Source: Faecalibacterium sp.
GTDB lineage: Bacteria; Bacillota; Clostridia; Oscillospirales; Ruminococcaceae
Assembly: GCA_022652735.1 (NCBI GenBank)
Contig: JALCRP010000006.1
Coordinates: 1-64,000 of the forward strand
Length of the DNA: 64,000 nt
Direction: 5' to 3'
In this document: in pieces, positions 1-64,000 of the stretch
Position numbering within the stretch: the first letter of the stretch is position 1
Layout of the letters: every line of letters starts with the position of its first letter
Translations under genes and position numbers: made by a program
The notes under the pieces: model-generated
The model's input: only the letters and a program-made list of their open reading frames with translations
Told to the model about the DNA's origin: nothing
The model's database searches: none

Positions 1-1525
1 CCCCGCGCGTGATGCCGTGCTGGACGGAGGTCTTTGCAGTTGCAGTTGAATCCTCAACAGGAAGCTTGTCCTGTCCGTTTTTCAGGATTGTACTCAGCGT
101 CCGAATGGAGGGCGTCGAGCTAAAGGACAGCAGCCGCTCACAGGCTTTCTCTAAACGTGCAGAGCCGTAACGCTCCGCCAGCTTTGTCAGGCTGGCACAG
201 GCCTTGTAGCCCTGCTCCGCTTCTTTGCCGCCTGTGAGGAAGTACAGGACTACCGCTGCGGTGTGTTCGCCGACGGACTTGCCCCACGCGGTAAAATCAT
301 CCTCATTGTAGCTCAGGTATTTGCGGTGCTCCGGCGTCATGTGCTCCGGTTTTACTGCCGGGTCGCGCAGAGCGGTGTGACTTCGGACGTGTGCAGCAAC
401 GCGGGTCCCGCGGTAGAAAACCTCAACAGTATTCGGCGTCAGCCGCAGATTTACCGTTTCACCAATTAGGTCAAACGGTACGGAGTATTTATTCAGACCG
501 TCGGAAACGAGATAATCGCTGCCGACCTTCAGGTTCGAAGTCCAGACGGCTGGCTCATAGTCCGTGTTGGGAAGCGGCCGCATATATGGCTGCTCCTCTG
601 AGAGGTACGCCGTCCGTCGGCTGCCCTCCCGCTTCTGAAACGGCCGGTCATTGAGTTCCTCGAGCTTCTCTGCCACAGCCGCCTGCTCCTCGCGGATGGA
701 GAAAAAACGTTCGTTTCGCAGCGCGGCCAGAATCCATGTGGACGCGACCCTCACTGTTCCTTCTGCATGCGGCTTGTCCTTTGGATGCTCAACTCTGGCC
801 GGAACAATCGCTGTGTCATAGTGCTCGGCCAGTTCCTGATAACTGCGGTTGAGAACGGTTTCGTAGCGCGTGTTGGCGCTCACGCCGGTTTTCAGGTTGT
901 CCGGAATCAAGAGTCGGGTCACGCCGCCAAAGTAGCTGTAGGCGTGGGCGTGACACTGCAGCCAGCTCTCGAGCCTCATGTCCTCACGCGCCTCCGCATA
1001 GGCAAAGCCGCTGCAGGGCAGCACGGCAATGAACAGATACGCTTTCGAGATTTCTCCGGTGACCGGGTCCTGAATATCGAGCGTGTTTCCGGCCCAATCG
1101 ACTTCCATGGCGTCGCCGGGCTTGTGCTGGATGCGCATGGTCGCCTTGGTGATTTGCGCCCATTGCCGATATTTCTCGCAGAACTGCGTGTACATGTACG
1201 GCGCAGTTCCCTCGCGCTCACACCTGCCGCAGTATTCCGTCCAGAGCAGCATCAGGTTCACGCCCGGCCGGGCCAGCTCGCTGTGAATGTCAGCGAAGTC
1301 CGGCATCACATAGGTGACAGCCTTTGCAGTTTTCTCGGGGAAAAGGATGTCCCTAAGCATTTCATTGCTGACGGATTCATCCAGCGGCCACTTGATGCCG
1401 GCCTTCTTTGCCGCCGCCTGTACTTCACGAATTGAGTGCCGTGAGCTGTGCAATGTCAATTCTATGCGCCTTTGACTGTTCTCCGGGTCACTACTGAGCC
1501 GGAGGATTTCTCGGTAGTCTACCAT
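1..1525 (-). CDS. istA: IS21-family transposase IstA (C-terminus off left edge)
   Basis: Read on the minus strand the frame is open from an ATG at 1525, preceded by a GGAGG ribosome site, to the window edge (about 508 codons, close to the full ~510 of the family). It begins MVDYREILRLSSD, like other IS21 transposases. The DDE catalytic core is intact: MEVDWAG carries the first Asp, IPDNLKTGV the second Asp and HAEGTV the Glu. The protein cuts and joins IS ends and normally works with the ATPase IstB. The matching istB should lie beyond the left edge. The istB-like gene at 1695 points the other way, so it is not this element's partner in the usual layout. Confidence 0.9.
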   Translation of the reverse strand, partial: MVDYREILRLSSDPENSQRRIELTLHSSRHSIREVQAAAKKAGIKWPLDESVSNEMLRDILFPEKTAKAVTYVMPDFADIHSELARPGVNLMLLWTEYCGRCEREGTAPYMYTQFCEKYRQWAQITKATMRIQHKPGDAMEVDWAGNTLDIQDPVTGEISKAYLFIAVLPCSGFAYAEAREDMRLESWLQCHAHAYSYFGGVTRLLIPDNLKTGVSANTRYETVLNRSYQELAEHYDTAIVPARVEHPKDKPHAEGTVRVASTWILAALRNERFFSIREEQAAVAEKLEELNDRPFQKREGSRRTAYLSEEQPYMRPLPNTDYEPAVWTSNLKVGSDYLVSDGLNKYSVPFDLIGETVNLRLTPNTVEVFYRGTRVAAHVRSHTALRDPAVKPEHMTPEHRKYLSYNEDDFTAWGKSVGEHTAAVVLYFLTGGKEAEQGYKACASLTKLAERYGSARLEKACERLLSFSSTPSIRTLSTILKNGQDKLPVEDSTATAKTSVQHGITRG

Positions 1526-1589
1526 ACGGTATTCCTCCACGAATGTAGTCACGCTGTGCGTGCTGCTTCCATTATAGAGGAATTCCATA

Positions 1590-1665
1590 GGTCTGGGGCT
1601 CCCCGCCGTGACGGTTGGGCTAAAACGCCGTGACGGTGGGGCTAAAAGTCCGTGCAAGCGGGGCT
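1590..1665. repeat. Tandem IS21-type end repeats between istA and istB
   Basis: The motif CCGTGACGGT[T/G]GGGCTAAAA occurs twice in succession (about 1603-1621 and 1624-1642), followed by a diverged third copy, CCGTGCAAGCGGGGCT (about 1650-1665). Multiple short repeats just inside the terminus are typical of IS21 ends, where the transposase binds. Which of the two divergent genes they belong to is not clear. Confidence 0.55.
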
Positions 1666-1694
1666 ATTGCGGCGAAATATACACAAGGGAGGGC

Positions 1695-2450
1695 GTGACT
1701 GATGCTGAACAACACAACGTCTCCAAGTTACATGAAATGAAGCTAAGTGCAATGGCTTCGGCTTTTCAACATCAGAACGAAACTGACGGCTTCAACGAAC
1801 TCTCTTTTGAGGAGCGTTTCGGCTTGCTCGTGGATGCGGAATGGACATCCCGGAGAAACAACCGCCTAACACGCCTGCTCAAAAAAGCCGGTTTCTCAGA
1901 GCCGGGAGCGTGTCTTGAAGACATTGAGTACCACGCAGACAGAAAGCTGGACAAGGCGTTCATCACCCGCCTCGGCACCTGCAACTTCATCAATGAGAAC
2001 CACAATGTTCTCATTCTCGGCGCCACTGGTAGTGGCAAAACCTACATTGCCAACGCCTTGGGCGTGACCGCCGGACGTAACTTCTACCCCGTGCGCTATG
2101 TACGGCTGCCAGATCTGCTCGCCGAACTGTCTATAGCGAGAGCTGAGGGTAATTACCGAAAAGTCATGAAGGGATACCGGCAGGCCAGACTTTTGATTCT
2201 GGATGAATGGTTGCTCTACCCGCTCAAGGACAGTGAGGCCAGAGATCTGCTCGAGCTGACGGAGTCTCGCTACAAAAAGGCCTCAACTATATTCTGTTCC
2301 CAGTTTGACGTTGGAGGCTGGCACCAAAAGATTGGTGAGCCGACCCTCGCTGATGCCATCTGTGACCGCATCGTCCACGACTCCTATCGCATCGTCATCG
2401 GTGGCGAAGATTCTATGCGGAAACGCAAAGGCATTTCCGAAACGACCTAA
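1695..2450 (+). CDS. istB: IS21-family helper ATPase IstB
   Basis: A DnaA/AAA+-like ATPase that assists IS21 transposition. Seen: Walker A GATGSGKTY near residue 110, a Walker-B-like LLILDEWLLYPL, and the conserved N-terminal helix VSKLHEMKLSAMA. A GTG at 1695 is preferred because it gives a family-typical 251 residues and follows an AAGGGAGG box. That spacing is short (2 nt), and the frame is open to an ATG at 1608. No full istA precedes it on this strand; the neighbouring istA at 1-1525 is divergent. The two are therefore probably from different insertions, or one was inverted. Confidence 0.88.
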   Translation: MTDAEQHNVSKLHEMKLSAMASAFQHQNETDGFNELSFEERFGLLVDAEWTSRRNNRLTRLLKKAGFSEPGACLEDIEYHADRKLDKAFITRLGTCNFINENHNVLILGATGSGKTYIANALGVTAGRNFYPVRYVRLPDLLAELSIARAEGNYRKVMKGYRQARLLILDEWLLYPLKDSEARDLLELTESRYKKASTIFCSQFDVGGWHQKIGEPTLADAICDRIVHDSYRIVIGGEDSMRKRKGISETT

Positions 2451-2613
2451 GCGCCGATGAAGCGCCTGCGGCGGCACTGTCCAATCCTGCCGCCGCAGGT
2501 GTCAAATTTCTCCGCCTCAACTGTAAAACGCTTCCGCCGCCGGGTGTAAAATGCGGCCGACATATTCAGCATGACTTCACCCGCGAAGGCCTCCATCAGA
2601 AAGAAGATATCCA
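2451..2613. other. Right-flank remnant of the IS21 element
   Basis: Short gap between istB and the signalling gene. It holds a GC-rich inverted repeat (GCCTGCGGCGGCA with TGCCGCCGCAGG, about 2465-2500) just after the istB stop. Three similar blocks follow, each with a G/C-rich stretch then TGTCAAAT, TGTAAAAC or TGTAAAAT, consistent with IS21 right-end repeats. No gene is seen. Confidence 0.4.
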
Positions 2614-5256
2614 TCACTCGGGCATATCAATATTATCTTGCAACACTTGATTAACAAACACATGTACAATTTCAGGATCGAATTGCGTTCCAGAACACTT
2701 CATCAGTTCTTTAATGGCTTGTTCTTTACACATTCCTTTACGATAACTTCTCTCGCTAGTCATTGCGTCGTAAGCATCGGCGACAGAAATTATCCTCGAT
2801 TCAAGCGGTATTTCTTTGCCCTTAATACCATGAGGATATCCGCTGCCATCCCATTTTTCATGATGACTAAGAACAAATCGAGCTAATTCCGAAAACTCAT
2901 TAGTAGAGCTTAATAGCCGCCAACCTATCTCGGGATGCCTTTCAATATCTTTTCTTTCATCAACGCTTAGGCTTCCAGGCTTATTTAATATTTTTTCATC
3001 TATGCCTATTTTGCCGATATCATGAATAAGCCCTGCGATGCAAATCTGGTCAACAGCACTCTTATCAAAACCCATTTTTGCTCCTATAGCCTTGCAGATA
3101 CTGCTAACTCTGTTTGAATGTGTCGCTTCTCTATTGCTTTTTTCAAATAATGTGTTCATTATGAGGTCTATAGTTTTACTCCTCATGCTTGAACGCTCAG
3201 ACAGCTTATGCTTGTACATATGGTTTTCAGCGTTTGCAATTATTTCAACAATTGATTGTTTATCCGATGTCTTAGTATCATATCCGTAGGAAATGGACAG
3301 TTCGATATTAGCTACCTTTTCTTTTGATGCCAAATCTTTTATACGGTTAGATACTTGTAGTGTATTATCAGAGTCTGTCTTAGGTAATATAACAACAAAC
3401 TCGTCCCCACCGATTCTAGCAATAATATCATCTTCTCGACACGCCTTTTTGATCGTTTCTGCCGCTTTTTTAAGAAGCGCATCCCCAGAGTAGTGTCCAA
3501 ATGAATCATTGACCAGTTTCAACCCATTGATGTCACACATTATTATGGATATTGGGAGATATTCTTCTTTGTCTAACATCTTCAATTCTTCTTCGAAAAA
3601 CCTTCGATTATAGAGCCCTGTGAGGTGGTCATGATAATTTAGATAAATTAAGTTTTCTTCGGCCTTTTTTCGCTCTGTGATATCGCGAGCAACTCCATAT
3701 AACCCAATTATTTTTTTATCTTTGTTATATATTGGCCCCTTTGTACTTGAAAACGTACGAGTTTTTCCTAAAGAATCGGTTACGATTTCTTCATATGTTA
3801 TGATTTTTTTATTTTCAATTACTTTTTTATCGCCTTCCATAATGACCAAAGCCTCGTTTTCAGTAAATAGATAACGATCATCTTTGCCCAAAACATCTGA
3901 CGCGATTTTTCCGGTAATTGTTTCTGCCGCATTATTAAATAATAAGTACTGCCCTTCAAGGTTTTTAACATATATTGCATCCGTTGTACTGTTAATAATG
4001 GATTCCATCAACAAACGGTTTTCTTCTAGCTTTTTCTCAAGCTGCCACTGTTCAGTAATATCTAAACCAATTCCAATGAAGTATTTATGGTTGTCCAAAA
4101 TGAGAGGAGCGCCGCTGCAGCGAGTCATCATCTTTTCTCCGCTTTTTAAAATTAACGATGCTTCCGCTTCACCGTATCCTTTTTCGAAAACATCATTAAC
4201 TGCTGCGTTTATCTTTAAAATATCCTCTTGATCAAACCATTTTTCAAGAGTCATATCGTCCAGTTCCTCTGCTGTAAATCCTGTCATTGTTTCATGTTTT
4301 TTATTCCATTTTATAAGTCTCCCGCTTTCCTCATATACATACAAATAGCCTGGTATGCTATCAAATATTGACTGTATTAATGTCTGTTCTCTTTTTACAG
4401 CTTCTAACAATTGAAGTGTTTTTGTATTTGAATCCTGAAGTTTACATATTTTTTCTTCACTTAGAATCAGCGCTTGTCTTTCACGCACTTCGTTGTCAAT
4501 ATCAAACCCATAGCCAAAAACATACACATCATCCGTTTCGACATCTTTAAACACTCGTAGAACTAGCCTGATCCAACTATCACTGCCTATCCGTTTATAT
4601 TCAAATGGCTCGGGCTCAATTCCCTTATTAAAATTTTCTATTAAATTTTTACGGCCAATAGATTTACTATAGATATCGCGGAATTCCTGTTGAACATTTG
4701 ATATGGCATATTCAAACCATGCGTCAAAGTCATAGTTAACCCGTTCAAGATATTCATCGTAATATTCCAGACCTTGAATTACTTTGTTTTGAGTTAAATT
4801 TGCCTGTGTAGTAAAAATAGCATCGCGCGTTAGTGCGCTTTGAAGCTCTTTTTGATTCCCCAGTTCACGAACCAACTTTCTATTTGTTTCGTTTTCTTTA
4901 GTGACATCGTTAACCAGTGTTATAAAAAACCCGACTTTCGGTGAAAAGGCGTTAACTTTAAAAATTTTGTTAAGGGACGAAGAGTGCTGCTCAAAATCCA
5001 AGGTCTGCCCTTTCAAAGCGACCTCGGAATATTTTCTAATCCAATCAAACTCGTCACTTTTAATATTCGGAATGACTTCCGTAACTCGTTTTCCAACGAT
5101 TTCAGCCGCAACCAGACCTGTAGCTTCTTCAAAAGCTCTGTTGGCTTCGACGTACTCATAATCGCATGGAGAACCCTCATCATCTATGATGATCTTGTGC
5201 AGAGCATATCCGACTGGCATCCTGTCCAGAGCTTGTCTAAGCATATCTTCAGTCAT
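2614..5256 (-). CDS. PAS-GGDEF-HD-GYP bifunctional cyclic-di-GMP enzyme
   Basis: 880 residues, no clear membrane segment, so probably cytosolic. Order: PAS-type sensor units at about 10-125, 165-270, 290-405 and 410-535; GGDEF domain about 545-700; HD-GYP domain about 705-870. The GGDEF motif is intact (RIGGDEF, ~615), with the inhibitory RxxD (REDD) five residues before it, so c-di-GMP synthesis with product feedback is predicted. The HD-GYP part has HDIGKIG (~745) and HHEKWDGSGYP (~799), so c-di-GMP hydrolysis is also predicted. Start ATG 5256 follows GGAGGCAATAAGA. Base composition is far more AT-rich than the core chromosome and it lies among IS remnants, which suggests transfer. Its N-terminal PAS may sense a ligand or redox state; that is not visible. 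Confidence 0.92.
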   Translation of the reverse strand: MTEDMLRQALDRMPVGYALHKIIIDDEGSPCDYEYVEANRAFEEATGLVAAEIVGKRVTEVIPNIKSDEFDWIRKYSEVALKGQTLDFEQHSSSLNKIFKVNAFSPKVGFFITLVNDVTKENETNRKLVRELGNQKELQSALTRDAIFTTQANLTQNKVIQGLEYYDEYLERVNYDFDAWFEYAISNVQQEFRDIYSKSIGRKNLIENFNKGIEPEPFEYKRIGSDSWIRLVLRVFKDVETDDVYVFGYGFDIDNEVRERQALILSEEKICKLQDSNTKTLQLLEAVKREQTLIQSIFDSIPGYLYVYEESGRLIKWNKKHETMTGFTAEELDDMTLEKWFDQEDILKINAAVNDVFEKGYGEAEASLILKSGEKMMTRCSGAPLILDNHKYFIGIGLDITEQWQLEKKLEENRLLMESIINSTTDAIYVKNLEGQYLLFNNAAETITGKIASDVLGKDDRYLFTENEALVIMEGDKKVIENKKIITYEEIVTDSLGKTRTFSSTKGPIYNKDKKIIGLYGVARDITERKKAEENLIYLNYHDHLTGLYNRRFFEEELKMLDKEEYLPISIIMCDINGLKLVNDSFGHYSGDALLKKAAETIKKACREDDIIARIGGDEFVVILPKTDSDNTLQVSNRIKDLASKEKVANIELSISYGYDTKTSDKQSIVEIIANAENHMYKHKLSERSSMRSKTIDLIMNTLFEKSNREATHSNRVSSICKAIGAKMGFDKSAVDQICIAGLIHDIGKIGIDEKILNKPGSLSVDERKDIERHPEIGWRLLSSTNEFSELARFVLSHHEKWDGSGYPHGIKGKEIPLESRIISVADAYDAMTSERSYRKGMCKEQAIKELMKCSGTQFDPEIVHVFVNQVLQDNIDMPE

Positions 5257-5542
5257 TCTTATTGCCTCCGATTGGTAATTTTATCCCTCTTTATCGATAC
5301 CTTTTACATCAAACACATTTCTGTCATAAACTGTTTCATCATAACCCTGACAATCATAACCATGGCACTTGCAAGTTGGCCGCTGATCTTCAGCTTCGCG
5401 TTTTAAGCATCCTTCTTGCCGATATTTCTTCTTTTAATTCTGCATTCATAACGATTATTGCAAAACTGCTTAATCATTAGTTACCATAATTTTTACACTC
5501 GCATAGCCATATTCTTCCTCTTTGCTATTGGAGATAACAATA
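5257..5542. other. AT-rich gap with a possible coding remnant
   Basis: No complete gene. On the minus strand, about 5428-5278, a frame without a start codon reads ...TCKCHGYDCQGYDETVYD... and ends at a TAA near 5278, just before the ribosome site of the PAS-GGDEF-HD-GYP gene. It looks like the tail of a lost gene with a Cys cluster, but chance cannot be excluded. Confidence 0.25.
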
Positions 5543-6037
5543 TTAATACTTGATGAATTTATCACCCGGAACACCACAGATGCTACATTTATCCGGCCGC
5601 AATTTTTCAATATTTCCGCAGACTGGGCAGAGATAGTAGAAGACTTCTTCAGTCTGGTCAAGGTTCTCTAATGCCTCCTTATAGAGCTTAGCATGAACCT
5701 CTTCTGCTTTCATTGCAAAAGTAAAGGACATAAGCGCGGCTTTGTTTCCTTCGGCTTCGGCTTCCTTTACGAAGTCAGGATACATCTCCTTATATTCATG
5801 GGTTTCTCCTGCAACGGCATCTTGTAGGTTATCAACTATTGAGCCGGTTTTTCCAGCAACATCAAAATGCTTCAAGGCGTGCAGCGTTTCGGCATCAGAT
5901 GCAGCTCTAAAGAGTTTGGCAGCGTTAATCTTTCCGTCTTTTTCGGCTTTCTTGGCGTACGCCAGATATTTTCTGTTGGCCTGGGATTCTCCAGCAAATG
6001 CCGCCATAAGGTTGTCAAGAGTTTTGTTTTCGCTCAT
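5543..6037 (-). CDS. rbr: Rubrerythrin
   Basis: 164-residue non-haem di-iron peroxidase that protects anaerobes by reducing hydrogen peroxide. Ferritin-like part: GESQANRKY, DAETLHALKHF, AGETHEYKEMYPDF and AEEVHAKLY supply the Glu/His iron ligands. The C-terminal rubredoxin-like knuckle is CPVCG followed 8 residues later by CSICG. The reading frame stays open upstream to 6193, but the ATG at 6037 is chosen because GGAGGACAAT precedes it and the family sequence begins at MSENKTLDN. The gene sits between an IS21 fragment and the AT-rich signalling gene, so it is probably a passenger. Electron donors are not encoded nearby. Confidence 0.93.
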   Translation of the reverse strand: MSENKTLDNLMAAFAGESQANRKYLAYAKKAEKDGKINAAKLFRAASDAETLHALKHFDVAGKTGSIVDNLQDAVAGETHEYKEMYPDFVKEAEAEGNKAALMSFTFAMKAEEVHAKLYKEALENLDQTEEVFYYLCPVCGNIEKLRPDKCSICGVPGDKFIKY

Positions 6038-6146
6038 TTTATTGTCCTCCCAATATTTATTAAAATCTTCTATTAGTTTTTCCACGATCTCTTTAGGAAA
6101 ACCTTCAGGTTGATTTTGATCAAGAAGTAACTGTAGAAAATTCTTA

Positions 6147-6660
6147 GGGTTTTTTCTTTGCGAAAGCATACTATTGGTGCACAGCTTGAACAAAGCCTGG
6201 CGCAGAATATATTTGCAGTTACCTTCTCGCCGCGAAGGTAGACTGTTGCTTCACCCCAATCAACCTGCATTGCTTCTCCGGGTGAGAACTCCAAAGGTAT
6301 GAAAACCTTCGGTTGGCGAGCTTTCAGCTCGCTAACCTTGCGCCTGACTGTAGATTCCCCGCCGGAGAAACCTTTTTCGGCAACTAAACGGTCGTAAATA
6401 CGTTTGGCAGTGTGCTTCTGCTTTTTTAGATGCTCAGTTTCATCATCTGCAAGACATGACTCAATGAACTTCGCTATCTCTTCCGTAAGGACAGACATCT
6501 CTCGTTCAGGCACCTTACGTTCCCACGGAACGGCACAACCTTCGCAGTACTTTGCCACTGTGTTGCGGGATATGTGTAACTGTCTGGCTATGTTCCGCTG
6601 GCTGATTCCAGAAAGGTGCATTTGACGGATTTGTTTGTAATCTTTCACCGTGATGACCAC
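6147..6660 (-). pseudogene. IS21 istA, N-terminal fragment
   Basis: The frame (open to 6073) matches IS21 IstA from a GTG at 6660 (GGAGG eight bases upstream): KDYKQIRQMHLSGISQRNIAR is the helix-turn-helix, and AMQVDWGEATVYL holds the first catalytic Asp. Similarity continues through FCARLCSSCAPIV and stops about residue 190, so more than half of the transposase, including the other two acidic residues, is gone. The residual frame runs on into the leader of the rubrerythrin gene. It is a different IS21 subtype from the copies at 1-1525 and 6999. Confidence 0.85.
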
Positions 6661-6998
6661 TCCTATCACCTCCGACTTCAGCGTAAACTGTGTCAGAGTA
6701 TATTTCAAGTGGCTCACTTTCTGATGAGCGTTTTTATCCTTTTTGGCTCACTTTTAGATTAGCATTTATAACGTCTCAACGGTCAATTTTTCATTGACAT
6801 CAATCATTGTGTCAACGCCTAATTAGATTTGACCGAAAGGAGGTGAATATTCCGCGCGAGATTGAGCGCCTTGACCGGGCGAATTGTGCACTGTAACCGC
6901 GCAGCTTGGGCATGGCTTCCGCGCCCGTTGGGCACTTGCAATATAATGTGAATATGCGCCGCTTACCGCGGTGTAAATATTCATAGGAGGTCATCAAC
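6661..6998. repeat. IS21 terminal repeats and intergenic spacer
   Basis: Between two back-to-back istA remnants. GGCTCACTTTCTGATGAGCG (6711-6730) and GGCTCACTTTTAGATTAGCA (6745-6764) are direct repeats matching at 16 of 20 positions, as expected for the multiple end repeats of the minus-strand IS21 copy. The rest (6770-6980) is leader sequence for the plus-strand copy, ending in CATAGGAGGTC before the ATG at 6999. No other gene is seen. Confidence 0.6.
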
Positions 6999-7913
6999 AT
7001 GACCAATTATCGCGAGGTTCTGAGGCTTAGTAGCCTCGGGCTCAACAAAGTGGAGATAGCCCAAAGCTGTGGCTGCTCAAGGAACACTGTAGCTGCAATA
7101 TTGCAGCAAGCGGAGAGCTGTGGCTTAAAGTGGCCGCTGCCAGACTCTTTATCGGACAAGCATCTGGCAGAAATGATTTATCCTGCTGCATCAGAAAAAC
7201 CAGCCTTCAAAATGCCGGACTACGAGTATGTTCACCGTGAACTCCAGAAAAACGGCGTCACGCTGAATCTGTTGTGGCTGGAATACTGTGATGCCTGCAG
7301 GTCAGTAGGAGAGATACCATACCAGTCAACGCAGTTCAACAAATACTACAACGACTTTCTTGTGAAAAAGAACGCCACCATGCACCTGAACCACAAGCCC
7401 GGTGAGATTATGCAGGTTGATTGGGCGGGAGATACGGGAACCGTAACGGATACGGATACAGGCGAAGCGATTCCAGCATACGTTTTTGTAGCCACACTGC
7501 CTTTCAGCGGCTACAGCTATGTGGAAGCGTTCTTTTCAATGAACCAGGAATGCTGGACGACAGCTCTCGTAAACGCCTACAGGTATTTCGGCGGAGTAGC
7601 CAGAATCATTCAGTGCGACAACCTGAAAACCGGAGTGGACAGGCACGGGCGCAATGAGGTTACTTTGAATCGAACCTACCGTGAGCTTGCCGAGCATTAC
7701 GGTACGGCGGTCATCCCAGCAAGAGTCCGCACTCCAAAAGATAAGGCAATGGTGGAAGGCACTGTCGGCGTAATTTCCACCTTCATACTGGCCGCTATCC
7801 GAAATGAACAGTTCCTGTCCCTCTCGGAACTGAACACTGCCATCATGGAACGGCTGGAGACTTTCAACCATATGATGTCCGTCAAATCCGGTACGGGTCA
7901 TTCTGTTCCATAA
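6999..7913 (+). pseudogene. IS21 istA truncated by an IS3-type end
   Basis: Starts MTNYREVLRLSSLGL with an AGGAGG site and has an intact catalytic triad: MQVDWAG, IIQCDNLKTGV and KAMVEG. About 290 residues match IstA (normal length ~500). The match ends near 7870, and the last residues (SVKSGTGHSVP) are translated from a 25-bp IS3-type terminal sequence. Both the C-terminus and any istB are lost. It resembles the 1-1525 copy in subtype but is clearly diverged from it. Confidence 0.88.
7876..7900. repeat. IS3-type terminal inverted repeat, copy 1
   Basis: Read from the right it is TGACCCGTACCGGATTTGAC plus GGACA, the TGA...GGACA form of IS3-family ends. It matches the copy at 9546-9570 in the same orientation with two differences. 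The IS body should lie to its left, but the sequence there is IS21 istA. Confidence 0.7.
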
Positions 7914-8296
7914 TGCTTTATTTGAACAACTTGCTTTTTCAGATGGGTAATATGATGGATTATGCTAAAAATTATGCGCTTAGAGAATTGGGTAGAGCTG
8001 AATTGGACATAACGATGGAAAATGAAAAGGCACGAAGCTTTGTTTTGTCCAACCAAAAAGTGGCCATCGACAATGAGGAGTGTTTTTTGACATTTCTGAT
8101 AGATAATACTGAGAATAAAGTCCAAGGAACGAAGCTCATTAAAATGTGCGAACTAAGAGATCGAATGTTGGATATAAACAACTCCATTATAACAATGAGC
8201 GATCTGAACGAGGCCTTAAAGTTCATTCTGGAAAATGCTCTTAAGGCCATGGAAAAGGCTTCAATGGGAACAGTTTTTGTTCTTGAAAACAATTGA
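7913..8296 (+). pseudogene. N-terminal fragment of a GAF-type sensor (probable diguanylate cyclase)
   Basis: 127 codons directly after the IS3-type end. The last ~50 residues (ELRDRMLDINNSIITMSDL, then ILENALKAMEKASMGTVFVL) are the opening of a GAF sensor domain of the kind placed before PAS/GGDEF modules. The frame then stops with no GAF core or output domain, so the gene is broken. No convincing ribosome site precedes 7913 or the alternative ATG at 7943. AT-rich like its neighbours. The GAF call is from sequence resemblance; the cyclase is inference. Confidence 0.55.
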
Positions 8297-8436
8297 TGCC
8301 TGCTACGATACTACGGATAATTATACCGAGCAAAGTTCCTGCGCTCGCATTCGCCGCACGCACATCGACAAGCTAGCGCCGGTAAACAGGAACTATTATT
8401 TCGTCGTTATATTACGCTGAGTCAATATAAAGAAAC

Positions 8437-9180
8437 TTAGTTATTGATCGTGACGCTTCTTCCTGTGTAGAACGGATTTTTTCTGACCTCAAGGGAGTAG
8501 AGATAGGGATATTCCGTGTGCAGATGTCTCATGTATTCGACCCATTGAATGAGCATAGTCTTAAAGGCCCTTTGAATGTCGTTGGAAAGGTGTGCCATGT
8601 CCGCCTTGCTGTCATCTTTAAATCCATCTCTGGCTAGCAATTCTTCTGTAAGATGAAAAACGGCAAGAAGCATATCTGTAAAAGTATCGTGCTCAAGTAG
8701 GTTTGGGTTTTCAATCATCCGAATCAAAAAAGTTCTCTTACTCTCCATGAGCACTTTTAAGGTCTCAAGCTGTTCCGCGCTGCACTCAATTTGTATATCT
8801 GCATTTTCAAGATATCTCACAGCTTTTGAAAACATATTGTCAGTCCAGTCGGCCTGAACATTCAATTTTATGCTAATATCGTTGCAATTTTTGCTGAAGA
8901 CTTTAAGACCTGTGAGTATATCTGTTCCGGCTTCACTGAAAAACGTGTTAACGACAACACTTATTTTTTTAAGTCTCTCGGTTTTTTCACGGCTTTTTAG
9001 GTATCTGCCGAGTACCACCGTAACAATGGCTACCTGCAGCGGGAGAAAGGCGAAATCCTGTAAAATATAAAAACCTGTGTCGCGCGGAGAATCAAAAACC
9101 ATGATTTGGACCGCATATATAAGCACCGAAAGCAGGGCCAAAAGCAAGACTATAAGAAAACTCGACTTCAGTTTTTTCAT
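8437..9180 (-). CDS. Conserved two-helix membrane protein, function unknown
   Basis: 247 residues. Two hydrophobic helices at about 6-24 and 38-60 are followed by a ~185-residue, mainly helical soluble part with no motif I recognise. The start at 9180 overlaps the stop of the preceding frame (ATGA), which suggests translational coupling to a gene whose 5' part has been replaced by an IS3 fragment. AT-rich, unlike the core chromosome. 8297-8436, downstream, shows no gene or clear terminator. Confidence 0.7.
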   Translation of the reverse strand: MKKLKSSFLIVLLLALLSVLIYAVQIMVFDSPRDTGFYILQDFAFLPLQVAIVTVVLGRYLKSREKTERLKKISVVVNTFFSEAGTDILTGLKVFSKNCNDISIKLNVQADWTDNMFSKAVRYLENADIQIECSAEQLETLKVLMESKRTFLIRMIENPNLLEHDTFTDMLLAVFHLTEELLARDGFKDDSKADMAHLSNDIQRAFKTMLIQWVEYMRHLHTEYPYLYSLEVRKNPFYTGRSVTINN

Positions 9181-9500
9181 ATCGTATCCCCTCTGCCAAT
9201 ATATAAACTCATCAGCAAACTTTTCACAAAGATAGAAATCTCACCGCCAAAGTTATTCATTACAAATCTATCATCATCGTGTAGGGTTGCTTTCTCTATT
9301 TCATATTTGTACTGAATAATCAGATTTTCGCCACCGAAAGTAAACGCTTTGCCGTTTCTAGCCCTGTACGAATTAAGCCAATTATATATGGTGTTCTCGT
9401 GCAAATCCAATTCAATGCTTATTTGCGAGACTTTTTCGCCGCCTTCAATTATTCTCTTGCAGACCTGTCCTTTAAATTCCGGGCTGTACACTTTTCCCAT
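9177..9500 (-). pseudogene. IS3-type OrfA helix-turn-helix fused to the tail of another gene
   Basis: The first ~60 of 107 residues (MGKVYSPEFKGQVCKRI, then SIELDLHENTIYNWLNSY) are the HTH_Tnp_1 domain of IS3-family OrfA. The rest (from about IIQYKYEIEKATLHDD) does not resemble OrfA and has no leucine zipper. No OrfB integrase follows. The tail is translationally coupled to the membrane protein at 8437 and is probably the C-terminus of its original upstream partner. An IS3-type end lies 46 bp before the start, as in an intact element. Confidence 0.75.
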
Positions 9501-9545
9501 TTCGTCACCATAAACCTTTCATCCTATTTTACTTGATGTTTATGG

Positions 9546-9570
9546 TGTCCGTCAAACCCGGTATGGGTCA
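9546..9570. repeat. IS3-type terminal inverted repeat, copy 2
   Basis: Read leftward it is TGACCCATACCGGGTTTGAC plus GGACA, placed upstream of orfA where the left end belongs. The stretch 9541-9572 matches 7871-7902 at 29 of 32 positions in the same orientation. Confidence 0.78.
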
Positions 9571-9608
9571 TTAATACCTTTTTTCTGTGTTTAGATTTTT
9601 CTGTTTTC

Positions 9609-10577
9609 CTAAAAGCGATTTGTATTAGCTTTTTCTCGTTTATTTAAATACATTTTTTTATCTGCGTCATTAATATGTTCTGCAATATTCAGCATGGAGT
9701 CAACGGGAGTTATTCCATACGAAAAATCTATATTAAATTGAAACTGGGTTTGTTTCGAAAGCTCAGTTTTTATTCTATCAATAATTTTTGCTGCAATATT
9801 ATTTTCTTTGTCGTTTCCATCTCTTCTTAAGATAATTAAAAACTCATCTCCGCCGTACCTTATAACTAAGTCGTCATCTCTGATTGATTTTTTAATTGCC
9901 GAAACAATGGTTTTTAAAACATCATCCCCAATAACGTGCCCATATGTATCATTAATCTTTTTAAAACTATCTATGTCAATTAGAATCAGTATTCCTTTTT
10001 CATGGGGGTGGCTATTTATGAAGTCATGTAAAAACAGTCTCGAGTAAGCTCCGGTCAAAGCATCTTTATCTGCGTGTTCTTTATAGTTATCTCGTGCTAA
10101 AGATAATTCTTTAATTTGCCTCTTTGCATGCTTAACAAGAAAAATATAGAAAATCAGCAGTAATATACCGTAGCCTGCTATGATTAATAATGCGCTCCTT
10201 TTTGTCAGCCTATCTCTGGTTTTAAAAACATCAGTCTTTAACTGATATACAATAATACTACTTTCTTGGTCAACTGGTTCTGAATAATAGACATTCGATT
10301 TATCTTCATAAATACAATTGAAGTTTGCCAGCTTGTTTTTGCTGATTTCTATGTCAGATAACTCGATTGTCATACTAGTATTGCTATTAAGCGCTTCAAT
10401 AGTCCCATTTGTAAATGGTAAGATAAAGTACACACTTTTCAGCCAATAGAACTGCACAGTTTTTCGACACATAAAGTGCACAGTTTTTCGCCAAGACTGC
10501 ACAACCTCCGAGGAGTTGGTAAAATGAAGCCAGCCGAAACGGAGGTGGCGAGAAATGAAGGGGTATCGTGTGTACAA
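9609..10577 (-). CDS. Diguanylate cyclase, 5' end replaced by an IS21 end
   Basis: 322-codon frame. The native protein starts near codon 52: an extracytoplasmic remnant, one membrane helix at about 127-148 (SALLIIAGYGILLLIFYIFL) and a GGDEF domain at about 170-315. The motif YGGDEF (~243) is intact, with an RxxD inhibitory site (RDDD) five residues before it, so c-di-GMP synthesis is possible. The first ~50 codons are translated from IS21 end repeats (10424-10505), so the original N-terminal signal sequence and sensor part are lost. The first native Met is at 10373. Whether it is expressed is unknown. AT-rich. Confidence 0.85.
   Translation of the reverse strand: MYTRYPFISRHLRFGWLHFTNSSEVVQSWRKTVHFMCRKTVQFYWLKSVYFILPFTNGTIEALNSNTSMTIELSDIEISKNKLANFNCIYEDKSNVYYSEPVDQESSIIVYQLKTDVFKTRDRLTKRSALLIIAGYGILLLIFYIFLVKHAKRQIKELSLARDNYKEHADKDALTGAYSRLFLHDFINSHPHEKGILILIDIDSFKKINDTYGHVIGDDVLKTIVSAIKKSIRDDDLVIRYGGDEFLIILRRDGNDKENNIAAKIIDRIKTELSKQTQFQFNIDFSYGITPVDSMLNIAEHINDADKKMYLNKREKANTNRF
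10424..10505. repeat. IS21 left-end repeats
   Basis: Four spaced copies of a motif close to A[AG][CT][TG][GA]CACA[GC]TTTTTC: AAGTACACACTTTTC, AACTGCACAGTTTTTC, AAGTGCACAGTTTTTC and GACTGCACAACC. They lie just upstream of an istA start and mark the left end of a fourth IS21 insertion, into the 5' part of the diguanylate cyclase gene. Confidence 0.72.
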
Positions 10578-10640
10578 TTCTATTCAACAATTAAAAGACA
10601 TGGGCTTTAAGCGAGCTGCCGTGGCGGCACAGCTTCAAAA
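10555..10640 (+). pseudogene. IS21 istA, extreme N-terminal fragment
   Basis: ATG at 10555 after a GGAGGTGG box; MKGYRVYNSIQQLKDMGFKR and the following AAVAAQLQ are the start of an IS21 transposase helix-turn-helix. After about 28 residues the sequence becomes the 3' end of the opposite-strand LPD28-like gene, so everything else has been deleted. The junction is at about 10638. Confidence 0.8.
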
Positions 10641-11016
10641 GTCCCGCCTCATCGGGAGAGGCGGGACGCAGAATGAATTTTCGGTTATCCTCGGGGTAAT
10701 TGAGTCCGCGCACCTCGCAGAACTCTCGGAGGGAAAGATGGTAGGCGTCGGCGAAATCCAGCTGGCCGTTCAGCCGCTTGAAGCCCTCCTTGGGAAATGA
10801 GATCGGCTCGTGGGTCAGGATGGTTCCGGCATGGTTGACCACCACGCTCGGCTCCACCGTCACCGGCTCAACCGGGTCATAGTCGCTGCCTCGCAGGTCG
10901 TAGGCGTACCAGCCCTCCGGCACGGTATCCCGGTCAATGCGTGCGTTGGTGAACAGTCCGGGTTTTCCGAATAGTTCGATGTATTCATATTCTTCGGTAA
11001 ATGCGTTGACGCTCAT
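10591..11016 (-). pseudogene. LPD28-like integrative-element protein, 3' end altered
   Basis: Begins MSVNAFTEEYEYIEL; the ATG at 11016 is preferred because AAGGAG lies nine bases upstream (another ATG at 11022 is too close). The sequence GLFTNARIDRDTVPEGWYAY, then RGSDYDP, resembles the large polyvalent protein domain LPD28 / YodL-like proteins found in clostridial conjugative elements; their function is unknown. The last ~14 codons (from KLCRHGSS) come from the antisense of the istA fragment, so the natural C-terminus is missing or barely clipped. It is probably the leftmost survivor of the module at 12.1-15.3 kb. Confidence 0.6.
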
Positions 11017-11300
11017 GGGCATCGTCTCCTTTCTGATTTTACAGCTACACAAGATACCACAGTGTGGCGAGGATAGCTACCTTTTGTCTGATTGCCAATG
11101 CGGGAAGCGGATGGTATAATCGGAATAGTTTTAGATGTTACTTACTTTGCAATAGGCGTATGTGGCGAAGTATGCAGCGGTTGAACTAATCAGAATTTAC
11201 TCAAAGAAGTTGTGTCAAGAAGCACTCTACGGTTCGTTGATTGTAATTCTTTTTCCTCATGCTATACTTTAAACATCAAATAGTCGAGGAGATGCACATC
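11017..11300 (+). promoter_or_regulatory. Promoters for the chloramphenicol acetyltransferase gene
   Basis: Two sigma-A-like promoters face right. Near one: TTGTAA (11241-11246), 16 bp, TATACT (11263-11268) with an extended TG, ending 32 bp before the cat start. Farther one: TTGCCA (11092-11097), 17 bp, TATAAT (11115-11120). A GAGGAG ribosome site is at 11286-11291. The far promoter may be a remnant of another transcript. Confidence 0.65.
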
Positions 11301-11972
11301 ATGCAGGAACTAAACACAACCTTTCATCCTATTAATTTTGAAACATGGGAAAGACGGCAATATTTTTATTACTTTACCAAGATGCTTCCGACAGGGTACT
11401 CACTTACCGTCGAAATTGATATCACTGAAACACGCAAAGCTGCCAAAGAACGAGGCATCCCGTTTATGGCCGCCTATCTATATGTGGTAAGTCGGCAACT
11501 GTCCGCACAGCCGGAAATGCGAATCTCCACACTGGACGACCAACTTGGTACCTTTGATGTTTTGCATCCGTCCTATGCGGTATTCCATGACGACGACAAG
11601 ACCATTTCTAATATGTGGACAGAGTATTCTCCCTCTTTCATCTCATTTCTGGCACAGTATCTAAACGACCGCACGCTCTATGCCGAAAATCACGGACCCA
11701 GTGCAAAGCCTATTGCGCCGCCCCCCAATCTTTGCATGGTGGGTATGCTGCCGTGGGTTAGTTTTACTCACTATTCGCCGGTGCCTTATCAACAAAGCGA
11801 CTGCTATTTTCCAGTTATTGAAGCCGGAAAGTTTTTTGAGCAGAATGGGCGCACACTGATGCCATTATCTGTTATGGCACAGCACGCTGTTGCTGATGGG
11901 TATCACACTTCCACCTTGTTCAATGGAATCCAAGCAGCATTTCTTTCGCCGCAAGAATGGATTGACCAATAA
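11301..11972 (+). CDS. cat: Chloramphenicol O-acetyltransferase (type A)
   Basis: 223-residue trimeric enzyme of the classical CatA family that transfers acetyl from acetyl-CoA to chloramphenicol. Seen: family blocks HPSYAVFHDDDKTIS and LPWVSFTHYSPV, and the catalytic site QHAVADGYH, where the His before AVxDG is the catalytic base; Asp and the second His are kept. The usual HH is QH and the usual Cys is Ala, neither essential. The ATG at 11301 is preferred over 11292 because GAGGAG lies nine bases upstream. It has its own promoter and terminator, and interrupts the integrative-element module, so it was probably added as a cassette. Confidence 0.92.
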   Translation: MQELNTTFHPINFETWERRQYFYYFTKMLPTGYSLTVEIDITETRKAAKERGIPFMAAYLYVVSRQLSAQPEMRISTLDDQLGTFDVLHPSYAVFHDDDKTISNMWTEYSPSFISFLAQYLNDRTLYAENHGPSAKPIAPPPNLCMVGMLPWVSFTHYSPVPYQQSDCYFPVIEAGKFFEQNGRTLMPLSVMAQHAVADGYHTSTLFNGIQAAFLSPQEWIDQ

Positions 11973-12066
11973 CACGCGCCTAATTAGAAACTCACTCCGC
12001 CTTCTTGCTCTGAGACGAACCTACTGGCTTCCCACTTGTGGGGTAGGTTATCGGACATAAAATATG

Positions 12067-12102
12067 CCGCAGACAGATATGGTTTTGTCTGCGGTATTTT
12101 TA
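12067..12102 (+). terminator. Rho-independent terminator after cat
   Basis: Perfect 9-bp stem CCGCAGACA/TGTCTGCGG with a 10-nt loop, followed by TATTTTTA. It ends against the stop of the leftward ArdA-like gene and may also halt that transcript weakly. Confidence 0.8.
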
Positions 12103-13134
12103 TCAGCACAGTTCCATCCCACCCATGCCTTGCGTCTCAATGGGCGCGTCCAGTCGTCGGATCTGCCCGAATTGGGTGTGGAATCCGTCATCCGCCTGAC
12201 TGCTGGGAATCATCTCATAGTTGCCGATATTCCTTGCGATTTGCAGTGCGCCGTCAAAGGTATCCGGCTGCTCCAGCTCCACTGCGGCAAGATATTTGAG
12301 CAACTCGCCGTCTGTCTGATTCATCTGCACAATTGCCTGCGCCAGCGCGTTGGCGCTCTCCACGGTGATGCAGTCCTGCGGCACCATAGTCGCAAAGTAT
12401 GGGAAGATATAATCAACCATCGTGATCTCGGCTTCCGCAAAGTCCTCAATGCCAAGCCGCTGTCTTGCGCGCTCCAACAGTTCATCGGCTGCGGGCAGCG
12501 CCAGCGTGGTAAAAATGGGATTTTGCTGCTTGCCATGGGATGCGCGGAGGCGCAGCAGCATAACGCTTTTTTGTTCCTGCCCCGTCTGTAAGAATTGCTG
12601 CGGCAGTTCCTCTTTTCGCACCACATACCCGGCGCGGCAGAAGGCCCCGCCGTGGTCAGCATAAAACTCCGCACCGATGATCTGGTAATCCAGATAGGGC
12701 TGAACGCTTTCGGGAAAGGGCGTTATGCCATGGGTCACCAGATATTTGCCGAGGGCGCTGCCCCCGCCCGCGTCCGGCAAAAGAATGTATTCATCCAGCG
12801 CTTCAGACAGCCGCAGGACATCGTTAAGGCCATTCACGCTGTTGGCGTCCAACACGCCCTCAAATTTCAGGCAGGAATCCCGATCCATGGTCTGGAGCGT
12901 CCGCCCAAGGGTTTCAAGTTTTTCTCGGTTATCTGGATTCCATATATCCACATTTTTGAGATAACCGCCAAGATTGTAGACATTGCTGCTGACCTCCGCA
13001 ATCTCAATTTTATCGACCCTCGGATTCTGGTAAAGCACCTCCAACAGTGTTTTACTGTTCTCAGTCGTAGAGAAGGGAAACCTTAATCGGAATCCTTCAT
13101 CCACGCCGACGTAAGCCAAGGAAATCGTAATCAT
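12103..13134 (-). CDS. ArdA-like antirestriction domain protein (second of pair)
   Basis: 343 residues, acidic. It carries two copies of an ArdA-like helical signature, a Leu-rich LETLGRTLQTM... unit ending in LSEALDEYILLP (about 72-120) and NALAQAIVQMN... ending in IARNIGNYEMIP (about 270-312). ArdA proteins mimic DNA and block type I restriction enzymes when a mobile element enters a cell; the family link here is by motif only. The start overlaps the stop of the preceding gene (ATGA), giving a coupled pair with 13131-14315. No restriction genes are nearby. Confidence 0.6.
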   Translation of the reverse strand: MITISLAYVGVDEGFRLRFPFSTTENSKTLLEVLYQNPRVDKIEIAEVSSNVYNLGGYLKNVDIWNPDNREKLETLGRTLQTMDRDSCLKFEGVLDANSVNGLNDVLRLSEALDEYILLPDAGGGSALGKYLVTHGITPFPESVQPYLDYQIIGAEFYADHGGAFCRAGYVVRKEELPQQFLQTGQEQKSVMLLRLRASHGKQQNPIFTTLALPAADELLERARQRLGIEDFAEAEITMVDYIFPYFATMVPQDCITVESANALAQAIVQMNQTDGELLKYLAAVELEQPDTFDGALQIARNIGNYEMIPSSQADDGFHTQFGQIRRLDAPIETQGMGGMELC

Positions 13135-14315
13135 TCCATCCCTCCCATCTGTGGGCTCATATTTTCAGCAGGATCGCCCTGCATCAGCTCGTCGAGGCTC
13201 AGCGTTCCTTGATAGGCGATGTAGCCCCGCTGATTGAATACGCCGCCTTCCTGTTCCACGCGTTGGCGGCCGTACTTTTCAAAGTCGTAAAACTCCGCCA
13301 AATTTTCGTCATACTGGAAATGCTCAGACTCCTTAATCATGTACTCCCCATATTCCTTCGGAGAGTGGACACCAAGGACAAAGTCGAACTGATCGAGGTT
13401 TTCGGCAAGCTGCCGCACCTGTGCGGCACACTCCGGCCGCGCCAACAGAACAGCTGCGCCAAGCATGGCGCATTCCAGCGAGCTCAGCGGCGCAACTGCG
13501 CGGCACAGCTCATTCAGGTCGGGCAGATTTTCATTCTCGAAATCCAGTGTGGCGTCGATTTCCTCCGGCAGCTCGCTTTCCATGAATCGCAGGCTCATAT
13601 CTCCGTAGCTGTCAATGCCTGCGCGGAGCATGGCGCGCTCAATTTGGGATTGGGACATGGGAAGATAGAGGTACGCGGCAGGGCTGTCGACGGGAGCAAA
13701 GCGTAAGGACATTTCCACCTCCATCACACAATCCTCGTAGTGATATTCAGGGAAGCGCCGCCCGTCATACAGCTCCGTCATCTCAAAATCATTGTCATAT
13801 ACCACGCCGTAGTGCGTGACGCGGCCGACCTGCTGATCCAGCAGATCCAGCGCGATTTTCCCGAAGTCCTTGCCCTGCATTTCTTCCGGAGACGCCGCGC
13901 CGCCGTTCATGGTCAAAAAGTGTCTTCGACCCAGTGTTGCAAGGTCTTTGAAATCTGTGACCACCGTGACTTCCTGGCAGCAGAAGGTCAGGTTGATGAG
14001 TTCTTCAACGCTGTGAAGCTCCATGCAGGAGGCCATGCCCTGAAACTGTGCCTTTTCGTATTCGTCAAAGCTGTCCAGCCGCTTGGCAAGATAGTCCAGC
14101 TCATCGAGATTCGCATTGGTCATCTCCATCTGCTTGAGCGCCGGGAAATCTCCGCGCAATTCTTCAATGTGACAGTCCTGTTTCACCGCATCCCCGATCC
14201 CCAGAGGCTCCAACAGCGCGAGAATGTGATCATATTCGTCCTTGCCGATGGGAAATGGCACAGTGGCAACACCGTACTCCGAGTGCTGCTTATTGGACAA
14301 TACTGCTTGGATCAT
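13131..14315 (-). CDS. ArdA-like antirestriction domain protein (first of pair)
   Basis: 394 residues, strongly acidic. ArdA-like repeats: LDELDYLAKRLDSFDEYEKA with the following LINLTFCC (about 62-112), and LNELCRAVAPLSS with RQLAENLDQFDFVLG (about 270-320). It shares this plan with the downstream 343-residue protein, suggesting duplication. GGAGGTATTGAA precedes the ATG at 14315, which overlaps the stop of the 64-residue gene. Such genes are common cargo of Tn916/Tn1549-like elements. The antirestriction role is inferred from the family. Confidence 0.62.
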   Translation of the reverse strand: MIQAVLSNKQHSEYGVATVPFPIGKDEYDHILALLEPLGIGDAVKQDCHIEELRGDFPALKQMEMTNANLDELDYLAKRLDSFDEYEKAQFQGMASCMELHSVEELINLTFCCQEVTVVTDFKDLATLGRRHFLTMNGGAASPEEMQGKDFGKIALDLLDQQVGRVTHYGVVYDNDFEMTELYDGRRFPEYHYEDCVMEVEMSLRFAPVDSPAAYLYLPMSQSQIERAMLRAGIDSYGDMSLRFMESELPEEIDATLDFENENLPDLNELCRAVAPLSSLECAMLGAAVLLARPECAAQVRQLAENLDQFDFVLGVHSPKEYGEYMIKESEHFQYDENLAEFYDFEKYGRQRVEQEGGVFNQRGYIAYQGTLSLDELMQGDPAENMSPQMGGME

Positions 14316-14506
14316 TTCAATACCTCCTGCTTATTTCTTTTTGCCATATCTGTCCGCAGGCAAGTGCCGTCGCGGCGCCAGCAGATGAAGCCGTGGGCGG
14401 GATAGGGGCAGCCCTGGCATCGTTCCGAATGGGTGCAGACGGGGTTATCGTCTTGCGGCACGTCGCGCATCGTGGAAAAGGCGGGTTCTTCGACTTGAAA
14501 ATCCAT
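14312..14506 (-). CDS. Small cysteine-rich mobile-element protein
   Basis: 64 residues with five Cys: VCTHSERCQGCPYPAHGFIC, then C seven residues later (DGTCL), a spacing that could bind zinc. AGAAAGG precedes the ATG, and its stop overlaps the next start. I recall similar small proteins in clostridial integrative elements but know no function. Confidence 0.6.
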   Translation of the reverse strand: MDFQVEEPAFSTMRDVPQDDNPVCTHSERCQGCPYPAHGFICWRRDGTCLRTDMAKRNKQEVLK

Positions 14507-14589
14507 TATTGTGATTTCCTTTCTGAACGCAAAAAAGGCCGCGGCTTTGATTTTGTCAAGGCTGCGGCCAAATCGTTCTTCTGTTCTGT

Positions 14590-15273
14590 TTACATGGTTT
14601 GCTGCGACGGGGCGTCCTGTTCCAGCGCCTGCTTGAATCGATCTGCACAGTCAGGCACCATCTCCGTAATCTGCGTCTGAATCTCGTCGATCCGCTTCTT
14701 CTGCTCGAAGGTGAGAGGGATTCCGGAGGCCATTGTGTCGGCGCAGCAGCGATAGATCTCAATGAGCTGCTCCGGCGTGAACTGCTTTTCCTCCGGCACA
14801 AGCCCGGAGCGCAGGGCAAAGTCCTGCTTGGCGGCGGCGTAGTCGCTGCCGAAATAATGGCCGAGGGTCAGTCCGTCGTGGTCGTATGTCCATTGCCATG
14901 TGGTGAACTGGACGCCGCGGCTGCTTTCCATCCCGCCGAGGACATAGCCATTGAAGTCTGTCAGCAGTTTGTAGGGCTCGCTAAGACTGGATGCTTTCAG
15001 CGGGAGAGCGTCCTCCAGCAGTTTCGTGTATTCCAGCACCTCTGCCGCAGTCTCGCCTGTTCGCTGGCAGAGGTCGCTGACCTCCGTGTCATCAATAAAT
15101 TCCTTACGAATACGCATCGACCCATCGGAGATTACCGCGCCGATTTCCTGCCCGTTCAAAAGAATTGGGAGACGGTTGTTCTCGGGGGCTGAAAACTCAA
15201 TTTGTTCCCGCTGGAATCGACGCGCCAGCTCTCCAAAAAAGTCAGCGCCCTTTTTGAATTTGTTTTCCTCCAT
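14590..15273 (-). CDS. Integrative-element accessory protein, unknown
   Basis: 227 residues from ATG 15273 (GAGG nine bases upstream; a GTG at 15288 is also possible). Soluble, acidic, no recognised catalytic motif. First gene of the leftward module that continues with the cysteine-rich and ArdA-like genes. Its start lies about 320 bp from the tRNA-Pro gene, so it marks the tRNA-side edge of the module. Confidence 0.55.
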   Translation of the reverse strand: MEENKFKKGADFFGELARRFQREQIEFSAPENNRLPILLNGQEIGAVISDGSMRIRKEFIDDTEVSDLCQRTGETAAEVLEYTKLLEDALPLKASSLSEPYKLLTDFNGYVLGGMESSRGVQFTTWQWTYDHDGLTLGHYFGSDYAAAKQDFALRSGLVPEEKQFTPEQLIEIYRCCADTMASGIPLTFEQKKRIDEIQTQITEMVPDCADRFKQALEQDAPSQQTM

Positions 15274-15310
15274 AGTGCCAAGCCTCACTTTCTTCTCTTA
15301 AAATGAAAAA

Positions 15311-15354
15311 GGGCGCCGATCCAATGGCCCTGCAAGACCAATCAATCGGCGCCC
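15311..15354. repeat. Inverted repeat upstream of the element module
   Basis: Perfect 10-bp arms GGGCGCCGAT (15311-15320) and ATCGGCGCCC (15345-15354) separated by 24 nt, followed by AAAACTTT. It could be a terminator-like hairpin or a recombination/regulatory site. It is 38 bp upstream of the leftward module's first start. Confidence 0.5.
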
Positions 15355-15436
15355 AAAACTTTGTGAAAAAGTACGATTCAAAAATAGTGTGTTCCTTGCT
15401 TTTTTGCGCTCAAAAAGGGCGCTGGTTGGACTGCCG

Positions 15437-15478
15437 GATGAAAAGCGTGGAAGCAAGAGGTTCAAATCCTCGCAGACA
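15437..15478 (+). other. tRNA-like 3' fragment
   Basis: GAAGCAAGAGGTTCAAATCC and the following TCGCAGACACC have the layout of a T-arm (GAGG, TTCAAAT, CCTC) with the start of an acceptor strand. No matching 5' half, D-arm or anticodon arm is found upstream, so it is not a functional tRNA. It may be an attachment-site scar. Confidence 0.3.
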
Positions 15479-15512
15479 CCCTGAAACTGCCCTTGGCATC
15501 TTTTTGAAAAAC

Positions 15513-15539
15513 AAAAAAATCCGGGCCTCAAAAAGCCCG
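15513..15539 (-). terminator. Terminator of tRNA-Pro
   Basis: On the minus strand: CGGGC, 8-nt loop, GCCCG, GA, then seven Ts. It lies 57 bp after the tRNA 3' end. Confidence 0.75.
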
Positions 15540-15540
15540 A

Positions 15541-15587
15541 AAACAGTTGATGCCACTGGCTTTGCGCCAATGGCATCTAAACTGTTT
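15541..15587. repeat. Long hairpin just 3' of tRNA-Pro
   Basis: AAACAGTTGATGCCA (15541-15555) pairs with TGGCATCTAAACTGTTT (15571-15587): 15 bp with a two-base bulge. It sits between the CCA end of the tRNA and the terminator. It may be an RNA-processing hairpin or part of an element boundary. Confidence 0.6.
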
Positions 15588-15595
15588 GGATATTA

Positions 15596-15671
15596 TGGTC
15601 CGAGTGACAGGGTTCGAACCTGCGGCCTGATGGTCCCAAACCACCCGCGCTACCAACTGCGCTACACCCGG
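15596..15671 (-). tRNA. tRNA-Pro (anticodon TGG)
   Basis: 76 nt with encoded CCA. Acceptor CCGGGTG/CACTCGG plus discriminator A; D-stem GCGC/GCGC; anticodon stem GGTGG/CCATC with loop TTTGGGA (TGG); T-arm GCAGG TTCGAAC CCTGT. All four arms fold. A TACAAT box lies about 9 bp upstream. The mobile module lies on its 3' side, the usual side for tRNA-targeted integration. Confidence 0.96.
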
Positions 15672-15841
15672 ATATATTAAATTGTACCTTCCGCATCTTC
15701 TCGCGGAAGAAAGGCTGCACCATGCAGCAGAAAATAGTATACCTGTTTTCCGTTCCGGCGTCAATCATTTCTCTTGCTTTGCGCACGGCTTATCGGCGGT
15801 AATGCTCTCCGAAACGGCTGTGTTTTTCTTTTCTGCTTTGC

Positions 15842-15875
15842 AAAAACGGCGGGGCACTTTTTATGTGCCCCGCCG
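15842..15875 (-). terminator. Terminator after the acyltransferase gene
   Basis: Perfect 11-bp stem CGGCGGGGCAC/GTGCCCCGCCG, 7-nt loop, then TTTTTG on the minus strand, a few bases past the stop codon. Confidence 0.9.
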
Positions 15876-15878
15876 AAA

Positions 15879-16997
15879 TCAAGATGCGCTTTTTTCCTGC
15901 GCGGGCAGGATGCGCCGCAAACCTTTGCCCAGCACGGTGCAAACCTTCTCCAGCAGCCATGCCGTGGCAAGGCTCATCAACGCCAGCTGGACAAAAATCA
16001 GCGCCGGCCAGCGCAGGCAATAGACAAACGCCTGACAAAAATGATAGCAGTAAAAGGAATGCACCAGCCAAATCGGCATCGAATAGCGCCCGAGCAGTGC
16101 CAGCGCCCCGCGCAGCAGCGGAATGTCGCGCAAGATGGCCCCCGCTGCCGCCAAAAACAGCGGCGCATACAGGCAATCAAGCGTGTCGCCCATGCCGCCG
16201 AACGCGCGCGCAAAAAACACTGCCGCCAAAACGGCCGCGCAACAGGCATACCGCAGCGGACGGTTTTGCACAAGCCCCTGCGCGCGGGCAAACCAGTTAT
16301 CCCGCGCCGCAAGGCAGCCCATCAAAAATGGCCCGGCCCAGCGCAGCGCCGCATAAAGCTGCTGCCAAAGCAGCGTGTTCGCAAAGGCGGGCACGTAGCG
16401 CATCGCCTGCGGCAGGGCCTTACACACCGCCAGCTGCGCCGCAACCACAAAGGCGGCCTCCACCCAGCCCGGCACACGCTTTTGCCGCAGCCAGCGGTAA
16501 ATCAGCGGGAAAGCCGCCGTCAGCAAAAGGTACGGCGTTAAGAACCACCACTCGCCATTATAGGTCAGGTCAAAGGCAAAAAAGTTGCCCAGCAGGCCAC
16601 GCAGCGTCACCGGCACAACCATCGGGTCATGCAAAAGTATTGCAATAGGGATAAAAACGGCAAACACTTTCCAAAAGCCGGAATACAGCCGCAAAATTTT
16701 CTGGCACCACTTGGCGCGGCGATTTTCCGCGCGCACCCAGGAAAGCCAAGTTCCATACCCGCCCAGCGCCAAAAACAGCGCCACGCACAGCTGGCAAAAA
16801 GCGCCGAGGATCGTCTCGTATTTGCTGCCGTAATAGCTGCCGAGCGAAAGATAGCCAACGCCCGCGGCTAAGCGGTAATCGTAAGTAAACAGGTGATGAA
16901 ACAGCATCATCCCCACCGCAAGCCCCTTGAGAAGATTCGTATCCTGCAAGGTGAACGCAGACGCCTGTAAGGTAGGCTTTTTCTCGGTTGCGGTCAT
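15879..16997 (-). CDS. Acyltransferase family 3 membrane protein
   Basis: 372 residues with about ten membrane helices. It has the family opening LLKGLAVGMMLFHHLF, with the paired His (HH, ~33) proposed as the catalytic site for moving acyl groups onto cell-surface sugars or lipids. The start at 16997 follows GGGAGGCACAGCC. Transcribed alone: its own terminator lies downstream, and the GAPDH terminator separates it from the next gene. The acceptor cannot be predicted. Confidence 0.85.
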   Translation of the reverse strand: MTATEKKPTLQASAFTLQDTNLLKGLAVGMMLFHHLFTYDYRLAAGVGYLSLGSYYGSKYETILGAFCQLCVALFLALGGYGTWLSWVRAENRRAKWCQKILRLYSGFWKVFAVFIPIAILLHDPMVVPVTLRGLLGNFFAFDLTYNGEWWFLTPYLLLTAAFPLIYRWLRQKRVPGWVEAAFVVAAQLAVCKALPQAMRYVPAFANTLLWQQLYAALRWAGPFLMGCLAARDNWFARAQGLVQNRPLRYACCAAVLAAVFFARAFGGMGDTLDCLYAPLFLAAAGAILRDIPLLRGALALLGRYSMPIWLVHSFYCYHFCQAFVYCLRWPALIFVQLALMSLATAWLLEKVCTVLGKGLRRILPAQEKSAS

Positions 16998-17113
16998 GGC
17001 TGTGCCTCCCGATAAAGAAATGGCGCCGGAAGCCCGGCACACTGTTTGTGAGTATAGCAGAATTTGCACAAAAAAGCCACAATCTACCTGTTTTGTATGC
17101 CGCCCGCGGCATA

Positions 17114-17145
17114 CAAAAAGCCGGCCCCGGTTTCCCGGGGCCGGC
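17114..17145 (-). terminator. Terminator of the GAPDH gene
   Basis: GCCGGCCCCGG/CCGGGGCCGGC, 11-bp perfect stem with a 4-nt loop, followed by TTTTTGT on the minus strand. Confidence 0.92.
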
Positions 17146-17171
17146 CAAAAGTTTACGCCGAAAGCGGCAGC

Positions 17172-18206
17172 TTAGCCCAACTCAGCGAAGTACTTAATGG
17201 TACGAACCATCTGAGAGGTGTAGCTGTTCTCGTTGTCGTACCAAGAAACGACCTGAACCTGATAGGTGTCGTCGTCGATCTTGGCGACCATCGTCTGGGT
17301 AGCATCGAACAGAGAGCCGTAACGCATACCGATAACATCGGAAGAAACGATCGGCTCTTCGTTGTAGCCGAAGGACTCAGACTGTGCAGCCTTCATAGCG
17401 GCATTGATGGATTCTTTGGTGACATCCTTGCCCTTGACGACGGCAACCAGGATGGTGGTAGAACCAGTCGGCACCGGAACACGCTGAGCAGAGCCGATCA
17501 GCTTGCCGTTCAGCTCCGGGATGACAAGGCCGATGGCCTTGGCAGCGCCGGTAGAGTTCGGGACGATGTTCTGTGCGCCGGCACGAGCACGGCGCAGGTC
17601 GCCCTTGCGCTGGGGGCCGTCGAGGATCATCTGATCGCCCGTGTAAGCATGCACGGTGGTCATGATGCCGGAAACGATCGGGTAGGTGTTGTTCAGGGTG
17701 TTCGCCATAGGAGCCAAGCAGTTGGTGGTGCAGGAAGCTGCACTGATGATCTTGTCATCCTTGGTCAGGGTCTTGTTGTTAACGGAGTAGACGATCGTCT
17801 TCAGGTCGCTGCCGGCCGGGGCAGAGATAACGACCTTCTTGGCGCCGGCATTGATGTGAGCCTGTGCCTTATCCTTGCTGGTGTAGAAACCGGTGCACTC
17901 CAGCACGACGTCGATGTTCAGCTTGCCCCAAGGCGCATCGTTGGCATCCTTCGCGGTGTAGATCTCGATCTCTTTGCCATCCACAATGATGGAGTGATCG
18001 GTAGCTTCGACGGTGTGCTTGTTCTCGCCGATCTTGCCGCAGAAAGAACCCTGCGCAGTATCGTACTTCAGCAGGTGCGCCAGCATCGCCGGGCTGGTCA
18101 GATCGTTGATGGCAACGACCTCATAGCCCTTAGCATCAAACATCTGGCGGAAAGCCAGACGGCCGATACGACCAAAACCATTAATAGCAACTCTAACATC
18201 AGCCAT
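17172..18206 (-). CDS. gap: Glyceraldehyde-3-phosphate dehydrogenase
   Basis: 344 residues, full length. Cytosolic glycolytic enzyme that oxidises glyceraldehyde-3-phosphate with NAD+ and phosphate. N-terminal Rossmann motif [13 protein letters not shown]; catalytic Cys in [12 protein letters not shown] (about 158); the His that activates it in [10 protein letters not shown]; substrate loop [14 protein letters not shown]. Monocistronic: its own strong promoter (18266-18294), an AGGAGG ribosome site and a terminator. It is not grouped with pgk/tpi here. The codon pattern looks highly expressed. Confidence 0.98.
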
Positions 18207-18294
18207 AATAATAGTAACCTCCTATATTTGACCCTGTAATTCCATTTAGAATTCACGGTGCTTTTATTGTAGCCCAATTTCCGGGAAGTTTCAA
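18207..18294 (-). promoter_or_regulatory. Promoter and leader of gap
   Basis: Minus-strand TTGAAA (18294-18289), 17 bp, TACAAT (18271-18266), then a ~50-nt leader with TATAGGAGGTTAC before the start. Close to sigma-A consensus. Confidence 0.85.
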
Positions 18295-18390
18295 GAGCTT
18301 GACAAACTCTTAACAAAAGATTTTTGATTCTCGGAAATGTACACAAGGATCGTCGATCTTCCGTTCGCGCGATATGACAATTTTCACAAA

Positions 18391-18429
18391 AAGAAAGCGG
18401 CCCTTTTGCCGATCTGCAAAAGAGGCCGC
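18391..18429 (-). terminator. Terminator of the gltA-membrane protein pair
   Basis: GCGGCC-CTTTTGC arm pairs with GCAAAAG-GCCGC around a short loop, followed by TTTCTTTTTG on the minus strand. Confidence 0.85.
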
Positions 18430-18476
18430 CAATTTTTGAAGAAGAAATGCTAAGCTGCCACGTTGTGCCGCGCCGC

Positions 18477-19268
18477 TCAGGCTTCTTCGGCCGTTTCGGC
18501 CTCCTGCCCCAGCGCGGAAAGCGCAACTCCCGCGCCCAGCAGCCCGATGCATCCGAGCAGCAAGCTGAAAGCAAGCTCCGATACGGGCGTCTGGCCCCAG
18601 AGATAGCGCGCAACGCCCTGCGGCACCTCGCAGCAGGTGCACAGATAAAACGCCCACATGCCCGTCATGTATTCTTTCCGGCCCCAGCGGCTTTCCGGAA
18701 AAAAGCCTACCCGCAGCAGTATGCTGGAAAGCAGCAGCGCCGCCAGCGCGGAAAAGGTCTGCATCGTCTGGGCAAAGCGGTAAACGCTGGAATAGTTGCC
18801 CGCAAAGCGCACCAGCGTCAGCGCGAGGAAAAAGGTGCTGCCCGCGATGCCGAGGCGAATGCCGCCAACAGGGCGGCGCGCGCCGGAAGACCCCCAGTGC
18901 GCGCAGAGCGTCAGCATCCACCACGCCGCGGCAAGGCCGAGTATCCCCAGCAAAAATGCCTTGTAAGCCACTGTCTTCGTGCCCAGCAGCTCCAGCGCGC
19001 CCACCGCGGCACACGCCGCGCCGCACACCGCCAGCCCCAGCGCCAGCGGCAGGTTCCGTTTTTCCATTGCCGCCGGGCGGCGCGCCGCCATCAGCGAGGC
19101 CAGCGCCGCGATCAAAATCAGCGCCGCAACTAAGGCATAGCGCAGCCAAACCGCGCCTGCCACGCTAAAGCCCTTTGTCGGGTCAGTGAACTGGGCAAGG
19201 TCGATCGTATATGCGGCCGCCCCGCAGGCGCCCACCAAGATCAGCAGAATTCCGGCAAACTTTTTCAT
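18477..19268 (-). CDS. Hydrophobic membrane protein, function unknown
   Basis: 263 residues with about seven membrane helices, rich in Ala/Leu, and a short acidic tail (QEAETAEEA). No family motif recognised. The start at 19268 overlaps the stop of citrate synthase (ATGA), so it is translationally coupled to it. The pairing may be only transcriptional convenience. Confidence 0.75.
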   Translation of the reverse strand: MKKFAGILLILVGACGAAAYTIDLAQFTDPTKGFSVAGAVWLRYALVAALILIAALASLMAARRPAAMEKRNLPLALGLAVCGAACAAVGALELLGTKTVAYKAFLLGILGLAAAWWMLTLCAHWGSSGARRPVGGIRLGIAGSTFFLALTLVRFAGNYSSVYRFAQTMQTFSALAALLLSSILLRVGFFPESRWGRKEYMTGMWAFYLCTCCEVPQGVARYLWGQTPVSELAFSLLLGCIGLLGAGVALSALGQEAETAEEA

Positions 19269-20635
19269 TCTCGTTCCTCGATGCTCTTATATTTCTGGCG
19301 AACGCCCAGATATTTGTATGCCGGACGAATGATCCGGTTTGCAAAAACAACTTCCTCTACGCGGTGTGCGCACCAGCCCGGCACACGGGCGATAGCGAAC
19401 AGTGGCGTGTACAAATCTTCCGAAAGGCCCAATATCTTATAGATCAGGCCGCTGAACAGATCGACATTGGCACAGATGGGCTTGCTTTTGCCGCGCTCCT
19501 CGGCGAAAATCTCCGGGGCAAGGCGCTCGATGCTGCACAGCATATCGAACTCCTCGGCATAGCCTTTTTCGTAGGCCAGCGGGCGGGCACGCTCACGCAG
19601 GATCAGCGCGCGCGGATCGCTGATGGTATAAACGGCATGGCCCATGCCATAGATAAGCCCTGAGCCATCGCCCGCCTGTTTGCGGATGATGCGGCGCAGA
19701 TACTCGCGTACTTCATCGTCGTCGGCCGGGTTTGTGACATGATGCAGAATATCATCGAGCTGGCGCATCACGCGCAGGTTTGCGCCGCCGTGCTTCGGGC
19801 CTTTCAGCGCGCCGATGGCCGCGGAAATGGCCGAATAAGTATCCGTGCCGGAGCTGGAAAGCACCCGGCAGGTAAATGTCGAGCAGTTGCCGCCGCCGTG
19901 ATCGGCATGCACTAAAAGGCACATATCAAGCAGCTTGGCTTCTTCGTGCGTAAAGCGCTGATCGGGGCGGTAGGTGGCGAGGATATGCTCGGCCGTGCTT
20001 TGCCCCGGGATTGGCATGTGGAAAAACATGCTCTTTTTATCATAGACGCGGCGCTTGATCTGATAGGCGTCGACCATGATCGTAGGCAGCCCCGCAATCA
20101 GGTTGATGCTCTGGTTCAAAATGTTTTCGAGGCTTAAATCGTCGGCCTTTTCGTCATAAGAATAAAGCGCCAGCACACTGCGGGCCATCTTGTTCATGAT
20201 GTTCGGCGAGGGGGCCTTCATAATCATATCTTCGGCAAAGCCCTCGGGCAAATCGCGGTGCGAAGCGAGGATCTCGCAAAAATCGTTCAGCTGATCCTGC
20301 GTGGGCAGGCTGCCAAAAAGCAAAAGCCAGATTACTTCCTCGTAAACAAAGCGATCGTTATTGTAAGCCTCGGCCACGATCTCATTGATATTGACGCCGC
20401 GATAGATCAGTTTGCCCGGCGTCGGGATAATGCTGCCGTCCTGATCTTTTTTGTAGCCCACTACGTCGCACACGTTTGTCAGCCCGGCCAGCACACCTGT
20501 GCCATCGGGGTTGCGCAGCCCGCGTTTTACGCCGAGACGCTCGCTCGTCTCCGGGTCAATGTAGTTGTTTTTCAGGTATTCTTTGCAAAGCGATTCCATC
20601 GTTGCGCCGTCCAGCGCGGCAACTTCAGAAGCCAT
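19265..20635 (-). CDS. gltA: Citrate synthase
   Basis: 456 residues. Condenses oxaloacetate and acetyl-CoA to citrate, here probably feeding glutamate synthesis in an incomplete anaerobic cycle. Catalytic elements: HADHGGGNCSTFTCR (first His), GMGHAVYTISDPRA (second His) and the Asp region NVDLFSGLIYKILG. An N-terminal extension of ~40 residues precedes the core, as in several clostridial citrate synthases. Divergent from spoIID. No aconitase or isocitrate dehydrogenase gene is in the window. Confidence 0.95.
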   Translation of the reverse strand: MASEVAALDGATMESLCKEYLKNNYIDPETSERLGVKRGLRNPDGTGVLAGLTNVCDVVGYKKDQDGSIIPTPGKLIYRGVNINEIVAEAYNNDRFVYEEVIWLLLFGSLPTQDQLNDFCEILASHRDLPEGFAEDMIMKAPSPNIMNKMARSVLALYSYDEKADDLSLENILNQSINLIAGLPTIMVDAYQIKRRVYDKKSMFFHMPIPGQSTAEHILATYRPDQRFTHEEAKLLDMCLLVHADHGGGNCSTFTCRVLSSSGTDTYSAISAAIGALKGPKHGGANLRVMRQLDDILHHVTNPADDDEVREYLRRIIRKQAGDGSGLIYGMGHAVYTISDPRALILRERARPLAYEKGYAEEFDMLCSIERLAPEIFAEERGKSKPICANVDLFSGLIYKILGLSEDLYTPLFAIARVPGWCAHRVEEVVFANRIIRPAYKYLGVRQKYKSIEERE

Positions 20636-20828
20636 TCTACCTTCCCCTTTTCCTCAAAATATACTTTCCCTTCGGTTTTGCATGGATGCTTTGTGCCATC
20701 TGCCAGAATGACACGCTTTCATGATAGCGCGAAAACGGTACAAATTCAAGCAGGAATCCCGTCGAAGCCCCTGATTCGGGCCTGTTTGCGCTCTCCTTGT
20801 CCTACCCTAGCGGCAGGAGGGATGCGCA

Positions 20829-21908
20829 ATGAAAAAAGCGACGCTTTTGCTGGCCCTGATTTTACTGTTGAGCTGCCTTGCGCCGGTGGGCAGCTATTAT
20901 CTGATGCTCGCCGTCGAAGGAAAAGGCGCCGCGGGCACATTGCAGCAGCTTCGGCTGGACGCCGCCGGCAGCGGCAGCGCGGCCGCCCTGCGCACCGCGC
21001 CCGAAGCGGCAAAGCCAAACGCCTCTGCCGCGCCGAAAACTTCGCCCCAGCCTTCGGCCAATACGGTGCTTACCGTTTTGGTTCAGGATACCTCGAGCGG
21101 CGAAGTGCTCTCGGTGCCCCTGCGGGAATATGTAATCGGCGCCGTGGCCAGCGAGATGCCCATGACATGGGAAGACGCCGCCTTACAGGCGCAGGCCGTA
21201 TCCATCCATACATACGTGTTATACTGCCGGGATCACAACGATACCGCCAGCATGGGCGGCGCTTGGCTGACAGCCGACCCTGCCCGCCGGCAGGGCTTTA
21301 TGACGGATGCCGTGCTGCACAGTTATTGGGGCACAGATTATGACGCCAACTATGCCCGCCTTTCCAAGCTGGTGGATCAAGTGCTCGGCACCGTCGTCAC
21401 CTATGAGGGCCAGCCGGCCGCCACAAGCTATTTTGCCATTTCTAACGGCCGCACGGAAGCCAGCCAAAACGTATGGAACATTGCCCTGCCCTATTTGCAG
21501 GGCGTCGACAGCAGCGCCGACAAGCAGGCCGAGGGCTGCACCTGTACGGTGACGTATACCAGCCAGCAGATGTACGATGCGCTGGTTTCCGCGCTTGGCC
21601 TTGCCCCCGGCAGCACCAAGCCCGGCAACTATTTTACAAACTATATCAAAACCGACGCGGGCTATATCTATTCGGTGGACGTATGCGGCACGACCGTGCG
21701 CGGCACGGTGCTGCGCAGCGCGCTGCATCTGCGCAGCACCTGTTTTTCCATCTCTTATGCAGACAATCTGTTTACCATCACCACCGTCGGCTACGGCCAC
21801 GGCGTTGGCCTGAGCCAATGCGGCGCCGAAGCAATGTCCAAAAGCGGCAGCACATGGCAGGATATTCTGGCGCACTATTTCCCCGGCACCACGCTGGCCG
21901 CCGCCTAA
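20829..21908 (+). CDS. spoIID: Stage II sporulation protein D (SpoIID/LytB family)
   Basis: 359 residues. N-terminal signal/anchor helix (KKATLLLALILLLSCLAPVG), an Ala-rich linker (~35-80), then the SpoIID domain: REYVIGAVASEMPMTWEDAA with the catalytic Glu, and near the end GYGHGVGLSQCGAEAMS. It is a lytic transglycosylase that degrades peptidoglycan stripped by SpoIIP during engulfment of the forespore. AGGAGG overlaps the start region. Monocistronic with a terminator at 21994-22022. This supports a spore-forming lineage, though SpoIID paralogues also exist outside sporulation. Confidence 0.93.
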   Translation: MKKATLLLALILLLSCLAPVGSYYLMLAVEGKGAAGTLQQLRLDAAGSGSAAALRTAPEAAKPNASAAPKTSPQPSANTVLTVLVQDTSSGEVLSVPLREYVIGAVASEMPMTWEDAALQAQAVSIHTYVLYCRDHNDTASMGGAWLTADPARRQGFMTDAVLHSYWGTDYDANYARLSKLVDQVLGTVVTYEGQPAATSYFAISNGRTEASQNVWNIALPYLQGVDSSADKQAEGCTCTVTYTSQQMYDALVSALGLAPGSTKPGNYFTNYIKTDAGYIYSVDVCGTTVRGTVLRSALHLRSTCFSISYADNLFTITTVGYGHGVGLSQCGAEAMSKSGSTWQDILAHYFPGTTLAAA

Positions 21909-21993
21909 ACCATTTTGTGCGGCCGGAAAAAGGCGCCTTTGCTTTTCGGCGCCGTGGCCGCAAAGCCCCTTTGTACGCCCCCGCGTTTCTCTG

Positions 21994-22022
21994 CAGGCCG
22001 TGCCTTTGCCGGCCTGTTTTTT
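21994..22022 (+). terminator. Terminator after spoIID
   Basis: CAGGCCG/CGGCCTG stem with a 9-nt loop followed by six Ts. A second large GC hairpin without a T-run (GCGGCC...GGCCGC) lies upstream at 21917-21955. Confidence 0.85.
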
Positions 22023-22041
22023 GTTGGCCGGAAAAGTCGAT

Positions 22042-22070
22042 TTGTAGTTTTTGCGGCAAATGTGTATAAT
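22042..22070 (+). promoter_or_regulatory. Promoter of the nucleotidyltransferase gene
   Basis: TTGTAG, 17 bp, TATAAT, about 48 bp before the start; GCAGGAGG ribosome site follows. Confidence 0.8.
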
Positions 22071-22117
22071 ACACAAGGCACACAATCCCGAGAACGAAAA
22101 CCGCAGGAGGTTTTGAT

Positions 22118-23038
22118 ATGAAAAAGCCCGTATTGGTGGTTATGGCGGCAGGCATGGGCAGCCGCTACGGCGGCATGAAACAGATCGACCCGGTAGGCCC
22201 TTCGGGCCAGCTGATTATCGACTATTCCATTTATGACGCGCACCGCGCCGGCTTTGACACGGTGATCTTTGTTATCAAGCACGAGATCGAGGCCAGCTTT
22301 AAGGCTGCCATCGGTGATCGCCTTTCCCGCGTGATGGATGTGAAATACGCCTATCAGCAGCTTGACGAGCTGCCGGCCGGCTTTTCCGTGCCCGCAGGGC
22401 GCGAAAAGCCGTGGGGCACCTGTCACGCCGTTCTGGCCGCTAAAAGCTTGATTGACGGGCCTTTTGCCGTCATCAACTCCGACGATTACTACGGCCCCGA
22501 GGCGTTTGCCGTCATCTACGATTACCTTTCCTCGCACCGCGACGGCGCAGTGTATGATTACTGCATGGTAAGCTACCTGTTGAAAAACACCGTATCCGAG
22601 CACGGCAGCGTGGCGCGCGGCATCTGCACCCCGACGGCCGCGGGCAAGCTGGCAAATGTCACCGAGCGCACCCGCATCGAGCCGTATGCGGGCGGCATCC
22701 ATTATACCGAGGACGGCGGCGAAAGCTGGGCTGATCTGCCCGGCGATACGCCCGTCAGCATGAACCTCTGGGGCTTTGGCGAGAGCTTTCTGCACGAAGC
22801 GGAAGCCCGCTTTTCGGGCTGGCTCGCCGAAAATCTGCCGAAGAACCCGCTGAAATGCGAATACTTTCTGCCGCTTGTGGTCAGCGAGCTGATCGACGAG
22901 CACAAGGCCGAGGTGCACATCCTGCAAAGCGGCGACAAATGGTACGGCGTCACCTACAAAGAGGACAAGCCCGTTGTCGTGGCCGCCATCGCCCAGAAGA
23001 TTGCCGCCGGCCAGTATCCGGCCGAGCTTTGGGGCTAA
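22118..23038 (+). CDS. Sugar-phosphate nucleotidyltransferase-like protein
   Basis: 306 residues. The N-terminal GT-A nucleotidyltransferase fold has the signature VVMAAGMGSRYGGMKQ (NTP-binding G-rich loop) and the metal-binding NSDDYYG (~125). It would join a nucleotide to a sugar phosphate, but the substrate is not evident and the C-terminal part (from ~180) is not one of the common GlmU/RfbA types. Own promoter; followed by a shared bidirectional terminator. Not linked to a capsule cluster here. Confidence 0.85.
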   Translation: MKKPVLVVMAAGMGSRYGGMKQIDPVGPSGQLIIDYSIYDAHRAGFDTVIFVIKHEIEASFKAAIGDRLSRVMDVKYAYQQLDELPAGFSVPAGREKPWGTCHAVLAAKSLIDGPFAVINSDDYYGPEAFAVIYDYLSSHRDGAVYDYCMVSYLLKNTVSEHGSVARGICTPTAAGKLANVTERTRIEPYAGGIHYTEDGGESWADLPGDTPVSMNLWGFGESFLHEAEARFSGWLAENLPKNPLKCEYFLPLVVSELIDEHKAEVHILQSGDKWYGVTYKEDKPVVVAAIAQKIAAGQYPAELWG

Positions 23039-23206
23039 GCCGCACGGCGAATGCACGGGCAGACGCTTTTCTGTGCCTTACGCCTGCGGCGGGTACTTTT
23101 CCGCGCGGGTAACGCGGCCGGCCTTCCGGCAAACCTCCGAAACGCGGCAAGGATTTTATCCTTCCATCGGTGCCCATATTGAATCTCCTAAAAAATCGTA
23201 TATCGC

Positions 23207-23254
23207 AAAACGCCCCGCAATCGGCTATTTGAAAGCCGAAGCAGGGCGTTTTTT
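23207..23254. terminator. Bidirectional terminator
   Basis: AAAACGCCC...GGGCGTTTTTT with an inner CGGCT/AGCCG stem. It serves the converging nucleotidyltransferase and Nudix transcripts. Confidence 0.9.
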
Positions 23255-23297
23255 GTATATTATTGTAAATTTTGTACAGTGTGGAAAATTGCTTGCA

Positions 23298-23903
23298 TCA
23301 TATATTTTTTGGGCCTGTCTCAGCATCCTCCGGCATAAAGCCGTTTTCCGCCCACATTACCAAGAACATCTGCACACGGCCCGTCACAGCCCCACCGCGC
23401 GCAATCCGCGCGGCCTCGGCGCGTTTTACCCACACAGGCTCGATTTCCTCGGCCGGGGCGTGCTCGCCGCCGAAAGGCTGCGTGTCGTCGGCCTGCCCGA
23501 AAAAAACAGCCGATACCTCGTTGCTGATCCCGATCGCGCCGTAAGAGCACCCATAGCAGGCCAGGCAAGCCGAAAGCGTCAGGCCTGTCTCCTCGGCAAG
23601 CTCGCGCGCCGCAGCCGCGGGAAGGCTTTCGCCCGGCTCCGGCATGCCGGCCGGAAAATTGTACACCACACGGTTTACCGCGGGGCGAAACTCTCGGTTA
23701 AGCAGCACCCGCGTTTTGCTTTGGTTCAAAATCACGAGCACCACGCCCTCCGGCGCAGCGCCGGAAAGCTCCTCTGCGGCCAAAACGGGGCGGCGGCTTA
23801 CCATCTCGTATACCTTTTCGTGCCCGTCCGCCATTTCATAATGCAGATCATACCGCCGCAGAAAACGGCCCTCCCCTTTTGGCTCGCAGCGCAAAAATTT
23901 CAT
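23298..23903 (-). CDS. Nudix hydrolase
   Basis: 201 residues. A complete Nudix box G-x5-E-x7-RELAEETGL spans about 90-112 (starts GMPEPGESLP). It hydrolyses a nucleoside-diphosphate-linked compound; the ADP-ribose pyrophosphatase type is plausible from the N-terminal layout, but the substrate cannot be read. The start overlaps the stop of the UPF0597 gene (ATGA), so the two are translationally coupled. Confidence 0.88.
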   Translation of the reverse strand: MKFLRCEPKGEGRFLRRYDLHYEMADGHEKVYEMVSRRPVLAAEELSGAAPEGVVLVILNQSKTRVLLNREFRPAVNRVVYNFPAGMPEPGESLPAAAARELAEETGLTLSACLACYGCSYGAIGISNEVSAVFFGQADDTQPFGGEHAPAEEIEPVWVKRAEAARIARGGAVTGRVQMFLVMWAENGFMPEDAETGPKNI

Positions 23904-25189
23904 GCTTTCGTCTCCTCTGCGGCCGTGTCCAGCATTAAATGGATGATTTCCTGATCCGTCTGGCGCATTCCCTCGTGCGCCAGAAGCCCGACATTCCGGA
24001 TGGTGTTCTCCACGCCTTTTGTCACGATGCCGTCGCCGCCGCGGAACTGGCTGCCGTGCTGATACATCTGCATCCCCAGAAGCCCCGCCTCGACGGCAGA
24101 AGCGATTTTAGCCGCGCAGCTTGCTTTTGCGCCGTCGCAGATCATGCCGGAATTGATCGCCAGCGCGTTAACAACCGTATGCGCAACTTCGCGATAGCCT
24201 CCGCCGTACAGGTACGTCACGCCCGCGCCCGCCCCGGCGCCTGCGCTGGTGGCGCCGCAATAAGCCGAAAGGCAGCCAATGCCCGTTTTTAAGTGGATGG
24301 CAACCAGATTCGACACGCACAGCGCGCGGTACAGCTTTTCTTCCGAAATGTGCAGCTCTTTGGCATATACGATCACGGGCATCGACACAGTAAGCCCCTG
24401 ATTGCCGCTGCCGGAATTGATGACGACGGGCAGCTCGCAGCCGTTCATCCGTGCATCCGACCCAGCCGCCGCCATCGCTTTGGCGCGGTTTTGCACGCTG
24501 TCGCCGTAGGATTGCAGCAAAATACGGCCGATGCCCGCGCCCCATACGCGGCGCAGGCCTTCCTCGGCGATTGCGGTATTATAGGCAATCTGGCGCCCGA
24601 TGGTTTCGCGGATGTCGTCGAGCTTCACGCAATCGGCAAAGGCGACGATCTGCTCCACGTTCAGCTTTTCATGGCCGTTTCCCGCCGTGCCGCCCTCGGC
24701 ATAGGCGCGGTGATACAGCGAAACGCCGTCTTTTTCCATGTCGACGATATTGGTATGGAAGCCGCTGATGCGCACACTTGCGCAATGGGTGCCGGAATGC
24801 ACCGTCACTTTTAAGTCGAATACACAGCGCGATTGCAGTTCTTCCACGGTGATCGGCGTTTTTTGCAGGTAAGCCGCGATCTGCGTTACCTCGGCGGGGC
24901 TTACGGCGGAGATCACTTCCAGTTCTTTGTCTTCGTCGCCCGCGATGATGCCCGCGGCGGCCGCGGCCGCGATGCCCTTTAAGCCGCCCGTGTGCGGCAC
25001 AATCACGCTCTTTACATTTTTCACGATATTGCCGGAGGCCGCCACCGTAACCACCTCGGGCAGCGCGCCCAGCGCGGCGCGCGCTTTGGCCGCCGCATAC
25101 GCCACGGCAATCGGCTCGGTGCAGCCCATCGCGGGGACAAGCTCCTCCCGCAGAATTTCGAGATAAGCCTGATATAAGCTATTTTCCAT
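23900..25189 (-). CDS. UPF0597 / L-cysteine desulfidase-like (serine dehydratase alpha family)
   Basis: 429 residues from ATG 25189, which follows TATGGAGGTTTT. Matches the YhaM/CdsB family: Cys in AMGCTEPIAVAYAAA (about 24), INSGSGNQGLTVSMPV, GCLSAYCGATSAGAGAGAG and NVGLLAHEGM. In archaeal CdsB the N-terminal Cys and an Fe-S cluster break L-cysteine to pyruvate, ammonia and sulfide; that activity is inferred here. Several Cys that could hold a cluster are present (GMICDGAKASC, GIGCLSAYC). Coupled downstream to the Nudix hydrolase. Confidence 0.87.
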   Translation of the reverse strand: MENSLYQAYLEILREELVPAMGCTEPIAVAYAAAKARAALGALPEVVTVAASGNIVKNVKSVIVPHTGGLKGIAAAAAAGIIAGDEDKELEVISAVSPAEVTQIAAYLQKTPITVEELQSRCVFDLKVTVHSGTHCASVRISGFHTNIVDMEKDGVSLYHRAYAEGGTAGNGHEKLNVEQIVAFADCVKLDDIRETIGRQIAYNTAIAEEGLRRVWGAGIGRILLQSYGDSVQNRAKAMAAAGSDARMNGCELPVVINSGSGNQGLTVSMPVIVYAKELHISEEKLYRALCVSNLVAIHLKTGIGCLSAYCGATSAGAGAGAGVTYLYGGGYREVAHTVVNALAINSGMICDGAKASCAAKIASAVEAGLLGMQMYQHGSQFRGGDGIVTKGVENTIRNVGLLAHEGMRQTDQEIIHLMLDTAAEETKA

Positions 25190-25221
25190 AAAACCTCCAT
25201 ACCCGGGCAAAAATGGGCAGT

Positions 25222-28200
25222 TTACCTGCCGCTGCGGCCGTTTTTCAAAAATCGGATTATTTTTTCGTACAGCACGGCAGGCTGGATAGGCTTCGGGATC
25301 AGCTCGTCAATGCCGGCCGCATAGGTATTCTCTTGATCCTCAGGGAAGGCATTTGCCGAAATCGAAAGTACCGGCGTCAGCGCGGCATCCCGGCGCGGCA
25401 AAGCGCGGATCGCGCGCGTCGCGGCAAGGCCATCCATCACGGGCATGCGAATGTCCATCAACACTACCGCATAATAACCTTCCGGCGAGGCCGCGTATGC
25501 TTCCAGCGCCGTTTTGCCGTTTTCGGCACAATCTACCAGCATCTTTTGCTTTTGCAGCAAAGCCTTGCCAATATCCAGATTGATGCGGTTATCATCTACC
25601 AGCAGGACATGCTTGCCGGCCAAAAGCGCCATATCCTCTTGGGGGAGGGCAAAGCTGTTTTCTGCCGAAGAATGCGGCGTGTGGCACAGCGCAAGCGTAA
25701 GCTCTACCGTAAAGGTAGTGCCCTTGCCGAGCACGCTCTCCACACGGATAGTGCCCTCCATACGGTCGATGATCCGCTTTGCAATCGCAAGCCCGATACC
25801 GGCGCCGGCTGTCTCTCCGTCCTCCTGCATATGCTCGCGGGTAAAAGGCTCGAACAAATGCTGCTGGAAATCTTCGGCCATGCCGATGCCGTTATCGGCA
25901 ACCACGGCGCAGATGCGCACCTGCTCCGGCGTGTACTCGATTTCCCGGATAGAAAAGCGGACGCAGCCGCCCTCGGGCGTAAATTTCACCGCATTGGACA
26001 ACAAATTAAAGAACACTTGCTGGAACCGCACCAAATCGACCATAACTTCCGCCTGCGTGCTTTTTCCTTCCAGATGTGCCCATTCCAGAGAAATATGCTT
26101 TTGCTCGCACTGTGGGCGAATCAAAAGCTCCAGCTGGGCAAGCAGCATCGGCAAACGGCAGGGCGTCTTTTTTAGCCGAATGCTCTCGCTCTGCAAGCCG
26201 GACATATCCAGCAGATCATTGATCTGGCGCAGCAAAAGCCCGCTGGAAGCCGCCACTTGCCGCATAGCCTTGCGCACAAATTCCTCGTCCTGTGCGCGGT
26301 CAGCGGTAAGTTCTGTCAGGCCGATGATTGCATTCATCGGGGTACGCATTTCGTGGCTGATGCTTGCGAGAAACTCCGTCTTCGCGCGGGAAGCCTCCTG
26401 CGCCTGCTGCAAAGCCCAGCGCAGCTGTTTTTGCTGGCGATCCTGCTGTTCCAGCAGCGTGGTAACATCCGTGCGCGCCAGAATAATCGCGGTATGGCTG
26501 GCGTCCAGATACAAAAAGCTCCATTGCTTACGGAAGTGTTTTTTGTCCTTTTCGACGGTAAATGAGACAGAATAGGCGTTTTCACTTTTCAAACAGGCGC
26601 AGATCGTTTCCATGCTGAAGGCCTGCTGTGCAGCCGTGCGCTCCTCGGCGGGAATAAAGGTGCGGACAAAGCTTTCGGACGCTGCCTGATACAGCATTTC
26701 CATCCCGCAGTGCATTTGCTCCTCAAAATCCGTATGGCGGTAGCAGTGCAAAAACCCTGTCTGCACATCCACCACGCCCAGTAGCTCGAAATGCAGCTCG
26801 GCAATTCGGTCGATCGTTGCCTGCATGGTTTTTTTCTCGTTTACATCGTAGGAATAAATAAATGCTTTGATGTCGCCGCTTTCCGGATCCTTAAAGGTTT
26901 TCAGGATGGTTCTGGCCCAAAAAGCCCGGCCTGTACTGTCTTTGCGGCGATACTCAAGTTCTTTGTAGTTTTTGCCCTCAGCAAAATCGTTGAGGATATT
27001 TTCGCGGTCGAGCAGCTTGTGCAACGCGGCGCGCTCCTTCGGAGAATCGCCGTGCGCAGCAATATTTTGCAGCACTTGCTCGCCGCTTTCTTCAGAATGC
27101 TTTGCATAGCGGTAGCCAAGCACGTCACAGCTTTCCACCTTTTTCCGGGTGAGATTGTAGCGCGCTTTTGCGATCATATTCTCGTCCTGCGCGGCTTCCA
27201 AATAGTGCATTTCTTCGCGGAAGCGGTGCAGCTCTGCGCTGCGCCGGCGCTGTTCTTCTTCCTCCGCGGCCTTCTTTTCGGTAATATCATTGCATATCCC
27301 GCAGAATTGAAGGTTGCCGTCCGGGGTTTCCATCGGGGCCGCCAAAAATTCGATCCAGCGGCACCCGCCCTCCTGCGGCAGGGTGCGGAAAATGCAGTGA
27401 AGCGGCTGCCTATGGCCGATCCCTTGCTGCAATGCGGCAGAGATCCTTGGCCGGTCTTCGGTGCAGGCATAGCGCTCGATGCAGGCCAGCACATCGTCGC
27501 TCACGTTTTCGTCCCGTAAATATTCCAGCAAGCTGCCCATGCCCTCGCTGTGGAACTTGCGCAGCAGGCGGCCGCCCTCCACGCCATACAGCGCCACGCC
27601 ACCGGGCAAATGCTGAATCAGCGTTTCCATCTGCATCTGGGCCGCCTTGATTTCGGTGACGTCATTATAGATGGTGAGGTAAATTTCCTGATTGCCGGGG
27701 TCTACAGTACGGCGCACAACGCCGTTCAGCCAGCGAATCTTGTCGTTGGAGAGAATGCGAACCTCAAACGCCTGCGGTTTATCCAAGGTGCGGGCATTTT
27801 TCCATGTTTTGGCCAAGCGTGCACGGTCCTCCGGCAGAACTTTAGTATAAAGCTCTACGCTTTGCGCCAGCGCGCTTTCGCCAAGCATCAGGCGCCCGGC
27901 GCGGTTCATAAAAGTAAAGTTCCAGTTGGCGTCCAGCTCGCTTACGCCGCAGGGCAGCAGATCATACAGCGTTTCAAGGTAGGCCGTCTGCCGCCGGCTA
28001 GCCGCCAGCGCGCCGGCCCAATCTTTGATGTTGGAACAAATCAAATACGCCATCTGGCTGCCGTCGGGCTGCACAAGCGAGATGCCCTCGCACAGCAGCC
28101 ACACATAGCGGCGCGTATTGCAGTTGAGGATGCGGCACTCAAATTTTGTGCTGTGGTTTTCCGAGAAAAGCTTTTCGAGCGCCGTATCCACAAGCGAGCC

Positions 28201-31200
28201 ATCGTCCGGATGCAAAAGGCCATGCACCTCGGCCGGGCTTGCGCCCGGCACGGCATCGCAAAGGCAGCCGATACTGTGGCAAAGCGTTTCATTTGCCGCA
28301 GCCATCGCCCACTTCCCTGCGCGGTAAGAAAGCGTGGCAATGCCCGTGGGCAGCGCCCGCAGCAGGCCTTCCACTTTGCCGTGCTGATCGGAAAGGGCCT
28401 CGGTGCGCCGTCTCTCCGTTTGCAATTCCTGTTCCAGTGCCTTGCGACGGTCGATGTCGACGATCACCACCACAAACCAGCTGCGGCCATTTTCATCCGT
28501 AACACGGTGGCCGGCATCGTACACCCATTTCAGCTCTCCGCTGCGCGTCTCGATGCGATACTCGCAGGTATCAAAATCGTCTTTGCAGATCTGTTCGCGG
28601 ATTTCGCGGCATACGCGGTCCCGATCAGCCTGATAAATCATATCCGGGAAACGGTTATGGAAACGCTGCAAAAATTCCTCGCGGGTATAGCCCAGCATCT
28701 CCAGCATATTATCCGACACATAGGAGAACTGCTGATCGTCCTCGGCAGAATATTTGAAAATGCCGCCCGGGATCAAATGGATCATAGCCGACGCTTCCTG
28801 TCGGCGCGTATCGGCGGCCTGCCGTATCCGTACCTGCTCCGAGACATCCATCAGCGCCATACAGCAAACAAGCCCGTCCGGCTTTTTCTCGTAGTGGCAA
28901 GCCACCCGCAGCCAAAAACGGCTTCCGTCTTTCCGGGTAACCTGCACACACGGCGCGCTGCTTGTCTGCGGCGTATTTTCGGCGGCGATGGCCGCCAGCT
29001 CCGGCGGGAAGCCGCAGCCATCCCCGTTGGCGGCGGCAAGCGCGTATTCCTTGTGCGTAAAGCCAAACATTTCGCAGGCGTGGTCGTTGGCAAACTGTGG
29101 CTGCTGGGGGCTGCTGCTGTGGTACACCAAAATACCGCCCGGCAGGCTGAGAAGCGTCTCGCGCAGGCCCGCCGCGCTTTTTTCGGCTGTGTGCCGCGCC
29201 CGTACCGCATCGTCGACATCCACAAGGGTGCCGATCGCGCGCAAAATCTTGCCTGCTTTATCGCGGACAAATTCGCCCGCCATCCGCGTCCAGCGGTAGC
29301 CGCCGCCCTGCACTTTTAAGCGCAGCTCGCATTCGGTATGCGGCGCGCCGGCACCCGCCATTTGGAAGAAAGCGGCCAGCTGCGGGCGATCCTCGGCATA
29401 AACGTTTTCTGGGTCTCCCTCATTTTTGCACAGCTTTTGCGGCGATTCCATCGCCAGCGCATATCGGCTGAACGATTCGGACGCATAAAAGCGACCGGTT
29501 TGGAAGTTCCATTCCAGCACGGCGCAGTCTGTATGCTCCACAATAATACGGTAACGCTCTTTTTCTTCCGTTTCCTCCCGCAGGATCGTGTTATCGGCTT
29601 GCAGGCGCTCCAGCTCTTTTTCCGGCCCGGCATCTGCATGAGGCAGCGCAAGGGCGCCCTGCTGCATTTTTTGCCGCAGGGCACAAAGGCTGCCGGCCAG
29701 CCGATATACCTTGTGCCCGGCCTGTGCGGCCGCCTGCCGAGGCAGGCCGTTTTGCCGCACAAGCTGCGCGGCATGCTTTTCATCGGTAATGTCACGGTTG
29801 CACAGCAGATAACAGGAGCCGCCCACATGCAGCAATGTGCTGGAAACCCAGCGTTCTTCTCCCTGCGCCGTGCGGCAACGATATTCCAAGGTGCCCGGCT
29901 TCTCGCCGGCTTTTGTAAAGTCCAAAAAGCTGACGAGTGCGGCGCGATCTTTTTCGGCGGCAAGGCCGGCCGCCGTCTCTTCCAGATAGCGCGCGATTGT
30001 AAGCGTCCGGCCGTCGCTTTCCGCGCCGCGCTCGGTGCGGACGATACAGCTGCCCTGCTCGGCATCCAGCTCATAGGTTGCATCATACGCGCCGAGCAGC
30101 GCCCGGCTAAAGCGGCCGCGGTCGGCACGTATTTGATCCGTAACATCGGTAAAGACGATTTGCACCACAACGCGGCCATCCGGCCCCGGCACCTTTTGCA
30201 TCAGCGTATGTACCCAGCGTACGCTGCCATCCGCGCGCAGGATGCGGTGGTCACAGCCAGTCCGCTTGCCCCCGGCAAAAATGTTGTGCAGGTTTTCTTC
30301 CATGAGGGCGCGGTCGTCCGGATGGACGCCGAAAAGCTGGCCGTGCTTTTGCACAGCCGCCAAATATTCCGCCTGCCCGGAAAAGCCGAAAAGACGCCAT
30401 GCAGCATCGTTCAGGCTTGCCAAATGCATGCGGCCCTTTTCGCGGTAAAGCTGCACGATGCCGCACGGAATCGTGCTGTAAAGCTGTTGTAAAAAGGTGC
30501 GTTGCCGCTCCAGCTCGGCGGCCTGACGCGCAGTCAGCTTTTCGCTTTCCACCTTTGCCTGAATGTCCATCAGGATCGCGCTGGCATATACGGTGTCTCC
30601 CGCGTCATGGCGGGAAATACTGCCGGTAATGCTCACCCAGCGCTGGCTGCCGTCCTTGCAGGGGTGGCGGTAGCGCGCGGTCAGCAGGGCAAGCTTGCCG
30701 GATACTACCTGCTCGATTTCGCAGCGCATACGTTCCCGGTCCTCAGGGCAGATGGCCTGCAGGGCATCTGCCGCAAACAGGCGGGCATATTCCTCCCGCG
30801 TATAGCCGAACATTTTAGCCGCTATATCATTGAAGTAGACTGTGGAGATGGCTTCTCCGTGAATTTCAAAGCTGTAAACGGCGCCCGGAAGATTGCGCAT
30901 TACATCAGAGAGCCGATGCGAAAGCTGCTCGTTATGGCGCAGCAGGTTCATGCGCATGGAAATATCGTCGATGGCCATATACAGCAGCTCGCCCGTAGCC
31001 TGCTTGGCCAAAAAGCGCGCGCGTACCCGAAGCCAGCGCTCGCCCTCGCCTTCATGCCGGGGCCGTGTGCTGACTTCGCAGGCCGCCTCCTGCCCGCTTC
31101 GGATCGCCTTCTTCACCATATCAAGAAAAGGCGCATGGCATTCCCACGGCAGCATGTCCAACAGGCTATCGCGGCCTTTTTCGTAATCCTCATAGGAAAG

Positions 31201-33084
31201 ATGCAGAATCTCCAAGAACTTGTCATTTACGCGCAGCGTATGTACTTCGCCGTTTTCATATTCCGCAATCGCCGCGCCGCCCACAAAGCTGTTGAACAGC
31301 AGCGTCGACTGCGTGGTCGCGCTGAGAAAATCCGTCGAGCCGCCGATGCCCGTAGAAAAGCGCAGGTCAGGCCCGGCCAGCGCCGCCCTTTGCAGCAAGG
31401 TACGGTAGCTTTCTTCGTCCATCGGTTTGGCGAACAAATACCCCTGCATATACAAGCAACCGATACTTTTCAGGTAATTTGCCTGCTGCAAAGTTTCTAC
31501 GCCCTCGGCGATTACCGGCAGGCCAATGCCGTGCGCCATGTGTACAACCGCGCTGAGGATGCTGCCGCCACGGGCCTGCTCATTGGAGCTGGAAAGAAAC
31601 CGCATATCCAGCTTGAGCGTATCGACCGCGACATCTTTAAGCATATTAAGCGAGGAATAGCCGCTGCCGAAATCGTCCATTTCCACATGGAAGCCATATC
31701 CCTGCAGCTGATGCACAACGCGCACGAGCTGCTCGGGGTTTTCCATATAAGCCGATTCCGTGATTTCAAGATGCAGCAGCTCCGGCGGGAGATGATACTC
31801 CTCCAGCAGCTTTTGCAGGTTGCCGCAAAGGCTGGCGTGGTAAATATCCTGCCGCGAGATATTGACGGACACCGGCACAGGCCGGATTCCCGCATCCAGC
31901 CAAGCGCGCAGGCAGATGCAGGCCTGCCGCCAGACATATTGATCCAGCGCGCTGATAAAGCCGTTTTCCTCAAAAAGCGGAATAAAACGCCCCGGCGGGA
32001 TCAAGCCCTTGCGCGGGTGGTTCCAGCGCACAAGCGCTTCCGCGCCGGAAAGGGCATGCTCCGCATAGTTATACTGCGGCTGAAAATATACCACAAACTG
32101 CCCCGCCGTAAGGGCGGTACGCGCTTCGTTGCTGATCTCCTGCTCTTCCAGCAGGTTTTGGCGCATTGCTTCGTCGTACCAGCCGCAGCGAGCCTGCGCA
32201 CTGTTTTTGACAGAGCGCAGCGCCAGCATCGCGCGGTCGCACATCAGGGCCGCATCCAAGGTGCGGTCTGTAATTTCATAAACGCCGGCGCGCGTCACAA
32301 ACTCAAAATCCGGGTAAAGCTTTGCCATGTGGGCATCCAGCTGCTCCAGCAACCGATTCGGCTCAAAAGTATCCATCCTGCGCAGCGTTACAAAGCAATC
32401 GGCATGCCAGTGCCCCGCGATCATCACGCCCTGCGCCGGCAAGGCCTCGGTACGGTACACGCGCCCGATTTCAGCCAGCAGCGCATCGCCCGCGGCCATG
32501 CCGTAAATTTCGTTAAAGGCGCGGAAGTGGTCAATATCCCAGCGAAGGATCGCATAGCGGCCCGCAGGGTCTTTTTCCAGCAGCTGCGCCACGTGGCGAC
32601 AAAAAGCGAGCTTATTGTAAAGCCCCGTTTTTTCGTCCGTTTCCATCCGGCGGATTTGCTGCTCGAACATACGGCTGCGCTCAGCAAGATGCTCGGAATC
32701 CATGCGGCGCAGAATATTATTCACGCGATGCTGAATGATCCGGGCCTGATAGGGCTTTGTGATGACATCGGCGGCGCCGTAATCCAGTGCGCGGATCTGC
32801 GTCTCTGCATCTCCGCTGGCCGTCGCCACAATGACCGGGATGCGGCACAGGTTGCTGTCTGCCATCATGGCCTGCAGCACATGATAGCCGTCCATCCGCG
32901 GCATCACGATGTCCAGCAGCACAATATCCACTTTAGCAAGGGTATGCAGCAGCTCCATCGCTTCGGCGCCATCGCGCGCCTCGGCAATTTGATACAGCGA
33001 GCCCAAGATTTTTTTCAGTAAAGTACGGTTCACGCCGGCGTCATCTACAAGCAGAATCGTTTTTTGATTTTCCGCAGATTTCAT
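25222..33084 (-). CDS. Giant REC-GGDEF*-EAL-(PAS)n-HisKA-HATPase-REC hybrid signalling protein
   Basis: About 2620 residues. Order: receiver 8-125 (phospho-Asp in LLDIVMP, ~56); GGDEF fold 150-310 with the motif replaced by GHWHADCF (~228), so cyclase-dead; EAL 325-565 with key residues kept (EALVRWNHP, NISRQD, LEITES, MDDFGSGYSS, AEGVET), so an active c-di-GMP phosphodiesterase is predicted; about 12 PAS-type units of ~130 residues from 600 to 2200; histidine kinase with SISHEMRTP (His ~2244), SNAVKFTP and DNGIGM; C-terminal receiver 2491-2620 (MDIRMP). No membrane helix seen, so probably cytosolic. ATG 33084 follows GAGGGCTTAAGA; a longer frame to 33132 is less likely. Promoter at 33220-33248. 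No HPt domain inside; a REC-HPt protein lies at 56103. Confidence 0.95.
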   Translation of the reverse strand: MKSAENQKTILLVDDAGVNRTLLKKILGSLYQIAEARDGAEAMELLHTLAKVDIVLLDIVMPRMDGYHVLQAMMADSNLCRIPVIVATASGDAETQIRALDYGAADVITKPYQARIIQHRVNNILRRMDSEHLAERSRMFEQQIRRMETDEKTGLYNKLAFCRHVAQLLEKDPAGRYAILRWDIDHFRAFNEIYGMAAGDALLAEIGRVYRTEALPAQGVMIAGHWHADCFVTLRRMDTFEPNRLLEQLDAHMAKLYPDFEFVTRAGVYEITDRTLDAALMCDRAMLALRSVKNSAQARCGWYDEAMRQNLLEEQEISNEARTALTAGQFVVYFQPQYNYAEHALSGAEALVRWNHPRKGLIPPGRFIPLFEENGFISALDQYVWRQACICLRAWLDAGIRPVPVSVNISRQDIYHASLCGNLQKLLEEYHLPPELLHLEITESAYMENPEQLVRVVHQLQGYGFHVEMDDFGSGYSSLNMLKDVAVDTLKLDMRFLSSSNEQARGGSILSAVVHMAHGIGLPVIAEGVETLQQANYLKSIGCLYMQGYLFAKPMDEESYRTLLQRAALAGPDLRFSTGIGGSTDFLSATTQSTLLFNSFVGGAAIAEYENGEVHTLRVNDKFLEILHLSYEDYEKGRDSLLDMLPWECHAPFLDMVKKAIRSGQEAACEVSTRPRHEGEGERWLRVRARFLAKQATGELLYMAIDDISMRMNLLRHNEQLSHRLSDVMRNLPGAVYSFEIHGEAISTVYFNDIAAKMFGYTREEYARLFAADALQAICPEDRERMRCEIEQVVSGKLALLTARYRHPCKDGSQRWVSITGSISRHDAGDTVYASAILMDIQAKVESEKLTARQAAELERQRTFLQQLYSTIPCGIVQLYREKGRMHLASLNDAAWRLFGFSGQAEYLAAVQKHGQLFGVHPDDRALMEENLHNIFAGGKRTGCDHRILRADGSVRWVHTLMQKVPGPDGRVVVQIVFTDVTDQIRADRGRFSRALLGAYDATYELDAEQGSCIVRTERGAESDGRTLTIARYLEETAAGLAAEKDRAALVSFLDFTKAGEKPGTLEYRCRTAQGEERWVSSTLLHVGGSCYLLCNRDITDEKHAAQLVRQNGLPRQAAAQAGHKVYRLAGSLCALRQKMQQGALALPHADAGPEKELERLQADNTILREETEEKERYRIIVEHTDCAVLEWNFQTGRFYASESFSRYALAMESPQKLCKNEGDPENVYAEDRPQLAAFFQMAGAGAPHTECELRLKVQGGGYRWTRMAGEFVRDKAGKILRAIGTLVDVDDAVRARHTAEKSAAGLRETLLSLPGGILVYHSSSPQQPQFANDHACEMFGFTHKEYALAAANGDGCGFPPELAAIAAENTPQTSSAPCVQVTRKDGSRFWLRVACHYEKKPDGLVCCMALMDVSEQVRIRQAADTRRQEASAMIHLIPGGIFKYSAEDDQQFSYVSDNMLEMLGYTREEFLQRFHNRFPDMIYQADRDRVCREIREQICKDDFDTCEYRIETRSGELKWVYDAGHRVTDENGRSWFVVVIVDIDRRKALEQELQTERRRTEALSDQHGKVEGLLRALPTGIATLSYRAGKWAMAAANETLCHSIGCLCDAVPGASPAEVHGLLHPDDGSLVDTALEKLFSENHSTKFECRILNCNTRRYVWLLCEGISLVQPDGSQMAYLICSNIKDWAGALAASRRQTAYLETLYDLLPCGVSELDANWNFTFMNRAGRLMLGESALAQSVELYTKVLPEDRARLAKTWKNARTLDKPQAFEVRILSNDKIRWLNGVVRRTVDPGNQEIYLTIYNDVTEIKAAQMQMETLIQHLPGGVALYGVEGGRLLRKFHSEGMGSLLEYLRDENVSDDVLACIERYACTEDRPRISAALQQGIGHRQPLHCIFRTLPQEGGCRWIEFLAAPMETPDGNLQFCGICNDITEKKAAEEEEQRRRSAELHRFREEMHYLEAAQDENMIAKARYNLTRKKVESCDVLGYRYAKHSEESGEQVLQNIAAHGDSPKERAALHKLLDRENILNDFAEGKNYKELEYRRKDSTGRAFWARTILKTFKDPESGDIKAFIYSYDVNEKKTMQATIDRIAELHFELLGVVDVQTGFLHCYRHTDFEEQMHCGMEMLYQAASESFVRTFIPAEERTAAQQAFSMETICACLKSENAYSVSFTVEKDKKHFRKQWSFLYLDASHTAIILARTDVTTLLEQQDRQQKQLRWALQQAQEASRAKTEFLASISHEMRTPMNAIIGLTELTADRAQDEEFVRKAMRQVAASSGLLLRQINDLLDMSGLQSESIRLKKTPCRLPMLLAQLELLIRPQCEQKHISLEWAHLEGKSTQAEVMVDLVRFQQVFFNLLSNAVKFTPEGGCVRFSIREIEYTPEQVRICAVVADNGIGMAEDFQQHLFEPFTREHMQEDGETAGAGIGLAIAKRIIDRMEGTIRVESVLGKGTTFTVELTLALCHTPHSSAENSFALPQEDMALLAGKHVLLVDDNRINLDIGKALLQKQKMLVDCAENGKTALEAYAASPEGYYAVVLMDIRMPVMDGLAATRAIRALPRRDAALTPVLSISANAFPEDQENTYAAGIDELIPKPIQPAVLYEKIIRFLKNGRSGR

Positions 33085-33219
33085 TCTTAAGCCCTCACAG
33101 CCGCAAATGCCATAATGGATTCGGCAGCACACAAGGCCAAGGGCCGGTGCGCCTTTTGGGGAAATTCATCCGAAAACGCATCTTTTTGAAGTGCTATGGA
33201 TTGCATCCCAGACAATTTT

Positions 33220-33248
33220 ACTATAGCACATTTCCGGCGTGTTTTCAG
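33220..33248 (-). promoter_or_regulatory. Promoter of the giant signalling gene
   Basis: Minus-strand CTGAAA (33248-33243), 17 bp, TATAGT (33225-33220). It implies a ~130-nt untranslated leader in which no known riboswitch pattern is recognised. Confidence 0.65.
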
Positions 33249-33310
33249 CATTTTTTAACACGATTCACAGTTTTTTTCGTTCTCTTTGGCACATTTTGAG
33301 AGAATACGGG

Positions 33311-33348
33311 CAAAAGGCAGGCCGCCGGAAATTTTCCGGCGGCCTGCC
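33311..33348 (-). terminator. Terminator after the MATE gene
   Basis: GGCAGGCCGCCGG/CCGGCGGCCTGCC, 13-bp stem, followed by TTTTG on the minus strand. Confidence 0.9.
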
Positions 33349-33357
33349 CGATTTGTA

Positions 33358-34713
33358 TCAGCTGCTCTGCGTTAAATTCCGTGCCCATTTCCCGCGCACA
33401 AAAACCACGGCGGAAACGGCAAAACGGACGCATTCCTCCAGCGAAAGCAGCCAGTATGTCCACCAGATGGGCAGCCCGAGCCAAAGCCCGGCGGCCAGCC
33501 CGACAGGCACGCCAATGCCCCAAGTGCCCAGCATATCAATCGCCATTGCATATCCGGTTTTGCCGCCGCTGCGCAGGACGCCACCCTCCAAAATCATGTT
33601 CCCCACCTTGAAAGGTGCCACCGCTGCATAGGCGTACAGAACGTACACCGTCATCTGCCGCACGGTATCCTCTACGCGGAACATCCGCACATAAAGGGGC
33701 GCCAAAAGCACAATCCCTACCGAAAGCAGCGCCGCGCCGGCCAGCCCCAGCCGTACAAAACGCCGTGCATCGCGAAATGCCTCATCGGTTTTGCCTTCGC
33801 CAAGCTTTTGCCCTGTCAGGATGCCGGCCGCCGAAGAAAGGCCCGTCAGCGCGCCGATCATCAAAGACTGAATCGGGTTTGTCAGCGTGATAGCGGCGCA
33901 GGGCTGTGTGCCCATGCGCCCGTAGATCACGGCATACACGTTTTCGCCAAGGCTCCACAAAAACTCGCACCCGAGGATCGGCAGCAGAATTTCCGCCGTT
34001 TTCCGGGCAAACGCGCGGCTGATTGGGCCGGGGCGCAGCGAGCCGCGCGTATCCTTGGGCAGGCTGCCCGCCGCAAGGCATACAAGGCAGCCGCATTCCA
34101 GGCAGCGGGCCGCGGTTGTGGCAAGGGCCGCCCCGGCCACGCCCATCGCCGGAAATCCTCCGTGGCCAAAAATAAGCAGATAGTTCAGCCCGGTATTGGC
34201 CGCCGCCGAGGCAAGGCTGGCATACAGCGGCGCTTTCGCGTTGCCCTTGCAGCGCAGCAATGTAGAAAGCAGATCTGTTAAAGCCAACGGCAAAAAGCCC
34301 GGCGCCAGCATGCGCAGATACTGCGCGGCGGCCGCCGATGTTGCCGCATCCTGCGAATACAGCCGCATTACAGGCCCGGCGAAAAACCAACCCGCCGCGG
34401 CAAAGCCCACGGCCAAAACGCCGCACAGGCCCAGATGCAGCCAAAAGCTGCGCCGGACGCCCTCGGCATCCTGCTTTCCCGCATACTGGGCGATCAAAAT
34501 GCCGGCGCCCGTCGCCACTGCGGCCGCCATCACGGCATAAATACCGGCAAATTTTCCGCCGAGGCCAATGCCCGCCACGCTAACCGTGCCAAGCTGGCCC
34601 GTCATGCATTGATCGACCACGCTGAACGATGCCTGTAACAGGCTTTGCAGCGTGATCGGCAGCGCGATGCCTGCCATATTATGAAAAAACGCTTTGTTTT
34701 GTACCGAATGCAT
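33358..34713 (-). CDS. MATE-family multidrug/cation antiporter
   Basis: 451 residues, about 12 membrane helices in two MATE halves. Family features: ALPITLQSLLQASFSVVDQC at the N-terminus, the conserved TGQLGTVSVAGIGLGGK loop, and a matching second half. Exports cationic compounds using Na+ or H+. ATG 34713 follows GTGGGAGGAATCG. Between the giant signalling gene and the LacI regulator, same strand, with its own terminator; regulation by the LacI protein is possible but not shown. Confidence 0.92.
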   Translation of the reverse strand: MHSVQNKAFFHNMAGIALPITLQSLLQASFSVVDQCMTGQLGTVSVAGIGLGGKFAGIYAVMAAAVATGAGILIAQYAGKQDAEGVRRSFWLHLGLCGVLAVGFAAAGWFFAGPVMRLYSQDAATSAAAAQYLRMLAPGFLPLALTDLLSTLLRCKGNAKAPLYASLASAAANTGLNYLLIFGHGGFPAMGVAGAALATTAARCLECGCLVCLAAGSLPKDTRGSLRPGPISRAFARKTAEILLPILGCEFLWSLGENVYAVIYGRMGTQPCAAITLTNPIQSLMIGALTGLSSAAGILTGQKLGEGKTDEAFRDARRFVRLGLAGAALLSVGIVLLAPLYVRMFRVEDTVRQMTVYVLYAYAAVAPFKVGNMILEGGVLRSGGKTGYAMAIDMLGTWGIGVPVGLAAGLWLGLPIWWTYWLLSLEECVRFAVSAVVFVRGKWARNLTQSS

Positions 34714-34833
34714 TTTCGATTCCTCCCACGCCTTCAAACACAGCTTTTTCTTTATTTCAAGATAAGGCGAAATCGCCTTGTGCGCAAGAGGTTAATCGCG
34801 TAACCCATCCCAAAAACGCAGCGCGCATTTTGG

Positions 34834-35868
34834 CTACTTTTGTGCAGGGTTGCCGCGAAGCGGGGCGGTGCTGCTGCCGATTTGCAGGCCAACCGGAAGC
34901 AGGCTTGTGCCGTACTGCGCCGTACCGGCCTTTTCCTGCCGAAGCAGCGCCAGCGCAAGATGGGCCCGCACCCCGCCGTCCTGCCGGATTGTCGTCAGCG
35001 CCGGGCGCACTACCGCGCTTTCCGGGATGCCATCAAAGCCCGCGACGGAAATTTGCTGCGGAACCTGCACCCCATGATCTGTCAGGAAATTCATCAGCTC
35101 AATGGCATAAGCGTCCGACGCGGCAAACACGGCCGTATACTGCAGGATGCTTGGCAGGTTCGCCTCATAATAGGCCAGCCGCGCGGCGCGGCGGAGAGGA
35201 ATCTCAGCGTGTTCCGGCGCGGCACACCCCGCTTTTTGCAGGGCCGCGCAAAGCCCACAGTAGCGCTGATGGTCCATGCAAATATCGTTATCCGCCAAAA
35301 ACAGGATTTTGCGGTGGCCAAGCTTCCACAGATACTCGCCCATCTGATACCCGCCGGAAAAATCGTCGACGGAAAGATTGCAGTAATTTTCCACCCGCGC
35401 AGCATACCCGTCATATACCACAAACGGGATATGCATCTTGGCCCGCAGCATTTCGTAATCCTCGCCGCAAAAGCCCAGCACAATCATTCCTTCCATATTC
35501 CACATCGAGCCGAAGCGCACGATCTCGGCCGGGTCCGGCGTACATTTTACCATCATGAAACAATGCTGTGCCGTGATCTCGCGTTCAAGACAATCCAGCG
35601 ATTCGGAAATGAAAGGGTCCTGCAAAACATGATGTTCGTATTTATCATGGCGGTTGATTGCAACGCCGATGATCTTGGAAGCGTTCTGCGCCAGCAGGAT
35701 GCCGGCCATGCTGGGGATATACTGCCGCTTTTCCAGCAGCATTTCCACGCGGCGCACGGTTTCGGCAGAAATCTTTTGGGTTTTCCCGTGGATTACGTTG
35801 GAGACGGTTGCCGTGCTTACGCCCAGCTCCTCGGCAATGTCTGCGATTCTGACACGTTCCTGTTCCAT
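34834..35868 (-). CDS. LacI-family transcriptional regulator
   Basis: 344 residues. HTH at the N-terminus (RIADIAEELGVSTATVSNVI) followed by a periplasmic-binding-like sensor domain: GYQMGEYLWKLGHRKILFLA, AVFAASDAYAIELMNFL and SVAGFDGIPES. Sugar effector unknown. Start 35868 is placed at MEQERVR, the usual LacI beginning. Divergent from the phosphofructokinase gene, whose leader holds a perfect palindrome that could be its operator. Confidence 0.92.
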   Translation of the reverse strand: MEQERVRIADIAEELGVSTATVSNVIHGKTQKISAETVRRVEMLLEKRQYIPSMAGILLAQNASKIIGVAINRHDKYEHHVLQDPFISESLDCLEREITAQHCFMMVKCTPDPAEIVRFGSMWNMEGMIVLGFCGEDYEMLRAKMHIPFVVYDGYAARVENYCNLSVDDFSGGYQMGEYLWKLGHRKILFLADNDICMDHQRYCGLCAALQKAGCAAPEHAEIPLRRAARLAYYEANLPSILQYTAVFAASDAYAIELMNFLTDHGVQVPQQISVAGFDGIPESAVVRPALTTIRQDGGVRAHLALALLRQEKAGTAQYGTSLLPVGLQIGSSTAPLRGNPAQK

Positions 35869-35977
35869 TTCAGGCCCCGCCTTTCCTTTTTTGCCCAGTA
35901 TAGCACACCGCACGGCGTTTGCGCCTGCCCGCCGAAGCCAACGCAACTTCTGCGCCGCTTTTTAGGGAAAATGTCTC

Positions 35978-36041
35978 TTGCGGCATCCCGATATGCCCAT
36001 TATAATGAAAGCGTTGTGTAAAATTCGGTTTGCCGAATTTT
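35978..36041 (+). promoter_or_regulatory. pfk promoter with palindromic operator candidate
   Basis: TTGCGG (35978-35983), 17 bp, TATAAT (36001-36006). A perfect inverted repeat AAAATTCGG-TTTG-CCGAATTTT (36020-36041) falls just after the expected transcription start, an ideal roadblock site for the divergent LacI-type protein. Confidence 0.65.
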
Positions 36042-36089
36042 GCAAAAGTTTCGGTTTTTTCGGCCTCTGTACAAGAGAAAGGCGGTATC

Positions 36090-37316
36090 ATGGCGGGAGA
36101 GAAGATTTTAATCGGGCAAAGCGGCGGCCCCACGGCCGCAATTAACGCGAGTTTGGCGGGTATCTGTGAGGAAGCGAAGCGCATCGGCGCGGCCGAGATT
36201 TTCGGCATGCGTTACGGCATCGAGGGCTTTTTGCAGGGCAAGGTATGCAGCCTTGGGCAGGCGCTGGAGGCGCAGGGCGCGCTTGCGCTGCTGTGCCGTA
36301 CGCCTTCCAGCTTTTTGGGCAGCTGCCGCTGCAAGCTGCCCGACCCCGCCGAGGATGAAACCGTCTGTGCCAAGGTTCTTTCCGCGCTGGAAACGCGCGG
36401 CCTCAGCGCCTTTTTCTATATCGGCGGCAACGATTCGATGGATACCATTGAAAAGCTCAGCCGCTATGGCAGCGCCAAGGGCAGCCCGGTTCGTTTCATC
36501 GGCGTGCCCAAAACGATTGATAACGATCTTTGCCTCACCGACCACACCCCCGGCTACGGTAGCGCCGCAAAATTTATTGCAGTCTCTTTATCGGAGATTT
36601 TGTGCGACGCCACGGTATATGACATCCCGAGCGTAACGGTTGTCGAGATCATGGGCCGCAACGCCGGGTGGCTAACGGGCGCCGCTTCGCTTTCGGCGCT
36701 TTCGGGCGGGCCGGGGCCGGATCTGGTGCTGCTGCCGGAGGCGGCGTTTGACGAAGAAGCTTTTTTGGCGCGCCTTACAGCGCTTTTGCGCCAAAAGCCC
36801 GGCTTGGTCGTGGCCATCAGCGAGGGCATCCGCGGCGCCGACGGCACCCTACTTTGTGAAAAGGGCGCGCCGGGCGCGGCCACCGATGCCTTTGGCCACC
36901 GGGCCATCCTTTCGGGCGCCGGCGAGTATCTGGCCGGGCGCATCCGGGCACGGCTCGGCTGCAAGGCGCGCGCCGTCGATCTCTCGATTTTGCAGCGCTG
37001 CGCCAGCCATCTTGCCAGCGCGGCCGACCTTACGGAAGCGCAGCGCGCCGGGGCAGCGGCCATGCAGGCCGCCGCGGCCGGCGAAACAGGCTGCATGGTG
37101 GCTTTCCGCCGGGCTGATGCCGAAGCCTATGCCTGCGAAACCGTAACCGTGCCGGTAGGGCAGGTTGCCAACCGTGAAAAGAAAGTTCCGCGGGAATGGA
37201 TCACGGCCGACGGCATGCAGGTGACGGACGCATTTGTGCATTATGCCGCCCCGCTGATTCAGGGCGAGGCCGCGCCTGTCTGGCAAAACGGTGTGCCCTG
37301 CCATTTGCATCTGTAA
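36090..37316 (+). CDS. 6-phosphofructokinase, probably PPi-dependent type
   Basis: 408 residues. PFK motifs: IGQSGGPTAAINAS at the N-terminus, IGGNDSMDT (~115) and GVPKTIDNDL (~150), EIMGRNAGWL (~190). The Lys in PKTIDND and the GGxDS form instead of GGDGS are features of pyrophosphate-dependent enzymes, so PPi rather than ATP is the likely phosphate donor (inference). Longer than classical ~320-residue PfkA. ATG 36090 follows AGAAAGGCGG. Divergent LacI regulator and operator-like palindrome suggest carbon-source control. Confidence 0.9.
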   Translation: MAGEKILIGQSGGPTAAINASLAGICEEAKRIGAAEIFGMRYGIEGFLQGKVCSLGQALEAQGALALLCRTPSSFLGSCRCKLPDPAEDETVCAKVLSALETRGLSAFFYIGGNDSMDTIEKLSRYGSAKGSPVRFIGVPKTIDNDLCLTDHTPGYGSAAKFIAVSLSEILCDATVYDIPSVTVVEIMGRNAGWLTGAASLSALSGGPGPDLVLLPEAAFDEEAFLARLTALLRQKPGLVVAISEGIRGADGTLLCEKGAPGAATDAFGHRAILSGAGEYLAGRIRARLGCKARAVDLSILQRCASHLASAADLTEAQRAGAAAMQAAAAGETGCMVAFRRADAEAYACETVTVPVGQVANREKKVPREWITADGMQVTDAFVHYAAPLIQGEAAPVWQNGVPCHLHL

Positions 37317-37356
37317 CTGCTTTCCGTAGCAAACCTTTTTCTCCCCCCAAAAAATT

Positions 37357-37388
37357 GCCTCCGCCTTTTCCGCGGGGGCTTTTTATTT
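37357..37388 (+). terminator. Terminator after pfk
   Basis: GCCTCCGC/GCGGGGGC stem with a CTTTTCC loop and TTTTTATTT. Confidence 0.8.
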
Positions 37389-37439
37389 GCTTTTTTGCAG
37401 CAAAACTTAAACGATTCTTAAAGATGCCTAAAGGCTTCT

Positions 37440-37475
37440 TTAAGGCTTATTTTGCTATAATCAAAGGCAAAGGAG
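37440..37475 (+). promoter_or_regulatory. Promoter of the VanZ-carboxypeptidase gene
   Basis: Extended -10 TGCTATAAT ending at 37461, no good -35. It would start transcription about 37468, just before AGGAG (37471-37475), leaving a ~20-nt leader. This decides the start at 37487 rather than the in-frame ATG at 37424. Confidence 0.65.
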
Positions 37476-37486
37476 CGTGGAAAGGC

Positions 37487-39088
37487 ATGTGGGATGTATG
37501 CCGCCCGGCATATCTTTTGGCCGGGCTTTTGGCAGGTATTGCGGTAGCGCTGCGGCAGCGGGCCATCTGGCAAAAAAACGGGCAGCGCCCCAGCGTGGCG
37601 CAATACGCCGGGGTTTTGCTGCTGGCTGTTTATATGGCGGTGGTGTTTTCTCTGACGATTGCGCCGGATTACGGCTATGCCCTGCATAATTTTGGCAGAA
37701 ATATCAATCTTGTCCCTTTGCGGGTGCTGGCTACAATCGCCGAAAATCCGCTAAACTTTTGGGGCAATCTGCTTATGTTTATGCCGCTGGGGCTGCTGGC
37801 CTGCCTGCTTTCGCGCCGCTACCGCCGGGCAGGTTGGTGCCTTTTGGCCGGGGCCGGGCTTTCGCTTTTTATCGAGCTTTGCCAGCTGTTTACGCCGCGC
37901 GCCAGTGACATCGACGATTTGCTGATGAATACGCTTGGGACGGCACTTGGCTGGGCCACGGGGCGGCTGCTTTTGGCGCTGACGGCCGGCCGAAAGGCAA
38001 ATTCCGCTCAAAAATGCGCTGCCCGCCCTGCAAACGCCGGGCAGCGTCTGCGTCAAGGCGCCTGCCCGGCCAATTCCGCCCCGTCATCAGCGCGCCGGTT
38101 GCAGCGCCGCTCCTGCCGCGATAGCGCGCTGGTACCGCTGACGGCCGCCTGCGTGGCGGGCGCCATGCTTTTTGCCGGGTTGCTGCCAAAGGAGGCTTTC
38201 CTCTTTTCGGCCGATTCCGGCGCATCTTCCGGCGAACCTAGCTTTTCTACGGATGTGCCTGTGCTTTCCTCTCTTCCCGCGCAGCACATAGAAAGCAGCA
38301 TTTCGCCTGCGGCGTTAGAAGCCGCCAGCGCACTGCTGTTGGATCTTACCAGCCAAACAACTCTGTATGCCTCGCACGAAACCGACCCCGTTGCGCCGGC
38401 CAGTACAACAAAATTGCTTACGGCACTGACTGCATGGGATTTTTGCGCGCCCAACGAGATCGTTTCCATCGGGCAAGAAGTAACTTATATTGCGGCCGAC
38501 GCCTCCCGTGCGGGGCTGATGCCCGGCGAAGAGTTAACCGTCGAGCAGCTTTATCATGCCATGCTGCTGCCTTCCGGCAACGACGCCGCCTATGCGCTGG
38601 CTGTATACGCAGGGCGCCGCATATCCGACGACGACAGCCTTTCCATCGAAGCGGCGCTGGATACTTTTATAGCCGCAATGAACGATAAGGCCGCCGCGCT
38701 CGGCGCATCCAATTCTCATTTTGTCTGCCCGGACGGCTATGACGCCGACGGCCAGTACACTACGGCCGCCGACCTCGCCTGCATTGCAGCGGCCGTGCTG
38801 CGCCAACCGCTTTTGTCCGAAATCTGCGGTACGCTCTCTTTTTCTGATACGTGGCCAAGCGGAGAGCAAGCCAGCTTTACAAACACAAATTTTCTGCTTG
38901 ACCCCACCAGCGAATATTACGACCCCGCCGTAATCGGCCTAAAAACCGGCCGCAGCAGCGCCGCGGGCTGCTGTCTGGTTGCCGCAGCAAAGCACGGCGG
39001 CGACACGTATTTAACGATCGTGATGGGCAGCAGCGAAACAGGCCGTTGGACAGATACCCGTGCGCTTTTCGCCTGTGTCGGGCTATAG
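37487..39088 (+). CDS. VanZ-like membrane domain fused to D-alanyl-D-alanine carboxypeptidase (S11)
   Basis: 533 residues. Residues 1-165 form a VanZ-like domain of about five helices with family marks NINLVPLRVL, NFWGNLLMFMPLGLLA, SLFIELCQLFTPR and DIDDLLMNTLGTALG. A basic Ala/Arg-rich linker (~168-205) leads to one more helix (~213-232), then a peptidase S11 domain (265-530) outside the membrane with all three motifs: PASTTK (nucleophile Ser ~305), SGN (~363) and KTG (~485). It should trim the last D-Ala from peptidoglycan stems. VanZ raises teicoplanin resistance by an unknown route; its fusion to a carboxypeptidase is unusual. Followed 160 bp later by a separately promoted glycosyltransferase gene. 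Confidence 0.92.
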   Translation: MWDVCRPAYLLAGLLAGIAVALRQRAIWQKNGQRPSVAQYAGVLLLAVYMAVVFSLTIAPDYGYALHNFGRNINLVPLRVLATIAENPLNFWGNLLMFMPLGLLACLLSRRYRRAGWCLLAGAGLSLFIELCQLFTPRASDIDDLLMNTLGTALGWATGRLLLALTAGRKANSAQKCAARPANAGQRLRQGACPANSAPSSARRLQRRSCRDSALVPLTAACVAGAMLFAGLLPKEAFLFSADSGASSGEPSFSTDVPVLSSLPAQHIESSISPAALEAASALLLDLTSQTTLYASHETDPVAPASTTKLLTALTAWDFCAPNEIVSIGQEVTYIAADASRAGLMPGEELTVEQLYHAMLLPSGNDAAYALAVYAGRRISDDDSLSIEAALDTFIAAMNDKAAALGASNSHFVCPDGYDADGQYTTAADLACIAAAVLRQPLLSEICGTLSFSDTWPSGEQASFTNTNFLLDPTSEYYDPAVIGLKTGRSSAAGCCLVAAAKHGGDTYLTIVMGSSETGRWTDTRALFACVGL

Positions 39089-39159
39089 CGGCATCCTTTT
39101 CCCCGCAGGATACGGCCGCACGGCGTTTCGGGGCCTTACGTGCTTTCCGGCGGGTTTTC

Positions 39160-39188
39160 TTGTGTTATGCGGCGCAAATTGCTATAAT
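39160..39188 (+). promoter_or_regulatory. Promoter of the GT-C glycosyltransferase gene
   Basis: TTGTGT, 17 bp, TATAAT with the extended TGC; GGGAGGAATATTTTG precedes the start at 39249. Confidence 0.75.
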
Positions 39189-39248
39189 ATTCCAGAAGAA
39201 ATGCCGTTTGCCGCCGATGCGCGGGCCGCGGCCGGGAGGAATATTTTG

Positions 39249-40469
39249 ATGCCGAAATGGGAAAAGGCCGCCTGTACATGGCTTGAACAGCATCTGCTGC
39301 TGATTTTTCTGGTGTTGGCTACGCTGTGCGCGTTTTTGGCCCGCTGCTGTATGCGGGGCTTTATCAGCGGCGACGCCAGCACTTTTTTGCTGCCGTGGTA
39401 TGAGCAGATCAAGGCCGGCGGCGGCTTTGCCGCGCTGAAAGCGCAAGTCGGCGATTACAACATCTTCTATCAGTTCTGGATCGCGCTGTTTACCTATCTG
39501 CCGCTGGCCCCGCTGACAGCCTACAAGGCTTTTTCCTGCGGGTTCGATTTTTTGCTGGCCGCGGCGGCCGGGTGGTATGTTTGGCGCCAAAGCTCGGCGC
39601 TGCGCGGCGCGCTTACCTATGCGGCGCTGCTGTTTACGCCCGTAGTTTTTCTCAACTCCGCCTGCTGGGCACAGTGCGACGCAATTTATACCTTTTTTGT
39701 GGTCGCCGCGCTGCTGTGCCTCGGGTACGAGCATCCGCTGCCGGCGTTTATTTTGCTGGGCATCGCATTTTCGTTCAAGTTGCAGGCGATGTTTATTCTG
39801 CCGGTATTTTTGTTTGTATATTTCTATAAAAAGCGCTACTCGATCTTCTATTTTGCGATTGTGCCGGCCATGATGCTTATTACCAGCCTTCCGGCGCTGC
39901 TTTTGGGCCGCCCTGTAAGCGATGTGTTCGGCATTTATGTGGCGCAGTCAAAGGCCGTACAGGCCATGTACTGGGGCTATCCCAGCTTTTGGTCGCTTTT
40001 CTGCCGCGACGATTACGATCAGTACGAGGTGCTCGGCACGGCGGCCATCCTGCTGACGTTTGTCCTGCTGCTGGCCTGCATGGCCGCGCTGGATCGGTGC
40101 AAAACGGCGCTCAACCGCAAAACGCTGCTGATCTTGGCGTTTTGGTTCAGCTATACGTGTGTGCTGTTTTTACCCAACATGCACGAGCGCTATGATTATC
40201 TGCCCTGCATACTGGCCGTGATACTTGCGTTTTTGGCGCCGCGCACCGCGCTGCCCGCCCTTGTGCTAAATGGCATTTCGCTGATGGGTTATGTGCGGTT
40301 TTTGTTCCATGTGCCAAGCGAAGTGCAGCTGCTGGCGTTCGTAAACCTCGCCGTATATGCCGTATACGCCGTGCTTTTGGTGCAGGAGCTACAGCGGCAG
40401 ACGCAGCTTGCCGCCCAAGCGCCGCAGGCGCCCTCGGCGCCCGAGCCTGTTTCTTCCGCCAAAACCTAA
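39249..40469 (+). CDS. GT-C-fold membrane glycosyltransferase
   Basis: 406 residues with 10-12 membrane helices. GT-C features: SGDASTFLLPWYEQI with an acidic residue in the first outer loop, CWAQCDAIYTFFVV, FSFKLQAMFILPVF and NMHERYDYLPC. Probably moves a sugar from a polyprenyl-phosphate carrier to an outer-surface acceptor. The W-x-Q-x-D, FK-x-QA and MHERY blocks recur in the N-terminal half of the 1047-residue protein at 48816, so the two are relatives. Start chosen at 39249 by the ribosome site; the frame is open farther upstream. Confidence 0.85.
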   Translation: MPKWEKAACTWLEQHLLLIFLVLATLCAFLARCCMRGFISGDASTFLLPWYEQIKAGGGFAALKAQVGDYNIFYQFWIALFTYLPLAPLTAYKAFSCGFDFLLAAAAGWYVWRQSSALRGALTYAALLFTPVVFLNSACWAQCDAIYTFFVVAALLCLGYEHPLPAFILLGIAFSFKLQAMFILPVFLFVYFYKKRYSIFYFAIVPAMMLITSLPALLLGRPVSDVFGIYVAQSKAVQAMYWGYPSFWSLFCRDDYDQYEVLGTAAILLTFVLLLACMAALDRCKTALNRKTLLILAFWFSYTCVLFLPNMHERYDYLPCILAVILAFLAPRTALPALVLNGISLMGYVRFLFHVPSEVQLLAFVNLAVYAVYAVLLVQELQRQTQLAAQAPQAPSAPEPVSSAKT

Positions 40470-40476
40470 CTCGGCC

Positions 40477-40512
40477 AAAAGCGCGCCGCCCTTTATAGGC
40501 GGCGCGCTTTTC
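40477..40512 (+). terminator. Terminator after the GT-C gene
   Basis: AAAAGCGCGCCGCC/GGCGGCGCGCTTTT, near-perfect stem with a 7-nt loop. Confidence 0.9.
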
Positions 40513-40533
40513 TGTGCCCGGCGCAGAACCAAT

Positions 40534-40599
40534 AAAAAGCCCCCTTAGCCTTGCAGCAGCGGTTTTCGCCGTTTGCCCAAAGCCGAGGGGGCTTTTTTT
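40534..40599. terminator. Second, bidirectional terminator
   Basis: AAAAAGCCCCCT...AGGGGGCTTTTTTT with a long loop (~40 nt), between converging genes. It may end the gcdB transcript. The rest of 40470-40771 has no gene. Confidence 0.7.
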
Positions 40600-40771
40600 G
40601 AGAGAAGGTTGGTTACGTTTAGAGCGCAGGCTGGCCCCGCGCAAAGGAGCGTTTTGTTTTTTTACACAGCACGGCCTTTTTCTTAACGGGATTTTAACGG
40701 AAGATGCCCCGCCGCGTGTGTTATAATGGCCGTATTCGGCATCCCCCCTTCGTTGGTTTTGCTGCGCCCAT

Positions 40772-41971
40772 TTAAGAAAGCAGCGTAACATAGATGCCGG
40801 TTAAAATGGCCGTCGTGATAACGCCGCAGATGTTGGCGCCCAGCGCGTAATCCAGAATAAAGGCGCGCGCGCCGGCTTTTTGCACTTCCTTTTGGGCAAC
40901 CTTGGCCGTTGAAGGCACACAGGATACGCCCGCGATGCCTACGGTTGGGTTAAAGTTGCCGCGGCGGAAGAAGTACACCACATATCCCCCCAAGATGCCG
41001 CCGATGCCCGACAGCGCCAGCGAAAGGATGCCCAACACCAGCAGCTTCAGCACATCCGGGTTGAGCAGCGTGCTTGCATCGCACAGCACGCCGAGGATCA
41101 GCCCCAAAAAGAACGTGGCGAAGTACAAAAAATTATCGCCAACCAGCGTTACATAATGCGAGATGTTGCTTTCGCGGATAACGATGCCGGTAAAGAAGCT
41201 CAAAAACAGCGGGGCCGCCACCGGGAACAAAAGGCACAGCAGCGCGTTAGTAATTACCGCAAACACCAGCTTTTCGCTTGAAGTGATGGATTTCTGCGGT
41301 TTTCGGTTTTCGATCGGCTTGCCGCGCAGCTCTTTTGGGATCAAGAGCTTAACGAGATACGGATAGCCTCCGTAGGTGAGGCTTAAGTAAAGATACGCCA
41401 CGATTGAGATCGGCACGAAATATTCCGGCGCAAGCTTCAGCGAGGCAAACAATACCATCGGCCCATCGGCGCCGCCGATGATGGATACGGCTGCGGCTGC
41501 GCCGTCGGCAAGGCCCATCAGCTTGGCGATCGGATAGGTAGCCACCGTGCCCAGCTCAGCAAACAGCGCGATCGTCATGCTGATAAACGGATGCGCCAGC
41601 ACATAGCCGATGTCACACAGCGTACCGATGCCCATAAACACGAGGCAGGCAATCAGGCCATTGCTGAAAGTGAGCGTATAAATGGGCTGTAAAAAATCGA
41701 TCTGCATATACTTCATCAGATCGTCTGTGGTTTTCAGCAGCGGGTCGATGATGAGGTTGCCCGTATCCGTAGCGTTCAAAAACAAAACGCCCGCATTGAC
41801 AGCCGACATGCCCAATCCCATCGGGATCATAATAAGCGGCTCCAGCGTACCTTTCTTCCCGAGATACACCAGCAAAAAGCCGAGGAAAATCAAAACGATG
41901 CGGCAAATAACGGTGCCGGGCGTCTGTGCAAACATGGTGCCGATGCCCTGAAAAAGATCCAGCCAGTTCAT
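40772..41971 (-). CDS. gcdB: Na+-transporting carboxylic-acid decarboxylase beta subunit
   Basis: 399 residues, about nine to eleven helices. Family blocks: GFLLVYLGKKGTLEPLIMIP, IGGADGPMVLFASLKLAP (conserved Asp of the ion path), GGILGGYVVYFF and FILDYALGANICGVI. Couples decarboxylation of biotin-bound CO2 to Na+ export. Oxaloacetate, glutaconyl-CoA and methylmalonyl-CoA pumps share this subunit, so the substrate is undecided; gcdB is the nearest guess. ATG 41971 overlaps the stop of the small upstream gene. No alpha subunit or biotin carrier in the window. Confidence 0.93.
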   Translation of the reverse strand: MNWLDLFQGIGTMFAQTPGTVICRIVLIFLGFLLVYLGKKGTLEPLIMIPMGLGMSAVNAGVLFLNATDTGNLIIDPLLKTTDDLMKYMQIDFLQPIYTLTFSNGLIACLVFMGIGTLCDIGYVLAHPFISMTIALFAELGTVATYPIAKLMGLADGAAAAVSIIGGADGPMVLFASLKLAPEYFVPISIVAYLYLSLTYGGYPYLVKLLIPKELRGKPIENRKPQKSITSSEKLVFAVITNALLCLLFPVAAPLFLSFFTGIVIRESNISHYVTLVGDNFLYFATFFLGLILGVLCDASTLLNPDVLKLLVLGILSLALSGIGGILGGYVVYFFRRGNFNPTVGIAGVSCVPSTAKVAQKEVQKAGARAFILDYALGANICGVITTAILTGIYVTLLS

Positions 41972-42111
41972 TTGGCATCCACCTTCTTTTCCCATGTCTT
42001 GCGGAAGGCGCGGATGCAGATCAGCGTAAGCTGCATCATCCCTGCGATTCCATACGAAATGACGATGCCGAGGCCCATAACCTCAAGCGGAATTAAAATA
42101 TCAGATGACAT
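41968..42111 (-). CDS. Tiny OadG-like gamma subunit of the Na+ pump
   Basis: 47 residues with one membrane helix (IPLEVMGLGIVISYGIAGMM and on) and a basic tail (RAFRKTWEKKVDAK). Size and position directly before the beta subunit, with an ATGA overlap, fit the gamma/delta anchor that holds the cytoplasmic carboxyltransferase to the beta subunit; the usual long C-terminal soluble part is absent. Start 42111 follows AAAGGAGAAGCAAT; the frame extends to 42183 without a ribosome site. Confidence 0.7.
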   Translation of the reverse strand: MSSDILIPLEVMGLGIVISYGIAGMMQLTLICIRAFRKTWEKKVDAK

Positions 42112-42140
42112 ATTGCTTCTCCTTTGCTTTATCCTAGCCA

Positions 42141-42169
42141 AGCATAAGAGAATCTGTAGAAATTTACAA
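42141..42169 (-). promoter_or_regulatory. Promoter of the decarboxylase subunits
   Basis: Minus-strand TTGTAA (42169-42164), 17 bp, TATGCT (42146-42141), ~30 bp before the small-subunit start, in the gap shared with the divergent LysR gene. Confidence 0.65.
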
Positions 42170-42255
42170 ATACATCCTGTCAATGACGATCATTCACAAA
42201 ACTTATCATCACTGCGGCGGCGCCAAAGCGGCCGCAAAAGAAAGGGGGGCTTTGT

Positions 42256-43161
42256 ATGGAGCTGCACTATCTTGAAATCTTTAATACGGTGGCGCGTGTG
42301 CAGAACTACCGCAAGGCCTCCGATATGCTGCACATCAGCCAGCCGGCGCTTTCGACGGAGATCAAGCGCCTCGAGGATCAGCTTGGCCTCAAGCTGTTCG
42401 ACCGCACCGGAAATCGCCTGACCTTAAACCAAAACGGCAGCATGCTGCAGCAGTATACCACGCAGATCTTCGGCATCATGGAGGATATGAAAGGCGCCGT
42501 CGAAAATGCAAAAGGCTTTGTCGGCGGTACGCTGAACATCGGCGCCAGCAATACCCCGGGCACCTATCTGCTGCCTACCGTAATGGCAGCCTTTCAAAAG
42601 CAGTACCCGGACACACGCTTTAATGTAACCGTCGCCGCCACAGAGGAAATTTCCGAAATGACCCGAGCCGGCGCGCTGGATTTTGCGATCAACGGAGGCA
42701 AATGTCAGTATTCCCGCTGTGTATGCGTGGAAAAACTGCTGGATGACCGGCTTGTGCTGGCGGCATCCCCGCAAAACCCGCTGGTGCAGCGCGGGCCGCT
42801 TCAGCCCAAGGATTTGCAGGGCGCGGGCTTTATCGTGCATAAGCCGAACTCGCAGCTTTACAATTATTACATCGGCCTCATGCAGCAGTGCGGCCTGCCG
42901 GAGCATGTCGTAATGTCTCTGGGCAACATCGACGCGATCAAAAACGCCGTGATGGCCGGCGTCGGCATTGCGCTTGTGCCCGAAATCGCGGTACGCAACG
43001 AGGTTTGCAAAGGGCTTTTATGCCTTCTGGACGAATCGTTTGCCGGCTTAGAATATCCTTACAGCCTGATTTACAATAAAAACCGAGCCGTTTCGGCCAC
43101 GGCTTTGCGCTTTATGGAGTTTTCGCGGAGCTATTTGCACGGCGCAGCACACGTGAACTGA
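42256..43161 (+). CDS. LysR-family transcriptional regulator
   Basis: 301 residues. Winged HTH (ELHYLEIFNTVARVQNYRKA, SQPALSTEIKRLEDQLG), then the effector-binding domain (SLGNIDAIKNAVMAGVGIAL). Divergent from the Na+-pump genes at 144 bp, the classic layout for a LysR regulator and its target; it probably senses the decarboxylase substrate or product (inference). AAAGGGGGGC ribosome site. Confidence 0.93.
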   Translation: MELHYLEIFNTVARVQNYRKASDMLHISQPALSTEIKRLEDQLGLKLFDRTGNRLTLNQNGSMLQQYTTQIFGIMEDMKGAVENAKGFVGGTLNIGASNTPGTYLLPTVMAAFQKQYPDTRFNVTVAATEEISEMTRAGALDFAINGGKCQYSRCVCVEKLLDDRLVLAASPQNPLVQRGPLQPKDLQGAGFIVHKPNSQLYNYYIGLMQQCGLPEHVVMSLGNIDAIKNAVMAGVGIALVPEIAVRNEVCKGLLCLLDESFAGLEYPYSLIYNKNRAVSATALRFMEFSRSYLHGAAHVN

Positions 43162-43224
43162 TACCCGGCGCAGCTTTTTCGCGGGGCGCCGTGGCAGCAA
43201 AAAAAGCATACTGCCGCAAAAAGG

Positions 43225-43271
43225 AAAAACCGCCCGGCCGGCCTGCAAAGGCCAAACCCGAGCGGTTTTTT
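43225..43271. terminator. Bidirectional terminator between lysR and the GDSL gene
   Basis: AAAAACCGC...GCGGTTTTTT with an inner GGCCTGCAAAGGCC hairpin. Confidence 0.85.
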
Positions 43272-43366
43272 GTATATTCCATTCGTGCGCCGCGCATTTC
43301 CGTCCTGTGCCGCAAAAGGTGCAACACGCATTTCGCTTTTTCGTCGGCGATCGGCCGGAAACTCTG

Positions 43367-44344
43367 TCAGCCGGCGGCCGCAAAGGCAGTGCCCGGCACC
43401 CATTCGTTATCCGAAGCATACTGCGTATGGCTGCGCAGATAGTTCACCCATGCGGTATAGCCGCTGCCCGCCGTAAAGTGGATGCCATCGGTTGCGGCAT
43501 AATCGGCGTTTAGATTTCCGTCGCTATCGGCCATCGCATCCCACAGGTTGAGAAAGCAGCAGCCTTTTTCGGCGGCCATCTCGGCCAGCTTTTCGTTGAT
43601 CTGCTGGAGATGGCTGCTTTCAAGGCCGGGCTTTTCGGCCGCGGTTTCGGGCCGCACGGGCGGGATCGACTGCACATAGATGATCGTGCCTTCGCCAAGC
43701 GTTTTGCGCAGATCATCCAGCATCTGGCCGTAATAGGCCAAGAAAGAATCGTCCGCGCCGGTATTTACCAGCGTGTTCGTGCCCAGCAGCACATACACCT
43801 TTTTCGGCTGTTTGGCCGCCAGCGTATCCAGCACTACCTCGGCGCCGCGCTCGGGGTGTGTTACCGTCGTGCGGTTCACTATCGCATCCGGGCCGATGCC
43901 CACATAGCCGCAGATCAGCGCGCCCGAAAGATTGATGCCATATTCCGTAAAGCCTTCTGTAAGGCTGTCGCCCACAAAGGCGGCATCCGAGAAGTAATCA
44001 AGGCTGACCTGCCCGCGCTCTTTAAGCTGGATCGTATCCAAGCCATAGCTTTGCACGGTATAAGCGCCCGCCGCCTGCAAAATCGGGCCGTAGGCGTTGC
44101 CCTCGGCCGCGCTGCCGCCGCCCTGCATCGGCAGCGGCGCCAGCACCTCAGAAAGTGTATCTGCGGAGCTTGCCGTGCTTTCGGCGGCATCCGCACGGTG
44201 CTTTTTGCCGCTCTCGATGATCTTTGTCAGCGCCAGCGAAACCAAAAGGATCGCCGCCGCACAGAGGGCAAACCGGCCATAGCCGATCAGCCGCCGTTTG
44301 AAGCGGCTTTTCCGGCGCGCATGCACATTATAATCGTTTCCCAT
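43367..44344 (-). CDS. SGNH/GDSL-type hydrolase, membrane-anchored
   Basis: 325 residues. A basic N-terminus and one helix (~24-43) anchor it outside the cell. SGNH blocks: FVGDSLTEG (nucleophile Ser ~126), GYVGIGPDA, LLGTNTLVN (block III, Asn) and TDGIHFTAGSG (Asp and His). Likely an acyl- or acetyl-ester hydrolase acting on wall polymers. Monocistronic between two terminators. Confidence 0.88.
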   Translation of the reverse strand: MGNDYNVHARRKSRFKRRLIGYGRFALCAAAILLVSLALTKIIESGKKHRADAAESTASSADTLSEVLAPLPMQGGGSAAEGNAYGPILQAAGAYTVQSYGLDTIQLKERGQVSLDYFSDAAFVGDSLTEGFTEYGINLSGALICGYVGIGPDAIVNRTTVTHPERGAEVVLDTLAAKQPKKVYVLLGTNTLVNTGADDSFLAYYGQMLDDLRKTLGEGTIIYVQSIPPVRPETAAEKPGLESSHLQQINEKLAEMAAEKGCCFLNLWDAMADSDGNLNADYAATDGIHFTAGSGYTAWVNYLRSHTQYASDNEWVPGTAFAAAG

Positions 44345-44420
44345 GTCTCACCCTCCCGTGTGCGCAGTTTACCACATTTCACCGCTGCGCGCAAGGCGCA
44401 CGGCCCGCAAAACCCCGCCT

Positions 44421-44467
44421 AAAAAAGCAGCGCCCGCCGCACTCCATTGTGGTGCCGCAGGCGCTGC
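44421..44467 (-). terminator. Terminator of the ABC exporter operon
   Basis: GCAGCGCC...GGCGCTGC long hairpin followed by TTTTTTA on the minus strand. Confidence 0.85.
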
Positions 44468-44480
44468 TTTATTCAAGTTT

Positions 44481-46406
44481 TCAGGCGAGGTTGCCGGTAT
44501 AAAGCTGATAATAGCGGCCCTTTTCCGCGATCAGCTGATCGTGGGTGCCACGCTCGATGATATGCCCTTGCTCCAGCACCATGATGCAATCGGCATTGCG
44601 CACCGTCGAAAGGCGGTGGGCGATGACAAAGGTGGTGCGGCCGTACATCAGGCCGTCCATGCCCTTTTGCACCAGTTCTTCGGTTCGGGTGTCGATCGAG
44701 CTTGTGGCCTCATCCAGAATCAGCACAGGCGGATCGGCCACAGCCGCGCGGGCAATCGCGATCAGCTGGCGCTGCCCCTGCGAAAGGTTTGCGCCATCGC
44801 CCGTCAGGTTTGTGTTATAGCCATCCGGCAGGCGGGAAATGAAGCCGTCGGCGTTCGCCAGCTTGGCCGCGGCAATGCATTCCTCATCCGTCGCTTCCAA
44901 GCGGCCGTAGCGGATGTTCTCCATTACTGTGCCGGTAAACAGATGCGTATCCTGCAAAACGATGCCGAGGCTGCGGCGCAGATCGGATTTTTTGATCTTA
45001 TTGATATTGATGCCGTCATAGCGGATTTTGCCATCGGCAATATCATAAAAGCGGTTGATGAGGTTTGTGATCGTGGTTTTGCCCGCGCCCGTCGAGCCGA
45101 CAAACGCGATCTTTTCGCCGGGCAGGCCGTAAAGGTCAATGTTGTGCAGCACAATCTTATCGGGGTTGTAGCCAAAATCGACATCGGTAAAGCGGATGTC
45201 GCCTTTCAGCTCGGTATAGCTGATGGTGTCATCGGCCGCATGCGGATGTTTCCAAGCCCAAAGGCCCGTGCGCTCCGTCGTCTCGGTCAGGGTGCCATCG
45301 GCGCCGCGCTTTGCGTTGACAAGCGTGACATAGCCCTCGTCGGTTTCCGGCTCGGCATCCAGCAGCGCGAAGATGCGCTCGGCGCCGGCCAGCGCCATAA
45401 CAACGTTATTGGCCTGCATGGAAATTTGGTTGATCGGCATGCTGAAGCTTTTGTTCAGCGCGAGAAAGGACACCACCGTGCCCACCGTAATGCCGCCCAC
45501 GCCGCCGGCCGCCATCAGCGCGCCGACCACGGCGCATAAGGCATAGCTCAAATTGCCCAGCTGCGCGTTGGCCGGCATCATGATGTTGGCATACTTATTG
45601 GCGGTATCGGCGCTGTCGCGCAGCGCATCGTTCATACGGCGGAACTCCGCCAGCGTTTTTTCTTCGTGCGTGAACACCTTAACGACCTTCTGGCCGTCCA
45701 TCATTTCCTCGATATAGCCGTTCACGGCGCCGAGATCTTTTTGCTGCTGCACAAAATACTTGCCGGATTTGCCGGCCAGCGCTTTGGAGACGTACATTAT
45801 CACAACAACCATCACCATCGTCAGCGCCGTCAGCGGCAGGCTCATGATGCACATACTGATGAACACGCTGACAACTGTGATAATGCTGCTGAACAGCTGC
45901 GGCAGGCTCTGGCTAATCATCTGGCGCAGCGTATCGACATCGTTGGTGTAGATAGACATGATGTCGCCGTGCGAATGGGTATCAAAATAGCGGATCGGCA
46001 GGCTTTCCATGTGGGTGAACAGGCGGATGCGCAGATTGCGCAGCGTCCCCTGCGATACGTTTACCATGATGCGGTTATACGCCCATGCGCACAGCGTACC
46101 AATGGCGTAAATGCAGCCAATCTTGCACAGTGCAGCAAACAGCGGGGCAAAATCCGGGTTCGCCTGCCCAACCAGCGGCTCGATATAATCGTCAATCAGC
46201 GATTTCAAAAACACGCTGGCCTGTACGGTGGCTAAGCTGCTGGCAAGGATACCGATAAATACCAGAATACAGTGCGGCAGGTAATCCCGCATTACTTCGC
46301 CCATCAGGCGCTTTAAGATTTTGCCCGGGTTTTTCACCTTGGGGCGCGGGCCGCGCATCGGGCCTCTGCCGGGGCCGTGTACTGCTCTTGCTTTTTCTTC
46401 TGCCAT
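44481..46406 (-). CDS. ABC exporter half-transporter, catalytic-site partner
   Basis: 641 residues: a basic N-terminal stretch, six-helix ABC-exporter membrane domain (~40-340), then nucleotide-binding domain. Canonical Walker A GSTGAGKTT, Walker B LILDEATSSID with the catalytic Glu, switch His in IAHRLSTV; the signature is LSQGQ rather than LSGGQ. About 40 residues longer than usual, with an insert before the nucleotide domain (KRGADGTLTETTERTG). Starts within TAATG of the upstream partner's stop. Drug or peptide export is likely; the substrate is unknown. Confidence 0.93.
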   Translation of the reverse strand: MAEEKARAVHGPGRGPMRGPRPKVKNPGKILKRLMGEVMRDYLPHCILVFIGILASSLATVQASVFLKSLIDDYIEPLVGQANPDFAPLFAALCKIGCIYAIGTLCAWAYNRIMVNVSQGTLRNLRIRLFTHMESLPIRYFDTHSHGDIMSIYTNDVDTLRQMISQSLPQLFSSIITVVSVFISMCIMSLPLTALTMVMVVVIMYVSKALAGKSGKYFVQQQKDLGAVNGYIEEMMDGQKVVKVFTHEEKTLAEFRRMNDALRDSADTANKYANIMMPANAQLGNLSYALCAVVGALMAAGGVGGITVGTVVSFLALNKSFSMPINQISMQANNVVMALAGAERIFALLDAEPETDEGYVTLVNAKRGADGTLTETTERTGLWAWKHPHAADDTISYTELKGDIRFTDVDFGYNPDKIVLHNIDLYGLPGEKIAFVGSTGAGKTTITNLINRFYDIADGKIRYDGININKIKKSDLRRSLGIVLQDTHLFTGTVMENIRYGRLEATDEECIAAAKLANADGFISRLPDGYNTNLTGDGANLSQGQRQLIAIARAAVADPPVLILDEATSSIDTRTEELVQKGMDGLMYGRTTFVIAHRLSTVRNADCIMVLEQGHIIERGTHDQLIAEKGRYYQLYTGNLA

Positions 46407-48160
46407 TACTGCGCACCTCCCTGCTTATCAAAATCGCCGCCGCCCTGCGTCTGGCCGTTATAAACTTCCTGATAGATCTGATTGGTTTTGAGCAGTTCCT
46501 CATGGGTGCCCACGCCATCGATACGGCCGTTATCCAGCACCACGATGCGGTCAGCGCCCTGCACGGAAGAAATGCGCTGGGCGATGATAAGCATCGTCGT
46601 ATCCGGGATTTCCTCGTGGAACGCCTTGCGGATTTTCGCGTCTGTCGCGGTATCCACTGCGCTGGTGGAATCGTCCAAAATTAAGATTTTCGGCTTTTTC
46701 AGCAAAGCACGTGCAATACACAGGCGCTGCTTCTGCCCGCCGGAAACGTTTGTGCCGCCCTGCTCGATATACGTATTATACCCTTCGGGCAAGCGGTCGA
46801 TGAATTCATCGGCACAGGCCAAGCGGCAGGCACGCCGGCACTCTTCGTCCGTTGCGTTTTCATTGCCCCAGCGCAGGTTATCATAGATTGTGCCGCTGAA
46901 CAGCACGTTCTTTTGCAGCACCATCGAAACTTGATCGCGCAGGGCCTTCATCTCGTAAGCGCGCACATCAATGCCGCCCACCTTGACGACGCCCTCAGTG
47001 GCGTCGTACAGGCGAGGCACCAGCTGTACAAAGCTGGATTTCGCGCTGCCCGTACCGCCGATCACGCCAATCACCTCGCCGGGCCGGACATGCAGGTTTA
47101 CATCCTGCAAAACCGGCCTGCCGCTGCCTTGGCGCTGGTAGGTAAAGGAAACATGCTCGAAATCAATGCTGCCATCCGGCACCGTCGTCAGGGGCTTTTC
47201 CGGGTCGGCAAGGTCGCTTTTTTCATTCAGAACCTCGGCGATACGCCGGGCCGAGGCCGCGCTCATCGTAATCATCACGAATACCATCGAGAGCATCATC
47301 AGCCCCATCAGGATGTTCATGATATAGCTGAACAGGCTCGTCAGCTGGCCGGTGGTGAGGCTTCCGCCCACGATCATTTTAGCGCCCATCCAGCTTAGCG
47401 CGAGGTTGCACCCGTAGATGCACAGCATCATGGCGGGCATATTGTAAATCAGGCGCTTTTCGGCCCCAACAAACAGCTTATATACATTGTTGGCCGCGGC
47501 CGTGTATTTTTTGTTTTCATGCGCTTCGCGCACAAAGCTCTTCACCACGCGGATACCCGTGATGTTTTCCTGCACGGAGGCATTCAGGGCATCATATTTT
47601 TGGAACACCTTTTCAAAAATGCCCGCGGCCGGCCCGATGATAACGGCCAGAACCACCAGCAAAAAGAGGATTGCAACCACGAAGATCATCGAAAGCTTCG
47701 GGCTGATGGCAAACGCCAGCACCAGCGCGCAGATCATGGATACCGGCGCGCGCATGCACATACGCATCAGCATCTGAAAGGCGTTTTGCAGGTTTGTCAC
47801 ATCTGTTGTCAGGCGCGTGACAAGGCCTGCCGTAGAATATTTGTCGATGTTTGCAAACGAAAAGTTTTGAATGTTTGCAAACATCGCCTCGCGCAGGTTA
47901 CAGGCAAAGCCTGTGGATGCGCGCGCCGAAAAGCGCCCGGCCGTTACGCCGCAGAACAAGCTGCAGCAGGCCAACAGCACGATGATTGCGCCGTATTTCA
48001 GGATCGCGCCCATGTTGCCGACGGAAATGCCCTCATCAATGATCGCCGCCATCACAAAGGGGATCAGCGTTTCCAAAATGCCCTCGAAGATGGAAAGGAT
48101 CGGCGTGATAATCGAATCCTTTTTATATTGTTTGATTTGTGCTGCCAGTGTTTGGATCAT
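46406..48160 (-). CDS. ABC exporter half-transporter, degenerate-site partner
   Basis: 584 residues: membrane domain (1-~320) and nucleotide domain. Walker A is GGTGSAKSS (Ala for the usual Gly), Walker B ends LILDDSTSAVD (Asp for the catalytic Glu) and the switch is IAQRISS (Gln for His), while its signature NVSGGQ is normal. The gene downstream shows the opposite pattern, so together they form an asymmetric heterodimer with one hydrolysing site, as in TM287/288 and BmrCD. Its start overlaps the end of the MarR gene by 38 bp. Confidence 0.94.
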   Translation of the reverse strand: MIQTLAAQIKQYKKDSIITPILSIFEGILETLIPFVMAAIIDEGISVGNMGAILKYGAIIVLLACCSLFCGVTAGRFSARASTGFACNLREAMFANIQNFSFANIDKYSTAGLVTRLTTDVTNLQNAFQMLMRMCMRAPVSMICALVLAFAISPKLSMIFVVAILFLLVVLAVIIGPAAGIFEKVFQKYDALNASVQENITGIRVVKSFVREAHENKKYTAAANNVYKLFVGAEKRLIYNMPAMMLCIYGCNLALSWMGAKMIVGGSLTTGQLTSLFSYIMNILMGLMMLSMVFVMITMSAASARRIAEVLNEKSDLADPEKPLTTVPDGSIDFEHVSFTYQRQGSGRPVLQDVNLHVRPGEVIGVIGGTGSAKSSFVQLVPRLYDATEGVVKVGGIDVRAYEMKALRDQVSMVLQKNVLFSGTIYDNLRWGNENATDEECRRACRLACADEFIDRLPEGYNTYIEQGGTNVSGGQKQRLCIARALLKKPKILILDDSTSAVDTATDAKIRKAFHEEIPDTTMLIIAQRISSVQGADRIVVLDNGRIDGVGTHEELLKTNQIYQEVYNGQTQGGGDFDKQGGAQ

Positions 48161-48683
48161 GCAAGTTCTCCCTTCCCTGTTTTTGCGCCGCCGTGCCCGC
48201 GGTAAGGCCGGCTTTTAGCTTTTCCAGCAGGCGCATTAACTCTGTGTGCTCCTCGGCCGATAAAAGCCCGTCAATATAGTTTGTTGTCTGCCGCAGCGAT
48301 TGTACAATTTTTTCCTGTGCCGCCGCGCCTGCCGGCGTAAGAATCAGGCGTTTAAGCCGCGCATCCTCCGGCACACCTTCCCGCCGGATATAGCCCTTTT
48401 TCTCCATCAGCTGAAGAATATTCGTCACCGTACTGCGGGTAATGTCAAAGGATTGTTCCACATCCCGCTGAAAAATCGCTTTTCCCTGATTTTCGTAAAG
48501 AAAAGAGAGAATCCAGCCGTGCATGGCAGTAATATCCTCGACGCCGTTGGCGCGGCTAAACTCGTTCAGCTGCCGAAAGATCAGGTTATCTACACGGTGC
48601 AGCTGCGCCGGAATCACCTGTGGGGCACAGTGGCCTCCGCCGCGGCAGTGCGGCGGGTGGCTTGTGCATCTCGGATAAGCCAT
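48123..48683 (-). CDS. MarR-family regulator with Cys/His-rich N-terminus
   Basis: 186 residues. Winged helix at about 65-130 (QRDVEQSFDITRSTVTNILQ, EDARLKRLILT). An unusual N-terminal tail, RCTSHPPHCRGGGHCAPQ, has three Cys and three His within 14 residues and could bind metal or sense redox state. First gene of the exporter operon, so it probably represses it. The start is fixed by AAGGAGGCGAAAAT; promoter at 48733-48760. A TGTTTgAAACA half-palindrome between promoter and start may be its operator. Confidence 0.9.
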   Translation of the reverse strand: MAYPRCTSHPPHCRGGGHCAPQVIPAQLHRVDNLIFRQLNEFSRANGVEDITAMHGWILSFLYENQGKAIFQRDVEQSFDITRSTVTNILQLMEKKGYIRREGVPEDARLKRLILTPAGAAAQEKIVQSLRQTTNYIDGLLSAEEHTELMRLLEKLKAGLTAGTAAQKQGRENLHDPNTGSTNQTI

Positions 48684-48732
48684 ATTTTCGCCTCCTTATT
48701 TTTGTTTTGTTTCAAACAGTTCGGCACAAAAC

Positions 48733-48760
48733 ATTTTAACAGGCAATTTTGGAATGTCAA
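48733..48760 (-). promoter_or_regulatory. Promoter of the marR-ABC operon
   Basis: Minus-strand TTGACA (48760-48755), 16 bp, TAAAAT (48738-48733). Confidence 0.78.
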
Positions 48761-48773
48761 TGAACAAAATGTG

Positions 48774-48808
48774 AAAAAGAAAATGCCGTGGGAGAAGCCC
48801 CGCGGCAT
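48774..48808 (-). terminator. Terminator after the double GT-C gene
   Basis: ATGCCG-GGG/CCC-CGGCAT stem with a short loop, then TTTTCTTTTT on the minus strand. Confidence 0.85.
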
Positions 48809-48815
48809 CGTATTT

Positions 48816-51800
48816 TTAGCCAAGGATATAAAAGCCCCAGCTGGGAAGCCATTGCATGCTTGCCGCCCATATGCGGCCCACCGGCAGCCCCGAAAGCACC
48901 GGATAAAACCACAAAAACAGCACGGCCGCCGCGGCCAAAACCGCCATGCCGGCCTTTTTGGCGCGGCGCGGGCTCTTTTCGGCCAGATGCCCAAGCTCCA
49001 GCGCGGCCGCCGCAATCAAAAACGGCACACAGGGAAAGTAGTGATACAAAAATGTGCAGCGTGTTACCATAACCCACGGCAGCAGGCTGCTCAGCAGCGC
49101 CACAATCACCACGCCGCTCGCGCGGCTGCCCTCGCCCACAAGCTGGCGCTGCGCCGTGCGCAGCCAAGCCGCAAGCCCCACCAGCGCCACTGCCGGGCTG
49201 ATAAAGCCCGCAATGCTGGCATATTTGCCCGCAGGCAGGCCGCCGCCCATATAGTACCATACCGGGCGCAGATCAAACAGCCACGAATACCAGTTGGAGG
49301 AGAAGGGATGGGTGGCTTCCAGCGTCGAGTGATACCAGTACATATATTTTTGGCAGCCCCACCATTCCGCCAGGCTAAAGGTGTGATCCCGGAACCAATA
49401 GGGCGCGTAGCTAGCAAGATAAATGCAAAGCGGCACTGCGACAAAAAACACACAGCCGCCCAAAATCGCCATGCCGAACTCCGGCCAGAATGCCTTTTTG
49501 CCCGCCGCGGCATCGCCCGCGTAAAGCTGCCGACGGCGCAGCACAAGGATGCCGAAGTACAGCACAGCCAGCCCAGCGCCCGCATAAAGCCCCGTCCATT
49601 TTGCGGCACATGCCAGCCCGAACGCGACGCCGCTGGCCGCCATCGGCAAAACGGCTTTTCTCACGCCGGAAACCAACACGCGTTGGCCGTACCACACCAT
49701 CCCATCCACCGCGAGCAAAATGAAAAACACCGCGTATGTGTCGATCGTAGCGATGCGGCTTTGCGAAAAGCGCATGAAATCCAAACCCAGCAAAATCCCC
49801 GCAAACGCCCCGAGCGACGGCTTGCGCGTCAGGCGGCGCACAAAACAGTATAAAAGCGGCACCAACAGCACACCGAACAGCGTGCCGAAGAAGCGCCAGC
49901 CAAAGCCCGTCATACCGAACAGCGCGATGCCCAGCGCGATAAAATCTTTGCCAAGCGGCGGGTGCGTCGTCTCGTAGACGGTCATGCCGTGCAAAAGCTC
50001 GTAGCCGGTGCGCGCGTGATAGATTTCGTCAAAATAGAAGGTGTTCAGCTGGCTTACGGCATCCGGCACGGCGGCCTGCTCGTCGGCCACGGCCGTTTCT
50101 CCTGTGGCGAGGCCCAGCAGATTGCCGTCGTGATCGCGGAACGCCGCCTCAAACAGCTGCCCGTCCGAAAGCGTAACCGTGTAAAAGGCCGAGCCGTCCA
50201 GCGCATAGGAGTACCAACCAAAGCAGGTGCCCCAGTTAAGGTCCTGCTCGGCGACAGCGGTGCCATCCGCTGACATAACGGAAATATGCCCCGCGTTATC
50301 GCTGGAAATGCCCGTATAAAGCTGAAGCTGCGCCGCCGTACCCGCAGGGGTGAGCGTAAATGTCGCCGTCGTGCCGTTTGCATCAAGGCAGGTTTGCGGC
50401 GCGGTAAAATCGCCAAGATACGAAAAGCTCAGCAGGGCCGTGGCAGCCGTCAGCGCCAGCAAAAAGATACGTTCGGGCTTTGTCCACACGGGCTGCGGCG
50501 CAGGAGCAGCCAAGGAGGGCGCCCCCTGCGGCGTTTTTTTCGCCGAGCCGCAAGCGGTATTTTTCTGCGCGGCCTGCACAGCTTTTGCCGGATGCGCCCC
50601 GGCTTTTGGGCCGGCATGTGGCTGCTTGGCTTCGGGCGGCTGCACCGCGCTCTGCGGCAAAGCATCCGCAAGCGGCGCTGCGCGCCCCTGCACCGTCCGG
50701 CGCCATGCCCATACCGCCAGCAGGATAAACAGCACCGTTTCGGCCAAACCGACGCCGCGCTGCATCAGGATGCTGACGTTGTCGTTCAGGTATTCGTTAT
50801 CCGTGCCCACCACGCCGAACACAAGCGCCATGTTCAAAAGGCTCGTAAGCGAAAAGCCCGCCGCCAGCGAAAGCAGCTTTTTATCGCCGAAACGTGCCGC
50901 CGCGGCCAGCAACAACACAACTGCAAAAACGAGATAGCGCTCGTGCATGCGGTGTGCCAGCGTAAAGATGCCCACGCCGTAAACGGCCGCCAGCAGCAAC
51001 GGGCTAAAGCGCCCCGCCCGCTGCGATTTCCACGCCCAGACGGCGGCAAATGCCGTTACAGCCACAATCAGCAGAACGCCGAGCTGCTGCCACGTCAGCA
51101 GCGTAAGGCCGCCGAGGTGCAAGGCCTCCTGCGTTTGGCTCTGCCATTCGCCGCCCAAAAATGCAAAGAAATTGCAGGCGTTAATCGTGGCGTAGGGGTA
51201 GCTTGTCGCCGTCGTACCGTACTTTTCCAAAAGCCCGTTTGCAAGGCCGAGCAGGCCCCAAAACGGCAGCCCGCATACAACAACAGGGGCCACCGCCGCA
51301 AGGGCGCCCAGCGCTGCATCCCGCAAAGCCCGGATAACTTTTGGGCGAGAAGCTGCAAACACGGCAGGCCACAAAAAGCAGATAGCCAGCGCAGGCCCCA
51401 CCAAAAGGGCCTGCGGCTTTACGGCCAGCGCCAGCCCGTAAAACAGCGCCGCCGGGATAGGCCGCTTTTCTTCGAGCAGCGCAAAGCAGCACAAAATCAG
51501 CAGCGAGAACACGCTGTCGATTTGGCCCCACACGCCCGTATCATATAAAATCGCCGGGCAGAACGCCGCGAAGATCGCCACGCGCGCCGCGGCGGCGGGC
51601 GTTTGCCGGCGGCAGCCAATGCGCCAGATTACAAGCGCGATGGCCGCGCCGGCCAGCGCCGGCCAAAACGCCAGCAGTACCTTTTGCAGCACTTCCGGGC
51701 AGCCCGGCAGGCGAATCAGCTTGCCCGGCAGCCATAAAAGCAGCATATAGCCTGGCGGATAATCGCAAAAGTAGCCATCGGCATAGAAACCACCCGGGCC

Positions 51801-51959
51801 AAGCTCGGCCATGCGCATCGCCCACCCGGCGAAGCAGCCGAAATCATACGGATACTTCTCCGTGGCGGCCGCCAGCGCCAGCTGAAGCATAAACGCGCCC
51901 GCGGCGCACAGCAGCACCGTGCGTTTCCAGCGCTTTTTTTCGCTTTCGGCAGTCAGCAT
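48816..51959 (-). CDS. Double GT-C glycosyltransferase fusion (mannosyltransferase-like plus PMT/GT39)
   Basis: 1047 residues. First half (~1-475): GT-C multi-helix enzyme with YPYDFGCFAGWAMRMAELG, GVWGQIDSVFSLL, VKPQALLVGP and RMHERYLVF, related to the protein at 39249. An Ala/Pro/Lys-rich linker (~480-550) follows. Second half (~555-1047): PMT/GT39-type enzyme with a ~130-residue beta-rich outer domain, the acidic site FDEIYHARTGYELLHG and THPPLGKDFIALGI, then C-terminal helices. Both halves would use polyprenyl-phosphate sugars, perhaps in sequence on one glycan. ATG 51959 follows AAAGGAGAACGCA. Lies downstream of cysS on the same strand. Confidence 0.9.
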   Translation of the reverse strand: MLTAESEKKRWKRTVLLCAAGAFMLQLALAAATEKYPYDFGCFAGWAMRMAELGPGGFYADGYFCDYPPGYMLLLWLPGKLIRLPGCPEVLQKVLLAFWPALAGAAIALVIWRIGCRRQTPAAAARVAIFAAFCPAILYDTGVWGQIDSVFSLLILCCFALLEEKRPIPAALFYGLALAVKPQALLVGPALAICFLWPAVFAASRPKVIRALRDAALGALAAVAPVVVCGLPFWGLLGLANGLLEKYGTTATSYPYATINACNFFAFLGGEWQSQTQEALHLGGLTLLTWQQLGVLLIVAVTAFAAVWAWKSQRAGRFSPLLLAAVYGVGIFTLAHRMHERYLVFAVVLLLAAAARFGDKKLLSLAAGFSLTSLLNMALVFGVVGTDNEYLNDNVSILMQRGVGLAETVLFILLAVWAWRRTVQGRAAPLADALPQSAVQPPEAKQPHAGPKAGAHPAKAVQAAQKNTACGSAKKTPQGAPSLAAPAPQPVWTKPERIFLLALTAATALLSFSYLGDFTAPQTCLDANGTTATFTLTPAGTAAQLQLYTGISSDNAGHISVMSADGTAVAEQDLNWGTCFGWYSYALDGSAFYTVTLSDGQLFEAAFRDHDGNLLGLATGETAVADEQAAVPDAVSQLNTFYFDEIYHARTGYELLHGMTVYETTHPPLGKDFIALGIALFGMTGFGWRFFGTLFGVLLVPLLYCFVRRLTRKPSLGAFAGILLGLDFMRFSQSRIATIDTYAVFFILLAVDGMVWYGQRVLVSGVRKAVLPMAASGVAFGLACAAKWTGLYAGAGLAVLYFGILVLRRRQLYAGDAAAGKKAFWPEFGMAILGGCVFFVAVPLCIYLASYAPYWFRDHTFSLAEWWGCQKYMYWYHSTLEATHPFSSNWYSWLFDLRPVWYYMGGGLPAGKYASIAGFISPAVALVGLAAWLRTAQRQLVGEGSRASGVVIVALLSSLLPWVMVTRCTFLYHYFPCVPFLIAAAALELGHLAEKSPRRAKKAGMAVLAAAAVLFLWFYPVLSGLPVGRIWAASMQWLPSWGFYILG

Positions 51960-52078
51960 TGCGTTCTCCTTTTTTGCGGCGGGCAGGCCCTCCGCTTTTA
52001 TGGGATGCAAAAAGCAGCCCGCGCGGCGGGCAAACCGAGTTCCGCGGCGGGGCTGCCAAAGGCAGAGATATTCGGGGT

Positions 52079-53476
52079 TTACAGCTTTGTCAGCTGCGGG
52101 CCTTGTGCCGTATCTTTCACGGCCCAGCCAAGCTCCGTCAGCTGCGCACGGATAGCATCCGCCTGTGCCCAATCCTTCGCCTGCTTCGCGGCGGCGCGCT
52201 TTTCCACAAGCTCCGTCACGGCGGCAGGCACATCGTTTGTCTTGCGGTTGTACAAAAGGCCCAGCACACCCGTCAGCTCATCGAACATGGCCGCGGCCAC
52301 TTCCAGCGCGGATTTGCTCGCCGCCGGGGCACGGGTATTGATCTCTTTTACGAGATCAAACAACGCGGCCAGCGCGTCGGGCGTGTTCAGGTCGTCGTCC
52401 ATCGCGGCGCAGAAGGCTTCCTTCGCTTTGGCGGCCGTATTCTTCAGGGTTTCGTCCGTGCCAAAAGTATCCTTCGTCAGGGCAAAGTCGAGGTTTTCGC
52501 GGCAGGTATACAGACGCTCCAAACTGTTTTTGCAGCTTTCAATCAGGTCAGTGGTATAGTTGAGCGGCATGCGATAGCCCGCCGTCAGCATGAAGTAGCG
52601 GATCGGCTCGTAGCCGTAGACATTCGCCACATCACGCACCGTAAAGAAGTTGTGCAGGCTCTTCGACATCTTTTCATTATCGACATTGATAAAGCCATTA
52701 TGCATCCAGTAGCGCGCGAAAATGCACCCATTGGCGCATTCGCTCTGGGCGATCTCGTTTTCGTGGTGCGGAAAGATCAGATCCTGGCCGCCGCAGTGGA
52801 GGTCGATGGTTTTGCCGAGGTGGGTGCGGCTCATGGCGCTGCACTCGATATGCCAGCCCGGGCGGCCCATGCCGTAGGGGCTTTCCCACGCGGGTTCGCC
52901 GGGCTTGGCCGCCTTCCACACGGCGAAATCGGCAGGGTCCTCTTTCAGGTCATCCTGCATCTGGCTGCGCAGGCGGCGGTTGCCGCTTTCAAGGTCGTCA
53001 AGCTTCAAATGGCTCAGCTTGCCGTAGCCGGGGTCGCTCTTGACGCGGAAATATACGTCGCCGTTTTTCGCCACGTAGGCGTGGCCCGTGTCGATCAAAT
53101 CCTTGACGATTGAAAGGATCTGCGGGATATGCTCAGTGGCGCGCGGCTGCACCGTCGGCTTTTTGCAGTTCAGCGCGGCGGCATCCTTCAGATATTCGGC
53201 CTCAAACCGTTTGGCCACTTCCTGCATGGAGGTGCCCTCCTCGTTGGCCTCTTTGATGAGCTTATCGTCGATGTCAGTGATGTTTGAGACATAGACGACG
53301 CGGTTGCCGCGGTACTCAAGGTAGCGGCGCAGCGTATCGAACACGATCAGCGGGCGCGCGTTACCGATATGGATATAGTTGTAAACCGTAGGGCCGCAGA
53401 CGTAGATACGGTATTCTCCGGGCACCTGCGGGACGAATTCTTCCTTTTGGCGGGTCAGCGTGTTAAAAATCTGCAT
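52079..53476 (-). CDS. cysS: Cysteinyl-tRNA synthetase
   Basis: 465 residues, full length. Class I signatures: YIHIGNARP (HIGH) and EKMSKSLHN (KMSKS). Zinc ligands in [17 protein letters not shown] and [12 protein letters not shown]. Charges tRNA-Cys in the cytosol. Monocistronic or leading into the GT-C gene; divergent from asnA. The short ~40-nt leader has no room for a T-box. Confidence 0.98.
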
Positions 53477-53503
53477 AGCTTAGCACTCCTTTATTATAGG
53501 TTC

Positions 53504-53570
53504 ATTATACCGTGCGTACCGGGGATACGCAAGGGCGCGGCTTTACTTTTGGCGCCGCGTGTGCGATAAT
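53504..53570. promoter_or_regulatory. Divergent promoters of cysS and asnA
   Basis: Leftward: TTGCGT (53532-53527), 17 bp, TATAAT (53509-53504). Rightward: TTTACT (53542-53547), 17 bp, GATAAT (53565-53570). The two lie back to back with their -35 boxes 9 bp apart. Confidence 0.8.
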
Positions 53571-53600
53571 TCTGCTATCTGAAATGAGGGGGAACCACGC

Positions 53601-54614
53601 ATGAGCAAAGTTACGATTCCGGAAAGCTATCATCCTGTTTTGAACCTGTATGATACCCAGCGCGCCATCGGCACGGTAAAACGGCTGTTTGCCGATACCC
53701 TATGCGCCACGCTGGATCTGCACCGCGTCTCTGCGCCGCTGTTTTTGGAGGCTTCCACTGGCCTGAACGACGATTTGAACGGCACGGAGCGCAAAGTTAC
53801 GTTCGATCTGCGCGATACCGGCACCGAAGCGCAGGTGGTACAAAGCCTCGCCAAATGGAAACGGCAGGCGCTGAAAGATTACGATTTTCACGTAGGCAAG
53901 GGCCTTTACTGCGACATGAACGCGATCCGCCGGGATGAAGAGCTGGACAATCTGCATTCCGTGTACGTCGATCAGTGGGATTGGGAAAAGGTCATCCGCG
54001 AAGAGGACCGTAACCTCGATTATCTAAAAAGTGTCGTGCGCACGATTGTGGCCAGCGTATGCGCCACCGAGATGAATTTGCATGCCATGTTCCCGCAGCT
54101 TTCGGGCCTGCCGCTGCACAGCCCGGAGGTAAGCTTTCTGACAACGCAGGAGCTGGAAGATCTCTATCCTGCGCTTACGCCGAAGCAGCGCGAGGACGCC
54201 TACGTAAAGGCCCACGGCACCACCTTCCTGATGCAGATCGGCTGGCCGCTTAAAAGTGGCAAACCGCACGATGGCCGCGCGCCGGATTATGACGATTGGA
54301 AGCTGAACGGCGACATTTTGTTTTGGAACGATACGCTGCAGTGCAGCTATGAGCTAAGCAGCATGGGCATCCGCGTCAGCCCCGAAAGCTTGGCGCAGCA
54401 GCTGGCCGCGGCAGGCTGCGAAAGCCGCAGCAGCCTGCCTTTCCACAAAGCTCTTCTTGCGGGCGAGCTTCCGTATACGATCGGCGGCGGCATCGGCCAA
54501 AGCCGCCTGTGCATGCTGCTTTTGGGCAGCTGCCATATCGGCGAGGTACAGGCCAGCGTATGGGATGAAAAGACAAAGGCCGCCTGCAAGGCCGCGGGCA
54601 TCCCGCTTTTGTAA
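53601..54614 (+). CDS. asnA: Aspartate-ammonia ligase
   Basis: 337 residues, the normal length. Makes asparagine from aspartate, ammonia and ATP; class II synthetase-like fold. Family blocks: ESYHPVLNLYDTQRAIGTVK, DLRDTGTEAQVVQSLAKWKR, GKGLYCDMNAIRRDE, SSMGIRVSPESL and YTIGGGIGQSRLCMLLL. GAGGGGG ribosome site. Followed by a bidirectional terminator. Confidence 0.98.
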   Translation: MSKVTIPESYHPVLNLYDTQRAIGTVKRLFADTLCATLDLHRVSAPLFLEASTGLNDDLNGTERKVTFDLRDTGTEAQVVQSLAKWKRQALKDYDFHVGKGLYCDMNAIRRDEELDNLHSVYVDQWDWEKVIREEDRNLDYLKSVVRTIVASVCATEMNLHAMFPQLSGLPLHSPEVSFLTTQELEDLYPALTPKQREDAYVKAHGTTFLMQIGWPLKSGKPHDGRAPDYDDWKLNGDILFWNDTLQCSYELSSMGIRVSPESLAQQLAAAGCESRSSLPFHKALLAGELPYTIGGGIGQSRLCMLLLGSCHIGEVQASVWDEKTKAACKAAGIPLL

Positions 54615-54683
54615 GCACGGCACACGGCGCAGCGTTGTTTCAAAGCAATGCGGCTGCTTTTGCCCGCATTTACCGCGATATAT

Positions 54684-54729
54684 AAAAAGATGCCCTCTGC
54701 CGTCTTCAAGCGGCAGAGGGCATCTTTTT
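54684..54729. terminator. Bidirectional terminator between asnA and degV
   Basis: AAAAAGATGCCCTCTGCCG and its exact complement around a ~9-nt loop, with A/T runs on both sides. Confidence 0.95.
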
Positions 54730-54765
54730 ATTTTATATGTGCCTGATCCGCGCGAAAGCCCGCGG

Positions 54766-55653
54766 TCAAAATGCTTTTTCCATAATGCCGACGCCGATCG
54801 GGTACGGGCCGGTATGCACAGCGATCGTCGCGCCGATTTGGTAAAGCGGCAGGCAGGCTTCTTCCACAAGGTTCAGCGCCGTCATGATCTCGCGCCGGAA
54901 AATCACCGCTTCTTCGCGGCTGAATCCATAGCCGATGCAGATCGTGAACTCTTCCGCCTTACGGCCGGTTTCTTTCAGGTAGCGCTGGAGCATATCAATC
55001 ACCCGCGCACGGGAGGCCTGCCGGTTGCGCGCAATGCCGGAGGGGAAAATTTCCCCTTCCTTAAGCGTAATCAACGGGCGGACGCTTAGCATCGAGGCCA
55101 CACGCCCGGCCAGTTTGCCGATACGGCCACCGTGCTGCAAATAATCCATCGAGCCGATCGTAAAGAAGATCCGGCCGCTTGCGCGCATCGCCAACAGGCG
55201 CTCTATCGCCTTGTCATAATCGGTTCCGGCCCGGCACAGGCGCGCGGCTTCCAGCACATAAATGCCCTGCAATACCGTATTCACCATCGCGTCGATTACT
55301 GTGATGCGGATATTCGGATATTTTTCGGCCAGCATCTCTTTTGCCAGCAGCGCCGACTGCATCGACCCGCTGAATTTCGTGGTGATGCAGATGCAGATAA
55401 TATCCTCGCCCGCCGCAGCCGCAGCCGTAAAGGCTTTCGCAAAATCCGGTGCCGTCGGCATCGAAGATTTCGGGTATACGCCGGGTTCATCTACCATCTT
55501 CTGGTAAAAATCGCGGATACCAAATTCAGCAATCTCTCTCTTGTACACTTTATCGTCAAAAGAGACATAGAACGGTACGACCGAAATGCCCTGTTTCTCT
55601 GCCAGCTCCGGGGGCAGATCGCACGAACCGTCCGAAATGATCCTGTAGCTCAT
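54766..55653 (-). CDS. DegV family fatty-acid-binding protein
   Basis: 295 residues. DegV marks: RIISDGSCDLPPELAEK, VVPFYVSFDD, KSSMPTAPDFAKAF, ITTKFSGSMQSAL and a C-terminal HTGPYPIGVG. Such proteins (FakB-like) bind a fatty acid for phosphorylation by FakA and incorporation into phospholipid; no fakA gene is near. ATG 55653 follows AGAAAGG. Confidence 0.93.
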   Translation of the reverse strand: MSYRIISDGSCDLPPELAEKQGISVVPFYVSFDDKVYKREIAEFGIRDFYQKMVDEPGVYPKSSMPTAPDFAKAFTAAAAAGEDIICICITTKFSGSMQSALLAKEMLAEKYPNIRITVIDAMVNTVLQGIYVLEAARLCRAGTDYDKAIERLLAMRASGRIFFTIGSMDYLQHGGRIGKLAGRVASMLSVRPLITLKEGEIFPSGIARNRQASRARVIDMLQRYLKETGRKAEEFTICIGYGFSREEAVIFRREIMTALNLVEEACLPLYQIGATIAVHTGPYPIGVGIMEKAF

Positions 55654-55801
55654 ACCATTTCCTTTCTGCAAGGGCAGGTTTTATGCAAAACGGGCAGCGC
55701 CCGGCCCCTGCTGCGGCCATGAATGAACAAAAGCATAACACGCCCGCCGGACGGTGTCAAATCTTTTTCGGCCACCACCGCCCAACTTCGCGCCGCCGTT
55801 T

Positions 55802-56101
55802 TCAGCGCAGCGCGGCCGCCTTAAAAATTTCCACTTCTTCTTCTCCGTAAGCGGCGGTAAGGGTATCGGGCGTACGTGTTAAGGAGCCGCACAGGCACAC
55901 TTCTGTACCCTGCGCGTCCAACGGCATATAATAATCGCATTGCGGGCAGCGGGCATACAGCCCCGGCTTGCGCTTGAAGGTTTTGCTCAAAAAGCCTGTC
56001 GCGCGCGGGCCGTGGCCCACATAAGAAAAGTGCATTTTCTTTTTCAGCGCCTCTTGCTGCTCTTTTTCCTTGGAAACATTTCGGTTCCAGTTCAAATCCA
56101 T
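55802..56101 (-). CDS. Small zinc-ribbon-like protein
   Basis: 99 residues: a charged helical N-terminus (SKEKEQQEALKKK), then a zinc-ribbon-like RCPQCDYYMP...CLCGSL (CxxC and CxC, ~51 and ~69). Starts one base after the stop of the REC-HPt gene, so same operon. Function unknown; no partner recognised. Confidence 0.7.
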   Translation of the reverse strand: MDLNWNRNVSKEKEQQEALKKKMHFSYVGHGPRATGFLSKTFKRKPGLYARCPQCDYYMPLDAQGTEVCLCGSLTRTPDTLTAAYGEEEVEIFKAAALR

Positions 56102-56102
56102 C

Positions 56103-57308
56103 TTAATCTTCCGCCTTTTCTATTTTTTCTTGTGCACCGTCCGCCGGGCGAGCGGGCGCTTCGGGCTGTGCCGAGGCCTGCGGCTGGGCTTGCTGTGCGG
56201 GCGTTTGCGCCGCCGTTTGTGTTGGCTGCGGCAAGGTTTGTTGTTTTTCCCGCTGTAAATATTGCTGTAGCATCGTCGCGGCCGTTTGGTAGTTCATACA
56301 GCGCATATCCTGCCGCAGCGTATACAAAAGCTCTTTGTCGGCCTTTTCATGCTGCCAAGTTAAAAGCTCGCCAAGCAACTTTTCCGCTTCGTCATCGCGG
56401 CCCGCGCGCAGCTGCGCAAGTAAAAGCGCCAGCTCTTTTTGCAAATGCTCTGTCCGCATCTGATATTGCGGGCGGTCTGTGCTTTCCTCGGCCTCGTTCG
56501 GCACATGCAGCACGGCAGCAAGCTCTACATATTGTGCATTCAGCTCGCTTAAAAAATGCTGTGTGCCGCGCAAAATCGCAACCACATCGCCGGCTTTGCC
56601 GGCCGCCTCGAGTTTGGCAGCCTCTCTTGCAACATCCGCGGCGCCGGCTGTTGCCGTCGCCGAGCGAAGTTTATGGCATTCCAGCGCATAGCTTTGATAA
56701 TCCCGCCGCACAACGGCCTCGTGGATTGCGGCTACCCTTTCCGGCAAAGAGGCGCAGTATTCTTTCATGGCGTCTAAGCAAAGCGTAATATCGCCATCGG
56801 CATAGCGCAATGCCTGCCGCGCATCCAACGTTTTGAATTCCGGCAGTTTCTGCTCAATCTCCTCATTGCTGTCACCGACCAAAATGCGGCCGTGCGGCGC
56901 GGCGACGGGCGCCCATTTGTTCAGGATGACATCCATCATCGCCGGCTGCACGGGCTTTGGCAGCACATCGTCGATGCCGGCATCCCCATAGCAGGCCATT
57001 TCGGCCCCTGAGGCCGCCGTCAGCGCAATGATCGGAATCGTATGGGCATCGGGCCTATCCATCTTACGGATTTCCACAGCTTCTTCTACGCCGGAGCCAT
57101 CCGGCATCATGATGTCGGTGAGGATCAAATCATAATAGTAGGGCTGTGACAGGGCAAACCGCTCAACCGCCCGCCTGCCGCTCGTTGCCGTATCGGCCTG
57201 TACGCCGCGCTGGTTGAGCAGATGCGTTACAATCCGCAGATTGACTTCCTGATCTTCCACCAGCAAAACGCGCCGTGTAAAATGGAGCTGCGTATCCTGC
57301 GCCTCCAT
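56103..57308 (-). CDS. Receiver-HPt phosphotransfer protein
   Basis: 401 residues. Receiver domain ~12-130 (VLLVEDQEVNLR, phospho-Asp in LILTDIMMPDGSG, Lys in VLPKPVQP). HPt domain ~170-260 with the phospho-His in ECHKLRSATATAGA. Then a helical part and a Gln/Pro/Ala-rich tail (~350-395). HPt proteins carry phosphate from a hybrid kinase's receiver to a response regulator; the giant hybrid kinase at 25222 lacks an HPt, so this is a candidate partner (inference). Divergent from the REC protein at 57427. Confidence 0.9.
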   Translation of the reverse strand: MEAQDTQLHFTRRVLLVEDQEVNLRIVTHLLNQRGVQADTATSGRRAVERFALSQPYYYDLILTDIMMPDGSGVEEAVEIRKMDRPDAHTIPIIALTAASGAEMACYGDAGIDDVLPKPVQPAMMDVILNKWAPVAAPHGRILVGDSNEEIEQKLPEFKTLDARQALRYADGDITLCLDAMKEYCASLPERVAAIHEAVVRRDYQSYALECHKLRSATATAGAADVAREAAKLEAAGKAGDVVAILRGTQHFLSELNAQYVELAAVLHVPNEAEESTDRPQYQMRTEHLQKELALLLAQLRAGRDDEAEKLLGELLTWQHEKADKELLYTLRQDMRCMNYQTAATMLQQYLQREKQQTLPQPTQTAAQTPAQQAQPQASAQPEAPARPADGAQEKIEKAED

Positions 57309-57426
57309 GACGAGCCTCCTTCCGCTTGCGTTTTTTGATTTTCATTTCTTTTCCTAATATATCGTTTTTGACTTGATTTTTCAATCCATCCTTGGAATAA
57401 TGTAAATAAGAGAAGGAGTACGCATT

Positions 57427-58215
57427 ATGGCAGAGAACAACACCGTTTTATTATTTGGGTATTCAGGCGATTTTTTTGACGCTTTACAGCAAGAGCTCTC
57501 TGTGCACTATTATGTGCGCGCGCCCGGAATTTTGCTTGGTTTGAAGGAAGATTTGGAAAAGGGCTCCCGCCCGCTGGCGATTGTGATTTATCTCCAAAGC
57601 ATGGGCACCTCCGATTTCGTAATCGTAAATAAACTTTTGAAAGATACCATGTCGGATATTCCGATGATTATGATCGGCTCGAAAAACGAGTGCGGGCTTT
57701 TTTGCATGCATGTAGCTTCCCTGCGCCGTTATCGCCTGCTGACGCCCTGCACCGTATCCGATGTATCGGATACTATTGCACAGTGCCGTGTCGAAACACA
57801 GCAACCTGCCATAGCGCCAAAAAAGATCCTGTTGGTGGACGACGACCGGCTTGTGCTTTCCACGCTGCGCGGCTATTTGGGCAAAGATTATACGGTTGCT
57901 GCGGTTGCCACCGGCATCGACGCGCTGAATTACATGAAAACAAACCATCCCGATCTAATCCTGATGGATTACTTTTTGCCGGTGATGAACGGGCAGCAGG
58001 TTGTGCAGGCCATGCGCAACAACTGTGTTACGGCGACAATCCCTTTCATTTTTTTGACGGCGAACACAGATCGTGCCACGGTGATGGAGTGCCTAAAGCT
58101 GAAGCCCGCCGGATACCTTGTCAAGCCGATTGACAAGGCGACGCTTTTGAGCACCGTAGAGCAGGTTTTCGCCGCCGCAGAAACGCCGAACGCTATGCCC
58201 GGCACAATCCAGTAA
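57427..58215 (+). CDS. Two-receiver response protein, first receiver degenerate
   Basis: 262 residues. The N-terminal ~120 have a receiver-like pattern without the phosphorylation site (AIVIYLQSMG where a DxxMP is expected). The second part (132-250) is a full receiver: ILLVDDDRLVLSTLR, phospho-Asp in LILMDYFLPVMNG, FLTANTD and YLVKPIDK. No DNA-binding or enzyme output domain, so it acts by protein contact or as a phosphate sink. Divergent from the REC-HPt gene; GAGAAGGAG ribosome site. Confidence 0.87.
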   Translation: MAENNTVLLFGYSGDFFDALQQELSVHYYVRAPGILLGLKEDLEKGSRPLAIVIYLQSMGTSDFVIVNKLLKDTMSDIPMIMIGSKNECGLFCMHVASLRRYRLLTPCTVSDVSDTIAQCRVETQQPAIAPKKILLVDDDRLVLSTLRGYLGKDYTVAAVATGIDALNYMKTNHPDLILMDYFLPVMNGQQVVQAMRNNCVTATIPFIFLTANTDRATVMECLKLKPAGYLVKPIDKATLLSTVEQVFAAAETPNAMPGTIQ

Positions 58216-58243
58216 GTCTGCTTTTACAGCTGATTCAAAAAGC

Positions 58244-58290
58244 AAAACGTCCTGTGCCGTTTTTTTTGCAAGCGGCGCGGGACGTTTTTT
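58244..58290. terminator. Bidirectional terminator
   Basis: AAAACGTCC...GGACGTTTTTT hairpin between the converging receiver and SdpI-like genes. Confidence 0.85.
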
Positions 58291-58348
58291 GTTTGGCTTG
58301 CCACAGGCCGGTAGTTGCAAAGCATTTTCGCCGCCTTTGCGGCATTGC

Positions 58349-58945
58349 TTACTCTCCGGCTTCCGGGCCATAATCGGGCGGTTCCTCTTCGGGCGCGGCC
58401 GAAACCGCAGCAAGCGGGCGCGCAGCGGCTTTTGCCTTATGTGCGGCGGCTTGCGGCTGCGCTTCGGCAGGGGCCGCCGGCAAAGTTTCCGCAGCCTCTG
58501 CGGGCGCTTTTTCCGTCTGCTCCCAATGCGCGGCGCTCAGCCGCTTTGCCATCGGCGTAAGCGGGCAGCCGTAAGGCGTAAACTGCACCTTCAGGGCCTT
58601 TTCCGTCGGTATGATCGGAATTACCAGCCCCACCAGCTGCACCACGATGCCAAGCAAAGACCATGCTTCCAGTGCCTCCGCGGCCTCGCTGAGCAGCGCG
58701 CCCACAACGAGCGCGATCGTAAGGCATAGCTCGATCCCGCCGAAAATCAGCCAAAACCGGCCAAAATACCGATGGGCAAAGCGCCATGTTTCCTGTGTGC
58801 GCACAGAAAGGCTCGTGCGATAGCCGCACCAGCCGTTTACATGCTTCGGCGCATCCCGCAAAAACAGTGCGCCGCCCATTACCATCATCACCGGCAGCAC
58901 AAAATCACAAAGCAGCGTTACGATCACAAGTGGGTTTCCCTGCAT
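58349..58945 (-). CDS. SdpI/YhfL-like membrane protein with Ala/Pro/Glu tail
   Basis: 198 residues. Three to four helices to ~112; the block NGWCGYRTSLSVRTQETWRF followed by AHRYFG is typical of SdpI/YhfL proteins (immunity to the SdpC toxin in Bacillus, otherwise unknown). The tail (~135-198) is rich in Ala, Pro and Glu and probably disordered. Its start overlaps the end of the ThrE B-like gene by 22 bp, so it ends that operon. Confidence 0.8.
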   Translation of the reverse strand: MQGNPLVIVTLLCDFVLPVMMVMGGALFLRDAPKHVNGWCGYRTSLSVRTQETWRFAHRYFGRFWLIFGGIELCLTIALVVGALLSEAAEALEAWSLLGIVVQLVGLVIPIIPTEKALKVQFTPYGCPLTPMAKRLSAAHWEQTEKAPAEAAETLPAAPAEAQPQAAAHKAKAAARPLAAVSAAPEEEPPDYGPEAGE

Positions 58946-59418
58946 GTCTTTTCCTCTTTTCCGATTGTATGCCGGCCTTTTGTGCGCCCGCCGGGCAGCG
59001 GCGCCCCCAGCGCTACCGCGATGCCCAGCGCCAGCACCAGCGCGATTTTAAAGGTTTCAATGCCGCGCGCCGCACAGGCTTCATTTTCGCCGCGCATAAA
59101 ATAGTAGGCCGTATAATAAATGCCGGCGCCCGGCACCAGCGGGAATATCCCGCACAACAGAAAAACCGTTGCCGGGGCGCGGCGCGTCACGGCAAAAATG
59201 CGCGCCAAAAGCGCCAGCGGAACCGCCGCGATCAGCGTGGCAACAACATTGCTCGGCTGCACCAAAAGCATCAGCGAATATACGCCCCAGCCCACGGCGC
59301 CATCGGCCGCACAGGCAAGCCAGTGCTTTTTCGGTACGCAAAAAAGAACCGCGAAGCATAGCGTCCCCACGCCGGCCAGCATAAGCTGTGCCGCCAGCTT
59401 CCACCACAGAGGCGTCAT
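58924..59418 (-). CDS. Threonine/serine exporter, small subunit (YjjB/DUF3815-like)
   Basis: 164 residues, about five helices (PLWWKLAAQLMLAGVGTLCF, VVATLIAAVPLALLARIFAV), with PLVPGAGIYYTAYYF typical of the C-terminal half of ThrE. Forms the exporter with the 260-residue partner just upstream; starts overlap (ATGA at 59415-59418). A longer frame to 59652 lacks a ribosome site. Confidence 0.87.
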   Translation of the reverse strand: MTPLWWKLAAQLMLAGVGTLCFAVLFCVPKKHWLACAADGAVGWGVYSLMLLVQPSNVVATLIAAVPLALLARIFAVTRRAPATVFLLCGIFPLVPGAGIYYTAYYFMRGENEACAARGIETFKIALVLALGIAVALGAPLPGGRTKGRHTIGKEEKTCRETHL

Positions 59419-60197
59419 ATTGTCACCCCCGTAAGCCAGCCGGAAAGCCCCAGCACAAGGCCGGTGCCGGCGGCGATGCTCCCTGCAATCAGCAGCGCAT
59501 CGATGAGGCGAATCGTGCCCGAAAGGTAATCCGCGCGCAAAAAATCGCGGACGCCCATCGTCATGGCGACGCCCGGCGTCAAAATCATCAAAGTGCCGAT
59601 GATGGCAGGGCTGGGGTCTGCGCCCGTAATCAGCATGCTGCATACAAGGCACACAATCGAAATCAGCGCGGCGCCCGTCAGGCGGCGCAGCAGATTGGAA
59701 ATATGCGCGGCCTCACAGCCAAGCAAAAACCAGCCCAGCGCCGCACCCGCCAACAAGGCAATACAGCCTTCGGCCATGCGGCCGCCAAACAAAAATGCAA
59801 AGCAAAACGAACCCACCGCGCTGGCCGCGATCTGGGCTTTGGCCGAAGGCTGCGGCAGCTGCGCGGCCACCCGCATGCGCTTTTCGGCCTGCGCCAACGG
59901 CAGCTTGCCGGCCGCCGCCTCACGCGAGATCTCGTTTACAGCCTCGATGCGGCCCAAATGTACGCTGCGGCGCGGCACATCGCGTACCGCAGAAAGGCCC
60001 ACGCCGTCCGCGCTGGAAAACAGCGCATTTGTCAGCACGTAGGCGTTAAAGTTTTGCAGGCCGTAGCTTTCGGCCATGATCGTCATGGTTTCCTGCACAC
60101 GGAACACTTCGGCGCCGTTTTCCAAAAGCGTCCGGCCCGCCTGCATCACAAGCGCCAGCACACGCCCGCTTTCTTCCCGGCTTAGTGGCTCAGCCAC
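59415..60197 (-). CDS. Threonine/serine exporter, large subunit (YjjP/DUF1212-like)
   Basis: 260 residues. The N-terminal cytoplasmic part has the family marks MQAGRTLLENGAEVFRVQET and YVLTNALFSS; five helices follow, with LMILTPGVAMTMGVRDFLRADYL. In Corynebacterium a single ThrE protein covers both parts; here it is split into two genes. Overlaps the cytidylyltransferase gene by 8 bp, so it is co-transcribed with the sugar genes, though the link in function is unclear. Confidence 0.88.
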   Translation of the reverse strand: MAEPLSREESGRVLALVMQAGRTLLENGAEVFRVQETMTIMAESYGLQNFNAYVLTNALFSSADGVGLSAVRDVPRRSVHLGRIEAVNEISREAAAGKLPLAQAEKRMRVAAQLPQPSAKAQIAASAVGSFCFAFLFGGRMAEGCIALLAGAALGWFLLGCEAAHISNLLRRLTGAALISIVCLVCSMLITGADPSPAIIGTLMILTPGVAMTMGVRDFLRADYLSGTIRLIDALLIAGSIAAGTGLVLGLSGWLTGVTI

Positions 60198-60951
60198 GGA
60201 TATTCTCCTTTACCTCGGTAAAATCAGGGTCATGTTTATAAAGATATTCCGCGATGATCTCCATCATCTCGAAATCTTCCTCGGAATCAATATCTAAAAT
60301 GCCGGTATCCTTCATCAGCGAAAGCCCGATCTTGCCATCCCACAAAATGCCCGTAGTGTTCGCGGCCAAAAAATCGCGGCGGAATACATAAATGCTCGCG
60401 TTGATGTCATAAATGGCCGGGGCCTGCTGGCGCGCGGTAAACGGCGATTCGATCACCTTTTCCACGTGGTCGCCTGCGGCGCGCACCATATTGAAATACG
60501 GGTTGCGGCGCGCCTCGGTGCCGCTGAACACAAGGTCCAGATCCTGCCGGCGATCCTTGATGCGGTAAGCGCAAGCCACATCCTTTGCGGTACGCAGCGG
60601 GCTTGTAATGTCCAAATCCATCAGATAATCATACGTGCAGCCGGCCTTTTGCTCCATGCGGGCAAGGCTATCCTGAAATACGGCCATTTTCGGCACGGCG
60701 TCACCGCCCAGCGCCTCGCCGCGGGGCAGGTAGGTCACCTCGGGATATTTTGCTGCGACAATCTCGGCCAGCAGGGCGCTGTCGGTGTTTAGGCAAATAT
60801 CCACCTTCACTTCGGGCATGCGCTGGATAAACAGCGTCGCCGCCGAAAGCGTATAGTACACCAGCGGCTTGCCGCAGAAAGTTTTGAGGTTTTTGTTTTT
60901 GAAGCCCTTGCTGCCCGCCCGGCCGCAGATCGTAATCAACAGTCTTTTCAT
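60190..60951 (-). CDS. NeuA-like CMP-sugar (acylneuraminate) cytidylyltransferase
   Basis: 253 residues. Opens LLITICGRAGSKGFKNKNLK, the CTP-binding signature of CMP-nonulosonate synthetases; LDITSPLRTAKDVACAY and IYDINASIYVFRRDFL follow. Activates a nine-carbon acid sugar (sialic, legionaminic or similar) with CTP. ATG 60951 follows GAGGAAC. Part of a leftward cluster with two oxidoreductases and a NeuC-like epimerase; the NeuB synthase is not in the window and may lie to the right. Confidence 0.9.
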   Translation of the reverse strand: MKRLLITICGRAGSKGFKNKNLKTFCGKPLVYYTLSAATLFIQRMPEVKVDICLNTDSALLAEIVAAKYPEVTYLPRGEALGGDAVPKMAVFQDSLARMEQKAGCTYDYLMDLDITSPLRTAKDVACAYRIKDRRQDLDLVFSGTEARRNPYFNMVRAAGDHVEKVIESPFTARQQAPAIYDINASIYVFRRDFLAANTTGILWDGKIGLSLMKDTGILDIDSEEDFEMMEIIAEYLYKHDPDFTEVKENIRG

Positions 60952-61056
60952 CGTTTGTTCCTCCGTTTGATTGCGGCGCCAAAACGCCGCCAATTTGAAA
61001 GCCGTCTCGGTGCTTTGCGCTTTTGTCGGCGCATCCGGCCGCCCTCGGCCGCTTTT

Positions 61057-62022
61057 TCAGATTTTCCCGAGCGTCAGGCGCAGCACATCCAGCGCCTCTT
61101 CGGGCGGGTTCACGCTCGGCACATTTTGCCGCCGGGCATAATCCACAAAATAGGCCATCTCGCGCAGATAGCGCGCGTTGACATCTTCTTCGTAATGCTG
61201 CACCGTGCCGTTTTCCAGCGTAAGGGTTCCCGCGCCGAAATCGGCCGTAATCGTACCCTCGCGGCAAAACAGCTCGATCGCGCGGCGGTAGGTACGCCCG
61301 AAATAATCGAGATGCACCTCGCCCAAAAGGTGCGGCCAGCGCGCAATATATACGCTGAGATCATCGCTGTCCAGCTCCAGCTCAGAGTAGGTGCCTTTCA
61401 GATTATATACCTCTTCCGGCTTACCGAACAAGTCCACAAGATAATCCCACTCATGGATGAGGTCAATCGTCACGCCGCCGCCCATTGCGCGGTGGGCCGA
61501 ATACACGGTGCGGTAATCGACGCCCGGGCGCCAATCGGGCAAATAGCTTGAGCAGATCACGCGCGCCGAATAGGGGCGGACATCCGGGTTTTCTTTTAGA
61601 TATGCTTTCAGCGCCAGCATCACGCCGCACCAGCGCATCGGCGCCGCAACGTAAGCCTTTTGCCCCGCCGCCAGCAGCGCGGATAGCTCCGTGCCCGTCT
61701 GCTCAGCGTCCAAAATCGGTTTCTCGATAAAAAGTGCCCCTGCGCGCCCGCGCACAAGGCGCAGCGCCTCGGCATGCAGATGCGTCGGGTTCGTGATAAA
61801 GGCGACATCATACTGCGCCAGCGCCTGCGGCCCCGAAAGGCTTGTGAACTGATGCGCGAGCAGCTCGGCCACGCCGGGGCGCAGCGGGCGCGCAGGGTCG
61901 CTGCGCAGCGCATCGGCGCGCAAAGCACAGCCCTGTTCGGCGCAGATGGCCGTCAAATTTTTCAAATGGCGTGTGCCGATGGAGCCAAGCCCCACAAACA
62001 GCGCCGAGATTGTTTCGCTCAT
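61057..62022 (-). CDS. Gfo/Idh/MocA-family sugar oxidoreductase (A)
   Basis: 321 residues. N-terminal NAD(P)-binding fold ALFVGLGSIGTRHLKNL; FIEKPI (~100) supplies the EKP motif Lys; C-terminal sugar-binding part with YRTVYSAHRAMGGGVTIDLIHEWDYL, where the GG...D...H triad is typical. Oxidises or reduces a nucleotide- or free sugar in the nonulosonate cluster. The start follows GAAGGA. Confidence 0.88.
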   Translation of the reverse strand: MSETISALFVGLGSIGTRHLKNLTAICAEQGCALRADALRSDPARPLRPGVAELLAHQFTSLSGPQALAQYDVAFITNPTHLHAEALRLVRGRAGALFIEKPILDAEQTGTELSALLAAGQKAYVAAPMRWCGVMLALKAYLKENPDVRPYSARVICSSYLPDWRPGVDYRTVYSAHRAMGGGVTIDLIHEWDYLVDLFGKPEEVYNLKGTYSELELDSDDLSVYIARWPHLLGEVHLDYFGRTYRRAIELFCREGTITADFGAGTLTLENGTVQHYEEDVNARYLREMAYFVDYARRQNVPSVNPPEEALDVLRLTLGKI

Positions 62023-62106
62023 GAAAAATCCTTCTTTCCCCGGCGGGCGTTTTTGCCGCGGTGCCAAAACGGTTTTATACGGGCGTACGTTTTGCTGCGG
62101 CGCGCC

Positions 62107-63096
62107 TTACTTCTTTTCGATGGTTTCGATCAAGTCAATGATCTTTTGATCTTTTGCAAAGCTCCAGCGCGGGGCCTCGCCCTTTTCCAGTACGCCAAAG
62201 AAATTTGCCAGCTCGTCAACATAGGCGTTTTCCACGATATTGTCGCTGTAGCGGCTGTCGTGCTCAAAGGCGGCGTAAGTATCGACGGGCACCTTTTCGC
62301 CGGTTTCGTGGTCAAAGCGGAACAAGGCTTTCGGGTTGCCCTCCCAGAAAAGATGCAGCCCCTCGCCAAAGCACTCGAAATTGCGCACCGCTTTCGGGCT
62401 GACAATATCCACCGCCAGCACACCTTTTGCGCCGCCGGCATGCCGCAGCGTGACAAAATAGCTATCGGGATAGGCCAGCTCCAGCGCGCTGATCTTGTCC
62501 TTTTCCACGCTCACGCTTTCCACAGGGCCGAACGCATCCCACAGCCACGGCAGATCAATGCCAAAGATCTCGCGCACACCGCCGGTGCGGCGGTCGCCGA
62601 CAAAAAAGTTCTTATAGCTTTCCCACGGGTGCCAATCGGGCAGATACTGGCCGATATGATACAGATAGCGCACCGGCTTGCCCGTTTTGGCGCGGAACTC
62701 CGCCACCTGCTTTTTGATATACTGCGTTTCGCCGCGGTACAGCATCGTCGACGACAAAAACAGCGGTATGCCTTTTCGGGCGGCCAACGCCTGATTTTCG
62801 GCATAACCATCGTCGACAAGGTTCAGCTCGGTAAAGGTAGGCAGCCCGGCTTCCAGCAGCGTATGGATGATGCCCGCATGCGTGATGGGCGCTGTGCATA
62901 CCAGCGCGGCATCCGGCTTTTCGGCCGCAAGCGCCTCCGGGATAGAGGCATAGGCGACGATGCCGAGGCCCGCGGCCTCTGCCCGGCGTGCCTCGCTTGC
63001 ATCCACACCGCACACCACAAGGCCATTGCGCATGCCTTTTGCCAAGCGCGCGCGGCGCTTGCCCATGCTGCCAATCCCTACGATTAGTATTTTCAT
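62107..63096 (-). CDS. Gfo/Idh/MocA-family sugar oxidoreductase (B)
   Basis: 329 residues. Rossmann motif ILIVGIGSMGKRRARLA at the N-terminus; the usual EKP is replaced by TELNLVDDG (~92), so the catalytic Lys is missing at that site. RRTGGVREIFGIDLPWLWDAFG is the substrate-side block. Distinct in sequence from the neighbouring oxidoreductase A, so not a recent duplicate. Possibly a different step of the same sugar pathway, or a non-redox role. Confidence 0.82.
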   Translation of the reverse strand: MKILIVGIGSMGKRRARLAKGMRNGLVVCGVDASEARRAEAAGLGIVAYASIPEALAAEKPDAALVCTAPITHAGIIHTLLEAGLPTFTELNLVDDGYAENQALAARKGIPLFLSSTMLYRGETQYIKKQVAEFRAKTGKPVRYLYHIGQYLPDWHPWESYKNFFVGDRRTGGVREIFGIDLPWLWDAFGPVESVSVEKDKISALELAYPDSYFVTLRHAGGAKGVLAVDIVSPKAVRNFECFGEGLHLFWEGNPKALFRFDHETGEKVPVDTYAAFEHDSRYSDNIVENAYVDELANFFGVLEKGEAPRWSFAKDQKIIDLIETIEKK

Positions 63097-63165
63097 GTAA
63101 TATTATCCCCTTTGGATTATTCTTTTATTTTCGTCCGAATGCGCGGTTTTATGCCGCGATTGCTT

Positions 63166-64000
63166 TTATGCTTCGCCATCCGTCGGGCCGTCATAAAAGC
63201 CCTTCGGCGCGCCGAAGCCCGGCGCAAACAGGCGTTCTTCCAAAATTGCCACGATACGGCCGCTGGTGTCGCCACCGTAATAAGGGCTGACGGTTTGATG
63301 GGCGCGCGCCGTAAATTCCGGCGTCAGCGCTGTTTGCAGCGCGGCCTCGATTTCTTTCTGCCGCGCCGCGCAACACAGCACGTTTTGACACACAATGCGC
63401 CCGGCCTGCCGGCTGCCGATGTTTACCGTGGGCACACCGAAAGTCGGCGTTTCAACAACGCCGCTTGAAGAGTTGCCCACCACAGCGGCCGCATGCTGCA
63501 TCGCCGAAAGGTATCGTTTTACGCCGAGGCTTGCAAACACAACAGCCTGCCCCGGGCGCGCAGCCGCCCATGCATCGAGCCTGCGGTTGATGATTTCGCC
63601 GCCCGTATCGGCGTTTGCCTTTGTAATCAGCCAATGCAGGCGCGTTTTGTGCCCTACAGCATCCATCGCGCCAAGCAGCGCGTCGCTTTGCGCTGCGGGG
63701 TCGGCTTCGCCCGCGGTTTCGGGATGATAGGTAACAAGCGCATACGGCGCATGCAGATCAAAGCCGATACTTTCCGAAAGCTCTTCCAATGCCATCTTGG
63801 GCATCGTGCGAATATTTTCATCGCCGAGGCCGCCCACATTATAGACATCGGCCGGGTTTTCGCCCATGCGAACCACGCGGCGCGCATACGCTGCACAGCT
63901 TGGAAAATGCAGCGCTGCCATTTTTGTGATGCAGTGGCGGTAATAGTCGTCCGCCGCGCCCCGCGTCACATCGCCGCCGGAAATGTGCGCGATCGGTACG
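63166..64000 (-). CDS. NeuC-like UDP-GlcNAc 2-epimerase (hydrolysing), N-terminus off right edge
   Basis: The frame stays open from 63166 through the right edge; the visible part begins VPIAHISGGDVTRGAADDYY, followed by RHCITKM, the family's substrate loop (partial: ~278 of ~380 residues). Other marks: NVGGLGDENI, TYHPET, GNSSSGVVETPTFGVPTVNIGSRQAGR. Releases UDP and epimerises the sugar to give ManNAc or a di-N-acetylated relative, the committed step toward sialic or legionaminic acid. Confidence 0.92.
   Translation of the reverse strand, partial: VPIAHISGGDVTRGAADDYYRHCITKMAALHFPSCAAYARRVVRMGENPADVYNVGGLGDENIRTMPKMALEELSESIGFDLHAPYALVTYHPETAGEADPAAQSDALLGAMDAVGHKTRLHWLITKANADTGGEIINRRLDAWAAARPGQAVVFASLGVKRYLSAMQHAAAVVGNSSSGVVETPTFGVPTVNIGSRQAGRIVCQNVLCCAARQKEIEAALQTALTPEFTARAHQTVSPYYGGDTSGRIVAILEERLFAPGFGAPKGFYDGPTDGEA

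Follow-up and report, generated by a model that had tools for sequence, protein, structure and literature searches.

The closest described counterparts of the locus examined here are the Roc, Arr, and Rav systems, which we compare as they are described in the accessible portions of the respective papers. In the Roc system of Pseudomonas (RocS, HptA, and the REC-EAL protein RocR), kinases and an HPt protein feed a receiver that lies ahead of an EAL phosphodiesterase, much as we propose below, and by two-hybrid RocS4 interacts with HptA, and HptA with RocA1, RocA2, and RocR3 (PMC12051241). The Roc components are, however, separate proteins, RocR consists of a receiver and an EAL domain without a GGDEF domain, and there is no array of 12 PAS units (PMC12051241). 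ArrS/ArrR of Aeromonas veronii likewise combines a kinase-REC-HPt protein with a REC-EAL phosphodiesterase, whose activity is inhibited by phosphorylation, but here two proteins are involved, the HPt domain lies inside the kinase, and the sensing domains are periplasmic (PMC11841396). In the RavS/RavA-RavR system of Xanthomonas, an EAL protein with a degenerate GGDEF domain (GSDEM) has a receiver aspartate that is phosphorylated by kinases, without effect on phosphodiesterase activity; in contrast to the protein described here, the GGDEF and EAL domains of RavR are N-terminal with the receiver behind them, and the parts are separate proteins (PMC6707612).

A census of EAL proteins also records EAL domains together with HisKA, HATPase, and Hpt domains in proteins of Caulobacterales and Rhizobiales (PMC9756655). 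These are co-occurrences without domain order, HAMP included, and the order receiver-GGDEF-EAL-PASn-kinase-receiver is not described in the available passages of that paper; the available passages of another make no mention of kinases fused to EAL (PMC5845226). Indeed, the titles, abstract starts, and passages of the openly licensed PMC literature yielded no paper describing this domain order, nor did they turn up already characterized homologs, which the preliminary description of this DNA had named as grounds for abandoning its view. Judged from sequence, the protein described here may be a new variant of the Roc/Arr-type phosphodiesterase relays, namely a Roc-type relay whose kinase and terminal regulator are fused.

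The window, by which we mean the whole 64,000-nucleotide stretch of Faecalibacterium sp. DNA that was analyzed, encodes this giant protein in a single uninterrupted frame at 33084-25222 on the minus strand, as are all of its domains listed below. The gene (25222-33084) comprises 2,620 codons and a stop codon; its ATG at 33084 yields the version of 2,620 residues listed in the protein database, and the frame is open over 2,636 codons (25222-33132), with GTG at 33132 as a possible first start. The order is receiver, degenerate GGDEF, intact EAL, 12 PAS-like units, HisKA/HATPase, and receiver, and Pfam recovers the EAL domain (230 bits), both receivers, HisKA, HATPase_c, GGDEF, and many PAS matches, which confirms the protein of about 2,620 residues and the domain order first read from the letters alone. 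Codon-position GC is constant across the whole frame, and exact 25-mer repeats were not found within the gene. A membrane segment is not apparent either (the maximal 19-residue hydropathy, 1.61, falls within the EAL domain), so the giant protein is probably cytosolic. Directly beyond the gene, on the same strand, lies a frame of the serine-dehydratase-alpha type (23900-25210, minus strand) that may start at a TTG located 11 nt past the giant gene's stop, and co-transcription of the two is possible.

Two database proteins bear on the integrity of this frame. P0135, a protein of 2,410 residues from another assembly, is collinear with the giant over nearly its full length (residues 1-1680, plus 1438-2613 in a shifted register); its units match PAS1-7, PAS10, PAS11, PAS12, HisKA, HATPase, and REC2 with the order kept, but it lacks clear equivalents of PAS8 and PAS9. 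P0230, encoded on a contig of 3,524 bases, aligns with residues 1691-2620 at 69-70% identity (69% over 805 residues) and may be either a piece of another giant or a free kinase. Together, the two span all joints except about 10 linker residues that have no in-register relative, and on these alignments and the steady codon-position GC a chimeric assembly was rejected.

The front half of the protein resembles RocR in several respects. REC1 (32701-33063; Pfam 88 bits) is an N-terminal receiver, as in proteins of the RocR kind, with its acidic pair DD, phospho-accepting D, T, and K present. In the EAL domain (31378-32148), all ten catalytic positions checked, whose roles we take to be as generally assigned, are kept, again as in RocR and as the preliminary description had it. 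Between them, the degenerate GGDEF domain (32164-32637) reads HADCF at the motif, bearing out the altered motif noted earlier as GHWHADCF. With Cys in place of the catalytic Glu, the domain lacks the GG(D/E)EF active site of a diguanylate cyclase and was rejected as a cyclase; its metal- and GTP-side residues are kept, where the roles of these positions are presumably those of PleD. A model of the receiver-GGDEF-EAL part (mean pLDDT 88.6, pTM 0.60) finds its top match in the GGDEF-EAL part of PA0575 with GTP bound, and it also matches RocR, whose structure 3sy8 is recovered both by sequence and by fold.

These features are widely shared. Among 142 front halves, thinned of near-identical copies (21 of about 22 near-identical 1,460-residue proteins were left out), the EAL residues E, R, and N are kept in all 142 and the remaining seven in at least 139, and the metal/GTP-binding positions of the GGDEF domain are kept in 136, 129, 139, and 141. 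The catalytic-Glu position is His in 77 and Asn in 32, against Cys in the giant. The GGDEF domain preceding EAL is degenerate in these proteins, with neither GGDEF nor GGEEF among the 40 commonest motifs of 165 such domains, and the other GGDEF domains of those proteins read GGDEF in 120 of 152 cases. Loss of the catalytic Glu together with retention of the metal/GTP positions suggests a GTP-binding pseudo-cyclase. The phospho-accepting Asp of REC1 is missing in 19 of 120 relatives, and some of the receivers there are therefore not phosphorylated.

The PAS count given earlier, about 12, also stands. The protein was split into 18 units that were scanned separately with Pfam; the 12 PAS units among them, 114-129 residues each, have boundaries set by hand. 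Scanned singly, each of PAS1-10 matches a Pfam PAS family at E <= 0.001. The curated cut-off is passed by PAS2 (30544-30912), PAS3 (30124-30492), PAS5 (29197-29565), PAS7 (28435-28794), and PAS9 (27640-27981), and the matches of PAS1 (30943-31314), PAS4 (29770-30114), PAS6 (28825-29169), PAS8 (28009-28374), and PAS10 (27265-27630) fall below it. PAS11 (26824-27210) has a marginal match (E 0.016), PAS12 (26446-26808) has none when scanned alone, and both are assigned from a predicted structure of PAS11-PAS12-HisKA, in which each shows the PAS strand-helix-strand order and the array runs into the kinase helix. In this model (mean pLDDT 81.6, pTM 0.42) the domains can be trusted and their arrangement cannot; because of that unreliable arrangement, whole-model TM-scores to its top solved matches, tandem-PAS proteins such as DosP and FixL, are low, at about 0.3. 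A recent tandem expansion of the PAS units was considered and rejected, since pairwise identity has a maximum of 28% and a median of 18%.

The chain closes with HisKA (26179-26394; phospho-acceptor motif SHEMRTP), HATPase_c (25696-26055; Pfam), and the second receiver, REC2 (25246-25617; Pfam 75.6 bits). Given its HisKA histidine, HATPase, and C-terminal receiver of the hybrid-kinase class, this end has the makeup of a hybrid histidine kinase, and phospho-acceptor residues are present in both REC1 and REC2, in keeping with the earlier proposal that either end can be phosphorylated. Intermediary and terminal receivers are recognized functional classes and neither class forms one sequence group, according to the available portions of one study (PMC9981736). 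Against profiles of 20 HPt-linked phosphodiesterase receivers and 119 hybrid-kinase receivers, REC1 scores 117.6 vs 65.2 bits (+52), which places it with the phosphodiesterase response regulators adjoining HPt genes, and REC2 scores 48.9 vs 148.7 bits (-100), which places it with the hybrid-kinase class; five other kinase-ended proteins tested give the same sign at both ends. This division into two classes fits a flow from kinase to REC2, HPt, REC1, and EAL, and an HPt step is probably needed between the two receivers; the preliminary description noted neither the two classes nor this step. Another protein of the same genome (contig C1, 927-3467) has the order REC-GGDEF-EAL-PAS-REC, and its last receiver scores with the phosphodiesterase receivers, unlike a hybrid-kinase receiver.

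In some relatives, the parts of such a flow are encoded as separate neighboring genes, and this gene order is the principal new finding here. Ninety-seven regions from genomes of the host family (L106-L122 and L132-L211; L123 was left out) were selected from the listed matches, with matches near contig ends avoided where possible, and one HPt motif was used to scan both gene classes, genes being taken as stop-to-stop frames. An HPt-motif frame starts no more than 600 nt downstream, on the same strand, of 22 of the 47 testable REC-GGDEF-EAL genes and of none of the 44 GGDEF-EAL genes without a receiver (Fisher p 2.4e-8, for loci that are not phylogenetically independent). Upstream, the counts are 2/45 and 0/46, and of the two cases, that of L107 belongs to a neighboring phosphodiesterase gene and that of L170 has a kinase gene on one side and the phosphodiesterase on the other. 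Including one locus that is not among the 47, the 23 HPt loci are spread over 11 genera. Ten of the 29 HPt-motif candidates (two of which are from the giant's own genome) were checked in Pfam; nine exceed the HPt cut-off and one stands at 24.5 against 24.6.

At some loci the kinase completes the set. In 11 of 51 loci, from seven genera (L140, L114, L150, L152, L153, L162, L163, and L165-L168), the phosphodiesterase, HPt, and hybrid kinase genes follow one another on the same strand, an arrangement first seen in L140 and L114; two further loci of the 51 have the order phosphodiesterase, kinase, HPt, and one, L170, has kinase, HPt, phosphodiesterase. L140, with frames of 578 codons (REC-GGDEF-EAL), 124 codons (HPt), and 1,607 codons (PASx7-HK-REC), is a split counterpart of the giant, and in L144 a REC-GGDEF-EAL gene is followed by PASx2-HK-REC with a gap of 23 nt if the first ATG is used. 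In the kinase-end tree, kinases other than those of L140 and L144 stand closest to the giant's kinase, and these two loci thus show the arrangement rather than a direct ancestor. A hybrid kinase lies directly downstream on the same strand in 6/47 REC-GGDEF-EAL genes vs 0/44 without a receiver (p 0.027) and upstream in 0/45 vs 1/46, by a test that required a frame gap below 300 nt and so missed many clusters with an HPt gene between phosphodiesterase and kinase. On the other hand, 12 of the 23 loci with HPt behind the phosphodiesterase have no kinase gene following on that strand within the stretch analyzed, and the motif scan found no HPt-motif gene in 21 named loci, seven of them with REC-GGDEF-EAL. 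HPt adjacency is also a property of short REC-GGDEF-EAL genes (20 of 30 testable) more than of long multi-domain genes (2 of 17), which the giant resembles more. Where it occurs, the set of REC-GGDEF-EAL, HPt, and hybrid kinase genes apparently forms a relay ending in a c-di-GMP phosphodiesterase.

No HPt gene adjoins the giant gene. RocR-kind proteins have an HPt and kinase partner at the locus; here, the kinase is in cis. HPt and kinase partner genes are encoded elsewhere in some Roc systems. The giant's own genome has four HPt matches, comprising a CheA-like protein, two free-standing genes on contigs C9 and C1, and one REC-HPt protein. The two free-standing genes are 45% and 41% identical to HPt genes found behind REC-GGDEF-EAL-type genes, and by this resemblance a trans partner is available; the gene on C1 has no two-component neighbor among the two adjacent genes scanned. 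The window itself encodes a separate REC and HPt-like protein of 401 residues (56103-57308, minus strand; HPt 31.4 bits in the genome search, 24.4 against a cut-off of 24.6 in the protein scan), which is a possible but weak candidate for the trans partner. Elsewhere in this genome, at an end of contig C24, a CheA-like gene, recognized by eye, lies one gene from that of an EAL/HDOD protein, a hint that the organism has genes for motility or chemotaxis.

Since some relatives encode the phosphodiesterase, HPt, and kinase parts as neighboring genes, the giant is likely such a relay mostly fused into one chain, and the particular route to which we incline, with modest confidence, leads from the kinase to the last receiver, a separate HPt, the first receiver, and control of EAL. 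The PAS array would sense cytosolic signals and gate the kinase, whose histidine would pass phosphate to REC2; from there, phosphate would travel by way of a separate HPt protein, perhaps the product of one of the two free-standing genes on C9 and C1, to REC1. The state of REC1 would then set the rate of c-di-GMP breakdown by EAL, either up or down, and the degenerate GGDEF domain may add an allosteric input by binding GTP. That c-di-GMP breakdown is coupled to a phosphorelay, as suggested in the preliminary description, finds support in the relatives' HPt-containing gene clusters. As for c-di-GMP receptors, PilZ proteins were not found in the giant's own genome (5 of 14 control genomes were positive), and a c-di-GMP-I riboswitch gave no match there, the control genomes being likewise silent.

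The giant belongs to a large family. We annotated 226 distinct homologs, namely the best 120 of 668 and the best 120 of 1,854 with overlaps removed (a further listing holds the best 120 of 972 proteins), and architecture counts are accordingly lower bounds; annotation used profiles built from the giant protein itself, which detect 11 of its own 12 PAS units, so that PAS counts run low. EAL and kinase are both present in at least 19 of the 226. The preliminary description knew of no described protein with this domain order, but the order is not unique, as at least five of the 226, the giant included, have exactly REC-GGDEF-EAL-PASn-HK-REC (P0002, P0135, P0137, P0142, and P0213), and P0010 departs from it solely by a second end receiver. 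The commonest end in the large family sharing the giant's front half is GGDEF, usually canonical, in REC-GGDEF-EAL-PASn-GGDEF proteins (at least 49 of 226). A match at E <= 1e-40 occurs in 26 of the 31 genomes of the genus. Among the up to 10 candidates scored per genome, however, a full-length match is confined to the giant's own genome, and those listed for the others cover the EAL part or else the kinase part; likewise, among up to two candidates scored in each of 197 sampled genomes of the family, its own genome alone shows a match along the full length.

The two ends of the giant have different nearest relatives. REC-degenerate GGDEF-EAL-PASn-GGDEF proteins such as P0003 and P0130 have a front half like the giant's but end in GGDEF (followed by one PAS in P0130 and P0150), where the giant has kinase and receiver. 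In the GGDEF-EAL tree, P0003 is the protein with the highest identity to the giant (61%); it also has PAS1-6 in unchanged order, although further units are inserted between PAS4 and PAS5. In a tree of 143 GGDEF-EAL parts, from which 20 of about 22 near-identical 1,460-residue proteins were left out, the rows nearest by path are P0130 and P0150 (support 94). Conversely, the giant's kinase end groups with free-standing kinases, one of them on contig C9 of its own genome (support 98 in the kinase-end tree; a four-row clade at 97/96 in a second tree), and it is 37% identical to that PAS-HK-REC protein over 834 columns. A front nearest to GGDEF-ended proteins and a kinase end nearest to free-standing kinases indicate that the far end was probably swapped; the terminal GGDEF of a GGDEF-ended c-di-GMP chassis was likely replaced by a PAS-PAS-kinase-receiver module resembling the C9 kinase. 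Kinase-ended rows are scattered over the tree, with 13 kinase/no-kinase changes for 17 rows, which may be too many given that 58 of 140 inner branches are weak. The kinase of P0135 falls outside the giant's kinase clade, although a common origin, with a single swap shared by P0002 and P0135, is neither shown nor rejected (AU p 0.07). A kinase has probably replaced the terminal output more than once in the family. It is tempting to speculate further that the first and last relay stations, the sensor array, and the second-messenger enzyme form one molecule and the HPt alone is free, closing a loop between both ends of a chain whose far end is an exchangeable socket, filled several times by cyclase or kinase; this we regard as plausible, at somewhat less than an even chance.

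Among competing readings, the best survivor, still an unlikely one, is that the giant joins two independent devices, with REC1-GGDEF-EAL under another kinase and PAS-kinase-REC2 feeding a different pathway, so that fusion merely co-localizes the two or lets them share the PAS array. The absence of an HPt gene beside the giant gene is consistent with this, as are the 16 HisKA matches in the genome and the GGDEF-ended siblings, whose chain includes REC1 but no kinase and whose REC1 would need a foreign one. A single relay is, however, what the two receiver classes fit, and in some relatives the genes for phosphodiesterase, HPt, and hybrid kinase adjoin one another. We consider it rather less probable that the flow is reversed, with EAL as a c-di-GMP-sensing trigger that acts via the PAS array on a far-end output (GGDEF in siblings, a kinase here). 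This reading would suit a far output that is exchangeable behind a constant GGDEF-EAL part, and in Xanthomonas c-di-GMP acts on the kinase RavS and is removed by the EAL protein RavR, as the accessible text of that study describes (PMC6707612). Yet the conservation of EAL catalytic positions in nearly all of the 142 relatives speaks for turnover rather than binding alone, and the HPt clusters point to REC1 as the end of a relay.

A direct transfer from the kinase to REC1, in cis or inside a dimer and with no HPt involved, in which REC2 serves as a sink or brake, seems more doubtful again. It would explain why no HPt gene adjoins the giant gene, and at L117, L134, and L144 a phosphodiesterase gene is followed by a kinase gene with no HPt-motif gene within the stretch analyzed; an HPt gene nevertheless stands behind the phosphodiesterase in 22 of the 47 relatives' genes, and a hybrid-class receiver beside a kinase, as REC2 is, is normally the first to take the phosphate. 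Finally, the giant is known from a single assembly, is listed just once by the protein database at 90% identity (one member, one contig), and finds a full-length match in one of 31 genomes of its genus, but the frameshift or assembly error fusing two genes that the preliminary description had contemplated is extremely improbable in view of the P0135 and P0230 alignments and the steady codon-position GC.

The window holds other putative c-di-GMP genes. A low-GC stretch at 2-12 kb (0.38-0.47, vs about 0.53-0.62 elsewhere) encodes an IstB-like ATPase and an rve integrase together with two GGDEF proteins, one of the PAS-GGDEF-HD type (2614-5256) and the other at 9609-10577, and a member of the chloramphenicol-acetyltransferase family (11259-11972). 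Next come an ArdA-like protein and a weak match to ArdA, and a tRNA-Pro lies nearby (15596-15671). The region as a whole (1608-14315) looks like a mobile island with c-di-GMP genes.

Returning to the favored reading, a relay mostly fused into one chain, what appeared to be a curious architecture would become a testable circuit of kinase, HPt, and c-di-GMP phosphodiesterase. REC-GGDEF-EAL, HPt, and hybrid kinase genes would, in this light, recur as a set across a large family of probable Clostridia; the family's chassis may carry either a diguanylate cyclase or a kinase at its output end.
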